Shown: positions 1-64,000 of the stretch, one piece after another
Position numbering within the stretch: position 1 is the first letter of the stretch
How the letters are laid out: each line of letters starts with the position of its first letter
Source: Balneolaceae bacterium
GTDB lineage: Bacteria > Bacteroidota > Rhodothermia > Balneolales > Balneolaceae
Assembly (NCBI GenBank): GCA_018401935.1
Contig: JAGYJQ010000002.1
Location: 186,001-250,000, forward strand
Direction of reading: 5' to 3'
Length of the DNA: 64,000 nucleotides
Translations under genes and position numbers: made by a program
The notes under the pieces: model-generated
Seen by the model: the letters and a program-made list of their open reading frames with translations, nothing else
Told to the model about the DNA's origin: nothing
Databases searched by the model: none

Positions 1-825
1 TATCGAGCACGGGTTATTTTCCTGTGCGCATCCGCAATTGCATCAACCAGTATACTTATGCAATCTAAATCGGCCCGTTTCCCTAATGGAATGGGGAATG
101 ATTCTGGTGAATTAGGCCATAACATTATGGATCACCACTTAGGGGTAGGTGCATCTGCTACTACAGATTCATTTAGGGATAAGTATTATATCGGGCGCCG
201 TCCAAATGGGTTTTACATTCCTCGTTTTAGAAACGTAGATGACGGAACTACGGTTGCTGGTTTTATTCGAGGGTATGGATACCAAGGGGGAGGCTCAAGA
301 AGTAATTGGTCGGAAAATATTCAAGAATATCAGTACGGCCAGGCCTTTAATGAAGCTCTTCTTGAACCTGGTGGATGGTCGATAGGAATGGGTGGATTTG
401 GAGAGTTTTTACCCTATCACGATAATAAAATGACGCTTGACTATGAAAAACTGGATAAATGGGGATTACCCACAGTAACCTTTGACGCTGAGTTTAAAGA
501 AAATGAACTCAACATGCGAAAAGATATGATGAATCAAGCGGCTGAAATGCTAGATAGAGCAGGCTTTAGTTCTATATCAACCTTTGATAATCCTGGTGGA
601 CCAGGATTGGGAATTCATGAAATGGGCACAGCTCGAATGGGTAAAGACCCTAAAACCAGTGTCCTAAACAAATACAATCAAGTGCATTCCGTCCCAAATG
701 TGTTTGTGACCGATGGTTCATTCATGACCTCATCTGGCTGCCAGAATCCATCCTTAACCTATATGGCCTTTACTGCTAGAGCTGTGGCTCATGCCGTTGA
801 AGAGCTAAAGAAAATGAATTTATAG
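1..825 (+). CDS. GMC family oxidoreductase, C-terminal part (5' end outside window)
   Basis: The frame is open from base 1, so the gene starts upstream of the window; the first ATG inside (58) is internal. The visible 274 residues are the C-terminal half of an FAD-dependent GMC oxidoreductase. The late GMC_oxred_C signature is clear: GIHEMGTARMG supplies the catalytic His and the end segment GCQNPSLTYMAFTARA supplies the paired Asn and the FAD-contact region. Family members of this type oxidise sugars or sugar acids and pass electrons to a partner cytochrome. The next gene, starting 10 bp downstream, is the matching small subunit, which supports a gluconate-2-dehydrogenase-like periplasmic complex. 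The substrate cannot be told from sequence, and the N-terminal FAD-binding GxGxxG motif is not in the window. Confidence 0.9.
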   Translation, partial: YRARVIFLCASAIASTSILMQSKSARFPNGMGNDSGELGHNIMDHHLGVGASATTDSFRDKYYIGRRPNGFYIPRFRNVDDGTTVAGFIRGYGYQGGGSRSNWSENIQEYQYGQAFNEALLEPGGWSIGMGGFGEFLPYHDNKMTLDYEKLDKWGLPTVTFDAEFKENELNMRKDMMNQAAEMLDRAGFSSISTFDNPGGPGLGIHEMGTARMGKDPKTSVLNKYNQVHSVPNVFVTDGSFMTSSGCQNPSLTYMAFTARAVAHAVEELKKMNL

Positions 826-835
826 GAGGTTGACT

Positions 836-1435
836 ATGAACAGAAGAGAAGCCTTACAAAAATTAGGATTAAGCTTTGGGATTGTAATTGCCAGCCCGGT
901 ATTGTTTCATGCCTCCTGTGCAAAAAAATCTACCACCTACTTTTTTAATGAACTCGAACTGCAACTGCTCACCGAAACATCGAACGTAATTATTCCTGGA
1001 ACCGACGAATTACCCAAAGCTTCGGATGTTGGGGTTGCCGAATATATTGACCATTATGTAGCAGATATCGTCGAGGATGATGAACAAAAGCAGCTAAGAG
1101 CATTCATGCAACAATATATGAAAGCCATTAGCCCAGAAAAACCTGTTACATACTGGGTAGAGCAGAGTTTTTCATCGGAATGGGAAACAAAAGAAACCTG
1201 GAAAGCGGAAGTCGAAACCTATGAAAAAATGCTTGCTAATGGTTCAGAGGGTACCGTTTCTGACGAAGTAGCCGTATTTGCACTACTCACTAATCTTAAA
1301 TCACTGATGATTAGGGCCTATCGAGGAAGTGAGTTGGTTGGGGAGCAAGTTCTAGCGTATGATCCTGTTCCAGGCCGGCAGATCGGCTGTATTGATCTGG
1401 ATGAAGCTACTGGTGGGCGTATTTGGTCGCTTTGA
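836..1435 (+). CDS. Gluconate 2-dehydrogenase subunit 3 family protein
   Basis: About 199 residues. A perfect AGGAGG at 824-829 sits 6 bp before ATG 836, so this start is preferred over the in-frame TTG at 830. The N-terminus MNRREALQKLGLSFG has paired arginines and a hydrophobic stretch ending in HASCAKK, which reads as a Tat-like or lipoprotein export signal. The body contains the family's pattern of a helical small subunit (NELELQLLTETSNVIIPGTD). It should partner the GMC subunit encoded immediately upstream, whose stop codon overlaps the ribosome binding site, so the two are translationally linked. Subunit 3 proteins assist maturation and export of the flavoprotein; the exact role here is inferred from the family. 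Confidence 0.88.
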   Translation: MNRREALQKLGLSFGIVIASPVLFHASCAKKSTTYFFNELELQLLTETSNVIIPGTDELPKASDVGVAEYIDHYVADIVEDDEQKQLRAFMQQYMKAISPEKPVTYWVEQSFSSEWETKETWKAEVETYEKMLANGSEGTVSDEVAVFALLTNLKSLMIRAYRGSELVGEQVLAYDPVPGRQIGCIDLDEATGGRIWSL

Positions 1436-1452
1436 GGGTTTAAGCAGGTATT

Positions 1453-2304
1453 TTAGCTAGGTTGCCGGGCAATATGAAAGTCCAGAAGGGCCTCCATTGG
1501 ATCTTGGATTACACGAACTAAATTCCATCCATGGTTTTTTAGGGTGCTACCTATAAGACGCTCATGTACAGAGCCAACCGTCCCTACCAATCCTATGTTT
1601 TTGTCAGGCCATTGCTTAAAATAACCGAGCTGAAATTCAATAAAGGCCTCTATCCCTTGTTGAATGAGCTCATGGATATAGGGATGATCTTGAAAATGTG
1701 AAAGTACGGCTGCAAAGGATGCCACATAAGCATTTCCCTGTCCCTGCTTATAAAGTCGAGTGAGGGTATAATTTATATCCATGTTAAAATTTTGCTGCAT
1801 ATAGTCAGAAATCTGAACAGGTAATCGTTTGTAGTAAAAATCTCTTAGCAGATATTTGCCGAAAAAACCGGCACTCCCCTCATCACCTAAGCTGAACCCC
1901 AAAGAAGGAACTCGATCGACAAACTCTACCCCGTCAAAAGCGCCACAATTTGCCCCCGTTCCTAAAATCGCCACTATTCCACTTTTTGACCCAAAAAGCG
2001 CACGAGCAGCAGCCATTAAATCGGTATCTACTTCTACCTTAAGCTCAGGAAATACCGTATAAAAAGCCTCTTTAATGAGCTTTTTCATTGCTAGATTGGA
2101 GCAACCGGCTCCATAAAAAAAGATCGTATCTATGGTAGAAGTTGGTAACTCTCTACTCAGATTCTGTACTTGTTTAGAGAGTTCAATAGAATCAGTAAAA
2201 TAAGGGTTCATACCTAAAGTACGCCCAGACCACAGGAGTTTTTCTCCATCAAGTAGCTTCCAGCTTGTTTTTGTCGATCCACTCTCCGCAATAAGTTGTG
2301 TCAT
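1453..2304 (-). CDS. BadF/BadG/BcrA/BcrD-type ATPase, N-acetylglucosamine kinase-like
   Basis: A 283-residue protein with the ASKHA fold. The N-terminal phosphate-binding loop is IAESGSTKTSWKL, a second phosphate motif is AILGTGANCGAF, and a later LVGTVGSV segment marks the adenosine side. Bacteroidota homologues are annotated as GlcNAc kinases or BadF-family ATPases and act in the cytoplasm on amino sugars, for example in cell-wall recycling. The 3' end faces the GMC/subunit-3 pair with only 17 bp between stops. It is divergent from the PLP enzyme at 2499. The substrate is not proven by any residue visible here; glucosamine or another sugar is possible. Confidence 0.85.
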   Translation of the reverse strand: MTQLIAESGSTKTSWKLLDGEKLLWSGRTLGMNPYFTDSIELSKQVQNLSRELPTSTIDTIFFYGAGCSNLAMKKLIKEAFYTVFPELKVEVDTDLMAAARALFGSKSGIVAILGTGANCGAFDGVEFVDRVPSLGFSLGDEGSAGFFGKYLLRDFYYKRLPVQISDYMQQNFNMDINYTLTRLYKQGQGNAYVASFAAVLSHFQDHPYIHELIQQGIEAFIEFQLGYFKQWPDKNIGLVGTVGSVHERLIGSTLKNHGWNLVRVIQDPMEALLDFHIARQPS

Positions 2305-2410
2305 ATCATCTATGTGAACGATTATAATATGCTTTAAAGTTACAAAGGGCAGGACAGAGTTACATCTATTTTTCCTAAGGTTGTGAATACAAAGTTAGTG
2401 CTATAGCTGT

Positions 2411-2423
2411 AACCAAACTGGTT
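2411..2423. promoter_or_regulatory. Short inverted repeat in a divergent promoter gap
   Basis: AACCA-aac-TGGTT is a perfect 5-bp inverted repeat between the divergent BadF-like kinase and the kynureninase-like gene. A transcription-factor operator is possible, but an element this short may be chance. Confidence 0.2.
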
Positions 2424-2498
2424 CATAATCAAATGGATTCCTAAATTGCTCCGTCCTATAAATTGACCTCTTCAATATTGTACCATTAAAAATTTTCG

Positions 2499-3695
2499 AT
2501 GAGTTATTCTTTTGACAAAAAAGCCCAAGCGCTACTCCCACACTACTCACACTTTAATGTAGCTAATCGGCTCCTTTTTACAGGCCATTCCCATCAAGCA
2601 TGGCCCGATGTTGCTCTTGAAGGTCAAACCGAATACTTCCATGCCTCTGCTAATTTAGTCGATAAAAAATGGGATCTTGCGTTTGAAAAGACAGAGATTC
2701 TCAGAGGGTATCTCAGAGAGTTTTACGACGACCCCGATGGTCTTTATTGTCGTGAGGAAAGTACTCATTTCCTATTTGTAAGCTTGATGAGTGCATGGGA
2801 TTTAATCAACAAGCCGAAAATCATTACAACCGATGGAGAGTTTTATTCACTCTCTAGGCAACTAGCGCGACTAGCCGAAACAGGCCTAGATGTGGTTAAA
2901 ATACCTGCTGGAATAAGCGACGACATTGTTGAAAACATACGAAAGAATTTGGATGACAAAACATCCGCAGTGATGATCTCACGAGTGTACTTCCAAAGTA
3001 GTCTTATTAATCCTCATTTAACTGAGATTGCTGAATTATGCCGTAAGCATGGTGTGCCTTTGGTGATAGATGATTATCATGGAACTAATGTAGTGCCATT
3101 ATCTATCCAGGATGAGGGTCTCGAGGATGCCTTTGTTTTAATTGGCGGGTATAAATATTTACAATGGGGAGAAGCTAACTGCTTTCTTCGCTTCCCTAAA
3201 GACTGTTCCCTTCGTCCGGTTATTACAGGTTGGTTTGCCTCATTCGGCTCCCTTCAAAAAAAACAAGATTTTAGTAAACCCGTTGAATTTGATCCAGGGG
3301 ATCAACGCTTTGCAAGTGGAACCTATGATCCTAGCTCACAATTTAGAGCAGCTAAAGTAGTGGAGTTTTTCAAGAAACATTCGCTAAGTTCTAAGGTCTT
3401 ACGAGCAGGATATCAAGAACAAATTGGCTTATTAAAAAATTTATTCCTAGAACAAGATATCGACCCAGCCATACTACGACTTACCCATAACGAAGATTTG
3501 AGCATGAATGGTGGCTTTCTTTCTTTGCATTCAACACATGCTGTTGCTATCCGAAAACGACTCTTAGAAAAAGATGTTTTTACAGATGCTCGGGATACTA
3601 TACTTCGATTGGGTCCTGCCCCTTATACGACTTCTCAGCAGATTTATGATGTAATTGGTTTGCTTTCCGAGACCGTTACAGAAATGCAGAGTTAA
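2499..3695 (+). CDS. Kynureninase-like aminotransferase class V protein
   Basis: A 398-residue fold-type I PLP enzyme. VIDDYHGTNVVP gives the PLP-ring aspartate and following His, and IGGYKYLQWGEANCFLRFP contains the Schiff-base lysine (about residue 226). The overall layout and length match the kynureninase/class V group. The segment after the lysine differs from the NGGPGAPA of classical kynureninases, so a related hydrolase, desulfurase or aminotransferase activity is possible. No other kynurenine or tryptophan-degradation genes are near. The gene stands alone, divergent from the kinase and followed by a probable terminator at 3730. Confidence 0.78.
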   Translation: MSYSFDKKAQALLPHYSHFNVANRLLFTGHSHQAWPDVALEGQTEYFHASANLVDKKWDLAFEKTEILRGYLREFYDDPDGLYCREESTHFLFVSLMSAWDLINKPKIITTDGEFYSLSRQLARLAETGLDVVKIPAGISDDIVENIRKNLDDKTSAVMISRVYFQSSLINPHLTEIAELCRKHGVPLVIDDYHGTNVVPLSIQDEGLEDAFVLIGGYKYLQWGEANCFLRFPKDCSLRPVITGWFASFGSLQKKQDFSKPVEFDPGDQRFASGTYDPSSQFRAAKVVEFFKKHSLSSKVLRAGYQEQIGLLKNLFLEQDIDPAILRLTHNEDLSMNGGFLSLHSTHAVAIRKRLLEKDVFTDARDTILRLGPAPYTTSQQIYDVIGLLSETVTEMQS

Positions 3696-3729
3696 ACACG
3701 TAAGTATAACGTATTTCATGACTCTATAA

Positions 3730-3763
3730 GAAAAAAGGCATCTAGGTATTTAGTGCTTTTTTA
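3730..3763 (+). terminator. Probable intrinsic terminator after the PLP enzyme
   Basis: An A-rich run and GGCA pair with TGC and a following T6 run (AAAAAAGGCA ... AGTGCTTTTTT), with one bulged base. It lies about 35 bp after the stop at 3695. The stem is imperfect. Confidence 0.45.
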
Positions 3764-3892
3764 ACTCATTTAGTTCTTCACAAGAAGAATCTGAGAGAAA
3801 ACAAATTCCTATATATACTACCATAAATTGATGTGGATATTGTGGTAAATTTACATATATTGAACATATACAAAAAATTATATGAATATACA

Positions 3893-3909
3893 GTGACATG
3901 ATGTGTCAC
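3893..3909. promoter_or_regulatory. Inverted repeat upstream of recA
   Basis: GTGACA-tgatg-TGTCAC is a perfect 6-bp inverted repeat ending 46 bp before the recA start. It could be an operator or a leader hairpin. It does not match the E. coli or Bacillus LexA-box consensus, so an SOS role is only a guess. Confidence 0.35.
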
Positions 3910-3955
3910 CCTGGCGGATTACCTTTTGTTAAACTTTTAATTTCATCTAATACAT

Positions 3956-5017
3956 ATGGCAGACAATCAAAAAATTAAAGCACTCGATATAGCGGTAGGT
4001 CAAATCGAGAAACAGCACGGGAAAGGGACCATCATGAAACTTGGGGATAAGGCCACCCAAAATGTAGACATAATTTCCACTGGTTCTATTTTAGTGGACT
4101 ATGCACTCGGCGTTCAAGGAGTGCCAAGAGGTAGAATCACTGAAATTTATGGCCCAGAAGCGAGTGGTAAAACCACCTTAGCACTACAGGTTATCGCACA
4201 GGCGCAAAAAAATGGTGGATACGCGGCGTTTATCGATGCCGAACATGCCTTTGATCCTCGATATGCTCGTGCTCTGGGAATTAATACCGAAGAACTCCTA
4301 GTCTCACAACCGGATAGTGGAGAACAGGCATTAGAAATTACAGAAACACTCATTCGATCGGGTGCATTAGACGTTATTGTCATCGATTCCGTTGCAGCCC
4401 TAGTACCTAGAGCCGAAATAGAAGGTGAAATGGGCGATTCACACATGGGCTTACAAGCTCGACTTATGTCACAAGCACTGAGGAAAATCACGGGTATTGT
4501 CAATAAAACTCAAACTTCCTGTATCTTTATTAATCAAGTTCGCGAAAAAATTGGGGTTATGTTTGGTAATCCAGAGACTACTACCGGTGGACGGGCACTT
4601 AAATTCTATGCTTCTGTTCGCTTAGATATACGCCGTATAGGTAGTATTAAAAAAGGTGATGAAGTTATAGGAAACCGAACCAAGGTTAAAGTGGCAAAAA
4701 ACAAAGTCGCTCCTCCATTCAAGGTGGTGGAATTCAACATTATGTATGGTAAAGGGGTCTCACGAATAGCCGAGGTCCTAGATTTAGCGGTTGAATATGA
4801 TATCATTCAAAAACGTGGCAGTTGGTTTCGCTACGATGGAGAACCTATTGGTCAGGGAGCAGACTCTGCCATGCAATTCCTCGAAGAAGACCCTGATTTA
4901 TTAGACAAAATGGAGAAAATGGTTCGCGATCAACTAAATGGGTTAGATATTGAAATAAAAGGAGCCACCGCCGAACTGGCTGAGGCTGAACCGTCCACTG
5001 AAAAAGTAGAAAAGTAA
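3956..5017 (+). CDS. recA: Recombinase RecA
   Basis: A 353-residue RecA, the usual length. The Walker A motif GPEASGKT is at residues 66-73, and the Walker B region reads [20 protein letters not shown]. The L2/DNA-binding region ([33 protein letters not shown]) is typical of the family and complete. It forms ATP-dependent filaments on single-stranded DNA, carries out strand exchange and stimulates LexA cleavage. recX follows after 15 bp, the common recA-recX arrangement. The acidic C-terminal tail ([12 protein letters not shown]) is a normal regulatory feature. Confidence 0.98.
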
Positions 5018-5032
5018 GACTTCATCTTCATT

Positions 5033-5719
5033 ATGAAGAAATTAGATTCTAATGAATATGATGAGTTAATTCCATTATTACCGCTTACAATTACTGCGAT
5101 TCAAGTTCAGAAAAAGAATAAAGAACGATTTTCATTATACCATGAAGATCGTTTTTTATTAGGTATATCAACTCAAACCCTAGTCTCATGTTCACTAAAA
5201 AAAGGGACTCTGCTAACCTTTGAGATCTTAGCATCTATTCTTGATTTTGAACAATACAGTAAGGCCAAAGAATACACTTTAGGTTTATTATCACGCAGAG
5301 ATCACTCCAACCAAGAACTTATTATAAAAGGAACTAAAAAAGGGTTCAATAAAGAGGTTCTTGAACGCGTGACCTTTGAATTACAAAAAATCAACTACAT
5401 TGATGACCATCGATTTACATCCAATTTCATACATGATGCAATTGAATTAAGGAAATGGAGTCTTAGTAAGATTCAATCTGAACTTCACAAAAAAGGAGTA
5501 TCTAAAAACATCATTAGTGAATTCATTTCTGACCTAGATGAGTCTATTTGGATTGGACAAATGTATAGCTTGATACGTAAAAATAAGGCCAAGTTTAAAC
5601 GGACTGATGCAACGAAACGAAAAAAGAAAATGTATGATTTTTTAGCCCGTAAAGGCTATTCTCCAACTTTAATTTGGAGTGAGATGAATAAACTATTATC
5701 GTTAGTTGAAAGCGAGTAA
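5033..5719 (+). CDS. recX: Regulatory protein RecX
   Basis: A 228-residue protein with the RecX three-helix repeats: KEYTLGLLSRRDHSNQELIIK, a second unit around YIDDHRFTSNFIHDAIELRKWS, and a degenerate C-terminal unit ending ARKGYSPTLIWSEM. It starts 15 bp after recA, the diagnostic context. RecX binds within the RecA filament groove and limits its activity. The N-terminal ~70 residues are an extension beyond the minimal RecX core, as in many Bacteroidota and Firmicutes members. Identification relies on both the helical repeats and synteny. Confidence 0.92.
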   Translation: MKKLDSNEYDELIPLLPLTITAIQVQKKNKERFSLYHEDRFLLGISTQTLVSCSLKKGTLLTFEILASILDFEQYSKAKEYTLGLLSRRDHSNQELIIKGTKKGFNKEVLERVTFELQKINYIDDHRFTSNFIHDAIELRKWSLSKIQSELHKKGVSKNIISEFISDLDESIWIGQMYSLIRKNKAKFKRTDATKRKKKMYDFLARKGYSPTLIWSEMNKLLSLVESE

Positions 5720-5740
5720 AAATGTCCTAATCAAGAGTTC

Positions 5741-6817
5741 ATGAAAAACATCACATTAGAACGTGTTGTTCGAACATTATTGACCGTTCTTACCACCGGC
5801 GTCGTCGTAGTAATAATGTATAATTACATTACCTTGGTCGCCTTTTTAGTTCTAGCTATGATTCTTAGCTATGTACTTGACCCAACAGTGAATAGATTAC
5901 AGCGAATGGGTGTGCATAGGACTATAGGCGTTACCCTAACACTATCGGTCATCATTATGGCTATTGTATTTTTCTCTACCAATGTGGTTCCCATTTTTGT
6001 TGAAGAAATGCTTGAACTCACTAATAATCTAAACATCGAGACCATAGAACTCATTGCCGCTCGTATTGAAACACGTTTGGTACAGGAATATAGCTTTATA
6101 CCTGAAGGCTTTCTAAGAGATAACATTACGAAAATTAGCGAAGAGCTGTTTGATCTAGGTAAGCTTTCTACTGTTCTGAGCGATGCCGTTGGTGTTTTTA
6201 CCAATATATTCTCTGCAGTGCTTGTAGTTCCATTTGCTGCTTTCTTCTTTCTAAAGGATGGTAGCAAAATTCGAAGAGATGTATTACAAATTATCCCGAA
6301 CAAATACTTCGAAACCATACTTACGATTTTAGACTTAGTTGAAAAAAGATTAGGTCTGTATTTTAGAAGTGTACTGGTGCAAAGTACTTTGGTCACTCTG
6401 TTGTCATGGACGACCCTAAGTATTGCCGGACTTGAAAACTCTCTTTCAGTAGGTATATCCGTTGGTATAGCTAATACCATCCCCTACTTTGGGCCCATCA
6501 TTGGGTACGTCCTTTCCATTATTATTTCCATTGTTGAGACGGGGGATTTCAGTTTAGTTCTGTATTGTGTGGTGGCTATTTTTATTGTTCAGATGATTGA
6601 TAATTTAATTTTTCAGCCCTATTTATTCTCCAAATCAGCTGATATGCACCCAGTAGCCATATTGTTTATTATTTTAATTGGGGCCGAAACTGCTGGAATT
6701 TTAGGTATGCTTATTGCAATTCCTTTAGCTACCACCATTCGAATTACCATTAAACAGATTATTTGGAGCTTTAACAATTATCAGATATTTCGACTAGACC
6801 AATCGAGACAAATTTGA
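5741..6817 (+). CDS. AI-2E family transporter (PerM/YdiK-like)
   Basis: A 358-residue polytopic membrane protein with about seven or eight membrane segments: paired N-terminal hydrophobic helices (residues 10-50), a helix at about 65-85, an extracytoplasmic helical region (85-150), and a C-terminal block with the family's PYFGPIIGYVLSIIIS and PYLFSKSADMHPVAILFIILIG signatures. Members are exporters or antiporters; some are Na+/H+ antiporters, and the AI-2 link holds only for TqsA. It starts 21 bp after recX, so it is probably cotranscribed. Substrate unknown. Confidence 0.88.
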   Translation: MKNITLERVVRTLLTVLTTGVVVVIMYNYITLVAFLVLAMILSYVLDPTVNRLQRMGVHRTIGVTLTLSVIIMAIVFFSTNVVPIFVEEMLELTNNLNIETIELIAARIETRLVQEYSFIPEGFLRDNITKISEELFDLGKLSTVLSDAVGVFTNIFSAVLVVPFAAFFFLKDGSKIRRDVLQIIPNKYFETILTILDLVEKRLGLYFRSVLVQSTLVTLLSWTTLSIAGLENSLSVGISVGIANTIPYFGPIIGYVLSIIISIVETGDFSLVLYCVVAIFIVQMIDNLIFQPYLFSKSADMHPVAILFIILIGAETAGILGMLIAIPLATTIRITIKQIIWSFNNYQIFRLDQSRQI

Positions 6818-6852
6818 GTATATTGTAGAAACCATAATCTACGTGAATACCC

Positions 6853-7452
6853 TTGAATGAACTGGTAATTTTTGCCTCAGGCTCAGGTTCCAACTTCCGG
6901 TCAATTATTGATCACATTACAAACGGCCATTTAGACGCTAAAATACTCGGATTAATCACCAACAAAGCTGAAATTGGGGCTATAGATATTGCAAAACAAC
7001 ATGGAATCCCCTACCGTGTATTTGCTTCTGCCCAATTTGAAAGCACTGAGGCATATGAATTAGCCCTTTTGGATCAATGTGTGCAATGGAATCCAAAGTT
7101 GATCATTTGTGCGGGCTACCTAAGAAAAATTCCGACAATACTCATCCAGGCATATCCCAATAGAATTCTCAATATACACCCTTCTTTACTTCCAAAATTT
7201 GGCGGACAGGGATTTTATGGCATACATGTTCATAAGAGTGTACTAGAGAGTAACGAAACTCACACAGGTTGCACGATACATATCGTATCAGCAGAATACG
7301 ATAAAGGCCCTATACTTGCTCAAGAACGTTTACTGGTAGACCCATCTGAATCTGCAGAGCACCTTGCTAAACGCGTGTTAAAGCTTGAACACCAACTTTA
7401 TCCAAGAACTATCGCATCCTATTTAAACCAATTGAATCATCCTACTGCTTAG
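6853..7452 (+). CDS. purN: Phosphoribosylglycinamide formyltransferase
   Basis: A 199-residue GAR transformylase that uses 10-formyl-THF in step three of purine synthesis. It has the N-terminal nucleotide loop FASGSGSNFRSII, the catalytic region ILNIHPSLLPKFGG (Asn and His), and the downstream HTGCTIHIVSAEYDKGPILAQE with the catalytic Asp. The start is TTG at 6853, which gives the expected N-terminus MNELVIFASG; no better ATG is in frame. purH follows after 59 bp, so two purine enzymes are neighbours. Confidence 0.96.
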   Translation: MNELVIFASGSGSNFRSIIDHITNGHLDAKILGLITNKAEIGAIDIAKQHGIPYRVFASAQFESTEAYELALLDQCVQWNPKLIICAGYLRKIPTILIQAYPNRILNIHPSLLPKFGGQGFYGIHVHKSVLESNETHTGCTIHIVSAEYDKGPILAQERLLVDPSESAEHLAKRVLKLEHQLYPRTIASYLNQLNHPTA

Positions 7453-7511
7453 GATATCCCTTTACTTTTAAAAAAACCACTTAACCCTCTGATTATATTT
7501 ATTCATTCGCT

Positions 7512-9140
7512 ATGTCACTTAAACCATTAGAGCAACTACCAAAAACCCCTCTTACCATTAAACGAGCGTTATTATCAGTTTCCGACAAAACAGATATACT
7601 TCCTTTGGCAACGTCTCTACATGCTGCTAATGTTACCCTTTTATCTACCGGTGGCACCTATAAAACATTACAAAACGCAGGCATTCCAGTAACTGAAGTA
7701 GCCAGCCTTACCGGCTTTCCTGAATGCCTTGATGGGCGAGTCAAAACACTGCATCCCGTAATTCATGGAGGCATTCTTGCTCGGACATCCTATGAACCTG
7801 ACAATACCGAATTAAACCAACTTCAAATTGAACCAATCGAGCTAGTAGTTGTAAATTTATATCCTTTCTCTAGTGTTATATCAAAAAGCGATGTGGCCAT
7901 TGCAGAAGCTACAGAATATATAGATATAGGGGGACCAACCATGGTACGAGCAGCAGCGAAGAACTTTGCTCATGTGACTATTTTAAGTAATCCAACTCAG
8001 TATTCAACCTTTTTAGCCGAATTCAACTCATCTTCTGCAATTTCCTACCAAACCAGACTGCATTTAGCACAACAGGCCTTCAACCATACCTATGAGTATG
8101 AACGAGCTATTTCCAATTATTTTGATACCATTCTTCATGCCGAAACTAATGAATCCATAGAGGGTCAAGCCACTGAGTCAAAAGAGGCACCTAAAATAGA
8201 ACAAACTTATTTTCAGGTAAATTTACCGCTACATAATAGCCTACGATATGGGGAAAATCCTCATCAAGAGGCATCTATTTATGGCGAACCCGAAAAATTC
8301 ATCGATTGTTTTCACGGAAAAGAACTCAGTTATAACAACTATTTAGATATAGATTCAGCAGTACGATTATACCAAGATTTCCATGATACGGATCCAACCT
8401 GTGCCATTTTTAAACACACCATACCATGCGGAGTTGCAAGTGCACCCACTTTAAAAGAGGCTTACTTGAAAGCTTTTTCTACCGATAAAGTCTCCCCTTT
8501 TGGGGGGATAGTACTTTGCAACACCCTCCTAGATCTAGATACGGCAATAGCCATCGATTCTATTTTCACTGAAATAATTATCGCACCCGAATATTCAGAC
8601 GACGCCTTAGCCTTGTTGACTCAAAAGAAAAATCGACGCTTAATTAGATTGTTAACCAAACAGGGTATCTCCTCTCAAAAACAGTTCCGATCCATATTTG
8701 GTGGCACATTGGTTCAAGACCAAGACAACAAAGCCATTGATAAGGCATCATTCAAGGTGGTTACAAAAAGACAACCTAGTCAAGAAGAAATGCAGGATAT
8801 GTTATTTGCTTGGAAGATTGTCCGACATGTAAAATCAAATGCCATTGTGTTTGCTAAAGGTGAACAGACACTCGGTATAGGCTCAGGACAAACCTCAAGA
8901 GTAGATTCCTCTCTGATAGCTGTTTCAAAAGCGGCCAAAGAGCAGCTCAGTCTAGTAGGGTCAGCCATTGCATCGGATGCTTTTTTCCCTTTTTCTGATG
9001 GAATTGAGGCGGCGGCACATGCCGGTGCTACTGCGGTGATTCAACCAGGTGGGAGTGTTCGAGATCAGGAAGTAATAGACAAAGCAAATGAATTCGGATT
9101 AACCATGGTATTCACCTCTACCCGCCATTTTAAACATTAA
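7512..9140 (+). CDS. purH: Bifunctional AICAR formyltransferase/IMP cyclohydrolase
   Basis: A 542-residue enzyme for the last two steps of IMP synthesis. The N-terminal MGS-type cyclohydrolase domain begins KRALLSVSDKTDILPLA and contains STGGTYKTL, GRVKTLHPVIHGGILAR and IDIGGPTMVRAAAKNF. The C-terminal AICARFT domain has RYGENPHQEA, FKHTIPCGVASA (catalytic Lys-His) and SDAFFPFSDGIEAAA. Length and order are complete. The Asn of the common KHxNPCG motif is Ile here; variation at this spot is known among FCB bacteria. Confidence 0.97.
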   Translation: MSLKPLEQLPKTPLTIKRALLSVSDKTDILPLATSLHAANVTLLSTGGTYKTLQNAGIPVTEVASLTGFPECLDGRVKTLHPVIHGGILARTSYEPDNTELNQLQIEPIELVVVNLYPFSSVISKSDVAIAEATEYIDIGGPTMVRAAAKNFAHVTILSNPTQYSTFLAEFNSSSAISYQTRLHLAQQAFNHTYEYERAISNYFDTILHAETNESIEGQATESKEAPKIEQTYFQVNLPLHNSLRYGENPHQEASIYGEPEKFIDCFHGKELSYNNYLDIDSAVRLYQDFHDTDPTCAIFKHTIPCGVASAPTLKEAYLKAFSTDKVSPFGGIVLCNTLLDLDTAIAIDSIFTEIIIAPEYSDDALALLTQKKNRRLIRLLTKQGISSQKQFRSIFGGTLVQDQDNKAIDKASFKVVTKRQPSQEEMQDMLFAWKIVRHVKSNAIVFAKGEQTLGIGSGQTSRVDSSLIAVSKAAKEQLSLVGSAIASDAFFPFSDGIEAAAHAGATAVIQPGGSVRDQEVIDKANEFGLTMVFTSTRHFKH

Positions 9141-9210
9141 AATAAATAGCCAAACTCACAGAAAAAAGTTTCAATATTGCCCAAAATGCGTCATATTCTT
9201 TACTTAGTGA

Positions 9211-10299
<1,089 letters not shown>

Positions 10300-10311
10300 A
10301 CATGTTCTTCA

Positions 10312-11154
10312 ATGAGATTTTTACAGTTCGACACGGATGGTATCTCTCATTACTTTCATACGTTCATCGTACTTCTATTCGCACTCATTCTTGCCTTTAC
10401 TCGAAGTCAGGATGGTATAAATAGCTTACGGGCTGTTACGGTAACCGCTGCTAGTATCCTAGAAGAACCTGTTTCAAATGTACGCATCTACAGAAATGCG
10501 TTAAAAACTAATGCTTATTTGCAGCAGCAAAATATCCTACTGCAAGACGAACTAAGCAGACTGAGATCGATAGAAAAGGAAAATAACGAGCTCAAATCAT
10601 TACTCAGATTAGAAGAATCCTACAGCTATCCGTTACAGATTACTCGTGTTGTTAGTAAGCAATTAAATACACTTAATAATAGTCTAAGTGTTAATGTAGG
10701 AAGTCTCGAAGGCATTCAACGCGGTATGCCTTTAATCAATTCCGATGGGTTAATTGGTAAAGTAATATTAACAGCAAGTAATTATTCACAAGTAATGCCA
10801 TTAGCTCATCCCCTATTCCGAGTAAGTGCGCAAATTCAAGGCAGTAAAGCTAATGGAATAATAACCTGGGACATATCTAGTCCTAGCTATCTTATTATGG
10901 ATTTTGTTCCTAAAACAGTGCCAATTGATACAGGAATGGTCATTCAGACGTCCGGGCTAGGCAATGAATTTCCAGCCGGAATTCCTATTGGGCAGATAGT
11001 CGATTTCCGATCCCAAGATGGAACCAATACCCAACAATTAAAAATTAAACCCTTTAGTAAACTAAATGAAGTTTCTGAAGGGTTCATTGTTCTGTTTACC
11101 TCAGATTCAAGCTTAGTCCAATTAAACAAGGAATTTAACCAATTATTTGAATGA
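10312..11154 (+). CDS. mreC: Rod shape-determining protein MreC
   Basis: A 280-residue bitopic protein with one N-terminal membrane helix (about residues 15-32), a coiled coil (about 60-95: LQQQNILLQDELSRLRSIEKENNELKS), then the periplasmic beta domains with VNVGSLEGIQRGMPLINSDGLIGKV and GLGNEFPAGIPIGQIVDF. It starts 12 bp after mreB and its TGA overlaps the mreD ATG (ATGA), implying coupled translation. It scaffolds PBP2 and RodA in the periplasm. Confidence 0.96.
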   Translation: MRFLQFDTDGISHYFHTFIVLLFALILAFTRSQDGINSLRAVTVTAASILEEPVSNVRIYRNALKTNAYLQQQNILLQDELSRLRSIEKENNELKSLLRLEESYSYPLQITRVVSKQLNTLNNSLSVNVGSLEGIQRGMPLINSDGLIGKVILTASNYSQVMPLAHPLFRVSAQIQGSKANGIITWDISSPSYLIMDFVPKTVPIDTGMVIQTSGLGNEFPAGIPIGQIVDFRSQDGTNTQQLKIKPFSKLNEVSEGFIVLFTSDSSLVQLNKEFNQLFE

Positions 11155-11621
11155 ATTTAGATTGGACTAAATATCTACTGGGTGGTCTATTAATCATTTT
11201 TACAGATCAAATACTCTTGCAACATTTATCTCTTTGGGGGATACACTTCGATGCGTTATTACTCTTTTTAATATGGACCTTACCAAATCTTAAAAGAACA
11301 GAAGCGATCTATATTTATGGCTCTCTCGCATTTCTTCAGGATGCTTTTTATGATTCCTGGGGGCTTATGCTCTTTAGCAAAACCCTAATAATACTCCTAT
11401 TTCACGCTTATCTGATCAATCGTAGCCAGGGTAACGTATTTTCTTCTCAATTCGCGATTCTTACCCTAACCATTGCTTTAACTCATAACACTATATACTA
11501 CCTGTTGGCTTTGGTAACCGGAGGCTATGCAAGTGGTTTATGGCCTTATACTATACTTCTTTTAGGTGCGCTATACACGACTCTTTTATCTTTTATCCTT
11601 CACAAAATAGTTAGGTCTTAA
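11151..11621 (+). CDS. mreD: Rod shape-determining protein MreD
   Basis: A 156-residue, strongly hydrophobic protein with about five membrane helices. Sequence conservation in MreD is low; the call rests on size, topology (LLFLIWTLPNLKRTEAIYIYGSLAFLQDAFYDS is typical) and its position between mreC and the PBP2 gene. The start overlaps the mreC stop by 4 bp. It belongs to the inner-membrane elongasome. Confidence 0.92.
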   Translation: MNLDWTKYLLGGLLIIFTDQILLQHLSLWGIHFDALLLFLIWTLPNLKRTEAIYIYGSLAFLQDAFYDSWGLMLFSKTLIILLFHAYLINRSQGNVFSSQFAILTLTIALTHNTIYYLLALVTGGYASGLWPYTILLLGALYTTLLSFILHKIVRS

Positions 11622-11625
11622 GACG

Positions 11626-13464
11626 GTGAACGACATTAGAAACCAACATAGAACCCAAATTTCACTGCGTGTTATGCAAGTACTTTTTGCTACTCTATGT
11701 TTGGTGGTGTTAGGTAGGGTTTTTTATTTACAGGTCATAGAATATGAGAAATATTCGATGCAAGGTGAGCGAAATTCTATTCGCCAGGAAATTATCCCAT
11801 CTGCCCGAGGACTGATTTATGATAGAAAAGGTGAGCTTTTAGTTTCCAATGAACCCATATTTACCCTAACTGTTAATCCTGCAACTTATGATACCTCGAA
11901 TAATGAACTGCTTGCTGAACTATTAGAGGTAGAGGTCTCGCAAATAAGAGAACAAGTAAAAATTGCTCGGCGATATTCTTGGTATAGGAGTTCGCCTCTA
12001 TTATCGGATATTGATTTCACTCAATTTTCAATCATTCAGCAAAACTTATGGCAATTGCCTGGTATTGGTCATCAACTTGAAAGTAAAAGAACTTACACGG
12101 ATAAAATAAATGCCTCACATATATTTGGTTATCTTCGTGAAGCTGATGCCAAAGATTTTGAAAACAATACTACATTATTTTTAGGGGATAAAATTGGAAA
12201 AAGTGGTCTTGAGTTAATCTATCAAAACCAGCTCAGGGGTGAGTCGGGCATAGAATTTAAACGAGTCAATGCCTACGGACAGGCTTTAGGTTCATTTGTG
12301 GTTGAAAATGAAGGCACCAATCCTATTGAAGGAGCGAACATAATTACAACTATTGATGCTGACCTACAGGCATTTGCAGAGGACTTAATGATTGACAAAA
12401 CGGGGGCAATTATTGTCATGAATCCCAATACTGGGGCCATTTTGACTATGGTAAGCTCCCCTAATTATCAAGTAGATAGACTGGCTGGACGCCTAGATAG
12501 AGCCTATTGGGCTCAAATAAACAGTGATTCGACTCGCCCATTATTCAACAGAGCCATATCTAGTAGGCAACCACCTGGTTCCACCTTTAAACCGTTAATG
12601 GGCTTAATAGGCTTAGAAGAAGGACTTATCACCCCAACCACAAACATTCCAAATACCGGAGGGTACCAACGTGGTCGTTTATATCGTGATATCGCACCAA
12701 AAGGAGATTATAACTTAGAAAAAGCCATCACCTTTTCGTCGAATACCTATTTCTACAAGTTAATGGATGATATTGCGAGTTCCGGTAGACTGAATATCTG
12801 GAGTGAGCGAGTTAAAGATTTTGGTTTAGGGGTAGATCTAGCAATTGATTTACCCAGTGCAACTACCGGTATTGTTCCTGACAGTGCCTTTTTGGACCGT
12901 TGGTTTGGGGTTAGAAAATGGGGGCTAGGTGATTTAATTAACCTAGGAATTGGTCAAGGGGTCATGTCCGTTTCACCACTTCAGATTGCCACGATGACAA
13001 GCACAATAGCTAATGGAGGCCGTAGAATTACCCCTTATCTTGTTGAGCAGCTAGAAAGCCCTTACTCAAGCATTATTCCGAACAAAAAGGAACCATCGAA
13101 GATAGAATGGGTCCAAAAAGAGCATCTAGATTTGGTAAAAAAAGGGATGCGAGGAGTGGTTCAAGAAGGAAGCGGTAGATTTTATGTAAAGAATGATTCC
13201 ATAGCCATTGCAGGTAAAACCGGGACTGCTCAAAATCCACATGGATACTCCCACGGCTGGTTTACCTCTTTTGCGCCGTTTGATAATCCCGAAATTGTCG
13301 TAACCGTTTTTTTAGAAAATGCCGGTTTTGCCTCTATTTCTGCTGCTCCAATAGCCCGGCTATTACATGAATATTATTTGCGGGGCACTTATAATAGCTA
13401 CGTATATAATTACGTGAAAAACTGGAAACCGCGAGAAGATAATTCTAACCAAACCGCTGAATAA
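11626..13464 (+). CDS. mrdA: Penicillin-binding protein 2 (elongation transpeptidase)
   Basis: A 612-residue class B PBP. It has an N-terminal membrane anchor (about residues 17-36), a dimerisation/pedestal domain (SARGLIYDRKGELLVSNEP), and a transpeptidase domain with all three active-site motifs: PGSTFKP (SxxK, near residue 319), SSN in FSSNTYFYK, and KTG in IAGKTGTAQNP. It cross-links lateral-wall peptidoglycan with RodA, encoded 3 bp downstream. The start codon is GTG at 11626, 4 bp after mreD. Confidence 0.97.
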   Translation: MNDIRNQHRTQISLRVMQVLFATLCLVVLGRVFYLQVIEYEKYSMQGERNSIRQEIIPSARGLIYDRKGELLVSNEPIFTLTVNPATYDTSNNELLAELLEVEVSQIREQVKIARRYSWYRSSPLLSDIDFTQFSIIQQNLWQLPGIGHQLESKRTYTDKINASHIFGYLREADAKDFENNTTLFLGDKIGKSGLELIYQNQLRGESGIEFKRVNAYGQALGSFVVENEGTNPIEGANIITTIDADLQAFAEDLMIDKTGAIIVMNPNTGAILTMVSSPNYQVDRLAGRLDRAYWAQINSDSTRPLFNRAISSRQPPGSTFKPLMGLIGLEEGLITPTTNIPNTGGYQRGRLYRDIAPKGDYNLEKAITFSSNTYFYKLMDDIASSGRLNIWSERVKDFGLGVDLAIDLPSATTGIVPDSAFLDRWFGVRKWGLGDLINLGIGQGVMSVSPLQIATMTSTIANGGRRITPYLVEQLESPYSSIIPNKKEPSKIEWVQKEHLDLVKKGMRGVVQEGSGRFYVKNDSIAIAGKTGTAQNPHGYSHGWFTSFAPFDNPEIVVTVFLENAGFASISAAPIARLLHEYYLRGTYNSYVYNYVKNWKPREDNSNQTAE

Positions 13465-13467
13465 CCC

Positions 13468-14721
13468 ATGGCTTCTATTCAAAAAGATTTAGATTGGATC
13501 AGTGTCTTACTCTGGATAGGGTTAAGTATTATTGGACTCATAGCTATTTATAGCGCTACTCAAGGGCCGGTTTCTGAGTTTTTACCCACATTTATTCAAA
13601 ATAACTTCTGGAAACAACTTTTTTTTGTTGGAATTTCTTTGGGATTACTCTTCTCTATTCAATTCATCAGTCCTACCATCTTTAAGAAATTCTCTTATTT
13701 AGCCTATGCCCTCTCCTTACTTTTGATGGTTTATACCTTATTTTTTGGGCAAGAGATTAATGGTGCCAAAAGTTGGCTACGATTTGGCGGCTTTGGATTA
13801 CAGTCAAGTGAGTTTATGAAAATCACTACTATATTAGCCGCAGCAAACTTTCTTACCTCTAGACGAAATATTGCTACAGAACAGATACGCTATGCCTTGG
13901 TTAGTTTCCTCATCATTTTTGTACCCACCCTATTGGTAATTGCACAGAACGATTTTGGTACTGCAATTATATTTTTGGCCCTTATTCCAGTCATTTTATT
14001 TTGGTCTGGTTTACCCTATGGTGTGGCCTTATTAATGGTAAGTCCAGCAATTATTCTCTATTTGAGTGTATTTAGCTGGGTATATGGCCTAATAGCTATG
14101 GGAATTATCACCGCTGGAGTTCTTTTTTTACAACGCTCAAAATGGCTTACCATCGTTTCGGTAATTATGGGTTCTGCAACGGTCGTCGTGGTACAATTAG
14201 CCCTAACAAAAATACTTCAACCACATCAAGTTGCTCGAGTAATTGCATTTACCAATCCATCTTATGATCCAACAGGCGCGGGATGGAATGTTATACAGGC
14301 TAAAACAGCCATTGGTTCCGGTGGATGGACAGGGAAAGGGTTCCTTGAGGGTACCCAAACTCAATTACGTTTTTTACCGGAGCAATGGACTGATTTCATA
14401 TTTTGTGTAGTTGGAGAAGAGTTTGGTTTCCTGGGTGCGTCTATACTCATAGTAGTTTTTATGCTTTTCTTACTCCGTTTATTACAATTATCTATTAATC
14501 ATAAAAATCCCTTTGCACAATTGGTCACATTAAGTGTTGCTGCGATTTATTTTATGCACTTTTTTATTAATGTTGGTAGCGCAACAGCCCTATTACCTGT
14601 AATAGGGATTCCTCTACCCTTCATTAGTTACGGTGGTTCAGCATTTATCGCAAATACTCTTATGCTCGCGATATGTTTAAATATGGATTTATATAAAAGA
14701 GAGTTCAGTATCTATAGTTAA
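13468..14721 (+). CDS. rodA: Peptidoglycan polymerase RodA (SEDS family)
   Basis: A 417-residue SEDS protein with about ten membrane helices. Family motifs include INGAKSWLRFGGFGLQSSEFMKI, AQNDFGTAIIF, the catalytic-loop region SGGWTGKGFLEGTQTQLRFLPEQWTDFIFCVVGEEFGFLGA, and the terminal PLPFISYGGSAFIANTLMLAI. It polymerises lipid II glycan strands during elongation. It is the last gene of the mre cluster, with its stop followed by a short repeat array and the convergent rnhB. Confidence 0.97.
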   Translation: MASIQKDLDWISVLLWIGLSIIGLIAIYSATQGPVSEFLPTFIQNNFWKQLFFVGISLGLLFSIQFISPTIFKKFSYLAYALSLLLMVYTLFFGQEINGAKSWLRFGGFGLQSSEFMKITTILAAANFLTSRRNIATEQIRYALVSFLIIFVPTLLVIAQNDFGTAIIFLALIPVILFWSGLPYGVALLMVSPAIILYLSVFSWVYGLIAMGIITAGVLFLQRSKWLTIVSVIMGSATVVVVQLALTKILQPHQVARVIAFTNPSYDPTGAGWNVIQAKTAIGSGGWTGKGFLEGTQTQLRFLPEQWTDFIFCVVGEEFGFLGASILIVVFMLFLLRLLQLSINHKNPFAQLVTLSVAAIYFMHFFINVGSATALLPVIGIPLPFISYGGSAFIANTLMLAICLNMDLYKREFSIYS

Positions 14722-14725
14722 TAGG

Positions 14726-14804
14726 TAGGGATTTATACACACGAACCGCGTGTAGGGATTGTATCAGTGAACCGCGTGTAGGGATTGTATCAGTGAACCA
14801 GATG
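14726..14804. repeat. Three-copy 26-bp direct repeat between rodA and rnhB
   Basis: Two nearly identical 26-bp units (14753-14778 and 14779-14804) start TAGGGATTGTATCAGTGAAC. A diverged 27-bp first copy is at 14726-14752. They fill the gap between two convergent genes. Each first- and second-unit end carries CCGCGTG; the third ends CAGATG. No gene or clear terminator is visible in it. Confidence 0.85.
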
Positions 14805-14832
14805 AGAAATATTCCTTCATACATTGAGGAAC

Positions 14833-15450
14833 CTATAGTTTAGATGAACGGGCATTTATGGTACCTAAACTAAAACTAGTTCGATGATAAGGACTGTAGC
14901 CATATGTTTTTAAGGCTTGCCTATGGGCATTGGTAGGATATCCAACATTATTATCCCACCCATACTCCGGATACTCTAGATGTAAACTGGCCATGAGTTC
15001 ATCTCGATAAACTTTGGCAATAATAGATGCAGCACCTATAGAGGCACTTTTACTATCTCCCTTAACAACACATTGATGAGCTAAAAGTGTTGGCACATAA
15101 CGATTGCCGTCGACCAATAAATAATCGGGATTAGCGCCTGTAGATGTTGCGCAGCAATTCATCGTTTCTAAACTAGCCCAAAGTATATTAAGCCGGTCTA
15201 TCATAGCTAAATCACCCTCTTGAATAGTCCAGTAGAGTGCCTTTTTCTTAATCTCTTTAGATAGACGCTTGCGTTCAGATAAAGATAATTTTTTACTATC
15301 CTGAATCCCTTCAATAGGGTTATTTGGGTCTAAAATAACCCCAGCTGCCACTACAGGGCCAGCCAAACAACCTCTACCAACTTCGTCTAGGCCCATAATT
15401 CGTCCAAAGCCTTCTTGCCATAATATACGTTCGATTTCCAGTCTACTCAT
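14833..15450 (-). CDS. rnhB: Ribonuclease HII
   Basis: A 205-residue RNase HII. The catalytic motif GLDEVGRGCLAGPVVAAGVIL carries the Asp-Glu pair; DYLLVDGN supplies the next Asp and VKGDSKSASIGAASIIAKVYRDEL a further conserved block. The C-terminus YSPYHRTSFS is typical. It removes ribonucleotides misincorporated in DNA and RNA primers. It is convergent with rodA and divergent from the VWA gene. Confidence 0.97.
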   Translation of the reverse strand: MSRLEIERILWQEGFGRIMGLDEVGRGCLAGPVVAAGVILDPNNPIEGIQDSKKLSLSERKRLSKEIKKKALYWTIQEGDLAMIDRLNILWASLETMNCCATSTGANPDYLLVDGNRYVPTLLAHQCVVKGDSKSASIGAASIIAKVYRDELMASLHLEYPEYGWDNNVGYPTNAHRQALKTYGYSPYHRTSFSLGTINARSSKL

Positions 15451-15540
15451 ATGGACAATTAAATTGGATGCTGAGCTAGAAATATTGGGTTAATTGACAA
15501 TATGAGGAACGAGTTAGAATTCATAAATGGTTGTCTTAAT

Positions 15541-16650
15541 ATGAAATACAAATATACTCATTGGAAACAAGTAAAACCTATCTCAGGTAAGAACCCATTC
15601 GAGACCCTCCTGGATTTATTCCAACAACTGTTGACCATCGCTAGTGGGGATGTTTCCCAATCGTTAAAATGGTTAACAAATCTGGATAAAGAGTATGAAA
15701 TAACCGATAGTTTTGAGGAGAAGTATAGTCTAGCTGATTTTATCCAAGATTTAATCGATAAGGGATATATCAATCAGGATGATGAGACCAATACCATGAT
15801 CATTACTCCAAAGACTGAGAAAAGCCTGCGTGATCGCTCTTTAAATGAAATATTTAGCAGCTTACGAAAAGGAGGACAGGGCGATCATAAAACAAATTTT
15901 AATGGGACAGGTGTGGAGCGACAGTCAGAAACACGACCTTGGAATGGCCATGAAGAACTTGTCAACTTAGATACTACAGGTACAATGATCAATATGCTTA
16001 AGCATAGTAGTATTGATGCACTAAATTTATCAGAAGATGACCTGCAAGTATATGAAACTGATTATCATACTCAAGTTTCCACCGTACTTTTAATTGATTT
16101 AAGCCATTCTATGATTCTATACGGTGAGGATCGTATTACCCCGGCAAAAAAAGTCGCCATGGCTTTGTCGGAATTAATTATGCGTAGCTACTCAAAAGAT
16201 ACCTTAGACATCGTGGCGTTTGGCAACGAGGCATGGCATATTTCAGTTAAAGATCTACCTTACTTAAAAGTGGGGCCCTATCACACCAACACAAAGCAAG
16301 GATTAGAAGTAGCCCGACATATACTTCAGCGCAAAAAGTTTGCGAATAAACAAATATTCATGATCACAGATGGGAAGCCTTCTTGTATGTTTGAGGATGG
16401 TAAACTCTATAAAAACAGCTTTGGATTGGATAGAAAGATTGTCAATAAGGTGTTAGACGAAGCGGTTAAATGCAGAAGAGAAAAAATCACCATTACCACC
16501 TTCATGATAGCTTCTGACCCCTATTTGCAGCATTTTGTGCGTGAAATGACCGAAGCTAACAAGGGGAAAGCTTATTTTTCTAGCTTGGATAATCTAGGTG
16601 GGTTCATTTTCGAAGATTACATTAAAAATAGAAAACGCCGGGTACACTAA
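15541..16650 (+). CDS. VWA domain-containing protein (ChlD/CoxE-like)
   Basis: About 369 residues from the ATG at 15541 (MKYKYTHWK); an upstream ATG at 15502 is in frame but adds 13 residues unlike the family start. The N-terminal half is helical and contains LDLFQQLLTIASGDVSQSL and a basic, glycine-rich linker. The C-terminal half is a VWA fold with a complete MIDAS motif (LLIDLSHSMIL, DxSxS) and the later MITDGKPSCMF Asp. Homologues in many phyla are annotated only as VWA proteins; they often partner MoxR-type AAA ATPases, but none is adjacent. Cytoplasmic, no signal peptide. Function unknown. Confidence 0.85.
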   Translation: MKYKYTHWKQVKPISGKNPFETLLDLFQQLLTIASGDVSQSLKWLTNLDKEYEITDSFEEKYSLADFIQDLIDKGYINQDDETNTMIITPKTEKSLRDRSLNEIFSSLRKGGQGDHKTNFNGTGVERQSETRPWNGHEELVNLDTTGTMINMLKHSSIDALNLSEDDLQVYETDYHTQVSTVLLIDLSHSMILYGEDRITPAKKVAMALSELIMRSYSKDTLDIVAFGNEAWHISVKDLPYLKVGPYHTNTKQGLEVARHILQRKKFANKQIFMITDGKPSCMFEDGKLYKNSFGLDRKIVNKVLDEAVKCRREKITITTFMIASDPYLQHFVREMTEANKGKAYFSSLDNLGGFIFEDYIKNRKRRVH

Positions 16651-16668
16651 CTGCATTCCCAGCGTTTT
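16632..16668. terminator. Possible bidirectional terminator between convergent genes
   Basis: AAAACGCCGGG pairs with CCCAGCGTTTT (one mismatch) around the VWA stop codon. The minus-strand copy is followed by a T-rich stretch. It could end both the VWA gene and the convergent ompH operon. Confidence 0.45.
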
Positions 16669-16755
16669 AACAATCTTCACGCTTGAGCTTGTTCTCAAAC
16701 AACTATAATTGAGCTAACCAACTCTTGGGATGCTCCAGTGCAGATTTACCCAAAG

Positions 16756-17307
16756 TTAGTTAAACATTCCAAGTTCTTCCATCACAGACTGAGTAATGTC
16801 AAACTTGGCTCTGAAGTCTTCTGATGCATACAAAATGATCATATCACCTGCGCTAGTGGTGGTGTTTAACACATAGGATAACCCCTGTTTTTGAGCAACA
16901 GCTTCTATAGCTGATCCTATTTGTTCCAGTAGTGGGCCTACTAGTTCGTCCCTGCGTTGTGCAAGCTCTTGTTCAGCCACTTCTTGGGCCTGTAAAAGTT
17001 CTTGTTGTAATTGACCCAAACGAGCTTCTTCTTGCTGCTGTGCTTCTGCTGAAATCACTCCAACCTTTTGTTGATACTCTACAACTTCTGATTGAAAGTC
17101 CTGCTCTAAGGTCGATAGTTCTTGTTGTTTTCGAGCGGTGAAATTTTGCAATCGTTGTTGTACAGCACGCATTTCGGGCATGTTGGCTAATATTGACTGC
17201 GGATTTACATACCCGATTTTCAATTCTGAATTGTTGGATTGGGCCTGAGCTTGTACGTTAAGCACAATACTAAGGAATAAAATAACTGCAATACGTAACG
17301 TTCGCAT
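16756..17307 (-). CDS. OmpH/Skp family periplasmic chaperone (copy 3)
   Basis: 183 residues. A signal peptide (MRTLRIAVILFLSIVLNVQAQAQ) is followed by the family start LKIGYVNPQSILANMPEM, a long helical hairpin rich in Gln/Glu (residues ~45-130) and the C-terminal strand motif KQGLSYVLNTTTSAGDMIILYAS. Skp-like trimers hold unfolded outer-membrane proteins in a cavity. It is the last gene of the bamA operon and the third ompH copy in a row, 24 bp after copy 2. Confidence 0.92.
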   Translation of the reverse strand: MRTLRIAVILFLSIVLNVQAQAQSNNSELKIGYVNPQSILANMPEMRAVQQRLQNFTARKQQELSTLEQDFQSEVVEYQQKVGVISAEAQQQEEARLGQLQQELLQAQEVAEQELAQRRDELVGPLLEQIGSAIEAVAQKQGLSYVLNTTTSAGDMIILYASEDFRAKFDITQSVMEELGMFN

Positions 17308-17331
17308 GTGGATGGATTAATTTAGTTGATA

Positions 17332-17871
17332 TTAATTTTCTGTATCATTTCCAGAAGTAATCATTCGCGAGAGTACTTCCTGGGTAATATTAAGTTCTTG
17401 GGCACTAAAAAATACAATAGCATCGCCATAAGAGGTAGCCTCGTTAAGTATTAAATCGAGCCCTTTTTCTTGTGCTACTTCTGCCATTACTTGATCCATT
17501 TTCTCAATAATAGGTTGAAGTAATTGTGCTCTTTTCTGGGTGATTTCGTTAAGATAATTCTCTCTTTCTTCCTGAAGTTGCTGATCACGAGCTAACAGAT
17601 CTTCCTCTCTTATGATTCGAGCTTCTTCGTTAAGCATACTTCTGGCCTCCTCATAGGCAACAAAATCTTGCTGGAGCTGATTGGCTTTGGACATTAATTC
17701 AGTGTCTCTTTCTTGAACAAGTTGCTCGATTTGTTGATCTACAAACGCAACTTCATCCAATTGGCCTAACACCACAGACGGATTCATGTATCCAATTTTT
17801 ACTTGGGCTTGAGCCTCTATCGTAAAGAGAAATATCCAAAGGAATGCGGAGAGTATATATGTTCGTTTCAT
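17332..17871 (-). CDS. OmpH/Skp family periplasmic chaperone (copy 2)
   Basis: 179 residues: signal peptide to about residue 22 (TIEAQAQ), then VKIGYMNPSVVLGQLDEV, a charged coiled-coil arm and the end motif KGLDLILNEATSYGDAIVFFSAQE. It is very similar in plan to the neighbouring copy 3 (shared GYxNP start and GDxIxxxSA/YAS end), pointing to local duplication. Predicted role is chaperoning outer-membrane proteins to BamA, encoded in the same operon. Confidence 0.92.
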   Translation of the reverse strand: MKRTYILSAFLWIFLFTIEAQAQVKIGYMNPSVVLGQLDEVAFVDQQIEQLVQERDTELMSKANQLQQDFVAYEEARSMLNEEARIIREEDLLARDQQLQEERENYLNEITQKRAQLLQPIIEKMDQVMAEVAQEKGLDLILNEATSYGDAIVFFSAQELNITQEVLSRMITSGNDTEN

Positions 17872-17937
17872 AGTCGTTTTAAATGTGAGTCAAAAAATAC
17901 CGTAATTTTTGCTTAATTACCTACCCTTATTTGGGAT

Positions 17938-18504
17938 TCAATTATCCAAGTCAATTCCCAACTCGAACAAGATATCAGCGGTAATATCAAATTCAGCTCT
18001 AGCATAGATCATATAGATATCGCCACTTCGGTCAAAGATATAATCATAGCCTTTCTCAAGGGCGACAGTCCTTGCCGCACTGAATACCTTTCGCTGAATT
18101 GGTTCTAGGAGATCACTTTGTTGCTGAAAATATTCCCCTGTTGGTCCAAACTTTTGCTGAAGGAAGCTTTGATGTTGTTTTTTCTTTTGTGCAATATCAG
18201 CTAATTTTTGACTTCGAATCGCTTCGGTATATAAAATTTCTTTAGCTTGATAATCTTCTTCCAGAGCAGTTACTTCGTCTAACATTTCTTGTGCTTCTTG
18301 CTGCCAGCCACTACTCAGTAATTGTAAGCGCTGTTCAATTCCTCCGTATTCGGGTAGTTGGGCAACGACTAAATCTGATTCAAAATAGCCAATCTTTTGG
18401 TTCTGGGCGTTAATCTCCATACTAAATAAGACTAGCATCGCAACACTCACTATACGTAGGATAGTGAGTGCATCTAACATTGAGGATTGGATTTTATTAA
18501 TCAT
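17938..18504 (-). CDS. OmpH/Skp family periplasmic chaperone (copy 1)
   Basis: 188 residues with a signal peptide ending near MEINAQ (about residue 33), the family start KIGYFESDLVVAQLPEYGG, a helical arm and the end motif KGYDYIFDRSGDIYMIYARAEFDIT. It is the most divergent of the three copies and follows bamA by 8 bp, the usual bamA-skp order. The N-terminal signal is long, so translation may start at an internal Met (residue 9). Confidence 0.9.
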   Translation of the reverse strand: MINKIQSSMLDALTILRIVSVAMLVLFSMEINAQNQKIGYFESDLVVAQLPEYGGIEQRLQLLSSGWQQEAQEMLDEVTALEEDYQAKEILYTEAIRSQKLADIAQKKKQHQSFLQQKFGPTGEYFQQQSDLLEPIQRKVFSAARTVALEKGYDYIFDRSGDIYMIYARAEFDITADILFELGIDLDN

Positions 18505-18512
18505 AAACTAAA

Positions 18513-21017
18513 CTAAAATGGTGCACCAATATTAAACAAAAATTCCCATTCTCCTGCAAGCGTATTGGTTCCTTCAATTCCGTCTAGTCGGTATCCGTAA
18601 CTCAAATCAACCAGACCCAATACCGGTAAATATAAACGAGTTCCTATCCCAATTGCGCGTTTTACATTAAACGGATCGAAGGTGGCAAAATCATTAAATG
18701 CATTGGCTGCATCATAAAAGGCGTAGGGTATTAGTTGTAGCTGTTCATTACTCACTGCAGGATAACGTAATTCAAGGGAATATTTGTTATACACACGCCC
18801 TCCCACTTGCCGTCCATCAATGATCGGTGCTATACTTCCATCATTACCACCTGGATATCCTCGTAAATCGATATTGTCGTACAAGAAGCTTTGCCGTTGC
18901 TGAAGTTGAGTTCCACCGACTAAGAATCGCTGAAAGTTGGACCGCCTGTCATTAGTGAAGAAGCCAATGAATCCAAAATTCACCTGACTGGTGAGCACTA
19001 ATTTCTCGACGATGGGAATGTGGTATTGATAGTCTGTTTTAATTTTATAGTATTCGGAAAGACCAGGCAGTGGCGGAGCTACTTCAAAGGAAAGACCTAA
19101 TTTCGAACCTGTATTAGGAGAGATGAAATTATCTAACGAATTCCGTTCGAAGGTCTGATTGATTGAAATAATAGAAGAGGTTCCAGCCGATAAAAAGGAT
19201 GTAGTACCCTGAACATCGTATAGTTGGTAACCTAAAGCCGTCCTGCTTGAAAAGTAATCATCAGGCCATCGTAATCGCTTCCCAAGAGATACAGAGGAAG
19301 AGAAAAGTCGGTTTTTTTCAGAGAAGCCGCGGTATTGTATAAAGTTATACGATAAATTTACCCCAAGTGAGGTAGGCTTACCGTTTAACCAAGGTTCCAC
19401 AAATCCAAAACTATAGCTTTGAAAGCCTGTCCCTGTCACCTGCACACCTAAAGAAAGGTTTTGTCCATCGCCTGAAGGAAATGGAGTAAAGTCACCTGCT
19501 AAAGCTCGCTGTAACGAAAAGTTATTAAAGTTAAGTCGAGCAGAAATCAAAGCACCAATAGCGCGGCCACCATACCCCCCTGAAAATTCAAAATTCGATG
19601 TACTCGCAGACTCATCAACCAGAAAGGATACGTCTACTTCTTTGTCTTGGGGTATGGGTTGCACATCGGGAGTGATGTTTTGGGGGTCAAAAAATCCTAA
19701 GGTACTCAGTTCTCGAACCGATCGGACTATAGCCTCACGGCTGTATGTAGCGCCAGGGATAGTACGCAAAGTTCTCCGGACTACGTCATCATGGGTTTGC
19801 GTATTCCCACTAAATGATACCCTACGGATTGTCGCAATTTCATCTTCGTATATATCAAAATGAATATCTAAGGAATCTTCACCTGCTTTAGAAATGGTAG
19901 GGATGGCCTGAAAGAATAAATAGCCAATGTTCTGGTATAAACTATTTATATCCGTGGAGGTTTTGTTGAAGTTTAAATTTTCGTCGTATCGAGTTTGATT
20001 AAAGATATCCCCTTTTTCAAAACCTAGTGACTGTGTTAATTGGGCATCGGTGTATACGGTGTTTCCATCCCAACTAATATCTCGCACTTTGTATTGAGGT
20101 CCTTCATAAATGGTAAAGGTTAAACGTAGTCCTTGCTCACCTTTGCCAAAATCATCTACCCATAAGCTATCAGAAACTATTCTAGCATCGACATGACCTT
20201 CTTCTTGAAAATGGGTTACAAGATTGGTCACTCCCTCATCAAAGTCTTCTTGCTTGTAAAGCTTTTTAGACAAAAATTTCCACCAAGCATCCTCTTTAAT
20301 CGGCTTAATCACTTTCAACAAGTCTTTCTGTGTGAACCGCTCTAATCCAATGAATTGAATGTCTTTGATTTCTAATTTCTCGCCTTTTTTAACATCAAAA
20401 TATAAAATGGACCGGTTTTCAATTTCATCCGACGCTTCTATCCGTGTAGTAACTTGGGTTCCCCATAATCCTTTTTCTTTAAAAAATCGGATGATCGTAC
20501 GCTTGGCTTGTTCTAAACCAGCGTCTGTAATTGCCGCCCCTTGAACCAAACTAATGAGGTCCTCTAAGTCTCGGGCTTCTGATTTTTTAACCCCTTCGAT
20601 CTTATACTCGAGCATTCGAGGCTGTTCAACCACTTGTATAAGGATATCTAAGCTGGTTAGAGACTGATTCTCGATATATACTTGTACATCAGAAAATAAA
20701 CCAACTCGAAATAATCGGTTAATTGCATCCGGTATGTCATCCCCTGGATGAGTTATTACCTTTCCTTCTACCAATCCACTTGTGTTAATGATAAATTGAG
20801 TTCGTGTGCTTTCATTTCCCTGAACTCGGACCTGAGAAATACGATATTCCTCAGGATTTTCCAATGTGGGATCGGTTATTTGTAATTGCTGAGAGTAGGC
20901 GGTGATAGTACTCCCAAATAGCAAAATAGCAGTGAGCGCAAAAACATTTATTAATAAACGTCTTCTTGCATTTTTTGGCGTCTGTAAGATCTTGATAAAC
21001 AATGTATAATCCTTCAA
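18513..21017 (-). CDS. bamA: Outer membrane protein assembly factor BamA
   Basis: 834 residues. A signal sequence to about residue 43 is followed by tandem POTRA domains (first at YRISQVRVQGNESTRTQFI, later LEIKDIQFIGLERFTQKDLLK, YKVRDISWDGNTVYTDAQLTQ and IRRVSFSGNTQTHDDVVRRTL) and a C-terminal Omp85 beta-barrel from about residue 480, with the VRG-like lid element near FLVGGTQLQ and a terminal aromatic strand (GEWEFLFNIGAPF). It inserts beta-barrel proteins in the outer membrane. It lies 25 bp after uppS and 8 bp before the first ompH. Confidence 0.97.
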   Translation of the reverse strand: MKDYTLFIKILQTPKNARRRLLINVFALTAILLFGSTITAYSQQLQITDPTLENPEEYRISQVRVQGNESTRTQFIINTSGLVEGKVITHPGDDIPDAINRLFRVGLFSDVQVYIENQSLTSLDILIQVVEQPRMLEYKIEGVKKSEARDLEDLISLVQGAAITDAGLEQAKRTIIRFFKEKGLWGTQVTTRIEASDEIENRSILYFDVKKGEKLEIKDIQFIGLERFTQKDLLKVIKPIKEDAWWKFLSKKLYKQEDFDEGVTNLVTHFQEEGHVDARIVSDSLWVDDFGKGEQGLRLTFTIYEGPQYKVRDISWDGNTVYTDAQLTQSLGFEKGDIFNQTRYDENLNFNKTSTDINSLYQNIGYLFFQAIPTISKAGEDSLDIHFDIYEDEIATIRRVSFSGNTQTHDDVVRRTLRTIPGATYSREAIVRSVRELSTLGFFDPQNITPDVQPIPQDKEVDVSFLVDESASTSNFEFSGGYGGRAIGALISARLNFNNFSLQRALAGDFTPFPSGDGQNLSLGVQVTGTGFQSYSFGFVEPWLNGKPTSLGVNLSYNFIQYRGFSEKNRLFSSSVSLGKRLRWPDDYFSSRTALGYQLYDVQGTTSFLSAGTSSIISINQTFERNSLDNFISPNTGSKLGLSFEVAPPLPGLSEYYKIKTDYQYHIPIVEKLVLTSQVNFGFIGFFTNDRRSNFQRFLVGGTQLQQRQSFLYDNIDLRGYPGGNDGSIAPIIDGRQVGGRVYNKYSLELRYPAVSNEQLQLIPYAFYDAANAFNDFATFDPFNVKRAIGIGTRLYLPVLGLVDLSYGYRLDGIEGTNTLAGEWEFLFNIGAPF

Positions 21018-21042
21018 GCTGATAATTTTTTACTGTAACGAA

Positions 21043-21846
21043 CTAGTTACTTATTTCGTCTTTATTTTTTTTGCGCACTTTCCCAAATCGTCGATCTCTT
21101 TTTTGGAAGGAATGTATGGCTGCATACAATTCGTTCCGCCTAAAATCTGGCCAATATAATTCGGTTATATACAACTCGGAATACGCCAATTGCCATAATA
21201 AGAAGTTGCTGATGCGATATTCACCACTGGTTCTAATAATTAAATCTGGATCTGGTATATCTGCGGTTGAAAGGTGCTCCCCAATCATTTGATCATTGAT
21301 TAGATTAGGGGCTAACCTACCTTCTTCTACATGTTTAGCAATTTTTTTTACGGCCTCAGTTATGTCCCATCGCCCAGAGTAACTCAGGGCTAGACACAAT
21401 TCTAAGCCTGTATTATCCTTTGTTAACGAAATTGCCTCATCTAATTCTTTTATACAATCTTCAGGAAATCGATCCATCTGACCAATAGTGACCAAGCGAA
21501 TGTTGTTTCGGTGTAGATTATCCGCCTCTTTCCTAAGCGAGGATACCAACAAACGCATTAAACCTCTAACTTCGGCACTAGGTCTTCCCCAGTTCTCCGT
21601 CGAAAAAGCATATAAGGTTAGAAATTTAACCCCTAGCTGAGCACATGCTTCTGTTATATCACGGACGGAATCTACCCCAACTTTGTGTCCAAAAAGCCGA
21701 ATATTTCCCTTGCTTTGTGCCCATCGTCCATTACCATCCATAATGATGGCAATATGCTCAGGTATGACACCTGAATCGGTCAACTCTTTCTGCCGATTCT
21801 TGTCTTCCTGAGTCTGTTTTGTTTTAGTGAGACTAAGCTCTTTCAA
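21043..21846 (-). CDS. uppS: Isoprenyl transferase (undecaprenyl diphosphate synthase)
   Basis: A 267-residue cis-prenyltransferase making the C55 lipid carrier for peptidoglycan and O-antigen. Signatures: HIAIIMDGNGRWAQSKG (catalytic Asp), LTLYAFSTENWGRP, and DLIIRTSGEYRISNFLLWQLAYSELYIT. It has a ~25-residue hydrophilic N-terminal extension. It heads the minus-strand operon with bamA and the ompH copies, joining lipid-carrier synthesis and outer-membrane assembly. Confidence 0.97.
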   Translation of the reverse strand: MKELSLTKTKQTQEDKNRQKELTDSGVIPEHIAIIMDGNGRWAQSKGNIRLFGHKVGVDSVRDITEACAQLGVKFLTLYAFSTENWGRPSAEVRGLMRLLVSSLRKEADNLHRNNIRLVTIGQMDRFPEDCIKELDEAISLTKDNTGLELCLALSYSGRWDITEAVKKIAKHVEEGRLAPNLINDQMIGEHLSTADIPDPDLIIRTSGEYRISNFLLWQLAYSELYITELYWPDFRRNELYAAIHSFQKRDRRFGKVRKKNKDEISN

Positions 21847-22033
21847 AGGGATTATGTTTGGTTCTTATCAATTTAGCAAATTAGAGCTTTATTGAAGCTT
21901 ATTCAAGAAAAAAGCACCTATTTTATATCCACCTAAAAGGGCGTTTGTTTTGGTCTAGACTAGCTGTTTCAAACTACCTATTTCAGATACTCTTTAACGG
22001 ATCATCTATGTTTCATTATTTGACTTAGCTAAG

Positions 22034-22513
22034 CTATGTTAGGCGTCTACGCACCGTAATCATTTCAAGTAGAGCGAGGGCAGCTTCGGATCCTTTATTT
22101 CCCTTATCCCCTGCTCTATCCAATGCTTGTTGCACATTATCAGTTGTAAGCACTCCAAATGCGACAGGGGTTGAAAAGCGAAGGTTCAAATCTAATACTC
22201 CCCGATTTACTGCATCGCAAACATAGTCAAAATGAGGGGTCCCCCCACGGATGACGACACCTAAGGCTATGACACCCTCGTAGCGATTGGTTTCCAATAA
22301 CCATTGTGCGGTAAGTGGTAGCTCATAGCTCCCCGGGCAACGTACAATTGTAATGGAGTCTTTCTTTACACCATTAGCCAATAAGGTTGATACAGCTCCT
22401 TCCATCATGGCTTCAGTAATCATCGAATTCCATCTTGAAACCACAATTGCTATGGTTGCATCCTCAACTTCTGTGCCTGTTGAAACCTCGTGAATCCCTT
22501 GTTTATTGCTCAT
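22034..22513 (-). CDS. ribH: 6,7-dimethyl-8-ribityllumazine synthase
   Basis: A 159-residue lumazine synthase, the penultimate step of riboflavin synthesis. Features: VVSRWNSMITEAMMEGA, RCPGSYELPLTAQWL, GVVIRGGTPHFDYVCDAV with the catalytic His, and STPVAFGVLTTDNVQQALDRAG. It ends a five-gene minus-strand run and starts 9 bp after the PHP gene. No other rib gene is in the window. Confidence 0.97.
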   Translation of the reverse strand: MSNKQGIHEVSTGTEVEDATIAIVVSRWNSMITEAMMEGAVSTLLANGVKKDSITIVRCPGSYELPLTAQWLLETNRYEGVIALGVVIRGGTPHFDYVCDAVNRGVLDLNLRFSTPVAFGVLTTDNVQQALDRAGDKGNKGSEAALALLEMITVRRRLT

Positions 22514-22522
22514 GGTTTATAA

Positions 22523-23377
22523 TTAATTATTGGGTATTAAAGCTTTTCTTTGTGCGGTCATTGCCTTCATTTTGACTACGTTATTATAAGAAGTTGCCAC
22601 CGTGCCAATGGGAGTGTAACCATAGTCTGGATGCCCATGATAGTCACTTCCTCCTGTTTGAAGTAAATGATGTTTTTGAGCCCATTTCACAAAGTGATTA
22701 TGTTGTTGGTACGAATGACTAGGATGAATGCATTCAATCCCATCTATCCCTAAGATTCGTATTTCTTCGAGCTCTTGTTGAGTGAATAATTTTCCTGGGT
22801 GAGCTAATATTACGGCTCCTCCAGCCCTCCGAACCAATGCAATGAGTGAGGTGACATCTAAAAAATAGGGTTGACGCGTTTCCTCATGAGCGGCTACTAA
22901 GTATCTTTGAAAAGCTTCTATATGATTGGATACATAGTTTTTTTCTACTAATACCCTAGCTAAATGAGGTCGAGCTAACGTGGCGTGCTTAGATATTGCT
23001 TGGACTTCTTGTAAATCTATTTCGATATTTTTTTTATTGAGCCAGTGTATCATCGTTTTCATTCGTCGCCTACGTTGTACCGAACAAGCGGTTAAGTATT
23101 CCGATAGTTCTTTATGATAAGGATCAAAATAATAGCCTAGCAGATGAATATCTTTGTCGTTAAATGAGGCAGTAAATTCTGCACCTGAAATCAATTCAAT
23201 GGGTAATTGTTCTGACTTCAAAATTTCTTCTGCTTTGAGGTACCCTTTAATGGTATCATGATCGGTGATTGAAATGGCCTTTAATCCCTTAGCCGAAGCT
23301 AACTTGAGAACCTCAAAAGGGCTTATTTTACCGTCAGAATAGGTGGTATGAATATGTAGATCGGCTTTCCCAGCCAT
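22523..23377 (-). CDS. PHP domain phosphoesterase (RNase AM/YciV-like)
   Basis: A 284-residue PHP-fold enzyme with the metal ligands in order: ADLHIHTTYSDG, ITDHDTIKGY, ISGAEFTA, AHPGKLF and GGSDYHGH. Homologues are 5'-3' exonucleases on short RNAs and 3',5'-bisnucleotides (RNase AM) or nucleoside 3',5'-bisphosphate phosphatases. The metal set is complete. It sits 3 bp after the S41 protease gene and 9 bp before ribH. Confidence 0.92.
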   Translation of the reverse strand: MAGKADLHIHTTYSDGKISPFEVLKLASAKGLKAISITDHDTIKGYLKAEEILKSEQLPIELISGAEFTASFNDKDIHLLGYYFDPYHKELSEYLTACSVQRRRRMKTMIHWLNKKNIEIDLQEVQAISKHATLARPHLARVLVEKNYVSNHIEAFQRYLVAAHEETRQPYFLDVTSLIALVRRAGGAVILAHPGKLFTQQELEEIRILGIDGIECIHPSHSYQQHNHFVKWAQKHHLLQTGGSDYHGHPDYGYTPIGTVATSYNNVVKMKAMTAQRKALIPNN

Positions 23378-23380
23378 AAC

Positions 23381-25114
23381 TTAATGTACGATTGAATGAT
23401 AATCTTGCGGGTCACCTATCAGCTGCATGCTTGCCATGACCGCTGGATCAAAGGCTAAGCTAGCTCTTTTCCACGCTTGGTTTCCTTTATAGAATCGGAT
23501 TAATTCCAAGCCCAAAACCAACTCTATTTCTTTAGATTTTTCGGTAACGTTGGCCCTGGCTAATGTAGAAATATGATCGTTGATTCGTAGTAAGGACTCA
23601 TCTGTATTGGCATTGAATGCATTATTACCTTTTAGAGCTTGACCAAGTGTGTCCGTTAGTGTCAACATATTATTCCATACTTGCAACCGGGTGGGGTCAA
23701 AATCTTCCATAAATCGATTGGTCAGGACGTGAATAAGCTCTTCATCAATTTTGGCAGTCAAGGGCAGCTCAATTTGCTGAACAAAATCACTTACCAAACC
23801 TAAGCGAAGTAACTCAGACTGGAACGGACTGAGTAATTCCGTGGGAACCTCGCGATCGGGTTCAATGCCCCTCCCTCCACGAACTACTCTTCCATTCAGG
23901 GTTTTATATTCGGTATCATCACCTCGTGGAAGAACACGGTTGTTGGTATCATGAGTATATTCTAGGCTCTGAATACTTCTTCCAGAAGGAATATAATACC
24001 TTGATATGGTGTATTTCATAGAGTTGTTGAATGGTAAGGGTTTGACTATTTGGACCAAGCCTTTTCCGAAACTTCGCTCCCCTAACACGACTCCTCTATC
24101 TAAATCCTGGACCACCCCAGATAAAATTTCACTGGCACTAGCACTCCCTTGGTTAATTAATATAACCAGTGGCCCGGTGTATCCAGCGTCTTCACGTGTT
24201 ATGTATCGAGCATTATACTCATCTAACCGACCTATGGTTTCTACCACGGGGATGTCTGCCTGTACCAGAAAGTCTAACATCTGTACCGACTCCTGTAATA
24301 GCCCACCAGGATTTCCTCTTAAATCTAGGACAAGTCCTTGTACCTCAGATTCCTGCATAATAGCCTGTAAAGATCGCCTAAATTCCGCATTTACCCCTTG
24401 CCCAAATTCGTTTATTTGAAGATAGGCTACACCCTGAGTCGGCTCAGTTTTGGTGGAGTCCTTGAATTCTACCTCTTGGGTATCTGTGTTTAACTCTATA
24501 ACGGGTTGTCCGTTTTGGTCAAGTAAGGCCGCGTAACCCAAGCTTTTAGGCTCAAATTTAGCGCGAAGTAGTTGGAGTTGATCTAACGTAGAGTTTTGGG
24601 TTTCAATGGTAACCGTAACCAAAGAACCAATTTCGCCCATTAACAGGCTTTCTATTTCTTCGGGTGCAAGGGTTTCAGTGGTGAGCCCATCAACCGATTG
24701 GATGACATCACCCGTTCGTATTCCTGCTCTTTGGGCTGGGCTCCCATCCATCACACGTACTACAATGGCTCTGTTATCTTTTTTATCGACCTGAATTCCT
24801 ATGCCGGAAAAATTACTCCGACTGAGAATTTCTGCCTGCTCATTACTGCTTACATCGAAATAATTGGTGTAAGGGTCAAGACTCTCAAACATCGCATTGA
24901 GCCCTACTCCCATAAGCTCGAGTGGATCAATTTCGTCAACGTACTCGACCACGATTAAGCTAAATGCTTCGGAAAATATGTCTAGACTTTGTTTAATCCG
25001 GAAGTAAAGATCTTTTTGTTGGTAGGCTACTGAGGAAATTCCTAGGAGGACAAGTAGACCAATGAGTAGCTTTTTTCGCCCATTTAGTCGAAAATTGAGG
25101 GGCTTTTTAACCAT
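23381..25114 (-). CDS. S41 family carboxy-terminal processing peptidase
   Basis: 577 residues. It has an N-terminal membrane anchor (about 14-28), a PDZ domain (IVVRVMDGSPAQRAGIRTGDVIQSVDG), and the S41 catalytic core with the Ser-Lys dyad: NQGSASASEILSGVVQD (Ser near residue 327) and ERSFGKGLVQ. A C-terminal helical region of ~150 residues is typical of Bacteroidota CtpA/Prc proteins. It acts in the periplasm on C-termini of envelope proteins and hydrolase regulators. It is flanked within 2-3 bp by the transglycosylase and PHP genes. Confidence 0.95.
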   Translation of the reverse strand: MVKKPLNFRLNGRKKLLIGLLVLLGISSVAYQQKDLYFRIKQSLDIFSEAFSLIVVEYVDEIDPLELMGVGLNAMFESLDPYTNYFDVSSNEQAEILSRSNFSGIGIQVDKKDNRAIVVRVMDGSPAQRAGIRTGDVIQSVDGLTTETLAPEEIESLLMGEIGSLVTVTIETQNSTLDQLQLLRAKFEPKSLGYAALLDQNGQPVIELNTDTQEVEFKDSTKTEPTQGVAYLQINEFGQGVNAEFRRSLQAIMQESEVQGLVLDLRGNPGGLLQESVQMLDFLVQADIPVVETIGRLDEYNARYITREDAGYTGPLVILINQGSASASEILSGVVQDLDRGVVLGERSFGKGLVQIVKPLPFNNSMKYTISRYYIPSGRSIQSLEYTHDTNNRVLPRGDDTEYKTLNGRVVRGGRGIEPDREVPTELLSPFQSELLRLGLVSDFVQQIELPLTAKIDEELIHVLTNRFMEDFDPTRLQVWNNMLTLTDTLGQALKGNNAFNANTDESLLRINDHISTLARANVTEKSKEIELVLGLELIRFYKGNQAWKRASLAFDPAVMASMQLIGDPQDYHSIVH

Positions 25115-25116
25115 TT

Positions 25117-27099
25117 TTATCGAACCTTAAGTACTTGTCCAACATAAATAGTAGATCCAGATATTTCGTTTAGTTCTCGCAATTGCGAAGTGGAAATCCC
25201 AAAACTACGTGCTATGGCTGTCAAGGTATCATTGCGCTTAACTATGTAGGTAGTGGCATCTTGTTCACCGAAAATATTTTCCCCTGTTCTTTGGCGACGT
25301 TCTAAATCCTGTTTGTCGTTAAAGCTGAGACTATTGATCGCCTTATAGTGTTCTTCATGATTTTTTGATACGTACAATGTCAGGTTTTGTCCTACCCGAA
25401 TGGTGTTACCAATTCCATTCCAACTCCTTATTTCCCATGCACGAACATCGTGCCACTCGGCAATATGGCCAATGGTATCCCCTGTTTTTACTCTATATAG
25501 TACCTTAACAGAGTTGGCCGGAATAGAGCTACTCGATGAACTCGATCGGGTAGTCACCGTACCGCTACGTTGATTCGTCGGACGGTTAACGGATAACTGA
25601 TTAACTGATCCTGCTGGAAGTGGCACTGCAATTACTTGACCCGGGTAGATGATATTAGATAAATTATCATTACTTGCGTAGATACCACTGACGCTCGTGC
25701 CATATTTACGTGCAATTAATCCAATGGATTCACCGCTTTGTACGGTATGCATGCTAATGCTTTGATTTTGACTTTCCCTAGGCAGACTATCATAGATGGC
25801 CAATAAGTCATTCGCTTTCCCAACCGGTACTTTTAACGCATACTTCGAGCCAGGAGGCGTTGCCCACCGTAATAGTTCTGGATTATATTCTTTTAGTGTT
25901 TCCGTTGATAAGCCCATGGCTTCTGCCAGAATTTCCAATGACATGAGTCCATCAACCTCTACTGTCTCATAGGAATATGGTTCTTGGTTGTAGTTTGTTT
26001 GAAAGCCAAATTCCTCAGGGCTCAGATTAATCATGGTTGTGGCAATAAAACCCGGCACGTACCCTCTGGTCTCGCGGGGTAAATAGGGATAGGCCGCCCA
26101 ATAATCTTTCACACCACCCGCACGGCTAATGGCTCTATTTAATCCACGTGGACTAATATTATAATTGGCCATGGCTAGATGCCAGTCCCCCCAAACATTA
26201 TACAAGTCTTTTAAATGGCGTGCGGCAGCTCTGGTAGCTTTTTCAGGATCTCTTCGCTCATCTACCCACCAATTAATTTCAATTCCATATACGCGTGCTG
26301 TAGCCGCAATAAATTGCCACATTCCCACAGCCGATGCCCAACTTCTTGCGGTGGGATTAAGCCCACTTTCTATGAAAGCCAAATAAACTAATTCTTCGGG
26401 CATTCCCTCTTCACGAAAGATCTCTAGCATCATGGGCTTGTACACCTCTGCCCTTTCTCTCCATTTTTCCATCACATCCGGTCTTCGAAGGGTGTAGTAA
26501 ACAAGGTGACGATTTACCTGCGCATTTTGTAGTAATGGTACCGTCGTTTTGAAGGTCTCTGTATCTTTTGGGAAGTTAAAATCCTCGGCCAAGGTGTTTT
26601 CATCCTCTAGAAAATCTTCTTGAATGGCAAATATTTCACCTTGCGCCTGATCTTCATCTTCACTAATCCCGTAAAAAGCTCGATACTCACCAACAATCGC
26701 TCTAGAGAGTTGAGCAAAGCGTGTATTACTTCTAATTTCTGGGTACTCATCTAATAAATCCTGCGAAGCCGTCAGTGATTCGTTGATTAGACGCTCTGCT
26801 TCTACTGGCTCATTGTTTACTTGTGCTTTTAAAGCCTGCACGTGTGTTCCGTATATGTTGGCAATTCGAAGCATCATGTCACGCTCAAAACTGTCCAATT
26901 GTAGCTCCACAGGAATCAAATCTGTAGTGTCACCAACAGCTAGGTCTGTGGTGGGGGAAGACCACGCCTGCATGGGGTTATTATAAGGGAGATATTTGGT
27001 TTTAATCTCTTGATATTGCACAGTTGGTGGAGCTTCTTGGGCAAGCAGAATGGGTAATTGGAACCAAGAAAACACGAACAGTGATAGTATTATGACCAT
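25117..27099 (-). CDS. Lytic transglycosylase with three LysM domains (MltD-like)
   Basis: The preferred start is ATG 27099, which opens directly with a signal peptide (MVIILSLFVFSWFQLPILLAQ); an in-frame TTG at 27273 overlaps the nadE stop and would add 58 unlikely residues. The SLT domain contains LVYLAFIESGLNPTARS (catalytic Glu) and SAVGMWQFIAATARVYG. Three LysM peptidoglycan-binding modules follow: HTVQSGESIGLIARKYG, YRVKTGDTIGHIAEWHD and YIVKRNDTLTAIARSFG. It cleaves glycan strands to 1,6-anhydro products in the periplasm. It is translationally packed with the S41 protease gene (2 bp gap). Confidence 0.93.
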   Translation of the reverse strand: MVIILSLFVFSWFQLPILLAQEAPPTVQYQEIKTKYLPYNNPMQAWSSPTTDLAVGDTTDLIPVELQLDSFERDMMLRIANIYGTHVQALKAQVNNEPVEAERLINESLTASQDLLDEYPEIRSNTRFAQLSRAIVGEYRAFYGISEDEDQAQGEIFAIQEDFLEDENTLAEDFNFPKDTETFKTTVPLLQNAQVNRHLVYYTLRRPDVMEKWRERAEVYKPMMLEIFREEGMPEELVYLAFIESGLNPTARSWASAVGMWQFIAATARVYGIEINWWVDERRDPEKATRAAARHLKDLYNVWGDWHLAMANYNISPRGLNRAISRAGGVKDYWAAYPYLPRETRGYVPGFIATTMINLSPEEFGFQTNYNQEPYSYETVEVDGLMSLEILAEAMGLSTETLKEYNPELLRWATPPGSKYALKVPVGKANDLLAIYDSLPRESQNQSISMHTVQSGESIGLIARKYGTSVSGIYASNDNLSNIIYPGQVIAVPLPAGSVNQLSVNRPTNQRSGTVTTRSSSSSSSIPANSVKVLYRVKTGDTIGHIAEWHDVRAWEIRSWNGIGNTIRVGQNLTLYVSKNHEEHYKAINSLSFNDKQDLERRQRTGENIFGEQDATTYIVKRNDTLTAIARSFGISTSQLRELNEISGSTIYVGQVLKVR

Positions 27100-27269
27100 A
27101 GGTTGCGGCTTTAACGCCGGCAGGAAAAAAATAGACTTCAACGTTCTGTGTGTATCTGTTGATTGTGTAGCTGTGAGATGTGTACCTGTAGAATATAGGT
27201 GCATAATGGGCAAATGATTAGATAATAGGCTAACAAAGGATATTCTTATGGAACAATATACTAAAAATC

Positions 27270-29036
27270 TCAAAAAGGACGACCCAATCTAAAGCCTGTC
27301 CATTGCTGCACTATTGGACGCCTTCGCCCAACACCAAAAGCCACATCTGAGACCTTTAATCCAGGAGCCGATTGATATCGCTTAAACTCATTTAGGTCTA
27401 CTTTTTTGAGAATTTCCTGCACTAAATCCGAATCAAAACCCATATCAACAAGTTCAGACAATTCTTTAGCCTGTTCTATGTATCCCTTTAAAATCGCGTC
27501 TAAGATGACATAATCAGGCAAACTATCGGAGTCTTTTTGATCGGGACGTAATTCTGCTGAAGGCGCTTTGGTCAGAATCGCCACTGGTATCACTTCTCGA
27601 TTATAATAGTGCTCATTCATCCACTTTGCCAATGCATAGACTTCGGACTTGTACAAATCAGAAATAACTCCCAATGCCCCGTTCATATCACCATATAAGG
27701 TGCAGTACCCAACGGCATATTCGGATTTGTTGCCCGTGTTTAATACTACCGCTCCAAATTTATTAGCCCATGCCATTAAAATAGAACCTCTGATCCTACT
27801 TTGAATATTTTCCTCGGCAAGTCCAAATTCAGTACCCTTAAAATATTCCGCCATGCTACGGTCAAAGGCCTTTACCATGTTTTTAATGGGAATCTGATGA
27901 CACTCTATACCCAAAGACGCCGCAAGTTGCATTGAATCAGCTACACTACCCTTAGATGAATATTCAGATGGCATAGTTAGGCCTACAACCGCATCAGCCC
28001 CCAACGCTTCTACCGCTAATGCAGCCACTAAAGCCGAGTCTACCCCTCCACTTAGGCCCAAGCATACCTTCATTGGTAGCCCACTTTTGACAATATAGTC
28101 ACGTATCCCTAGGGTTAACGCTTCAAAAATGAAGGCCTCTTCCGATGGTGCGGGCCCGCTGCTTCTTTGAAGTGTATGTCTGCCTGGCTCATGTGTTTCG
28201 GGTTGATGTGTAATAGGGCTAGTGGTTCGATCTTCTTCAGGGTCTGAGTGTAGGTGTTTAATCTGAACTCCCTCACTATCCCTAATGCATTCCACATCAA
28301 AAAAGGCTTCCTGAAATCGAGTGGCCCGATTGATTTCATTGCCCAAGGCATCCATCGCTAATGAATCACCATCAAAAATAAGTTCGGTCTGCGCCCCTAC
28401 CTGATTTACATATAACAATGGGGAGTGATATTCTTTGCAACGACGGGCTAACATGTCAGCACGCTCATTTATTTTCCCACGTGTAAATGGAGATGCCGAT
28501 ATATTTACCATGATCTCCGCTCCCTGTTGATGTAACTGCTCCAAAGGATTGACATGATAATCCATGTAGGAATTTTCATTCTGCCAGATATCTTCACACA
28601 CACTGATACCCCACTTGATTCCGAATAATTCAATCGGTTCAACCGACGTAGCTGGTTCGAAATACCTCACATCATCAAATACATCATAGTTAGGTAGAAG
28701 TGACTTGTGTTGTATGCCAATCAATTTACGATTTGATACTACAAAGGCTGAATTATAACATGGCCTCCCGGTTTGCTCATTGGGGCTGATACTACCAAAA
28801 ATAAGACTTATATCGGGACTTTGATCGATGATCGTTTCATTTGCCTTGTATATAGTTTCCCTGAACTTAGGTAGATTCAATAAATCCATAGGTGGATATC
28901 CACAAACAGCTAATTCAGGAAAAATTAACAGCTCTACGTCTTGTTCACGGGCACGTTCTATTTCTTTAAAAATACGGCTAGTATTTCCTTGTATGTCCCC
29001 TACTGTGGGGTTTAGCTGGGCTAATCTAACACGCAT
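27270..29036 (-). CDS. nadE: Glutamine-dependent NAD+ synthetase
   Basis: 588 residues in two domains. The N-terminal nitrilase-type glutaminase has the Glu41-Lys111-Cys147 triad (FPELA, QHKSLLP, SVCEDIW). The C-terminal synthetase has the ATP-binding SGGVDS at 329-334, NTGNKSEYAVGY and GVISDLYKSEVYALA. It amidates deamido-NAD. A low-complexity His/Pro/Glu linker (about 260-300) joins the domains. It is the first gene of the minus-strand run ending with ribH. Confidence 0.96.
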   Translation of the reverse strand: MRVRLAQLNPTVGDIQGNTSRIFKEIERAREQDVELLIFPELAVCGYPPMDLLNLPKFRETIYKANETIIDQSPDISLIFGSISPNEQTGRPCYNSAFVVSNRKLIGIQHKSLLPNYDVFDDVRYFEPATSVEPIELFGIKWGISVCEDIWQNENSYMDYHVNPLEQLHQQGAEIMVNISASPFTRGKINERADMLARRCKEYHSPLLYVNQVGAQTELIFDGDSLAMDALGNEINRATRFQEAFFDVECIRDSEGVQIKHLHSDPEEDRTTSPITHQPETHEPGRHTLQRSSGPAPSEEAFIFEALTLGIRDYIVKSGLPMKVCLGLSGGVDSALVAALAVEALGADAVVGLTMPSEYSSKGSVADSMQLAASLGIECHQIPIKNMVKAFDRSMAEYFKGTEFGLAEENIQSRIRGSILMAWANKFGAVVLNTGNKSEYAVGYCTLYGDMNGALGVISDLYKSEVYALAKWMNEHYYNREVIPVAILTKAPSAELRPDQKDSDSLPDYVILDAILKGYIEQAKELSELVDMGFDSDLVQEILKKVDLNEFKRYQSAPGLKVSDVAFGVGRRRPIVQQWTGFRLGRPF

Positions 29037-29060
29037 AAAAACTAGATCATGAATTTAGAC

Positions 29061-29087
29061 AGATTCGCTGTTGGCGCCATCGAATCT
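29061..29087. other. Inverted repeat between the endonuclease gene and nadE
   Basis: AGATTCG pairs with CGAATCT across 13 bases that contain the palindrome GGCGCC. It lies between the endonuclease stop and the nadE start. There is no T run, so a terminator role is weak; an operator is possible. Confidence 0.35.
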
Positions 29088-29090
29088 ACC

Positions 29091-31700
29091 CTACTTAACC
29101 AATAACATGGACCGGCTTTGTAGCTGATCATTGACTCGTAATGTATAAAAATACACCCCTGAAGCCCAATTGTCTGCATTTACCTGATATTGGTAGCTTC
29201 CAGCTGCTTTCTGGCCATAATTAATTCTTGTAAGTTCACGCCCCATAACATCTACCACTCGAAATTCAACGCTAGCTGGAGTTTGTAATTCAAAACTAAT
29301 GGTGGTGCTGGGATTAAAGGGGTTTGGATAATTAGGATGCAAAATAAAGCCCATTTCATTTTTATTGAGCTGAGATTCGGCTTCAGTATTGGTTGGGGTT
29401 CCATATTGAAATCGTGTCCATACGGGATAATGGTCCGAAGTTTCACTTAAATAGTTACCTATATAATTGGGATTCTCCACACGTTGGGTTCCCTCTAACC
29501 ACTCGTCCTCTAATTCTGAACTAATAAGAATATGATCTAGCATGGAAAAACGGGAGTAGGATGTATAGCCGTTTTCTTCTAGGCTCTTGGTTATAATCGT
29601 GTATTCGGTATCATCATCAAAATTCTTGTACGGAGAGGCCAAATTATTATAGGTGGATTGAAGTATTTCATCATTGAAATCACCTAACACCATTACATTG
29701 GCACTTCTTCGCTGATTGTCAAGAAAGACCTTAAGCTGCCTAGAGGCATTAATTCGTTGGTTATAATCACTTTCTTCGCCAAATGCTTTGGCATGTATAT
29801 TGTAGAGGTACATTTCTTGGGTCTCCCCATTTATGGTCGCATCAACGAATAATTCCAGGGGAAATCGACCCGCTGCCCAGTCTGAATAATTCATCCCGCT
29901 GGAAATCAATTGACTCTGGTAGACCTTGATGGTTTCCTCCTTATATATATAAGCAGTACGCTGTGTTTGATCAAAGGTAGCCAGTGTACCACTGTATCCT
30001 TCTAAATTTTCAACTAGGCTCTCAAAGAGTATGGAATTGGATATTTCCTGTAAGGCATATATATCCGCGTCCATTGTTTCAATGAGTGTTTTCGCATTTT
30101 GCATTTGAAGATTATCGTCATCTGGGCCATTGGATGGATCTCCAAACCATTCCACATTCCAAGTAACAACATCAAGGGTGTGGTCCATTGGTATAGAATC
30201 GCTGGGGAAGCTAACCGCTTCCACACTTAAATCGGTGGTAAACCGCGGTAATATTTGATAAATACCGGCAAATTGACCTACCACTCCAATCATTTGAATG
30301 GGTTCGTTTGGGCTCATAGCACCTACTAACTCACTATCATTATCCACCCTCATTTCAGCTGTAGCGCTAGGATCTGAAATGGTGTAATTGGTATTCCCTT
30401 GAAAGGCTCCTTGATGCTCAATAACCGTATTGGGAATTTGTACAAGTTGAGCCTCCACGCTACCCGAATTTACTTGAGCTAAAGTGACGAGTTTAGGTTC
30501 TGGGATTCTGGAATCCACTCCTAAAATTTCATAGTTAATGGAATTATCACTATCGGTGGCAGAAATTTGAAGTAAAAAATCAGCGTCTTCGCCGGCTATG
30601 GGTCTGAAAACGTTCAGAGGTCCTTCTACCACAATAGAATCGCCTATTGCAGCAGCCGCATGTAAGGGCTCATGATACACCGCTATTCCAGCGGTCTTGT
30701 CTTGAAGGTACAAAGGCCCTCCAAATTCATTGGCTACCGTAACACGTCCTGCCACTCGAACCCGAGTCCCCAAACTCAATGTTCGAGCATTTGAGATGGG
30801 AAGTACGTCATCTGCCCCAAATGCTTGTGCAGTAAGTGGTATGGTGAGAGTAGTTTGATTGGGATCATTACTCCTTATGGTAAGTTCACCTGAAAAATCC
30901 CTCACACTTGTTGGATTAAAATGCACCATAAGCTCCGTAGTAGCTTTGAACGCTAAACTGCTATCCTGAAGAGCATCTACCGAAAAATCTGTACCCGTAA
31001 CATTCACCGACTCAACCGTTAAGGTTGGCGTCCCTAAATTGGTAAGCTGCATTTGAACGGACTTATTACCACCCTCCACTGTTGGTTCAAAAGAAATTCC
31101 ATTTTCTGCGGTAAGTATACTCCCATTAGCGGTAGCCTGAATGGTTTGAGTCTCGCTGGCCTCAATGAAATCGGAGATAGCTACATCATCCAGGTTAATA
31201 CGTCCATCACCTGATTGAATCCACCGGAAACGAATAGGCCCGGAAACCCCCACTTCAAGTTCAAATAATTCCAAATCTGACCCCGGTGAAATGGGTGCCC
31301 CCACCGAAGTCCAGGAACTACCCTGATTGGTTGAATACTCCAATTGCAGTGAATTACCGGTATTAGAACCATAATTTGCACTAACAAAACTAACTATATC
31401 TGCTCCGTCATTCTTATCAAACAACATAGTAATGGAGCCCGACTTACCATTTCTGCGGTCCATTCGAACTCCTTGTGAACCATTGAATTTGTCGTTACCC
31501 AAACTACCTAATAACGCGTCATTAAAATACCATGTCCCAGAAGCTAATTCTACATTGGCACCAGTATAGGAAGCTTTTTCTCCTTCCTCGAAATTTTCGG
31601 TTAACTGCGCACGCAATGGCGAAACAAAAATAAATAACAGTACTGCCAAAGCTGTGATCCGCGAACTGAATGCGGTGCGAATACGTGGAGATAAAATCAT
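29091..31700 (-). CDS. Secreted multidomain endonuclease with T9SS sorting domain
   Basis: 869 residues. The order is: signal peptide (to ~32); a jelly-roll-like domain (33-180) found at the start of Bacteroidota secreted nucleases; a choice-of-anchor D (Ig-like) domain (~185-290); an OB-fold region (~295-490); and an endonuclease/exonuclease/phosphatase domain (~505-765) with all motifs: VTWNVEWFGD, ALQEIS, IHAKAFG, GDFND and SDHYPVW. A T9SS type A sorting domain (NYPNPFNPSTTISFEL ... SRSMLLVK) ends it. It should be exported and anchored or released at the surface to degrade DNA or RNA. It is divergent from the nucleotidase gene, suggesting nutrient phosphate recovery from extracellular nucleic acid. 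Confidence 0.9.
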   Translation of the reverse strand: MILSPRIRTAFSSRITALAVLLFIFVSPLRAQLTENFEEGEKASYTGANVELASGTWYFNDALLGSLGNDKFNGSQGVRMDRRNGKSGSITMLFDKNDGADIVSFVSANYGSNTGNSLQLEYSTNQGSSWTSVGAPISPGSDLELFELEVGVSGPIRFRWIQSGDGRINLDDVAISDFIEASETQTIQATANGSILTAENGISFEPTVEGGNKSVQMQLTNLGTPTLTVESVNVTGTDFSVDALQDSSLAFKATTELMVHFNPTSVRDFSGELTIRSNDPNQTTLTIPLTAQAFGADDVLPISNARTLSLGTRVRVAGRVTVANEFGGPLYLQDKTAGIAVYHEPLHAAAAIGDSIVVEGPLNVFRPIAGEDADFLLQISATDSDNSINYEILGVDSRIPEPKLVTLAQVNSGSVEAQLVQIPNTVIEHQGAFQGNTNYTISDPSATAEMRVDNDSELVGAMSPNEPIQMIGVVGQFAGIYQILPRFTTDLSVEAVSFPSDSIPMDHTLDVVTWNVEWFGDPSNGPDDDNLQMQNAKTLIETMDADIYALQEISNSILFESLVENLEGYSGTLATFDQTQRTAYIYKEETIKVYQSQLISSGMNYSDWAAGRFPLELFVDATINGETQEMYLYNIHAKAFGEESDYNQRINASRQLKVFLDNQRRSANVMVLGDFNDEILQSTYNNLASPYKNFDDDTEYTIITKSLEENGYTSYSRFSMLDHILISSELEDEWLEGTQRVENPNYIGNYLSETSDHYPVWTRFQYGTPTNTEAESQLNKNEMGFILHPNYPNPFNPSTTISFELQTPASVEFRVVDVMGRELTRINYGQKAAGSYQYQVNADNWASGVYFYTLRVNDQLQSRSMLLVK

Positions 31701-31852
31701 GATGTCCTTTAGTTTTTTAACAATAGAGCAATATACGGAGAAAGCATTGCTAAAACTGAAAAAACCATGACCTAATTCGTTCCCAAGTTCGTGTTAAGAA
31801 ATCGTAAGACACCCCCTAATCGATAATATTACAATAACAAAAGGTCTCATTT

Positions 31853-31870
31853 CTTAACCATTAGGTTAAG
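31853..31870. promoter_or_regulatory. Perfect 18-bp inverted repeat between the nuclease and nucleotidase genes
   Basis: CTTAACC-atta-GGTTAAG is a perfect 7-bp inverted repeat about 72 bp before the nucleotidase ATG and 152 bp before the nuclease ATG. Its placement suggests one regulator for both divergent genes. The half-site CTTAACCA/T resembles the 8-bp PHO-box element described in cyanobacteria, but there the copies are direct repeats. Confidence 0.5.
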
Positions 31871-31942
31871 CCAACTTTACCCCTTAGTAAACTTAAAGCA
31901 AGACTATATGTAGACATAACTCCTAACAAACAAAAAAATAGA

Positions 31943-34900
31943 ATGAAACAATTATTACCTATCTATCTGCTCATAGCAGTATGGTTTATTTCCTTCACGC
32001 AAGGAACAGCACAGGTAAGCGGTGTGTACACCGAACTTATTGGGCAATATCACACCGGACTCTTCGATGAAGGGGCGGCTGAAATTGTTGCTTTTGATGC
32101 CTCCAATCAACAACTTTTCTTTACCAATGCCAACGACAATTCCGTAGTTGTGCTTGATATTACAAATCCAGAACTACCTGTTCTGGTAACCACTATTGAT
32201 ATGTCCAGCTACGGTGGCGGGATTAACAGTGTTGCGGTATTTGAAGATATCGTAGCAATAGCTGTACAAGCGGATCCAAAAACTGACCCAGGAAAAGTGG
32301 TCTTTTTTAATACGGTAGATGCTTCTTATATCGCTGACGTTACAGTGGGTGCGCTGCCAGATATGGTCACCTTCACTCCGGATGGTAATTTTGCTATCAC
32401 CGCGAACGAGGGCGAACCTAATGATGACTATACCATAGACCCTGATGGAAGTGTGTCGTTTATTGATATTAGCTCTGGTGTTGCTTCGGCTACCGTTACT
32501 ACCACAGACTTTTCAGTACTCCCTGCTAATATTGAAAATTATAAGGCAGCTGGAATGCGAATTTTTGGCCCAGGTGCAACTCCAGCACAAGACATTGAAC
32601 CAGAATACGTCGCCGTATCACCAAACAGTGAAACAGCCTATGTTTCTCTTCAGGAAAATAATGCCATTGCTGTTTTCGATGTAGCTACAGCTAGCTTGAC
32701 TAAAATTTATCCACTTGGATTTAAGAATCATACCCTTCCAGGTAATGAATTAGATGCGAGTAATAAAGATGATATGATTAACATCACTAATTGGCCTGTT
32801 AAAGGATTGTACTTACCAGATGCTATTAAAGCAGTGGATATTGATGGTAAAACCTACCTTATTTCAGCCAATGAAGGCGATTCAAGAGATTATGATGGAT
32901 TCAGTGAAGAGGCTAGAATTAAAGACTTCCGACTAAATCCAGACATTTTTACCGATGCTGATCTTCAGGAAGATGAGCACTTAGGCCGCCTGAAAACCAC
33001 TACTACGATGGGAATGAACACCGACGAGCTTTACTTTCTCATGGAAGCAGACTCGGCGCAAGAAGTAAGTGGCGGTGATAACCGTGGTGCTGGTGAAGGT
33101 GAATTCATGTACGATGTCGACACACAAACCTTAACGTTTGAAATGACCTTTGAAGGTTTGGATTTCACAAGCTTCAACGGAGGCACATTTTTAACACTTG
33201 ACGATGCTACCGATGATGTAACGGCCATGCATTTTCATAACGCAGCTTCAGGCGTAAACGGCGGTGTAGTATTTGATATACTGGGTGATGGAAACACACA
33301 GGTTAGCACCGATACCCTAGGAATAACCACTATTTCTGGTTCTTGGAATGTAACCTCAGATGGCCTTATCTCTGAAATGCAGGCCGCCTTATTTGAACAA
33401 GAAATTTCATTGTATGTGAATGTACATACTACCGATCAACCGGCTGGGGCTATTCGCGGCCAATTGTTCGCAGACCCTATGTTTGATGAGCTTTACTCGT
33501 ATGGTGCACGATCCTTCAGCATTTGGGATGCAGCCACAGGTGCTCAAATTTATGATAGCGGTTCAGAGTTTGAAAGATTAACAGCAGAGTTAAATCCGTT
33601 GAATTTTAACTCCACCAATTCTGAGAATGATTCCTTTGACAACCGATCCGATGATAAAGGTCCAGAACCTGAGGGTCTAACTATACACACCCTCAATGGA
33701 AGAACCTATGCGTTCATTACTCTAGAGCGCGTTGGTGGCGTGATGATGTACGATATAACCGATCCCGCCAATGCAGAATTTGTTCACTATAGCAATGACC
33801 GAAACTTCGATGTAGCTTTTGACGAAGATGATAACAACACCCCAGAAATTTTAGAATCGGTTGTGTCTTCAGCTCCTGAAGATATACTCATTGTAGATCA
33901 AGGTGCTAACTTCACAGGCCGACCACTCATGATTTCTAGCAATGAAGTCACCGGATCTATCACGCTGAACACACTTATTCCACCAAGTAATGCGGGTAAT
34001 TTATTTATTTCTGAGTATGCTGAAGGAGGAAGTAACAATAAGTATTTGGAGATATACAATCCTACTGATGCTGCTATAAGCTTAGAAGGATACGCCATAG
34101 CCTCTGTAGGAAATGCTCCTTCGGTTCCAGGTGAAAATGAGTTTTTCGCGCCCCTTGATGCCACAAAAACGATTGAAGCCAAAGGTACTTATGTGTGGAT
34201 GAACCCAGGTAGTGTGGATTCATTAAAGGAAAAAGCCGATGAATTTGGCAATGCTTATTTCAATGGTAACGATGCCTATGCCTTAGTTTATGGCTCAGAA
34301 GAAAGCTTTGAAATATTGGATATGCTAGGTTCTTTCCTAGCCGATGATTATTGGGACGTAGCGGGTGTAAATGAAGGATTAAAAGATCACACGCTTGTCC
34401 GAAAATCTGATATTAATCGAGGTAATCCGGCTCCATTAGCTTCTTTCGGAACGGATGCTGATAACTCGGAGTGGGTTGTATTAGACAAAGACGATTACTC
34501 CAACTTAGGCACACATTCCTTTGACAACGTATTCAGCTTAGCCTTGCTTCATAACAACGATGGTGAATCACAGTTAGTAAATCTAGGTGGTGATTTAGAA
34601 GATTTTGGTGGTGTTGCTCGCTTTGCTACCAAACTTCAGCAAACACGTGCTATGCATGAATTGGCTGGTCGTGGGGTTCTATTCCTTTCTTCAGGGGATA
34701 ACTTCCTAGCAGGCCCTGAATACACCGTAGGTGTGAACGATGGCGTATTTTATGATGCCGTAGCCGTTGATTATTTGGGGTATGATGCTCTTGCATTTGG
34801 TAATCATGACTTTGATTTCGGGCCGGATTTAGCCGCCGAATTCGCAGATCAGGTAAGTAGCACCTTTATCACAGCCAATCTAGATTTTACCGAAAACAAT

Positions 34901-37900
34901 GCATTAAACGCATTAGTTGAATCGGGTAAAATCACCTCTTCTTCTGTATTTGATGTGAATGGACAGCAGGTCGGCGTAATTGGTGCAATAACACCAAACC
35001 TTCCATTTATCTCATCTCCAGGAAAGGTAAAAGTTCTTCAGAATGTAGCCGAGCTTGTTCAAGCAGAAATAGATGCCTTGGAAGCGGACGGTATTAATAA
35101 AATAATCCTGATATCCCACTTGCAGGGAGTTGACGAAGATTTTGCTATAGCGGCGCAACTTTCTGGCCTAGATGTCATGATTGCTGGTGGCGGGGACGAA
35201 CTTCTAAGTAATGAAGGAAATCTTCTCATACCGGGTGATGAGTCTAAATTGTATGGCGCTTATCCACAAATCGTGACCGATGCAGACAATAATGAAGTAC
35301 CCATTGTAACGACACTTGGTAATTACTCTTACCTAGGTAACCTTGTTGTTGACTTTAACGAGGCCGGAGAATTGATTTCTATTCATGATTCTTCCAATCC
35401 AATACGTATCGCTAGTCGCGCTTATGCCGATGGTGTTGCTGCTGATCCCTATTTGACTACAGAAGTAGTTGAACCCGTAAGTCAAGGATTAGCCAGCTTG
35501 GCAGAAAATATCATAGCTACTTCTGAAGTATTATTGGATGCCGAAGCGAATGATCTACGCTCTAAAGAAACCAATCAAGGTAACATGATTGCTGATGCCT
35601 TTTTATGGCAAGCTGGAGAGTTAGCAGAATCATTTGGTGCACCTGTCCCTGAGGTTGCTCTATCTAACGGTGGTGGAATACGTAACAGTGACATTCCTGC
35701 CGGAGATATTACGGAGTTAGATACCTTTGACATGCTACCTTTCTTGAATTTCGTTAGCGTTGTTGAGGAGTTAACTCCAGACCGTTTCAAGGTGATGATG
35801 GAAAATGCGGTGTCACGCATTGTGTTAGACGAAAATGGGGAACCACAACGTCAAGGTGGTGGTACCGGGCGCTTTGCTCAAATAGCAGGCTTTAGCATTG
35901 AATATGATGCTACCGCTACGCCTCTAGCTTTCGGTGAAAATGGCGAGGTTGCCACCCCCGGTGAGCGAATCATTACCCTACGTCTAGACGATGGCCGATA
36001 TATCGTGCGAAATGGAATGGTTGTTCCTGACGCCCCTGTAGTAAATCTAGCCACGGCTGATTTCACAGCGAAAGGTGGAGACCAATATCCAACAGCGGAC
36101 CTTCCTCTTACCCTACTAGGGGTGACCTATCAGCAAGCTCTATACAATTACATAACGGCGTCCAATGCCGAGGGTGGTTTAGAGGGACTAATCTCATCTG
36201 AGCAATATCCTGAAGGCGGTGAAGGACGTATCCGTGTACTAAATTTCAGCTCTATAGCTGATGCCCGTATAGCCGAGCCTGGTACTGAGCTAACCATTGA
36301 AGGTCAAGTTATTCGTCCAAGCGGTCGTATTAGCCGAATTGTAGATGCTACGGGTGGTATCTCGATTTATGCTCCATCGGGTGAATATCGTGATTCTCTA
36401 GAAAGTGGTTTCATACGTGAAGGAGATCTTGTTCGAATCACTGCTGAAGCAGCTTTCTTCCGAGGCTTAAATCAAATGTCCAATGTAGCTGCATTTGAAG
36501 TACTAGCCAGAGACCTCCCTCTTATTAAACCAGCAATGGTCACTTTAGAGGAGATTGCAAGCAATGGTGAACTTTATGAAAGCACCTTAATCGCCGTTAA
36601 AGGTGTGGAAGTAGTGACTGAAGATACCGTATTCGAGTCCAGTACAACCTACACCTTGGCAGGCGAAAGCGGAGTATCATTGCGTATTCAAAGCTCAAGT
36701 AGTGGTGAGTCAGCAGATGTAATCGGAATGCCTATTCCTGAAGGACCCTTCACCTTTGTGGGTACCTTAGGTCAGTTTGATTCGTCTGATCCTTACGACA
36801 GCGGTTACCAATTACTACCGGTACTTAAGAGTGATGTTCGAAGCAGTTACATCTTGTCTCTACTTCACAATAACGATGGTGAGTCCCAGTTAGTTAATCT
36901 AGGTGATGATTTATCTGACTTTGGTGGAGTGGCTCGCTTTAAAACTCTAGTTGACCAAGTACGTGATCGTGAGCATGAATTAGGCAGAGATGTATTGATG
37001 CTTTCCTCGGGTGATAACTTCCTTGCTGGGCCAGAATTCACCGTTGGTGTAAACGATACCACCTCATATGATGCTATTGCACTAAACGCAATTGGTTATG
37101 ATGCCATCGCATTAGGCAACCACGACTTCGACTTCGGTCCTGATTTCACTGCATTCTTTGCCGATCAGATTGAGAGTGTCTTTTTAAGTGCCAACTTAGA
37201 CTTCTCAGCTAACGAAAGCCTCAATGAACTCGTTAATGAAGGTAGAATCGCTAGCAGTGCTATTTTTGAAATGGAACTTGAGCGCATCGGTGTCATCGGT
37301 GCTATAACACCCAACCTAAATTCCATTTCAAGCCCGGGAGATGTGGTTGTAGACATTAACGTGAAAGATGCCATTCAAGCTGAAATTGATGCACTAGAAG
37401 CTGAAGGGATTGACAAAATCGTCCTAATATCCCATTTACAAGGAATTAAAGATGATTCCCTAATGGCCTCTCAGCTTTCCGGTATTGACGTTATGATAGC
37501 TGGTGGTGGAGATGAACTACTGGCTAATGAAGGTGATGCTCTTATCCCCGGTGATGAAGACGATATATATTCTGACTATCCTATCTTGGCTGAAAATGCG
37601 GATGGACAGCTAGTTCCTATCGTTACTACTCGTGGTAACTACAGTTACTTAGGTAAACTAAGTGTTGAATTTGATGCAGAAGGTATGGTTTCCCGTATTC
37701 TTGATGAATCAGGACCGATCCGAGTATCAGGAACGACCTCCCCTGATGGCGTTGTAGAAGATCCAATGCTAAAAGAATTGGTTGTAGAACCTGTTATCGA
37801 AGGATTATCCGGCCTTGCATCCAATGTTATCGCACAATCAGATGTAGAATTAGATGCTAGACGCTCTCAAATCCGTTCTAAAGAGACCAACCAAGGAAAT

Positions 37901-38872
37901 CTGATCGCAGATGCTTTCCTTTGGAGTGCAAACTCTTTAGCCGACGAATTTGGTGTAGAAAGAGCACATGTCGCCCTAGCTAATGGTGGCGGAATCCGAA
38001 ACAACAATGTACTAAGTGCTGGCCCAATCACCGAACTTAATACGTTTGAGATGCTGCCATTCTTGAATTTCATTTCTATTGTTGAAGGAGTAACTCCCGA
38101 ACGATTTAAAGAAATTATGGAAAACGCAGTATCGCGAATTAGTCTAGAAGGCGGTGAGACCGTTGCCACTGGTGGCGGAACAGGACGTTACGCCCAGTTT
38201 GCTGGATTTAGTATTGAATTCAACCCAAGTTTGGATGCACTGCAATACAGCTTAGAAGATGGTTCTATAAGCCAGGAAGGTAAGAGAGTTCTTTCCATCA
38301 CACTGGATGATGGTACTAAAATCATCGAACAAGGTGTTGTTGCCGAAGGTGCTCCTACCATTAACCTAGCAACGGCCGATTTTACGGCACGAGGCGGTGA
38401 TGAGTATCCATTAGGTGATTTGCCATTGACACTGCTAGGTGTTACCTATCAACAAGCGTTATATAGCTATTTGGTTACACCTACCGAATTCGGTGGTCTT
38501 GGTGGAAATGTTTCTGCAAGTCAATACCCAGCTGGTGGAGAAGGTAGAATTAGTCTTACCGATGCCCTACCCATTGCTAATGAGAACGAAGGTATAGCCG
38601 GTATACCAAATACCTATGCATTAGAACAGAACTATCCGAATCCATTTAACCCAACCACTCAGATAAACTTCAGTCTACCTGAAGCAGCACAAGTGCAGTT
38701 AAATGTGTACAACATGTTAGGCCAAAAAGTTGCTACCGTAATGCAGCAAAGGCTAGATGCTGGATACCATACCGTTCAATTCGATGCCGCAAATTTAGCC
38801 AGCGGTATGTACATCTACCGATTACAGGCTGGATCATACATAAGCACCAAAAAGATGATGCTTATTAAATAA
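31943..38872 (+). CDS. Giant secreted protein with two 5'-nucleotidase modules and T9SS sorting domain
   Basis: 2309 residues, domains read by pattern: signal peptide (1-24); choice-of-anchor I beta-propeller-like region (25-~345 and ~510-675) interrupted by a CHRD-type insertion (~360-510, ending HTTDQPAGAIRGQLF); lamin-tail domain (~682-850); first metallophosphatase/5'-nucleotidase module (~864-1430); an OB-fold linker (~1434-1620); a second, homologous module (~1635-2205); and a T9SS sorting domain (NYPNPFNPTTQINFSL ... STKKMMLIK). Each nucleotidase has GNHDFDFGP and the C-terminal NGGGIRN motif, but the usual DxH and GHxH motifs read NNDGES and AGGGDELL. It probably removes phosphate from extracellular nucleotides; catalytic details are uncertain. 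A strong terminator follows. Confidence 0.88.
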   Translation: MKQLLPIYLLIAVWFISFTQGTAQVSGVYTELIGQYHTGLFDEGAAEIVAFDASNQQLFFTNANDNSVVVLDITNPELPVLVTTIDMSSYGGGINSVAVFEDIVAIAVQADPKTDPGKVVFFNTVDASYIADVTVGALPDMVTFTPDGNFAITANEGEPNDDYTIDPDGSVSFIDISSGVASATVTTTDFSVLPANIENYKAAGMRIFGPGATPAQDIEPEYVAVSPNSETAYVSLQENNAIAVFDVATASLTKIYPLGFKNHTLPGNELDASNKDDMINITNWPVKGLYLPDAIKAVDIDGKTYLISANEGDSRDYDGFSEEARIKDFRLNPDIFTDADLQEDEHLGRLKTTTTMGMNTDELYFLMEADSAQEVSGGDNRGAGEGEFMYDVDTQTLTFEMTFEGLDFTSFNGGTFLTLDDATDDVTAMHFHNAASGVNGGVVFDILGDGNTQVSTDTLGITTISGSWNVTSDGLISEMQAALFEQEISLYVNVHTTDQPAGAIRGQLFADPMFDELYSYGARSFSIWDAATGAQIYDSGSEFERLTAELNPLNFNSTNSENDSFDNRSDDKGPEPEGLTIHTLNGRTYAFITLERVGGVMMYDITDPANAEFVHYSNDRNFDVAFDEDDNNTPEILESVVSSAPEDILIVDQGANFTGRPLMISSNEVTGSITLNTLIPPSNAGNLFISEYAEGGSNNKYLEIYNPTDAAISLEGYAIASVGNAPSVPGENEFFAPLDATKTIEAKGTYVWMNPGSVDSLKEKADEFGNAYFNGNDAYALVYGSEESFEILDMLGSFLADDYWDVAGVNEGLKDHTLVRKSDINRGNPAPLASFGTDADNSEWVVLDKDDYSNLGTHSFDNVFSLALLHNNDGESQLVNLGGDLEDFGGVARFATKLQQTRAMHELAGRGVLFLSSGDNFLAGPEYTVGVNDGVFYDAVAVDYLGYDALAFGNHDFDFGPDLAAEFADQVSSTFITANLDFTENNALNALVESGKITSSSVFDVNGQQVGVIGAITPNLPFISSPGKVKVLQNVAELVQAEIDALEADGINKIILISHLQGVDEDFAIAAQLSGLDVMIAGGGDELLSNEGNLLIPGDESKLYGAYPQIVTDADNNEVPIVTTLGNYSYLGNLVVDFNEAGELISIHDSSNPIRIASRAYADGVAADPYLTTEVVEPVSQGLASLAENIIATSEVLLDAEANDLRSKETNQGNMIADAFLWQAGELAESFGAPVPEVALSNGGGIRNSDIPAGDITELDTFDMLPFLNFVSVVEELTPDRFKVMMENAVSRIVLDENGEPQRQGGGTGRFAQIAGFSIEYDATATPLAFGENGEVATPGERIITLRLDDGRYIVRNGMVVPDAPVVNLATADFTAKGGDQYPTADLPLTLLGVTYQQALYNYITASNAEGGLEGLISSEQYPEGGEGRIRVLNFSSIADARIAEPGTELTIEGQVIRPSGRISRIVDATGGISIYAPSGEYRDSLESGFIREGDLVRITAEAAFFRGLNQMSNVAAFEVLARDLPLIKPAMVTLEEIASNGELYESTLIAVKGVEVVTEDTVFESSTTYTLAGESGVSLRIQSSSSGESADVIGMPIPEGPFTFVGTLGQFDSSDPYDSGYQLLPVLKSDVRSSYILSLLHNNDGESQLVNLGDDLSDFGGVARFKTLVDQVRDREHELGRDVLMLSSGDNFLAGPEFTVGVNDTTSYDAIALNAIGYDAIALGNHDFDFGPDFTAFFADQIESVFLSANLDFSANESLNELVNEGRIASSAIFEMELERIGVIGAITPNLNSISSPGDVVVDINVKDAIQAEIDALEAEGIDKIVLISHLQGIKDDSLMASQLSGIDVMIAGGGDELLANEGDALIPGDEDDIYSDYPILAENADGQLVPIVTTRGNYSYLGKLSVEFDAEGMVSRILDESGPIRVSGTTSPDGVVEDPMLKELVVEPVIEGLSGLASNVIAQSDVELDARRSQIRSKETNQGNLIADAFLWSANSLADEFGVERAHVALANGGGIRNNNVLSAGPITELNTFEMLPFLNFISIVEGVTPERFKEIMENAVSRISLEGGETVATGGGTGRYAQFAGFSIEFNPSLDALQYSLEDGSISQEGKRVLSITLDDGTKIIEQGVVAEGAPTINLATADFTARGGDEYPLGDLPLTLLGVTYQQALYSYLVTPTEFGGLGGNVSASQYPAGGEGRISLTDALPIANENEGIAGIPNTYALEQNYPNPFNPTTQINFSLPEAAQVQLNVYNMLGQKVATVMQQRLDAGYHTVQFDAANLASGMYIYRLQAGSYISTKKMMLIK

Positions 38873-38903
38873 ACGACATTTCCTTTAATTGGGGATAAAA
38901 TTA

Positions 38904-38936
38904 AAGCCCGTGCTCATTGAGTACGGGCTTTTTTAT
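38904..38936 (+). terminator. Intrinsic terminator after the nucleotidase gene
   Basis: AAGCCCGTGCTC-att-GAGTACGGGCTT forms a 12-bp stem (one G-T pair) followed by a T6 run, 32 bp after the stop at 38872. Confidence 0.88.
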
Positions 38937-38980
38937 TAAACAAAGATTATTACGCAATAAATAGTCTATCAGGTAGATCA

Positions 38981-39016
38981 GATCGATTAGATCGATTAGA
39001 TCGATTAGATCGATTA
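38981..39016. repeat. 9-bp tandem repeat, four copies
   Basis: GATCGATTA is repeated four times without mismatch between the nucleotidase terminator and the folE2 terminator. The core ATCGAT is itself palindromic. No function is apparent. Confidence 0.9.
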
Positions 39017-39057
39017 AAAAAAACTAATCACTAATAAAATCAGATCAGCTGATTAGC
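39016..39057 (-). terminator. Probable intrinsic terminator of queD-folE2
   Basis: On the minus strand CTAATCA pairs with TGATTAG and is followed by eight T. The stem begins at the folE2 stop codon; the loop is long (19 nt) and contains a second palindrome. Confidence 0.55.
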
Positions 39058-39952
39058 GTAGTCCGTTTGGCAGACCTTTACATATTCTACTAACCGCGTC
39101 ATGGCTATGTAAGCTTTCCAGGTGAGCACATCGAACCACGAAATCTCTGATAGAATTGTAACTATCTAACTCTTGGTATAATAGTCTAGCAGCATCCTCT
39201 ACAAACTTCTGATAGGCTCCATTCAATTCAGCAAAAGCTTGCTCATCTTCTCGTTTAACCATTACCTGTGTCTCGGTCTGAAGCGCTTCTCGACAAATCT
39301 CAACCAGATCTTCTACGTAAAAAGTGTCCTTCAAAGCCACAGTAATTTCAGCAACACTGCGTTGAGAGTGTGGAATTGTCGCAATATTACGGACTTCACG
39401 GGCATGTTCAGCTAACTCGTAAGAACACGGACAAGCACTGCTGTACACAAAGTTCAGATGCATGAATTTATTGAAACGGCCATAGGAATCTAAATGACCT
39501 TCAAGGGATACCTCATAATACTGATACCCTTCCATTCCACTACGAAGACTTGGTTTAAGTAAGGGAAAGGAAAAATTCAGCCTTAAAAATGCCTCTTGTG
39601 CTCCTAAGTCTTCCTTATACGCTTGTAAAACGGATTCAAGTGTATCTAAAGTAAAAACCTCGTCTTTGAATCGATAAAATGTTCGCATAATTCGACTCAT
39701 ATTAATGCCTTTCTTGTTGGCATCTAAACTAACATACCCGTCAACAGATACTTCAAGTAGATGGGTCTTACCATCTCTTTTCTTAATATGAAGGGGGAGC
39801 TTGAAATTAGAAATACCCACTTGTTGAATAGGTACATTAGCTCCTTCGATTAAGGAAGCAGGTCCATTCTGTAAATCGGGTAAAGATTCTTTGTATTCCG
39901 GGCTGATGGTGAATGTGGGGTCGTAAAATCGTTTTACACTTTGTGATAACAT
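39053..39952 (-). CDS. folE2: GTP cyclohydrolase IB (FolE2)
   Basis: A 299-residue FolE2/COG1469 enzyme making 7,8-dihydroneopterin triphosphate from GTP, independent of zinc specificity. Features: the N-terminal [15 protein letters not shown], the substrate region [22 protein letters not shown] with the metal-binding Cys, [15 protein letters not shown], and [16 protein letters not shown] near the end. It starts 41 bp after queD; the pair can feed 7-deazaguanine (queuosine) or folate synthesis, and no folB/folK is nearby. Confidence 0.95.
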
Positions 39953-39993
39953 ATCGTGATAATTATTATAGTTGCGTCTCTCTATAGCTTAAC

Positions 39994-40425
39994 TTATAGC
40001 GTCCTATATGGACAGTATTCAGCGCTGTTTCGTTCGGTTTCAAACAATTTTACCGAGTATAACACACTTCCCTGACTGGCTTCTGCTTCGACTGGTTTTT
40101 TTAATTGGTCGTAAAATGCGTGTACTAAATTTTCAGAAGTTGGAATAATATCGGAGAGAAATGGTACATCCATATTCAAATTGCGATGATCACATGGTTC
40201 TAAAATGTACTGCTCAATAATTTTTTTTAAGCGCCCTAAATCTATTACATAACCAGAATCTGGATCAGGAATTCCTGCTAAAGTAACCTCTAAAACATAG
40301 TTATGTCCATGCCAGTTGGCATAATTACACTTGCCATAAGTCTCTTGATTCCACTGGTCAGATTTATTTGAGTTTACCAATCTATGTGCTGCATTGAAGT
40401 GAGTTTGTCGAGTTACAAATACCAC
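39994..40425 (-). CDS. queD: 6-carboxytetrahydropterin synthase (QueD/PTPS family)
   Basis: A 143-residue T-fold enzyme. Zinc-binding His come from FNAAHRL and WHGHNYVLEV; the catalytic Cys-containing segment is TYGKCNYANWHGH, and DHRNLN and the terminal KLFETERNSAEY are family hallmarks. It converts dihydroneopterin triphosphate to the queuosine precursor 6-carboxytetrahydropterin; the eukaryote-like PTPS reaction is an alternative. It precedes folE2, which makes its substrate. Confidence 0.93.
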   Translation of the reverse strand: MVFVTRQTHFNAAHRLVNSNKSDQWNQETYGKCNYANWHGHNYVLEVTLAGIPDPDSGYVIDLGRLKKIIEQYILEPCDHRNLNMDVPFLSDIIPTSENLVHAFYDQLKKPVEAEASQGSVLYSVKLFETERNSAEYCPYRTL

Positions 40426-40558
40426 GCTATTCCTTTTTTTGGGCTAATTATTCGCCATTTAATCTTACTGTATTAACTATAACGGTTATGTAGCTAAAAC
40501 GGTTCCTCAATTAAGATTTTAATAGGAAATTACAATCAGTGTGAAATCTTTATGACAT

Positions 40559-40592
40559 AAAAAAAAGAAGGCCCCAATTCCTTGGAGCCTCC
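40559..40592 (-). terminator. Intrinsic terminator of the T9SS repeat gene
   Basis: On the minus strand GGAGGCTCCAA-ggaa-TTGGGGCCTTC forms an 11-bp stem (with G-T pairs) followed by a T run, about 50 bp after the stop at 40644. Confidence 0.75.
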
Positions 40593-40643
40593 TTTGTGAT
40601 CAGCACACCTCACATTCCTGTGAGACGTATTTTGAGTAGAAAA

Positions 40644-41483
40644 TTACTTTATCAAGGTCATCTTTTTAGTAATTACCGAAGAATTGCTAACCAAGCGGTA
40701 GATATACATACCACTTGAAAGTCCTGATGCATCAAAGTTAAAAGTAGTAGAACCCGCTGGCATCATCTGCTGACGTGCTAGTACGGCAACTTCTCTACCC
40801 AACATATCATACACCACTAGGCTTACTTGCTGTGCTTCTGGAAGTGTGAAGCTTATTTGAGTGCTAGGGTTAAATGGGTTTGGATAGTTTTGATGTAGTT
40901 GAACTACCGTAGGCAGATCTTCTGAGATGATAGACTCATCTTCATTTGATACAGATACAGTGGATACATATCCATGTGCTACTAGAGCAGTCCATGACTG
41001 AATCCAAAGGTAGTTGTCAGCAAACGCGCCCACATAATCAGTTGACATCATGAACTCATTATCTACTGCTTTTACAGCGGAGGCATCTAATGCAGGGGAA
41101 CCCGTTTTTGGTCGAGGATCCAATCCGTTAGAACCAGCTGTTCGGCTAATACCTTCTAACATTGGATCTGCAACACGGTTAGCATTGGCGGCATCCGATA
41201 GATAATCACGGGTGTGAGCTTGGTCGTCACCACCGGCAAACTCCGCAATGGTATTACCCGCGCCAAAACCGAACCACAAGTTGTTCTGGAGAATCAAATC
41301 TCCTTCCGCCAATCGGGTCTTCGCATCAAAACCTTCTCCTACTTTCCGAAGCTTCAATGGTAATCGCAAGACCAGCATGGTCACTGAAGATCGAGTTGTA
41401 GTACTCACCACCGGTGTTGCTTCAGCGGAATAACAATAACTGCGAACCATCACCTGCGTTTGGCGTAGCATCCTGACCCGCAC
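40644..41483 (-). CDS. C-terminal piece of the T9SS repeat protein
   Basis: The intact part runs from about 41330 to 40644: the end of repeat unit 4 (EGDLILQNNLWFGFGAGNTIAEFAGGDDQ, SRTAGSNGLDPRPK), a short linker (SNEDESIISEDLP), and the T9SS sorting domain from QNYPNPFNPSTQ to the terminal KKMTLIK. The first ~45 residues of the open frame (before GFDAKTR) are out-of-frame translation of the damaged zone and are not real. It is not an independent gene. Confidence 0.75.
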   Translation of the reverse strand: MRVRMLRQTQVMVRSYCYSAEATPVVSTTTRSSVTMLVLRLPLKLRKVGEGFDAKTRLAEGDLILQNNLWFGFGAGNTIAEFAGGDDQAHTRDYLSDAANANRVADPMLEGISRTAGSNGLDPRPKTGSPALDASAVKAVDNEFMMSTDYVGAFADNYLWIQSWTALVAHGYVSTVSVSNEDESIISEDLPTVVQLHQNYPNPFNPSTQISFTLPEAQQVSLVVYDMLGREVAVLARQQMMPAGSTTFNFDASGLSSGMYIYRLVSNSSVITKKMTLIK

Positions 41484-44400
41484 CTAGGTAGGTGAGCGTT
41501 GGCAATCACTGGCTGCGCAAATGGGTGGTGTTTTCATTACCCGTTGCACCATCCTGCTCAGCTGCACGGCCGTACCCATCATTGGCATTACCAGGGCTTT
41601 GGATAGCAAACCAGAACTGGTGAGAGCCTTGGAACCCTTCGTCCCAGTCAAAGGCATCATCGGTGTTAAAAGCAGATACCAAATACTTGGTATTTACCGT
41701 ACCACCAAAAATTCAAAACCATCATCGTTGAGGCAAAGGACTCAACGTATTCTACAACCGTTCAGGACCAACGCCACCCATGGTAAGCCCTTGGATTTCG
41801 TTACCGGCTACGTCCCCTACGTTAATACCGGTATGACGGATCGATACGTATCGGATAACTCCAGAGTTATCGTCTACATCGTCCCCACCATAGCGGGCAT
41901 ACGATTCAGGATTCGCGATTTCGTTGACGCCTTCGATGAGCTTAGTGCCGTCTTCGGTCGCGTTGTTGGTGGGCGCATCGCCCAATACCACAAGACCACC
42001 CCAAAGACCGCGATCAAGTTCGGTTAACGAACCGTTTAGATCATCCGCTTCTGATGTAAAGATAATCGGCTCTTCGGCTGTACCCTCGGCAAAGATTTGA
42101 GCACCTTCCGTGACTACTAAACCAGATGCATTATTACCGTCACCAAGAGCACCTTTAACAACCGTACCCTCTTGGATGAATAATTTAGAGCCTGGCTTTA
42201 CAAAGACCATACCGTCTAATACGTAGGTATTATTTTTAGTCCAAGTGAATGATTGGCCAGCTGGTAAGTCCGCATCTTCGATGAAGATAGTGGTTGACTC
42301 TACTGGTTCGTTGTTCACATATCCATGTGCTTCTAAGGCAGTCCAACCCGCAATCCAGTTATCAGTAGCATTAAATGCACCGGCGTAGGATGTACGACGG
42401 ATAAATGGATTCTCTACTTCTTGAACAGCTATAGGATTTAATGCAGGCGAACCCTCTGATGGTCGAGGATCCAATCCGTTAGAACCAGCTGTTCGGCTAA
42501 TGCCACGTAGCATTGGATCTGCAACACGGTTAGCATTGGTGGCATCCGATAGATAATCACGGGTGTGAGCTTGGTCGTCACCACCGGCAAACTCCGCAAT
42601 GGTATTACCCGCGCCAAAACCGAACCACAAGTTGTTCTGGAGAATCAAATCTCCTTCCGCCAATCGGGTCTTCGCATCAAAACCTTCTACTTTACCAGAA
42701 GCTTCAATGGTTATACCAAGACCAGCATGGTCACTGAAGATCGAGTTGTAGTACTCACCACCGGTGTTGTCGCGGAATAACAATAACTGCGAACCATCAC
42801 CTGCGTTTGGCGTAGCATCCTGACCCGCACCTAGGTAGGTAGCGTTGGCAATCACTGGCTGCGCAAATGGAGTGGTGTTTTCATTACCCGTTGCACCATC
42901 CTGCTCAGCTGCACGGCCGTACCCATCATTGGCATTACCAGGGCTTTGGATAGCAAACCAGAACTGGTGAGAGCCTTGGAACCCTTCGTCCCAGTCAAAG
43001 GCATCATCGGTGTTAAAAGCAGATACCAAATACTTGGTATTTACCGTACCACCAAAGAATTCAAAACCATCATCGTTAGAGGCAAAGGACTCAACGTATT
43101 CTACAACCGTTCCGGAACCAACGCCACCCATGGTTAGACCTTGGATTTCGTTACCGGCTACGTCCCCTACGTTAATACCGGTATGACGGATCGATACGTA
43201 TCGGATAACTCCAGAGTTATCGTCTACATCGTCCCCACCATAGCGGGCATACGATTCAGGATTCGCGATTTCGTTGACGCCTTCGATGAGTTTAGTACCA
43301 TCTTCGGTCGCGTTGTTGGTGGGCGCATCGCCCAATACCACAAGACCACCCCAAAGACCACGATCAAGCTCGGTTAACGAACCGTTTAGATCATCGATTT
43401 CTGAAGTAAAGATAATAGGCTCTTCTGCCGTACCTTCGGCAAAGATTTGCGCGCCTTCGGTAACAACTAAACCAGTAGCATCACCACCATCCCCAAGGGC
43501 GCCTTTAATCACGGTACCCTCTTCTATAAATAACCTAGATCCTGGTTTTACGAAAACCATTTCATTTAAGACATACGTATTGTTATTGGTCATATTAAAG
43601 TCTTCACCAGCCACAAAATCAGCATCTGTTAGGTAAACCGTAGTACCAATTTTGTCTACTACTTCGTCAGATACATAACCATGAGCAGCTAGAGCCGTCC
43701 AACCAGCGATCCAGTTTTCGGTAGCATTGAATGCACCAGAATAAAATGTTCTATCAAAGAAATCATCTTCAACTGTTTTTACAGCAGATGCATCAAGAGC
43801 TGGTGAGCTAGAAGAAGGACGTGGATCTAAACCGTTAGAACCAGCTGTTCGGCTAATGCCACGGAGCAATGGATCTGCAACACGGTTGGCATTGGCGGCA
43901 TCCGATAAGTAGTCACGGGTGTGAGCTTGGTCGTCACCACCGGCAAACTCCGCAATGGTATTACCCGCACCAAATCCGTACCACAAGTTGTTCTGGAGAA
44001 TCAAATCTCCTTCCGCCAATCGGGTCTTCGCATCAAAACCTTCTACTTTCCCAGAAGCTTCAATGGTGATCGCAAGACCAGCTTGGTCACTGAAGATCGA
44101 GTTGTAGTACTCACCACCGGTGTTGTCGCGGAATAACAATAACTGCGAACCATCACCTGCGTTAGGCGTAGCATCCTGACCCGCACCTAGGTAGGTAGCG
44201 TTGGCAATCACTGGATGTGCAAATGGAGTGGTGTTCTCATTACCCGTTGCACCATCCTGCTCAGCTGCACGACCGTACCCATCATTGGCATTTCCAGGGC
44301 TTTGGATAGCAAACCAGTATTGATGTTTACCTTGGAATCCTTCGTCCCAGTCAAAGGCATCATCGGTGTTAAAAGCAGATACCAAATACTTGGTGTTTAC

Positions 44401-46326
44401 CGTACCACCAAAGAACTCGAAACCATCATCATTAGAAGCAAAAGACTCAACATACTTAACAGTAGTTCCGGAACCAACGCCACCCATGGTAAGACCTTGG
44501 ATTTCGTTACCGGCCACATCACCCACGTTAATACCGGTATGACGGATCGATACGTATCGGATAACCCCAGAGTTATCGTCCACATCGTCCCCACCATAGC
44601 GGGCATACGATTCAGGATTCGCGATTTCGTTGACGCCTTCGATGAGTTTGGTGCCATCTTCGGTCGCGTTGTTGGTGGGCGCATCACCCAATACCACAAG
44701 ACCACCCCAAAGACCGCGATCAAGCTCGGTTAACGAACCGTTTAGATCATCCGCTTCTGAAGTAAAGATAATCGGCTCTTCGGCTGTACCTTCGGCAAAG
44801 ATCTGCGCGCCTACAGTTATTACTAAACCAGTAGCATCACCACCATCACCAAGGGCGCCTTTAATCACAGTACCTTCTTCGATGAATAATCGTGATCCTG
44901 GTTTTACGAAGACCATCTCGGAAAGTATATAGGTGTTTTCTTTAGACCAGTTATAGTCTTCACCAGCCAATAAATCGGTATCTGTCACATAGATAGTAGT
45001 TCCGATTTTGTCTACTACTTCATCAGATATATAACCATGAGCAGCTAAAGCCGTCCAACCAGCGATCCAGTTTTCATTAGCATTAAAGGCTCCAGTGTAT
45101 GGAGTTCTGTCAAAGAAGTCATCGGCTAAAATTTTCACTTTAGAAGCATCTAGAGCAGGGGAACCGCCCTGAGGTCGAGGATCCAATCCGTTAGAACCAG
45201 CAGTTCTACTAATACCTTTTAATAATGGATCCGTTACACGGTTGGCATTGGCGGCATCAAATATTCAATTAAGGTGTGAAGGCTTGGTCGTCACCACCAG
45301 CAAACTCCGCAATGGTATTACCCGCACCCAAATCCATTACCACAAGTTGTTCTGGAGAATCAAATCTCCTTCCGCCGTCGGTCTTCGCATCAAAACCTTC
45401 TCACTTTCCCGACTTCAATGGTGATCATAGAATAAAGCAGTCACTGAAGATCGAGTTATGGCCTCACCACCAGTGTTGTCGCGGAATAACAATAACGCGA
45501 ACCATCACCTGCGTTAGGCGTAGCATCTGACCCGCACCTAGGTAGGTAGCGTTGGCAATCACTGGATGTTGCAAATGGGTGGTGTTCTCATTGCGTTACC
45601 ATCCTGCTCAGCTGCACGACCATGCCCATCATTGGCATTTCCAGGGCTTTGGATGCCAAACCAATGCCGATATTTACAGTAAGAATGTAGTCAGTCAAGG
45701 CATCATCGGTGTTAAGCAGATGCAAATATGGTGTTTACAATGCACCACAAAGACTCGACATCATCATTAGGCAAGGGCTCAACATACTTAACGATGGTTC
45801 CAGGTCAACACCACCCATGGTAAGACCTTAGTTTCGTTACCAGCCCATCACCCACGTTAATACCGGTATGACGGATCGATACATCGGATAACCCCAGAGT
45901 TATCATCCACATCGTCCCCACCATAGCGGGCATACGGTTAAGTTCGCGATTTCGTTGACGCCTTCGATGAGTTTGGTGCCGTCATGGTCGCGTTGATGGT
46001 GACGCATCACCCAATACCACAAGACCACCCCAAAGACCGCGATCAAGCTCAGTTGGTTAACGAACCGTTTAGATCATCTACTTCTGAGTAAAGATAATCG
46101 GCTCTTCGGCTGTACCTTCGGCAAAGATCTGCGCGCCTACAGTGACAACCAAGCCAGTGGCATCATTACCATCACCAAGGGCGCCTTTAATTACAGTACC
46201 TTCTTGGATGAATAATTTAGAACCTGGTTTTACAAAGACCATATCATCTAATACATAGATGTTATTTTTGGTCCAGTTATAATCTTGCCCTGCGACAAGA
46301 TCAGCATTGGTGATTCTCACTGTGGT
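40945..46326. repeat. Four long tandem repeats, period 1356 bp
   Basis: The same CCGTTAGAACCAGC anchor occurs at 41125, 42476, 43832 and 45188, spacings of 1351, 1356 and 1356 bp. Approximate units in reading direction: 46326-45004, 45003-43648, 43647-42295 and 42294-40945. Large blocks are near-identical between units at DNA level, while about 200 bp around each junction is diverged, which suggests recent duplication or gene conversion. Confidence 0.92.
41752..45186 (-). CDS. Central piece of the T9SS repeat protein (units 2, 3 and part of 4)
   Basis: An uninterrupted 1144-residue frame holding units 2 and 3 completely and the first 60% of unit 4. Unit starts are at IGTTIYVTDTDLLAGEDYNW, IGTTVYLTDADFVAGEDFNM and TTIFIEDADLPAGQSFTW. 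Its first Met is inside the unit-1/unit-2 junction (MDPRPQGGS) and is not a real start; the end at 41752 is caused by indels. The intactness of this long frame argues against an old pseudogene. Confidence 0.78.
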   Translation of the reverse strand: MDPRPQGGSPALDASKVKILADDFFDRTPYTGAFNANENWIAGWTALAAHGYISDEVVDKIGTTIYVTDTDLLAGEDYNWSKENTYILSEMVFVKPGSRLFIEEGTVIKGALGDGGDATGLVITVGAQIFAEGTAEEPIIFTSEADDLNGSLTELDRGLWGGLVVLGDAPTNNATEDGTKLIEGVNEIANPESYARYGGDDVDDNSGVIRYVSIRHTGINVGDVAGNEIQGLTMGGVGSGTTVKYVESFASNDDGFEFFGGTVNTKYLVSAFNTDDAFDWDEGFQGKHQYWFAIQSPGNANDGYGRAAEQDGATGNENTTPFAHPVIANATYLGAGQDATPNAGDGSQLLLFRDNTGGEYYNSIFSDQAGLAITIEASGKVEGFDAKTRLAEGDLILQNNLWYGFGAGNTIAEFAGGDDQAHTRDYLSDAANANRVADPLLRGISRTAGSNGLDPRPSSSSPALDASAVKTVEDDFFDRTFYSGAFNATENWIAGWTALAAHGYVSDEVVDKIGTTVYLTDADFVAGEDFNMTNNNTYVLNEMVFVKPGSRLFIEEGTVIKGALGDGGDATGLVVTEGAQIFAEGTAEEPIIFTSEIDDLNGSLTELDRGLWGGLVVLGDAPTNNATEDGTKLIEGVNEIANPESYARYGGDDVDDNSGVIRYVSIRHTGINVGDVAGNEIQGLTMGGVGSGTVVEYVESFASNDDGFEFFGGTVNTKYLVSAFNTDDAFDWDEGFQGSHQFWFAIQSPGNANDGYGRAAEQDGATGNENTTPFAQPVIANATYLGAGQDATPNAGDGSQLLLFRDNTGGEYYNSIFSDHAGLGITIEASGKVEGFDAKTRLAEGDLILQNNLWFGFGAGNTIAEFAGGDDQAHTRDYLSDATNANRVADPMLRGISRTAGSNGLDPRPSEGSPALNPIAVQEVENPFIRRTSYAGAFNATDNWIAGWTALEAHGYVNNEPVESTTIFIEDADLPAGQSFTWTKNNTYVLDGMVFVKPGSKLFIQEGTVVKGALGDGNNASGLVVTEGAQIFAEGTAEEPIIFTSEADDLNGSLTELDRGLWGGLVVLGDAPTNNATEDGTKLIEGVNEIANPESYARYGGDDVDDNSGVIRYVSIRHTGINVGDVAGNEIQGLTMGGVGPERL

Positions 46327-46389
46327 TTGTGCCCAGGCACTCACCGCAATGAAAAAAGACATTACTAATAGTAAGGATCGTTTATACAT
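46078..46389 (-). CDS. N-terminal piece of the T9SS repeat protein
   Basis: A genuine translation start with a Sec signal peptide (MYKRSLLLVMSFFIAVSAWAQ) and the first 80 residues of repeat unit 1, ending where EEPIIFTSE should continue; a one-base deletion at about 46087 creates the stop. It starts 33 bp downstream of the TonB-dependent receptor, so both are probably one transcript. Confidence 0.75.
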   Translation of the reverse strand: MYKRSLLLVMSFFIAVSAWAQTTVRITNADLVAGQDYNWTKNNIYVLDDMVFVKPGSKLFIQEGTVIKGALGDGNDATGLVVTVGAQIFAEGTAEEPIIFTQK

Positions 46390-46422
46390 ACGATTGTTTT
46401 TTTGTTAGGATTTGATTTTAAA

Positions 46423-49296
46423 TTAAAAGGAGTAACTCAAGCTTAGGCTAATACTTCTACCCGTCTTGTAGGATTGATAGATGTATTCTTGACCTTCAAG
46501 CTCATGGGATAATTTCACAGCGGGATCAAACAAGTTTTTAGCTGATAATTTGGCCTTAAAACCATTGCTAAATGACTTATTAACAATAATATCTAAGGTG
46601 CTGTAACCTCTCTCAAACACATCAGGAATTGCACCTAATGCTACTGAATATAACCGGTCACCAAAACGGTTGAACGATGCGTTTGCTGAAAAACCGTTGT
46701 CTTCGTTGAAGTATTCTAGATCAAAGTTTAAAAGGAATGGAGATTGACCAGCTAAGCTACGGGTATCCGGTGCATCTGGGTCATTAATACGGATATTAAA
46801 GAGTTCAGCATCAGGTATGGATACCTCGGATTGTACAAGTGAAAAATTATTTGAAAACTGAAAATTACTAAGCGCTTCAGAGATGAAATTTAGACTTTTC
46901 CGAATTTCAAATTCCATACCATAGACTTGTGCTTCGGCAACATTTTGAACACTTTGAGCTCTGTTTACATCCAACCGAACGATTCGTTCAATAGGATTTT
47001 CGATGTCTTTGTAAAAAACTGAAACCGCGATAATCTCACCAGCATTAGGGAACCACTCCCAACGTAGGTCCATATTGGTTATTAGAGTACGCTCTAGTTC
47101 AGCATTACCGGTAAAAATAAAATCACCCACAAAATCAAAGGTGGTATAAGGTGCTAATTCTCGGAAGGTAGGCCTCGCAATGGTGTTGGTGTACGACCCA
47201 CGTATATTCATGTTATCCGTTAAATTATAGACGGCACTAACTGCAGGTAATATATCGGTATTATCCAATATCCCTGGTGCTGTTGAGGTATCCCCAGAGG
47301 TTGTATTCATCTTCGTCATCTCTGGTCTAAAGCCAGTAATAAGCTTAAGTTGTGAAGTTATAGGTAGCTCAACCATTAAATAAAATGCCGTTATCTCTTT
47401 TTCTGCTGTGTATTGATTCTTTTGGTTGGTATCGTCGTCTATAAGGTTTCCAAAAGTATAACGCGTTCGAGTACCAATTTGAGAAGAATCAACGATACCC
47501 GTGTAGGAGAAAAAACCATTTATATCATTGGCAAAATCACTGAAAGAGCGTGCGCCTATCTCATATTCAAATCTATTTTCTGCAAAATCACGATTAATAG
47601 ATTGTTGATAATAACCTGTTTTAAATTTCCCACCCGAGTTTCCAAGAAACTCGAATGGTACAGAATAGTCTAGGATTAGATTATCGCTATCCTCTTCTAG
47701 TTCCCTGAAAAAACGGGCTGGGCGTTGAAATAATCCAGAGGATAGTGATAAGAAAGTTTGACCATCTTCATCTTCGTCAATTAAATAGGTAAGGAATCGT
47801 AAATCTGGTTCTGACTGAGTGTTAGTGGCAACCGAATACTTCCAATCGATGGTAGAATTGAGTAGCCCTTTAAAATAGTGTTTACCTGAAAACTGTAGGG
47901 CGGTCAACGAGCGCTCAATATATTGAATAACAGAAGATTGATAGCCACGATCAGGTGCTTCTTCGTTCCATACACCATTGATGTTACGGGCCCCATGCTG
48001 TCCACTACGAGTAGTAATCAAATTTGTGGACACCTTATGCCCTTCACCAATTTTATAGGATACACCAGCCAGCAAACCCATATCAACCGAAATAGTTGAT
48101 TTTTGATCAGTTAAGTCAAAAAGATTGGTTAGTCCACCCGATTTATCTAATTCACCAATTAATTGCCACCTACCCAATTTACCGTCACTGTAATTAGAGG
48201 CTGACTGGTTATACGTTAAACTCATTGTATATCCGAGAGGATTACCAAGTAACTCTAATTGATCCCCGTAAGCTATGCTACCACCAAAATTGTACGGTAA
48301 AGTAGTGATTTTAGGAGCCATTTCGTTGTTGAAATGACTAGAAAAATCGTCCAATAAATAGGCATCCTCCGAAATAAACCGCGCGGAACTACTAGAAGGA
48401 AGGTCAAATTCAGGATCCGATATATAATCTAAAATAGGTTGTGGTACGGCACGAGTACCATCATCCTTAGCCAAATAGTCGGTAGATCCAGCTGTTGAAA
48501 GATACCCTTCTTTACCACTAGCCAAAGCATTGTATCCCCCAGAAAAAGATACACTGAAAGTGCGTTGTTCTGGGAAATCCTTGGTGTATACATCAACGAG
48601 TCCCCCGGAAAAATTTCCCGGCTTATCCGGTGTAAAAGTCTTAATAGTGATGATGTTTTCTAGAAGACTGGATGGGAAAATGTCGAACTGAAAAGATTTC
48701 TTGTCGGGATCAGCAGAAGGTAATTCAACTCCATTTAAATGAGAACTTGAATAACGATCACCTAATCCTCGGACATACACATATTTACCACCAACTACCG
48801 AAGCACCAACCACCTTTTTCATGGCACCCGCTGCATCACCTGCACCTGAACGAGCTATGCTTTCAGCTGAAATGGCATCACTGAATGAGATTGATTTCTG
48901 TCGCTGTTTTAACAATCCAGCCTCGTTATCTAGCACAGCTTCCGCTGTTACGACTATTTCGTCTAGAAATTCGGTTTCTGGTTGTAAGATAATGTCAAGC
49001 TGAACCGTCTCACCCGCAACAATTTCAATACCAGTAATCTTTTGAGGAGTAAATGATATGTAACTTACTACTAAGGTGTAGGTTCCAGGCTCTATTGATT
49101 TTATGGTGTAATTACCATCAATATCTGATGCTGTTCCTTTGACGGTACCTTCCAGTACCACATTTACCCCAATGAGGGTTTCACCTGATTCGGAATCTAC
49201 TATAGTACCGGTTAGGGATCCATTTGTACTTTGTGCAAAAACTGATGTACTTAAGAGAAGTGCTAGTGAGAAGAATGAAATAAGTAGTTTATTCAC
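46423..49296 (-). CDS. TonB-dependent receptor with carboxypeptidase-regulatory-like N-terminus
   Basis: 957 residues. It has a signal peptide (to ~21), a CarboxypepD_reg-like beta-sandwich (NGSLTGTIVDSESGETLIGVNVVLEG, to ~105), a plug domain (DEIVVTAEAV ... YVRGLGDRYSSSHLNGVELPS), and a 22-strand barrel ending in the aromatic SLSLSYSF. It imports an unknown ligand across the outer membrane using ExbB/ExbD energy (an exb cluster is at 53-55 kb). The start is GTG at 49296, inside a perfect hairpin. The T9SS repeat protein follows by 33 bp and may be its surface partner. No SusD-like gene is present. Confidence 0.93.
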   Translation of the reverse strand: MNKLLISFFSLALLLSTSVFAQSTNGSLTGTIVDSESGETLIGVNVVLEGTVKGTASDIDGNYTIKSIEPGTYTLVVSYISFTPQKITGIEIVAGETVQLDIILQPETEFLDEIVVTAEAVLDNEAGLLKQRQKSISFSDAISAESIARSGAGDAAGAMKKVVGASVVGGKYVYVRGLGDRYSSSHLNGVELPSADPDKKSFQFDIFPSSLLENIITIKTFTPDKPGNFSGGLVDVYTKDFPEQRTFSVSFSGGYNALASGKEGYLSTAGSTDYLAKDDGTRAVPQPILDYISDPEFDLPSSSSARFISEDAYLLDDFSSHFNNEMAPKITTLPYNFGGSIAYGDQLELLGNPLGYTMSLTYNQSASNYSDGKLGRWQLIGELDKSGGLTNLFDLTDQKSTISVDMGLLAGVSYKIGEGHKVSTNLITTRSGQHGARNINGVWNEEAPDRGYQSSVIQYIERSLTALQFSGKHYFKGLLNSTIDWKYSVATNTQSEPDLRFLTYLIDEDEDGQTFLSLSSGLFQRPARFFRELEEDSDNLILDYSVPFEFLGNSGGKFKTGYYQQSINRDFAENRFEYEIGARSFSDFANDINGFFSYTGIVDSSQIGTRTRYTFGNLIDDDTNQKNQYTAEKEITAFYLMVELPITSQLKLITGFRPEMTKMNTTSGDTSTAPGILDNTDILPAVSAVYNLTDNMNIRGSYTNTIARPTFRELAPYTTFDFVGDFIFTGNAELERTLITNMDLRWEWFPNAGEIIAVSVFYKDIENPIERIVRLDVNRAQSVQNVAEAQVYGMEFEIRKSLNFISEALSNFQFSNNFSLVQSEVSIPDAELFNIRINDPDAPDTRSLAGQSPFLLNFDLEYFNEDNGFSANASFNRFGDRLYSVALGAIPDVFERGYSTLDIIVNKSFSNGFKAKLSAKNLFDPAVKLSHELEGQEYIYQSYKTGRSISLSLSYSF

Positions 49297-49328
49297 GTGT
49301 GCTGATTTAGTTCAAAATTGCACGTGAA
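49292..49328 (-). promoter_or_regulatory. Hairpin enclosing the GTG start of the TonB-dependent receptor
   Basis: In the transcript TTCACGTG pairs perfectly with CACGTGAA over a 21-base loop, and the start codon GTG lies in the 3' arm. Both arms contain the palindrome CACGTG, so this could instead be a pair of protein-binding sites. Confidence 0.5.
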
Positions 49329-49330
49329 AA

Positions 49331-49364
49331 ATACTATTGGTTGGTTTACTCACTGTTACCAACC
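49331..49364 (-). terminator. Possible terminator of ftsH
   Basis: On the minus strand GGTTGGT-(12 nt)-ACCAACC is a perfect 7-bp stem, followed after a few bases by TATTTTTC. It is between the ftsH stop and the receptor start. The loop is long and the T run is displaced. Confidence 0.4.
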
Positions 49365-49408
49365 TATTATGGTTATGTTATGTAGCTGTTACGCTATTGT
49401 TAAGGAGG

Positions 49409-51751
49409 CTAGGAAAATAAATCTTTTTTGGAATTAGCTTGATCCTCATTCTCAGAAGAAATGATGCTAGGTCCATCTTCTGCCTCAGTCTCACTACTCT
49501 CTTTAGGTTTATCTGTTACTTTATTGTTTTCTTTTGGTTGAGCGTCCGTTCTTATGATTTCACTAGTTAGTTCAACACCGGATGAACTGACGGTTTTAGA
49601 TTCTTCCGAGCCCTTATTCGTTATCTTTCCGTGGCCAGACTTAATATCATCCGTTGTATCCTCCGTTGTTTTCTCAACCATATCCTCAACCACATCATCC
49701 GTTGAATCCTCCGTTGTTTTCTCAACCATATCCTCAACCACATCATCCGTTGAATCCTCAACCACATCATCAGAAATAACTTCGTCTACTATTTTCGCCT
49801 CTGCAAAAAGGCCATCTGCATGTTTTCCTTTTGGCCTATCACCAAGTAAATCACGTAATTCTTGATGATTCATAACTTCCTTTTCTAACAAGGTTTTTGC
49901 AAGTAGAACCAATTGATCACGATGTTCGGTTAGTAATGCGAGAGTTCGATCATAATTCATTCTAATTATGGACTGAACGGCATCATCAATACGATTCGAA
50001 GTATCCGCGGAGTATTTACGGTTAAATCCATAGCTATTTTCGGGGTTGCTTGAATCTCTTAAGGAGATGTATCCAAGCTCTTTGCTCATCCCATATTCGG
50101 CCACCATTGCATAGGCCATATTGGTAATTCTTTCGAGATCATTTTGGGCTCCAGTCGATATTTTTCCGAAAATAATTTCTTCAGCTATTCTACCACCCAA
50201 CAAAGCACATATCTTTTCATTTAGTTCTTCAGTGGTCATTAAAAAGCGATCTTCAAGAGGTGTTTGTAAGGTATAACCTAAGGCTGCCAACCCTCTTGGC
50301 ACGATACTTACTTTCAGGACCGGATCGGTGTACTCTAAAAACCACCCAACCACAGCATGCCCTGCTTCATGGTAGGCAACAATTTCACGTTCTTCAGGGC
50401 TAATAAGCTTGTTTTTACGCTCTAGACCAGCTATCACTTTTTCAATGGAATCCTGAAAATCTACCATTTCAACGGCTTTTTTCCCACGACGTGCAGCAAG
50501 TAAGGCCGCTTCATTACACAAATTAGCAAGCTCAGCACCAGCAAAACCAGGTGTTTGCGAGGCCAATACTCGCAAATCTATAGTACTGGAGAGTTTTACT
50601 TTTTTAACATGAACTTTCAGTACTTCGACTCGCCCGTTTAAGTCAGGTTTGTCGATTAATATTTGACGATCAAAACGCCCTGGTCTCAGGAGTGCGGAAT
50701 CTAAGATATCTGGACGGTTTGTAGCAGCCATAAGTATAACCCCTTTATCGGAGTTAAAACCATCCATTTCACTAAGCAATTGATTCAGGGTATTTTCACG
50801 CTCATCATTTGATCCCATGGCCATGCCTTTACCACGTGAACGCCCTATGGAATCAATTTCGTCAATGAATACAATACAAGGAGCTTTTTCTTTGGCTTGT
50901 TTAAATAAATCACGCACCCTAGCAGCTCCAACTCCAACAAACATTTCAACAAAATCAGAACCACTTAAACTAAAGAATGGGACACTGGCTTCACCCGCTG
51001 TTGCTTTCGCGAGCAATGTTTTACCTGTGCCAGGAGGGCCTACTAGTAATACACCTTTTGGCAAGGTTCCGCCTAACTTAGTAAATTTTTGAGGGGTTTT
51101 TAGAAATTCCACCACTTCTTCTACTTCAGCCTTAGCTTCGTCCAGTCCCGCAACGTCTTTAAAGGTAACTTTCGTTTCGGTTTGCTGATCGTATAGAGAT
51201 GCTTTGTTTTTACCGATATTTAGTACTTGCTGTCCTGGGTTCATTCGACGGAAGATGAATACCCAGAACCCAACAGCCAGTCCAATCATAACCAACCACA
51301 TAAATACGCCACTAAACCATTCTTCTTCTATTCGAACTTCGTATTCTACCCCAAATTCATCGAGTATTGGTCGAATGTCATCGTTTGGTAAAATAGTCGT
51401 GACAAATGTTCTGTACTCCTCAGCCATGGCAGTTGGCAGATTTAGGGGAGAATCCTGCTGTTCTGGTGGACTGATAATACCGTCACTTAATGCGGATTCA
51501 TTATATTTTCCGTATACATTGACTTGATTCTTTATGATAATCTCATCGACGTATCCACTCTTAACTTGATCCAAGAATTCACTGTATTTAATTCCATTGC
51601 TTGGTTCTGGATTTAAAAACATGAATTGAATTACAATCAGAAATAGGATGATTACGAGAAATCCCCAAGTTGGAAATTTCGGATTTGCACCATCTTTTTT
51701 GTTAAGAGGTGACTTTAGAGGATTCTTTGATGGGGGCTTCTTATCGGCCAT
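49409..51751 (-). CDS. ftsH: ATP-dependent zinc metalloprotease FtsH
   Basis: 780 residues. Two membrane helices (about 28-47 and 145-165) flank the periplasmic domain. The AAA+ module has Walker A GPPGTGKT (~235-242), Walker [12 protein letters not shown] and the SRH ([22 protein letters not shown]); the protease has the HEAGH zinc motif (~459-463). It degrades misassembled membrane proteins and short-lived regulators. The unusual part is a ~130-residue acidic C-terminal tail with an exact repeat ([16 protein letters not shown]), encoded by 48-bp repeats, longer than common FtsH tails. Confidence 0.97.
49646..49765. repeat. 48-bp repeat (2.5 copies) inside the ftsH tail
   Basis: Units 49646-49693 and 49694-49741 are almost identical; a half unit of 24 bp follows at 49742-49765. 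All lengths are multiples of three, so the reading frame is kept. They code the acidic 16-residue tail repeats. Confidence 0.9.
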
Positions 51752-51868
51752 TAACGGTACAGGTATGATTTTTTTTTAGTAAGACACGTAGTCTTTGTTT
51801 TAGTGTGTAACTGGCAAAAAATGTGCCAGATAATGATTACTGACAAAAGGTACTTTAATCTGTTATCC

Positions 51869-52918
51869 TTAATCTATCATATCGTCAAGGCTTACTAATT
51901 GCCCATCGGATGTTTGAATAACTAACGTTGAATGTGCCTCTGTCATTCGGCCAATCACAGTAAAATCTTTAAACAGAGTAAAAAACCGATCGGCATCATC
52001 CTCAGTTAAAGTAAATAGTAATTCTGCATCTTCACCACCAAAATAGGCATATTTATCAACATCTTCTTCCATTTCATCGGCGACCTGTCTGGTTTCAATA
52101 GCAATAGGTAAGGTAGCCTGATATATATGCGCCCCTAAACCGGTTTCTTCGCAAAGCTGCGCCAAATCATTTAATACACCCAACTTTAAATGACGAATGC
52201 AGGACGGTACTATCTCAAATTCCTCAAAACGCTCTATGATATCCATTCTGGATTTTGGCATCAGCTGACGCTGAATAACATACTCATAATCGCCCAGATC
52301 TGGTTGAAATTGACTTCCGCCACTATTCTGCCAAAATTTCTTCTCTCTCATAAGTATCCGTAACCCTGCAATAGCTGCTCCCACATCACCAGAAACACAA
52401 ATGGCATGTCCTGTTTGAACATCATGAATAGCAGTGCGCCTCTGCTCTTTAGCTAATGCAAGCCCATGAATATGAATGATAATTTGACTTGAGTTGCTTT
52501 GAATATTCTTCTGATCAAACACTATGTTATTCTCTATGCAGGCTTTATTAACCCCAGAGATAATAGACTGAATCATTTCTACCGACACTTTATTAGGTAT
52601 AGATAAATCACAAGAGAGCGAAATTACTTTACCATTTTCCGCAAAACACTCATTAGAAAAAAGTGATACTGCTTTGTATCCTAAATGTTCTAATGGGGTA
52701 TAGGTTATATCGAAATGTATACCCTCAATAAGCTGCAAACTGTGTTGATATAGTTGGGTATCGATTCCAAAATGTTCCACAAGGTTTGAAACAGATAGCC
52801 CTGATAATTTTTTTTCTAACAGGTTGATGGGTATAGAGCTAGATCCTTGGTATTCATTTAGTTTTTGAAGTACTGCTGTGCGCCCTATTTGTGATATGGG
52901 AGTAAAGGATTGTTTCAT
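51869..52918 (-). CDS. ThiL/PurM-like protein with degenerate metal-binding motifs
   Basis: About 349 residues from ATG 52918 (MKQSFTPISQIGRTAVLQ). An in-frame upstream start at 52957 would place the exbD terminator in the coding region, so 52918 is preferred. The fold matches thiamine-monophosphate kinase: LIEGIHFDITYTPLEHLGYKAV, SGDVGAAIAGLRIL, RQLMPKSRMDI and YFGGEDAELLFTL. Compared with active ThiL, the GDDxA, TDxLVEG, NLSD, GGDTT and SDGL aspartate motifs are lost or replaced (for example SLQLIEG, LFSNE, LGVLNDLAQ); only GGED is retained. It may be catalytically altered or a non-enzymatic paralogue. The true thiamine kinase may be elsewhere. Confidence 0.75.
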   Translation of the reverse strand: MKQSFTPISQIGRTAVLQKLNEYQGSSSIPINLLEKKLSGLSVSNLVEHFGIDTQLYQHSLQLIEGIHFDITYTPLEHLGYKAVSLFSNECFAENGKVISLSCDLSIPNKVSVEMIQSIISGVNKACIENNIVFDQKNIQSNSSQIIIHIHGLALAKEQRRTAIHDVQTGHAICVSGDVGAAIAGLRILMREKKFWQNSGGSQFQPDLGDYEYVIQRQLMPKSRMDIIERFEEFEIVPSCIRHLKLGVLNDLAQLCEETGLGAHIYQATLPIAIETRQVADEMEEDVDKYAYFGGEDAELLFTLTEDDADRFFTLFKDFTVIGRMTEAHSTLVIQTSDGQLVSLDDMID

Positions 52919-52932
52919 AGACTCTAATATAC

Positions 52933-52967
52933 AAAAAAAGGCAACCATGCTTAACATGGATGCCTTT
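52933..52967 (-). terminator. Intrinsic terminator after the exb cluster
   Basis: On the minus strand AAAGGCATCCATG-ttaag-CATGGTTGCCTTT has one mismatch and is followed by a T run. It lies just after the exbD stop (52989) and before the ThiL-like start. Confidence 0.82.
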
Positions 52968-52988
52968 AAAATCTAAGCGAAAAAAAGA

Positions 52989-53438
52989 CTAATCGGCTTC
53001 TCGTTTGGTAGAGTAATTGATTCGAAAGGTACCTGCCTGTTGAAGTTCCTTTTGAACATCCGTTAACAAACCAAATTCTGAGTTTTGGTCTACCCTTAAA
53101 GAAACTATAAGCCTTGGTTCCTCAATTAATTTGTCGTACATAAGATTACGAATAGCGCCTAAATCTTCTACAATAGCATCGTCAATTTGGACTTTGTCTT
53201 CCCCTATTTGATTCCCAGGAAGACGCTCAGGCCCCATGTAAATATACGATACTAATCGCTTTTGCTCAATTTTCTCAATGTTACTTGCCTGAGTGAGATC
53301 TAATTTTACCTTTAGAGTAACCTCTCTCAGAACCGTGGTAACCATGAAGAAAAAGAGCAACATAAATACGACATCCGGCATTGCCGAAGTAGGTATTTCC
53401 TGTTTGCTACCTGCTTGCTTTTTCTTGAAATGTGCCAT
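52989..53438 (-). CDS. ExbD/TolR family biopolymer transport protein (second copy)
   Basis: 149 residues. A short basic N-terminus (KKKQAGSKQEIPTSA) precedes the membrane helix with the conserved Asp (MPDVVFMLLFFFMVTTVL) that carries protons, and a periplasmic domain follows (LIVSLRVDQNSEFGLLTDVQKELQQAGTFRINYST). It works with ExbB to energise TonB-type outer-membrane transport or cell-envelope functions. It starts 2 bp after the other exbD and ends the cluster. Confidence 0.93.
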   Translation of the reverse strand: MAHFKKKQAGSKQEIPTSAMPDVVFMLLFFFMVTTVLREVTLKVKLDLTQASNIEKIEQKRLVSYIYMGPERLPGNQIGEDKVQIDDAIVEDLGAIRNLMYDKLIEEPRLIVSLRVDQNSEFGLLTDVQKELQQAGTFRINYSTKREAD

Positions 53439-53440
53439 GA

Positions 53441-53983
53441 TTAACTATCCGGTTCAGCAATTGATATTTTCTTAGGATACATGTCCTTAATTTGTTCTTG
53501 CTGAGGACTATCGTCCGCAAGTGCATCATAGGAAACCCCGTAATTAGATCTCGAGGCAGCATCACGTAAGTCTTTGTAGGCACCCATCACTTCATCCAAC
53601 ATATCTATGTAGATTGAGTAAGGGGTTTCTCTTTGTGTTTTTAAGGACACAATGGCAGCGTCTGGAGAGATCGCTAACTCTTCATTATTCTCAGGATTCG
53701 AGATAAACTCAATAAGCTTGTCTCTAACATCTGTAATTGGGACTGGTTCTTCATCCATAAGTACAAGTCCCTGAGAGTTAACCAATATTTTCATCAAGTT
53801 ACGTTCACGAATGGGTGGTGGTTCTTGTTCGGGGTCCAATGGGGGTGGCAGAACCATCCCAATCCCCGTATCCACATTTATCGTTGTCGTAACCAAGAAG
53901 AAAATAAGCAAGAGGAATGCGATATCGGCCATTGAAGAACCATTAATCTCCGCACCTTCGCGTTTTTTCTTTTTTAACATCAT
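53441..53983 (-). CDS. ExbD/TolR family biopolymer transport protein (first copy)
   Basis: 180 residues. The membrane helix has the conserved Asp (SSMADIAFLLLIFFLVTTTI), and the periplasmic part is proline-rich (LPPPLDPEQEPPPIRERN), then a TolR-like domain (VSLKTQRETPYSIYIDMLDEVMGAYKDLRD). Its C-terminal extension is about 30 residues longer than the second copy. Two adjacent, different ExbD subunits are common in Bacteroidota and may form a heteromeric ring partner of ExbB. Confidence 0.93.
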   Translation of the reverse strand: MMLKKKKREGAEINGSSMADIAFLLLIFFLVTTTINVDTGIGMVLPPPLDPEQEPPPIRERNLMKILVNSQGLVLMDEEPVPITDVRDKLIEFISNPENNEELAISPDAAIVSLKTQRETPYSIYIDMLDEVMGAYKDLRDAASRSNYGVSYDALADDSPQQEQIKDMYPKKISIAEPDS

Positions 53984-53995
53984 GGTTAAGACTCC

Positions 53996-54277
53996 CTAGA
54001 ATTTAAACGTTCCGCGTAGTCCAGTGAACACTATAGAGACGATCATGATTGCCATCATCCCCATAGTAGTTAACACTCCAGCTTTGGTTACATCGTTCAT
54101 TGCAACATAAGCTATTGCAAAAATGATTACGGGAGTTGATATCAACGCTATACGTTTGAAATCTTGCTTCCCTTGGGCTATTCCTCGCACCCCTGAAACG
54201 ATCATGGATAAGATACCCAATCCCATTAGAACAAAGGCTCCGATAACAGCAATTTGTACAATCAATGCACTAGTCAT
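53996..54277 (-). CDS. Small three-helix membrane protein within the exb cluster
   Basis: A 93-residue hydrophobic protein with about three membrane helices (~5-28, 43-60 and 68-87) and a short cytoplasmic basic loop (RGIAQGKQDFKR). I do not recognise a named family. It lies between exbB and exbD, 29 bp from the first and 12 bp from the second, so it is probably part of the same complex or its assembly. A role as a proton-channel accessory is inference from position. Confidence 0.75.
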   Translation of the reverse strand: MTSALIVQIAVIGAFVLMGLGILSMIVSGVRGIAQGKQDFKRIALISTPVIIFAIAYVAMNDVTKAGVLTTMGMMAIMIVSIVFTGLRGTFKF

Positions 54278-54306
54278 AATGACCTCCTTCCTCTTCGGGT
54301 TATGGG

Positions 54307-55035
54307 TTAGTCTTCTGATTCAGTTGATTCAGCAACAGCAATCAGTGGCTTTCCTTCCTGAAGTAGAATGATTGAGTCAATTAAGGTGATGGAACTTTCT
54401 TCCATTTCTGCTATTAGGCGGTCAATTTTTGACACACAATAGTTGTATCCAATCTGAAGTATAATACCTGCAATCAAACCACCAGCTGTTGTTAAAAGTG
54501 CTGTTTTGATACCACCAGCAACAATACTAGGGGAGATGTCCGAAGCTGCTTCTATATCATCAAAGGCCTCGATCATACCTACTACTGTTCCTAGGAATCC
54601 AAATAGTGGGGCAATAGCAATAAAGAGCGATAACCAAACAAGACCTCTTTCAAGGAAACTCATTTCTATAGATCCATATGCCGCAATAGCCTTTTCAGCT
54701 GCATCAATACCTTCATTGGATCGCATTAGTCCTGCTTGGAATACAGATGCTACTGGTCCTCGGGTTTGAGAGCAAAGCTCTTCGGCAGCTTCAATACCGC
54801 CTTCTTGTAACGCTTCCTGAACACTTATAATAAATTTACGCGTGTTAATGTCAGCTAAGTTAAGAGTAATGATTCGCTCGAGGAATATGGCTAGACCCGC
54901 GATAAGGGTAATGAGTACTGGCCACATCCATCCTCCATCATTACCTTCGTTAAATTTTTCAACGATGAGATTGAAGAAGCCCTCTTCTACTGGGGCTTGA
55001 AGTAAAAAGAGAGCAATCGACGATGTCATGTTCAC
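54307..55035 (-). CDS. MotA/TolQ/ExbB proton channel family protein
   Basis: 242 residues with three membrane helices: one near 38-55 (MWPVLITLIAGLAIFLERI), and two in the conserved core GLVWLSLFIAIAPLFGFLGTVVGMIEAFD and GGIKTALLTTAGGLIAGIILQIGYN. This is the ExbB/TolQ channel subunit. It is the first gene of a four-gene cluster that should power the TonB-dependent receptor(s), of which one is encoded in this window. TonB itself is not nearby. Confidence 0.94.
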   Translation of the reverse strand: MNMTSSIALFLLQAPVEEGFFNLIVEKFNEGNDGGWMWPVLITLIAGLAIFLERIITLNLADINTRKFIISVQEALQEGGIEAAEELCSQTRGPVASVFQAGLMRSNEGIDAAEKAIAAYGSIEMSFLERGLVWLSLFIAIAPLFGFLGTVVGMIEAFDDIEAASDISPSIVAGGIKTALLTTAGGLIAGIILQIGYNYCVSKIDRLIAEMEESSITLIDSIILLQEGKPLIAVAESTESED

Positions 55036-55116
55036 TCCGATATAGTTTATTGTTTAACAGTAAATTGAAGTCAAAAGAATAACTCAAATATGATTAAATG
55101 TCAAAGCCGTAACTTT

Positions 55117-55152
55117 TTAAAAAAGTAATCATCATAAGTCATTAACTTTTTT
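55117..55152 (-). terminator. Possible terminator of the 1271-aa outer-membrane gene
   Basis: On the minus strand AAAAGTTAAT pairs with ATTACTTTT (one bulge), followed by T-rich sequence, about 45 bp after the stop at 55194. AT-only pairing makes it weak. Confidence 0.35.
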
Positions 55153-55193
55153 CTAAAGTAACCCCTTTTTGTCAAAGATTTGTAATCAATTTG

Positions 55194-58100
55194 TTAAAAA
55201 AGAGCATTGAAACTTAGTTGTACTGTATGAATGGTTGAGCCATTTTTCCCGGTTCGACCATGATATTCCAAATATAATTCCAACCAATCATTCCATCTGT
55301 ATTGGGTATTGAGATCCCAGCGGGCGCTTCTACCCATTCCCATACCCTCTGTCAACCTGTATCCAATGTAGGAGTTAAGAGTATTTGCTGAATTAAATTC
55401 TTGAATGGTAACTTGCAACCTGCTTTGTATCCCTCCGGGTACATATATGATTTGCTCCATCCGATATTGCCATTGCCGAAGTGTAAAAGATGGAAAAATA
55501 AGGGAAGGATTGTCAATTGAAACAAATTCCTGTGCGAACATGTGATTATCGTTGAGGCGACTGTGCTTTAGGATGGCTTTGATATTCCATGAACGATTAA
55601 CTCTTGCGCTTATGGAGGACTCTAGTGTGTATTTGGTTAAGGAGTAATTACGCAGACTTAATTGGTCTGAATATTCAAATAAATGACTTCGGGACCCCAT
55701 CAACCCGCTAAGTAGTGCATCATTGAATCGGTATCCACCCTCAAGTTTGAGTACCTGTTGTGCGGATTGAACTACTTCAACACTTCGTTGGTGAATGGAT
55801 GAAGAATTATCCCACTCAACATAACCCTGAATTCCAGTGGTATTGGGCGTGATTTCTAAGCGTCCTAAGGCCCCAAGGCTCCCCTCTACCGTCCATGGTT
55901 GCTGCATGATAGCTTTTGGACGTAATAGGAGCACGTTACTCAGTTCACCTTGGCTATTGTCTTCAGAGATACGCATATCTATGTTTAGCTGTAGGGCCTG
56001 CCAAAGTGGGCGGTTTGGTATACGGCTTTGAAAAGGCGCCCAACTGTAGCGCATCCTAGTTTTAACGTGTATGAGTGATTGATAGTCATCACCGGGGAGT
56101 AAACGCTTTATATACTCACCCTCGTTAGAGCTTAATTCAGGATAAAATTCCGTAATCTGTTGTAATAAATCTTCATTATCATCAATCCAAACGTACTGAC
56201 CCAACTCTGGGCCTACATACACATAGATTTCTTGAAAATTACTTCGCCGTCTAGTAGATGCATTGTAATCCCAAAATACCTTTCCTTTTTGGTCTATTTG
56301 ACCCCACTCTAACTGAGATCCAATAACCATCCCAATATTTTTCTGAGAAGACCGGTAATCCTCTTGTCCAGCCTCTTGATTAATGGGATCTGTAGCTAGA
56401 TCAGTAAAGCTTTTTCTAGTCCTAAAATGTATTTCCTGCTTACCCCAGAAGTGTTCATTGGCACGCCAATTTACTTGGTAGCGCTGTTCAATCGCAGTAC
56501 TACTGGGAGTCCACAACCCAGCATAACTATCGTCTTCTTCTCTAAGCATCCAAGAAGCCTTCCAATCCCATTTAGTATGCTGGGCCATGATACTTGGGCC
56601 TACACTCCAAAAACGTTGACTGGGCGTGATCAGTGAGTCCGTCCCCCCCCTTCTCCGCCGCTGGTCCTCCTGCTCAAAATCTACACCTATAATAATGCTG
56701 GGAGGACTAAGCTCCGACACTCTTTTCAGTGGAAGCCCCACCGTACCCTTTTGCCTAAGCCAATATCCCACTCCACCCACAGAACTCAATCTTCTTACAA
56801 AATCCTGCTGGTACACCAGTGATATCCTTTCAGAATCACCTAGTCGAAGGGTACTTGTTTGTCTGAGGCGCTCTTCTGAGCCCGCTGTAAGATGGATGAG
56901 TCCCAGCTGGATTTCTTTTTCACTTTGTTGCCACTCCCATTCCCCTCCAACAACTTGCTCCTCAATTATTGATGCATCCAAATCAAATAGCCGCTGATAT
57001 TCGACCTCCCTAATTCGTTCAGTCCCTTGGTATCGAGCATCCACTTTCCGCATATAACCTCGAACTCGTGATTGATCTGCACCAAACATGTTATTACCCC
57101 ATTCCACTTCGCCCTGATATGCCAAGCCTACATTATCGTCATTGTCTTTGGCTGAATATCGGTTTACATCAAATGAGCTTAACGACCAATTTCCGGACAA
57201 TCGAACATTTTCTTGAAGCACATACCCTCCCTCAAACGAAACGACTTGATGGGCCATGGGCGTGGGAAGTTGTATCTGTGAAGAATAATCACCCCTATTT
57301 TCACCGACCCACTCATAGATTGGCACATTCAATCCCGTTTCTGTACGCCTGTAATCTCCTTCATTAGCCCCTACTTGGGTAAATTGCACGTGAACTAATT
57401 CGGTTTGGGGTATTTCAGGGTTGTTTGCCTTCTTATAGATGGTATAAGTCTGAGTGTTCCAAAGTGTATCCACTCGTATGTACGCCCTAGATCGATCTAC
57501 CTCTGCTGACCAAGGGCGACCTGAATCGATGCCAATAGTCGTTTGATCACCCGCGGTTTTTAATAGCTGAATTTCTGATTCAGTCAACAAATCTTGTGCT
57601 AAAATACCATTATTATCGGCTTCCCTACTAACCATGGAATTAAAGGTGAAACGCTTGTCCGGAGAGATGTATTCTACCTCAGAGGCCAGCAGACTTCGAT
57701 TGAATCCATTCTCAACATATTCATACTCGACAAAAATTCTACTCTCATTTCGAATTAACTGCTTTGAGCTAAAATTTATTTCACCCAACGAATAATCAAT
57801 GATGTAATCCTGATCAATACCTCTTTTCAGGAGCTCGCCATCTAGATATACTCTTTCGGTTCCAGCCAAAATAATTGTAAACGGACTAGTAGACGCACCT
57901 TGTAATCGATACGGGCCTTGCACACCTTCCACTGGACTGACCTGTTCACTGGTGTACACTCCCCTTGTTTGGGATGCCAGTGATGCAATCCTGCTTTCCG
58001 CACCTTTTTTTGAGAAAAGTGATTGTTCGGCGTAGACACCCTGTATTCTTCGATTTAAGCGGTGCGTGGGCGCTCCACTCATGCTTACATCCACATCACC

Positions 58101-59003
58101 CATTTTGAGAGCATGATTAGGATGAGTGACTTGGATGATTAACTGATCAAATTCCCTAATGCTTTGAGTAGTTCCGTCAGGTTGAAATGGGATATTTCTG
58201 TCGGTTAAAATTGCCGAGAGTTGTGTTTCATCACCTATGGTCCCTGTTAACTGAATATCTAGTCCACTTTCAAGACTGATCTGCTGATTAGTACCTGTTA
58301 CAATTCCTCTTGTTATCCGTCCCGATTGTTCTAATTGGAAAGGTTCCGTTTCCTGTGTGCTACTTAAATTAAGCTGCTGCTGAATCGTATCTCTAATCTT
58401 TTGTTGATTAAGGACAGGCTCTATTGTACTTCGTTGGTAAATAAAGGCCAAATCAATTGGAAACGCAACGGTTGCCTTTGCCGGGGCTGTCACCCACCAA
58501 TCACCACTATTAGGATCCCATTTCCAGTATGAGTTAGGTAGTGTGGACCATCTATTCGCAAAATCGATATTGGAATCGGGCACTTCAGAACTATCACTAT
58601 GTGAGTTATAAAACACCATTAAACGGCTTTGAATAACCCCTAATCGAATATTTAGACGATCCTCAGCATTAAAATTTACCACCAATAGAGTATCTGTATT
58701 GAATGCGGACTGGCGTACAGGTTCATTTTTTTGGGAGTTATATGCATAAATAGTTTCATCCATAAATCCGAGACTAGATGCATAACTAGATGCATGACTA
58801 GATGCATAACTAGATGCATAACTAGATGCATAACTAGATGCATGACTAGATGCATGACTAAAGTCCGATACCACCACTGCTAAAAATACGCCCCATATAC
58901 CCCCCATCAAGGCCGCTTTACAAATGGACATGTTACGCAAGGCCGCGTTACGCAAAGGCAAGCGAGCGCAGGTAAATTTTGATAACGTGGGGATGGTAGA
59001 CAT
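55194..59003 (-). CDS. Large probable outer-membrane protein with SSHA/SSYA repeats after the signal peptide
   Basis: About 1269 residues from ATG 59003 (GTG 59009 and ATG 58931 are alternatives). The N-terminus has a hydrophobic signal (ALMGGIWGVFLAVVVSDFSHA) then seven SSHA/SSYA units. The middle (~230-440) has the motifs GPYRLQG, ILAGTERVYLDGELLKRG, DYSLGEINFSSKQLI and RIFVEYEY, which recall large secreted/outer-membrane proteins of FCB bacteria. The rest is rich in alternating, aromatic-containing strands and ends LSFNALF, as expected for a beta-barrel. I know no firm function. It lies 56 bp after dsbD on the same strand. Confidence 0.72.
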   Translation of the reverse strand: MSTIPTLSKFTCARLPLRNAALRNMSICKAALMGGIWGVFLAVVVSDFSHASSHASSYASSYASSYASSHASSYASSLGFMDETIYAYNSQKNEPVRQSAFNTDTLLVVNFNAEDRLNIRLGVIQSRLMVFYNSHSDSSEVPDSNIDFANRWSTLPNSYWKWDPNSGDWWVTAPAKATVAFPIDLAFIYQRSTIEPVLNQQKIRDTIQQQLNLSSTQETEPFQLEQSGRITRGIVTGTNQQISLESGLDIQLTGTIGDETQLSAILTDRNIPFQPDGTTQSIREFDQLIIQVTHPNHALKMGDVDVSMSGAPTHRLNRRIQGVYAEQSLFSKKGAESRIASLASQTRGVYTSEQVSPVEGVQGPYRLQGASTSPFTIILAGTERVYLDGELLKRGIDQDYIIDYSLGEINFSSKQLIRNESRIFVEYEYVENGFNRSLLASEVEYISPDKRFTFNSMVSREADNNGILAQDLLTESEIQLLKTAGDQTTIGIDSGRPWSAEVDRSRAYIRVDTLWNTQTYTIYKKANNPEIPQTELVHVQFTQVGANEGDYRRTETGLNVPIYEWVGENRGDYSSQIQLPTPMAHQVVSFEGGYVLQENVRLSGNWSLSSFDVNRYSAKDNDDNVGLAYQGEVEWGNNMFGADQSRVRGYMRKVDARYQGTERIREVEYQRLFDLDASIIEEQVVGGEWEWQQSEKEIQLGLIHLTAGSEERLRQTSTLRLGDSERISLVYQQDFVRRLSSVGGVGYWLRQKGTVGLPLKRVSELSPPSIIIGVDFEQEDQRRRRGGTDSLITPSQRFWSVGPSIMAQHTKWDWKASWMLREEDDSYAGLWTPSSTAIEQRYQVNWRANEHFWGKQEIHFRTRKSFTDLATDPINQEAGQEDYRSSQKNIGMVIGSQLEWGQIDQKGKVFWDYNASTRRRSNFQEIYVYVGPELGQYVWIDDNEDLLQQITEFYPELSSNEGEYIKRLLPGDDYQSLIHVKTRMRYSWAPFQSRIPNRPLWQALQLNIDMRISEDNSQGELSNVLLLRPKAIMQQPWTVEGSLGALGRLEITPNTTGIQGYVEWDNSSSIHQRSVEVVQSAQQVLKLEGGYRFNDALLSGLMGSRSHLFEYSDQLSLRNYSLTKYTLESSISARVNRSWNIKAILKHSRLNDNHMFAQEFVSIDNPSLIFPSFTLRQWQYRMEQIIYVPGGIQSRLQVTIQEFNSANTLNSYIGYRLTEGMGMGRSARWDLNTQYRWNDWLELYLEYHGRTGKNGSTIHTVQLSFNALF
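58777..58860. repeat. 12-bp minisatellite, seven copies, in frame
   Basis: GATGCATAACTA and GATGCATGACTA alternate in seven consecutive units. The tract codes SSYA or SSHA tetrapeptides. Unit length is four codons, so copy-number change would alter only linker length. Confidence 0.95.
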
Positions 59004-59059
59004 AAACACTACAAATGTACAAACCTGTCAGGTAAATATAATTAGTAGCGATCTAATCC

Positions 59060-60988
59060 CTAATCAACCCCGTTAAAACGTTGCAATCCTTGGTCTAGGA
59101 ACCCAACAAACTTTTCTTCACTCACATATCCTAACTCTTGGGCTAGCACTTGCTCATTCGATGGATCGAGAATTACGTAGGTAGGCAAGGCTACATTACC
59201 CGTTAGCTTGAACTGAAGTTGCTGATTAGCTTGTGCATTGGTACCCCCATCGGTGTACAATTTAAGAAGCTTCATTTGCCCAAAGCGCTCTTGTACACTT
59301 GCCAAGGGGAAAACGTTGCTCTCCATCGCCCGGCAGTTGGTACAGGTATAACCTGTAAAATCAATAAAAACAGTAATATTTTCAGCTTTAGCTTCCTCAA
59401 TGGCTTGGTCATAGCTGCTCAACCATCCCTCATCAGCAGAGGTCCCCGAGGATGTTCCGCCCATTGAAGCAAGGGTACTCACCACACTTACATCGGTTGC
59501 TTGTTTGGGTGGCAACCAGGCATCCCATATACCTAATGAGGAACCCAACAAGCCTGGAATTAAATACAAACTGAATAGTAGAAAAGGAATACTCAGCACG
59601 ACTCTACCAGCCCCAATAGAGCTGGGTTTTTCTTCATTTTTTAAGGCAAAGAACCCTAATATATAGAAGGTTGCAATTAGAAAAATTGCCATCCAAAGTG
59701 CAATGGCAAAAGGTCGACTTATCCATGCCCAGCCCATTACTAAATCCACATTTGATAGAAATTTTATCGCAGCAGCCAATTCTATGAAGCCTAAAAGTAC
59801 TTTTACCATGTTCATCCATGATCCACTTTTAGGTAGTGCATTTAGTAAGTTTGGAAAAAGTGCAAAGAGAACGAATGGACTTGCGAAAGCTGCCGAGAAA
59901 CCAATCATCCCGATGATAGGAAAAAACCAATCACCACCGGTGGTAGCGGCAAATACCGCGCCGACAAAGGGCGCCGTACATGAAAATGATACCGCACTTA
60001 TGGTCATTGCCATGAATAAAATACCTGCAATACCAGAATTTTCGTTACTCTTTCTGTTTAAAAAATTGGTGAGTTGATACGGCAACTGTAACTCATACAT
60101 ACCCAGTAAACTTAATGCAAAACCAATAAGTACGGCCGCTATAAAAAAGTTAACAAAAGGGTTCGATGCAAAATTTTGCGCCCCAGAAACACCCACCAAG
60201 GCAGCCAATAACATACCTATGAGAGTAAATGTAGCCACAATTGCTAAGCCAAAGATAACAGCGCTGCTTACTCCCCGTTTAGACTCTTCTTGTTTGGCAA
60301 AATAAGATACCGTCAATGGGATCATCGGAAATACACATGGAGTCAATAAAGCAGCAAAACCAGCCAAAATAGCAATCCAAAGAAAAGAGAATATTCCTTC
60401 ATCATTAGCCGTATTGGATGGGTTATTTAGTGAACTTAATTGGGTTTCAGGAGAGCGGGTAGCCTCGGTTAGTGGGTTATCTGCTACTCCCGCAACAAAG
60501 ACCGTAGTGATAATTGATTTTGATGTTGGTGGAAGGCAAACTCTGTCATCACATACCTGATAGAATGCTTCAATATCCAGAATCTGAGTACCTAGTTTAG
60601 AAGTATATACGCTAACTGGTAGGGTGAATTGAGCAAAAGAACTATGCCAACCCAGATCAGTTTCAAAATTAGGATCAAATTCAATGTCTGCTTTAGACTC
60701 TCGTACCACCTCGGTTAGGAAGAAATTTGACGAATTTGCACTAAAGCGAGTGGGAAATGGTCCCGCATCTGGATCATTTAAGACCGAATACAAATGCCAG
60801 TCGCCTTCTATACTCGCATTTAACTCAATTTCAAAGCTTTCCCCTGCCATCACCGTGTCAGGTACACTGACTACACTAAACTGAACAGGGTCTGGTATTT
60901 GGGCAAATAAACTACTGGAGAGTACAAACCCCATGAGCAGGGTCAGTAGGCCACGCAGTTTAACCATTACTGTAGACTTTTCTTGCAT
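59060..60988 (-). CDS. dsbD: Thiol:disulfide interchange protein DsbD family
   Basis: 642 residues. A signal peptide is followed by an alpha domain with a Cys pair (Cys146/Cys151 in VCDDRVCLPP), eight hydrophobic helices with the conserved PCVFPMIPL and FSCTAPFVGA cysteines, and a C-terminal thioredoxin-like gamma domain with CTNC (~549-552, FTGYTCTNCRAME). It carries electrons from cytoplasmic thioredoxin to the periplasm for disulfide isomerisation and cytochrome c maturation. A second in-frame Met at residue 8 (60967) is an alternative start. The outer-membrane gene follows. Confidence 0.94.
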   Translation of the reverse strand: MQEKSTVMVKLRGLLTLLMGFVLSSSLFAQIPDPVQFSVVSVPDTVMAGESFEIELNASIEGDWHLYSVLNDPDAGPFPTRFSANSSNFFLTEVVRESKADIEFDPNFETDLGWHSSFAQFTLPVSVYTSKLGTQILDIEAFYQVCDDRVCLPPTSKSIITTVFVAGVADNPLTEATRSPETQLSSLNNPSNTANDEGIFSFLWIAILAGFAALLTPCVFPMIPLTVSYFAKQEESKRGVSSAVIFGLAIVATFTLIGMLLAALVGVSGAQNFASNPFVNFFIAAVLIGFALSLLGMYELQLPYQLTNFLNRKSNENSGIAGILFMAMTISAVSFSCTAPFVGAVFAATTGGDWFFPIIGMIGFSAAFASPFVLFALFPNLLNALPKSGSWMNMVKVLLGFIELAAAIKFLSNVDLVMGWAWISRPFAIALWMAIFLIATFYILGFFALKNEEKPSSIGAGRVVLSIPFLLFSLYLIPGLLGSSLGIWDAWLPPKQATDVSVVSTLASMGGTSSGTSADEGWLSSYDQAIEEAKAENITVFIDFTGYTCTNCRAMESNVFPLASVQERFGQMKLLKLYTDGGTNAQANQQLQFKLTGNVALPTYVILDPSNEQVLAQELGYVSEEKFVGFLDQGLQRFNGVD

Positions 60989-61109
60989 AGTGTGTGGTTG
61001 AATATGAAGATTCGTAGTCGTTACGCTTGTGCGAATATTACTTATCTATTACTTGTCTTTTTAATGTACGGTATAAAGTGATGAAGAGCACCAAAACACT
61101 ACCTCTACA

Positions 61110-61143
61110 AAACAAAATACCACATTGCAGCGAATGTGGTATT
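61110..61143 (-). terminator. Terminator of the rpsF-rpsR-rplI operon
   Basis: AATACCACATT and AATGTGGTATT form a perfect 11-bp stem about 40 bp after the rplI stop. The minus-strand copy is followed by TTGTTTTG. Confidence 0.75.
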
Positions 61144-61182
61144 CTATTAAATATACAAGTAAAGGTATGATAAGCGTTCCAA

Positions 61183-61629
61183 CTAGTCGGCTTTTACTAC
61201 CCAAAATTTAAGCTGAGGCTTTAGTTCACCTAGCAGGTGTATAGTTGCGGTATATTCACCTAATGTCTTGACATCCGCATCTATGGTGATAGAACGGCGA
61301 TCGATTTCAATTCCCTTTTCTATCAACGCGTCTGCTATTTGCACATTGGTTACCGTTCCGTGAATTTTATCGTCTTCACCCGTAGTAACTGCGATGGTTA
61401 AGTTGCTGGATTCAAGCTTTTGGGCCAACTCTTTAGCCTCTTGAACACTGATTTCAGCCTTTTTAGCCGCTCTTTTCTGCATAAGCTCTAGCTCGGCAAT
61501 AGAACCTTTGGTTGCTAGTACAGCCTTACCACTGGGAATGAGGAAGTTGCGTCCATAGCCGTCTTTAACGGTGACTAACTCGCCTGATTGACCTAATTTT
61601 TCTACATCTTGAGTTAAAATAACTTTCAT
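61183..61629 (-). CDS. rplI: 50S ribosomal protein L9
   Basis: 148 residues from ATG 61629 (MKVILTQDVEKLGQSGE), the family start; a longer in-frame start at 61662 overlaps rpsR and is unlikely. The N-terminal domain has VKDGYGRNFLIPSGKAVLAT, then the long connecting helix, then the C-terminal domain (DKIHGTVTNVQIADALIEKGIEIDRR). It is the last gene of the rpsF-rpsR-rplI operon. Confidence 0.97.
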   Translation of the reverse strand: MKVILTQDVEKLGQSGELVTVKDGYGRNFLIPSGKAVLATKGSIAELELMQKRAAKKAEISVQEAKELAQKLESSNLTIAVTTGEDDKIHGTVTNVQIADALIEKGIEIDRRSITIDADVKTLGEYTATIHLLGELKPQLKFWVVKAD

Positions 61630-61642
61630 ATCACTTAAATTT

Positions 61643-61894
61643 TTATCGAAGGTTTTCAGCAACGTAGGGCATAAGACCTAAAAAACGTGCTCTTTTAATT
61701 GCGGTGGTGAGTTGTCGCTGGTGTTTCGCGCTGGTACCCGTGACTCTTCTTGGCAATATCTTGCCTTGATCGTTGGTAAATCGCTGGAGCGTTTCCACAT
61801 CTTTGTAATCGATGTACTCGAGCCCGGCTTCGGTGAATTTACACTGCTTAACTTTTCTGACGCTTTTTTTAGGATGCGATGGATTCTTAATCAT
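61643..61894 (-). CDS. rpsR: 30S ribosomal protein S18
   Basis: An 83-residue basic protein with the conserved core [51 protein letters not shown]. It binds S6 and 16S rRNA in the platform. It lies between rpsF (24 bp) and rplI (13 bp). An ssb gene, present here in many Proteobacteria, is absent. Confidence 0.98.
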
Positions 61895-61918
61895 GATGAA
61901 CTAATTTAAAAATGGTTA

Positions 61919-62299
61919 CTATTTATCTTCTTCTGAGTCGTCTTCTTCAATCACAGGGAAGACTTCGGGTACCGCATTTTTCTTAACCAACTCTTTATGA
62001 CGCTTCATTTTTGCATCATATTTCAACGTTAGGTATCGCATGATCTCATCGTCTATCCGCATAGCTCGCTCAATAGATTCGATAGCGGTTGCTGGTCCTT
62101 CGAAATAAAGGTTTACATAAAAACCTGTTTGTTTCTTGTCCATTTCATAGGCAAACTTGCGAAGGCCCCATTCCTCGACTTCCTCTACCGTTCCACCCTT
62201 GGAGGTAATTAAGTCGTTAATCCGCTGGATTGCAACTGGATATTGATCGTCCTCTAAAACAGGACTAATGATATAAGTTAATTCGTAGTATGAATTCAT
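61919..62299 (-). CDS. rpsF: 30S ribosomal protein S6
   Basis: 126 residues from ATG 62299 (MNSYYELTYIISPVLEDD); the upstream start at 62338 adds 13 atypical residues. Conserved: GGTVEEVEEWGLRKFAYEMDKKQTGFYVNLYF and ERAMRIDDEIMRYLTLKY. The acidic tail (VIEEDDSEEDK) is common. It starts the operon with S18 and L9. Confidence 0.97.
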   Translation of the reverse strand: MNSYYELTYIISPVLEDDQYPVAIQRINDLITSKGGTVEEVEEWGLRKFAYEMDKKQTGFYVNLYFEGPATAIESIERAMRIDDEIMRYLTLKYDAKMKRHKELVKKNAVPEVFPVIEEDDSEEDK

Positions 62300-62421
62300 A
62301 AGTTTACTTTGGATGTTTTCAGTTTGGAAAACAGTCACCTTAAATGATCAAGCAACCATTTAGGTAACAGATTTATAAAGATAGCGTTTTTTCTACTAAT
62401 TAACACCTCATTCAAGGTATT

Positions 62422-62718
62422 TTATTCATCTCCAAAACCAATCTGATTGATACTGTTGGCCAATGTAACATCCAGCTCGGTAACTTGATTGTCAGCATCG
62501 TGGGTATTCAAGCGTAATTCTACCCTATTGTACACATTGGAAATCACTGGATGATGTGTATGTTGCTCCGCTAGAAAAGCTACTCTTAGTATAAAAGACA
62601 TAGCTTCCTGGAAATTAGCAAAAGTCCATACTCGCTGTAACTCTTGGGTACCTATGATCCATTTTGCTGAATCATGTAATTGATCTATAATTTCTTTTTC
62701 AGTCAGTGCTTTTAACAT
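62422..62718 (-). CDS. Pterin-4a-carbinolamine dehydratase
   Basis: A 98-residue DCoH/PhhB protein with the motif AEQHTHHPVISNVYNRVELRLNTHDA that holds the catalytic histidines. It dehydrates 4a-hydroxytetrahydropterin formed by aromatic amino acid hydroxylases, or supports molybdopterin-related pterins in some bacteria. No hydroxylase is in the window. It is divergent from the antiporter and upstream of rpsF on the same strand, separated by 122 bp. Confidence 0.92.
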   Translation of the reverse strand: MLKALTEKEIIDQLHDSAKWIIGTQELQRVWTFANFQEAMSFILRVAFLAEQHTHHPVISNVYNRVELRLNTHDADNQVTELDVTLANSINQIGFGDE

Positions 62719-62827
62719 TTTTTAAGTATTTAGTATTTTTTCCGATAATATTTTACTGATGGATTGATAACCCGAAGATAATTTAAATTACATATATTTT
62801 TAAGATATTAGGGTTCGAGCCATTTTT

Positions 62828-62856
62828 ATGAGGGAAATGACCTTCATTTTCCTCAT
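62828..62856. promoter_or_regulatory. 13-bp-stem hairpin between the dehydratase and the antiporter
   Basis: ATGAGGGAAATGA-cct-TCATTTTCCTCAT forms a near-perfect hairpin (one G-T pair) about 81 bp before the antiporter ATG. Neither strand has a following T run, so a terminator is unlikely; a leader or operator element is possible. Confidence 0.45.
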
Positions 62857-62937
62857 AGAAAATTGTTCAGTTATCTTATTTTTCGAGGTGTTGTACAATT
62901 TACATGTTAAACCCCAAACATAACACGTACTACTTAT

Positions 62938-64000
62938 ATGAAGTTATTTACGCCTTTATTCAAGAGAGTATCATTTTTTATCTTCCTTCTGATAATTAGC
63001 CCTTGGTCAACTATTTTAGCCGCTGAAGGTTACGGTATTAGTGGGGGTGGTCTAGGATTACTATGGACCCTACCCTTTGCTGGTATTTTATTATCCATCG
63101 CTATTTTCCCTTTGGTAAATGAACACTGGTGGCATGAAAACTTTGGCAAGGTGTCCGCTTTTTGGGCACTATTACTGCTAGTGCCTATGACCATTTTCTT
63201 TGGTTTTTCAGCTACACTCTACGAGGTCTTACATGCCTATTTATTAGAATACATCCCTTTTATTATCCTGTTGTTAGCCCTTTTCACTATTTCTGGTGGA
63301 GTTCGAATTAAGGGATCATTTCAAGGTAGCCCTATCGTAAACATAGGCTTCCTAGTTATAGGTACATTGCTAGCTAGCTGGATGGGTACAACGGGAGCCG
63401 CTATGCTATTAATTAGACCGTTATTGCGAGCAAATGAATGGCGTTCTAGCAAGAAACATGTGGTCATTTTCTTCATTTTCTTAGTAGCTAACGTAGGGGG
63501 CGCATTAACCCCTCTTGGTGACCCACCATTATTTCTTGGATTTCTACAGGGAGTTGGTTTTTTCTGGACCACAACCCATCTATTCTTTGAAATGCTGTTT
63601 GTGGTTATTCTGTTACTTATCGTATTCTATTTTGTAGATACTTATTTTTATAAGAAAGAAACAAATACTCCACCAGTAGAGGACAAAAAAGAAGCTTTTG
63701 GCATTGAAGGCGGTATAAATTTAGTACTTATTTTAGGTGTGGTTGGAGCCGTTTTATTTTCAGGAATTGCTTCCTTAGGAACAGTTGATATTTATCACGT
63801 AACGGTAGATTACGAAAACATTATCCGTGATTTGGTATTGCTTGGATTGACTTTTCTTAGTTTAAAAGTCACTACCAAAGAAAGCAGAAATGCTAACGGA
63901 TTTAATTGGTTTCCTATTCAAGAAGTGGGGAAACTGTTTGCGGGTATTTTCATTACTATTATTGCCCCCATATCTATGCTTAAGGCAGCCAACGTAGGAG
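62938..64000 (+). CDS. Sodium:proton antiporter / citrate-transporter-like permease, 5' part
   Basis: The frame starts at ATG 62938 (MKLFTPLFKRVSFFIFLL) and stays open to the window end: 354 codons of a longer gene. It is strongly hydrophobic with at least nine membrane helices. Features include LPFAGILLSIAIFPLVNEHWWHENFGKVS, IGTLLASWMGTTGAAMLLIRPLL and VANVGGALTPLGDPPLFLGFL, the last being a hallmark of the ion transporter (IT) superfamily members annotated as sodium:proton antiporters. It probably exports Na+ in exchange for H+, in agreement with a marine lifestyle. The 3' end is not visible. Confidence 0.85.
   Translation, partial: MKLFTPLFKRVSFFIFLLIISPWSTILAAEGYGISGGGLGLLWTLPFAGILLSIAIFPLVNEHWWHENFGKVSAFWALLLLVPMTIFFGFSATLYEVLHAYLLEYIPFIILLLALFTISGGVRIKGSFQGSPIVNIGFLVIGTLLASWMGTTGAAMLLIRPLLRANEWRSSKKHVVIFFIFLVANVGGALTPLGDPPLFLGFLQGVGFFWTTTHLFFEMLFVVILLLIVFYFVDTYFYKKETNTPPVEDKKEAFGIEGGINLVLILGVVGAVLFSGIASLGTVDIYHVTVDYENIIRDLVLLGLTFLSLKVTTKESRNANGFNWFPIQEVGKLFAGIFITIIAPISMLKAANVG

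Follow-up and report, generated by a model that had tools for sequence, protein, structure and literature searches.

Frame breaks in a four-unit repeat gene of a Balneolaceae bacterium most likely stem from uncorrected patches in the genome assembly

The window analysed here, a stretch of 64,000 nucleotides from the draft genome of a Balneolaceae bacterium, carries on its minus strand (46389-40644) a gene composed of a signal peptide, four units of ~452 amino acids (~1356 nt each) and a T9SS sorting tail (Table 1). The units are in register with spacings of 1350, 1356 and 1326-1356 nt, and the second and third lie inside a single stop-free run of 1170 codons (45264-41755), in agreement with a preliminary description of the locus in which both were perfectly open. 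The sorting tail scores well above the profile cut-offs (50.8 bits against 23 for TIGR04183 and 47.2 against 27 for PF18962) and, together with the N-terminal signal peptide, recognized by inspection only, marks the product as predicted T9SS type A cargo. The N-terminus is nearly identical in two homologues from the same genus (L026 and L041). Another secreted protein with a T9SS tail is encoded elsewhere in the window (31943-38872, plus strand); its 2309 amino acids include choice-of-anchor I, CHRD and lamin-tail matches and two 5'-nucleotidase C-terminal matches, and its gene contains an internal ~65% repeat (34547-35821 and 36863-38140).

Table 1. Features of the repeat gene and its neighbours, in window coordinates.
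Feature	Position	Strand	Basis
Start codon and signal peptide (MYKRSLLLVMSFFIAVSAWAQ)	46327..46389	-	ORF 46389-46078; signal peptide by inspection
Repeat unit 1	44986..46330 (approximate bounds)	-	alignment
Patch 1, in unit 1: dense small indels, read as uncorrected sequence	45258..46087	-	alignment vs unit 2
Repeat unit 2, fully open	43630..44985	-	reading frame, alignment
Repeat unit 3, fully open; predicted right-handed beta-helix (pLDDT 90.8)	42274..43629	-	
Repeat unit 4	40930..42273 (approximate bounds)	-	alignment
Patch 2, in unit 4: 10 small indels vs unit 3	~41338..41788	-	alignment vs unit 3
T9SS type A C-terminal sorting domain (Por_Secre_tail, PF18962 / TIGR04183)	40659..40886	-	profile matches
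TonB-dependent receptor with carboxypeptidase-regulatory-like N-terminus, conserved neighbour	46423..49296	-	profile matches
6-pyruvoyl tetrahydropterin synthase/QueD family, conserved downstream neighbour	39994..40425	-	
GTP cyclohydrolase FolE2, conserved downstream neighbour	39053..39952	-	

The gene order thiL-ftsH-TonB receptor-repeat gene-QueD/PTPS-FolE2 is largely kept in Balneolaceae, and a TonB-dependent receptor adjoins the repeat-gene homologue in all nine neighbourhoods tested, which span Balneolota, Rhodothermota, Bacteroidota, Verrucomicrobiota and Lysobacterales. Comparison with homologous loci, as proposed in the preliminary description, revealed syntenic genes that are open with one unit (G014, 571 aa), with two (L027, 1011 aa, and the same-genus L026, at least 960 aa, whose contig breaks off within the sorting tail) and with four (G012, 1873 aa). 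Four units are natural in this family, and the intact four-unit relative lends weight to the earlier prediction of a protein of ~1910 residues. Short tandem repeats occur at two other places in the window, namely 48/36-nt repeats in the 3' end of ftsH, corresponding to the C-terminal tail (49646-49772), and a 12-nt repeat in seven copies (58773-58860) near the 5' end of a 1271-aa ORF that has no match in Pfam (59009-55194, minus strand).

The repeat unit has no sequence match in Pfam, NCBIfam or the PDB, and literature searches found no paper on the repeat-gene family. Its structural model is strand-rich and takes the form of a right-handed parallel beta-helix. Nearly all Foldseek matches are beta-helix proteins with modest TM-scores, the best of them (E-values of 5e-4 to 8e-4) including the pectate lyase Pel9A (1ru4) and PL6 lyases. 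The gene belongs to an ordinary and widespread family that has no Pfam or NCBIfam name; its product is predicted to be a right-handed beta-helix protein exported by T9SS, with a TonB-dependent receptor encoded next to it.

Within a single protein, each unit usually has its nearest relatives among the other units, as in the window (44985-42274) and in L026, L027, L030, L032, L045 and L052. Unit identity is 91% within L027 against ~71% to the window, 97% within L030 and 81% within L045. Because units are usually more alike within a protein than across species, the sequences point to recurrent intragenic duplication or homogenisation (concerted evolution). The locus is hard to assemble: draft contigs of three genomes (G003, G004 and G020) end within a repeat unit, and in the same-genus L041/G007 (RFPJ01000097) a joint at ~3465 in unit 1 skips ~280 nt relative to the units of the window and breaks the frame, and is probably a repeat misjoin.

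The frame is lost at two places only, one in unit 1 and one in unit 4, as first described, and alignment has refined their bounds. Patch 1 differs from unit 2 by 32 deletions and 12 insertions (44 indel events) in ~800 aligned bases. The indels are short, mostly 1-2 nt, and the patch is deletion-biased, whereas unit 3 has no indel against unit 2 in the 850 bases that match it. The reported net loss of 30 bases from unit 1 relative to unit 2 corresponds to a spacing of 1326 instead of 1356 in the 5' part. The statement that substitutions are scarce relative to indels holds only in part: beside its 44 indels, patch 1 mismatches unit 2 at 49 positions, but the natural differences between units 2 and 3 number 50 in the corresponding stretch. 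Patch 2 is milder, with six deletions and four insertions against unit 3 in ~445 bases (between 41767 and 41340). Here the net gain of one base noted earlier is confirmed by a shift of register from 1350 to 1351, as are the extra base at 41494 and the missing base near 41525 (deleted at ~41524-41525); the earlier count of about seven indels was too low, ~10 being found.

The two patches also differ in error density (5.5 against 2.2 indels per 100 bp), and given this they may not be of single origin. On either side of patch 2 the sequence is identical to unit 3, over 152 bp at 41940-41789 and 148 bp at 41337-41190, and each edge lies inward of the closest variant specific to unit 4 by roughly the length of a short read. 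Patch 1 follows directly on 57 bp that are identical to unit 2 (46143-46087), the last distinguishing variant being only 57 bp away. A uniform read reach of 150 bp as the cause of the edges fits patch 2 but not patch 1, and no single rule for the edges is therefore claimed.

One explanation of the breaks is that it was impossible to tell which of the four units a read came from, and that misplacement of reads alone produced the errors. Both patches do sit where the units are nearly identical, the edges of patch 2 are ~150 bp away from unit-specific variants, and the gene is the only long near-identical repeat in the ~390 kb searched. Against this stands the gene for aspartate-semialdehyde dehydrogenase (asd), which is broken on contig C70 at ~68.09-69.14 kb (L072:8091-9136, minus strand). 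Compared with the intact 349-aa gene of the same-genus G002, it has 13 deletions and 9 insertions (22 indel events), whereas asd of G004 has no indels against the same reference, and the gene is open in other genomes of the genus (351-384 aa). The N-terminus of asd has one match in the assembly and the gene has no internal repeat, yet its error signature is the same. Natural loss of asd is very unlikely because the synthesis of lysine, threonine, methionine and the cell wall depends on it, and the stretch on C70 is a second uncorrected stretch of the assembly, at an unrelated and hardly dispensable locus. Since a non-repeated gene is damaged likewise, misplacement of reads among the units does not suffice as an explanation, and it is unlikely to account for the breaks by itself. 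Repeat ambiguity may be the reason for gaps at the repeat-gene locus.

The draft assembly comprises 2.60 Mb in 71 contigs, with a completeness of 94%, and was sampled as stretches amounting to ~747 kb, window included. Of the sampled genes with an orthologue in the same-genus G006, ~80 of 83 are unbroken; four genes that seemed broken in comparison with G006 were start-codon or antisense artefacts. Among the open-frame gap zones inspected one by one, all of them in the first sample, only asd stood out. Raw sequence does not explain every open-frame gap, as the others hold 16S rRNA, tRNA, tmRNA or seemingly ordinary intergenic DNA. In the second sample, stretches of contigs C17 (L102) and C19 (L104) have 14% and 18% of their length without long open frames, unusually high values among the sampled contigs, which could reflect further uncorrected patches or ordinary non-coding DNA. 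With asd broken, most other genes intact and the repeat gene the only long near-identical repeat in the ~390 kb searched, assembly errors thus appear to be rare and local, and to extend beyond repeats.

A different explanation is natural pseudogenisation, in which this lineage no longer has a working copy of the gene and decay is under way in units 1 and 4. The frames are truly broken in the deposited sequence, and the substitutions in patch 1 look unconstrained, as decay would give too: at sites where units 2-4 agree, the changes in the patch number 29/27/33 over codon positions 1/2/3. Decay is not expected to confine indels to two sharp patches, and there are none in units 2 and 3, in the signal peptide or in the sorting tail. 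The 3.4 kb between the patches is free of indels, for which the probability at the patch-1 indel rate is ~1e-81. Furthermore, a stop in unit 1 would free the downstream units from selection, yet these have no stop and pN/pS between units 2 and 3 is 0.10. Differences between unit 2 and the shared state of units 3 and 4 (units 3=4) fall mainly at third positions (19/8/62). Because the patch changes hit codon positions evenly, against the third-position bias between units 2-4, they have not been through selection, whereas the gene outside the patches is under purifying selection. Neither relaxed selection nor gene-wide lesions were found and asd, hardly dispensable, is equally damaged, leaving pseudogenisation very improbable. 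Phase variation is known from surface proteins of other bacteria, and the outer units alone are affected here, but true variation of these units in the population by dense small indels, whether through phase variation, programmed frameshifting or hypermutation that would switch off or diversify the ends of a surface protein, is harder still to credit, given that 44 scattered indels of 1-4 nt are neither a slippage tract nor an invertible segment, that homologues are open and lack such a pattern, and that asd is equally damaged.

We conclude with high confidence, from the assembled sequence rather than from raw reads, that both breaks are genome-assembly errors in the form of unpolished patches, and that the organism most likely makes an intact protein of ~1,900 residues. 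The preliminary description had ascribed the breaks to reads of a long repeat being misplaced or badly polished. The artefact itself is supported by the open units 2 and 3, purifying selection, intact homologues and above all asd; misplacement is the part that does not suffice. Dense indels of 1-4 nt, sharp bounds and an otherwise clean contig, all seen here, are the signature of such patches. Unpolished long-read sequence that stayed behind at gaps in the assembly is the most likely source and fits both the repeat gene and asd. Single-pass or unpolished, probably long-read, sequence would have been placed in units 1 and 4, the remainder of the contig being accurate; the long-read origin and the behaviour of the assembler are what we infer. 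The real gene would encode a signal peptide, the four beta-helix units present in the assembled sequence and, at the C-terminus, a T9SS sorting tail, and T9SS would export the protein to the cell surface. There it might serve the adjoining TonB-dependent receptor, probably by capturing or cutting a polymeric substrate, a role that we put forward tentatively.

The repeat gene should accordingly not be taken for a pseudogene, nor its breaks for biology, and where a gene is scored as missing in this draft genome, e.g., asd, its sequence may merely be garbled. Because its units are repeatedly duplicated or kept alike within one gene, the repeat gene is poorly suited to assembly from short reads and offers a poor basis for statements on how many units there are.

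The predicted protein and the damage to its gene can both be set beside known systems. A signal peptide and a type A sorting tail are common to T9SS-exported repeat proteins of Bacteroidota/Balneolota (Por_Secre_tail, TIGR04183) and to the protein described here; unlike in those proteins, the unit here matches no sequence family in Pfam, NCBIfam or the PDB. With Pel9A (1ru4) and the PL6 lyases the unit model has in common the right-handed parallel beta-helix. It differs from them in its low TM-scores (0.2-0.4) and an identity of 11-16%, and has no match to a polysaccharide lyase family (PL6/PL9) in Pfam or NCBIfam. As for the damage, unpolished or gap-filled stretches occur in hybrid or long-read metagenome assemblies. 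Compared with unpolished long-read assemblies, the indels here are found in a few patches and not genome-wide. One study describes indel errors in nanopore assemblies that need short-read polishing (PMC9262707). The likeness to hybrid and long-read metagenome assemblies lies in short, deletion-biased indels that break reading frames in otherwise good contigs, as they do in this window.
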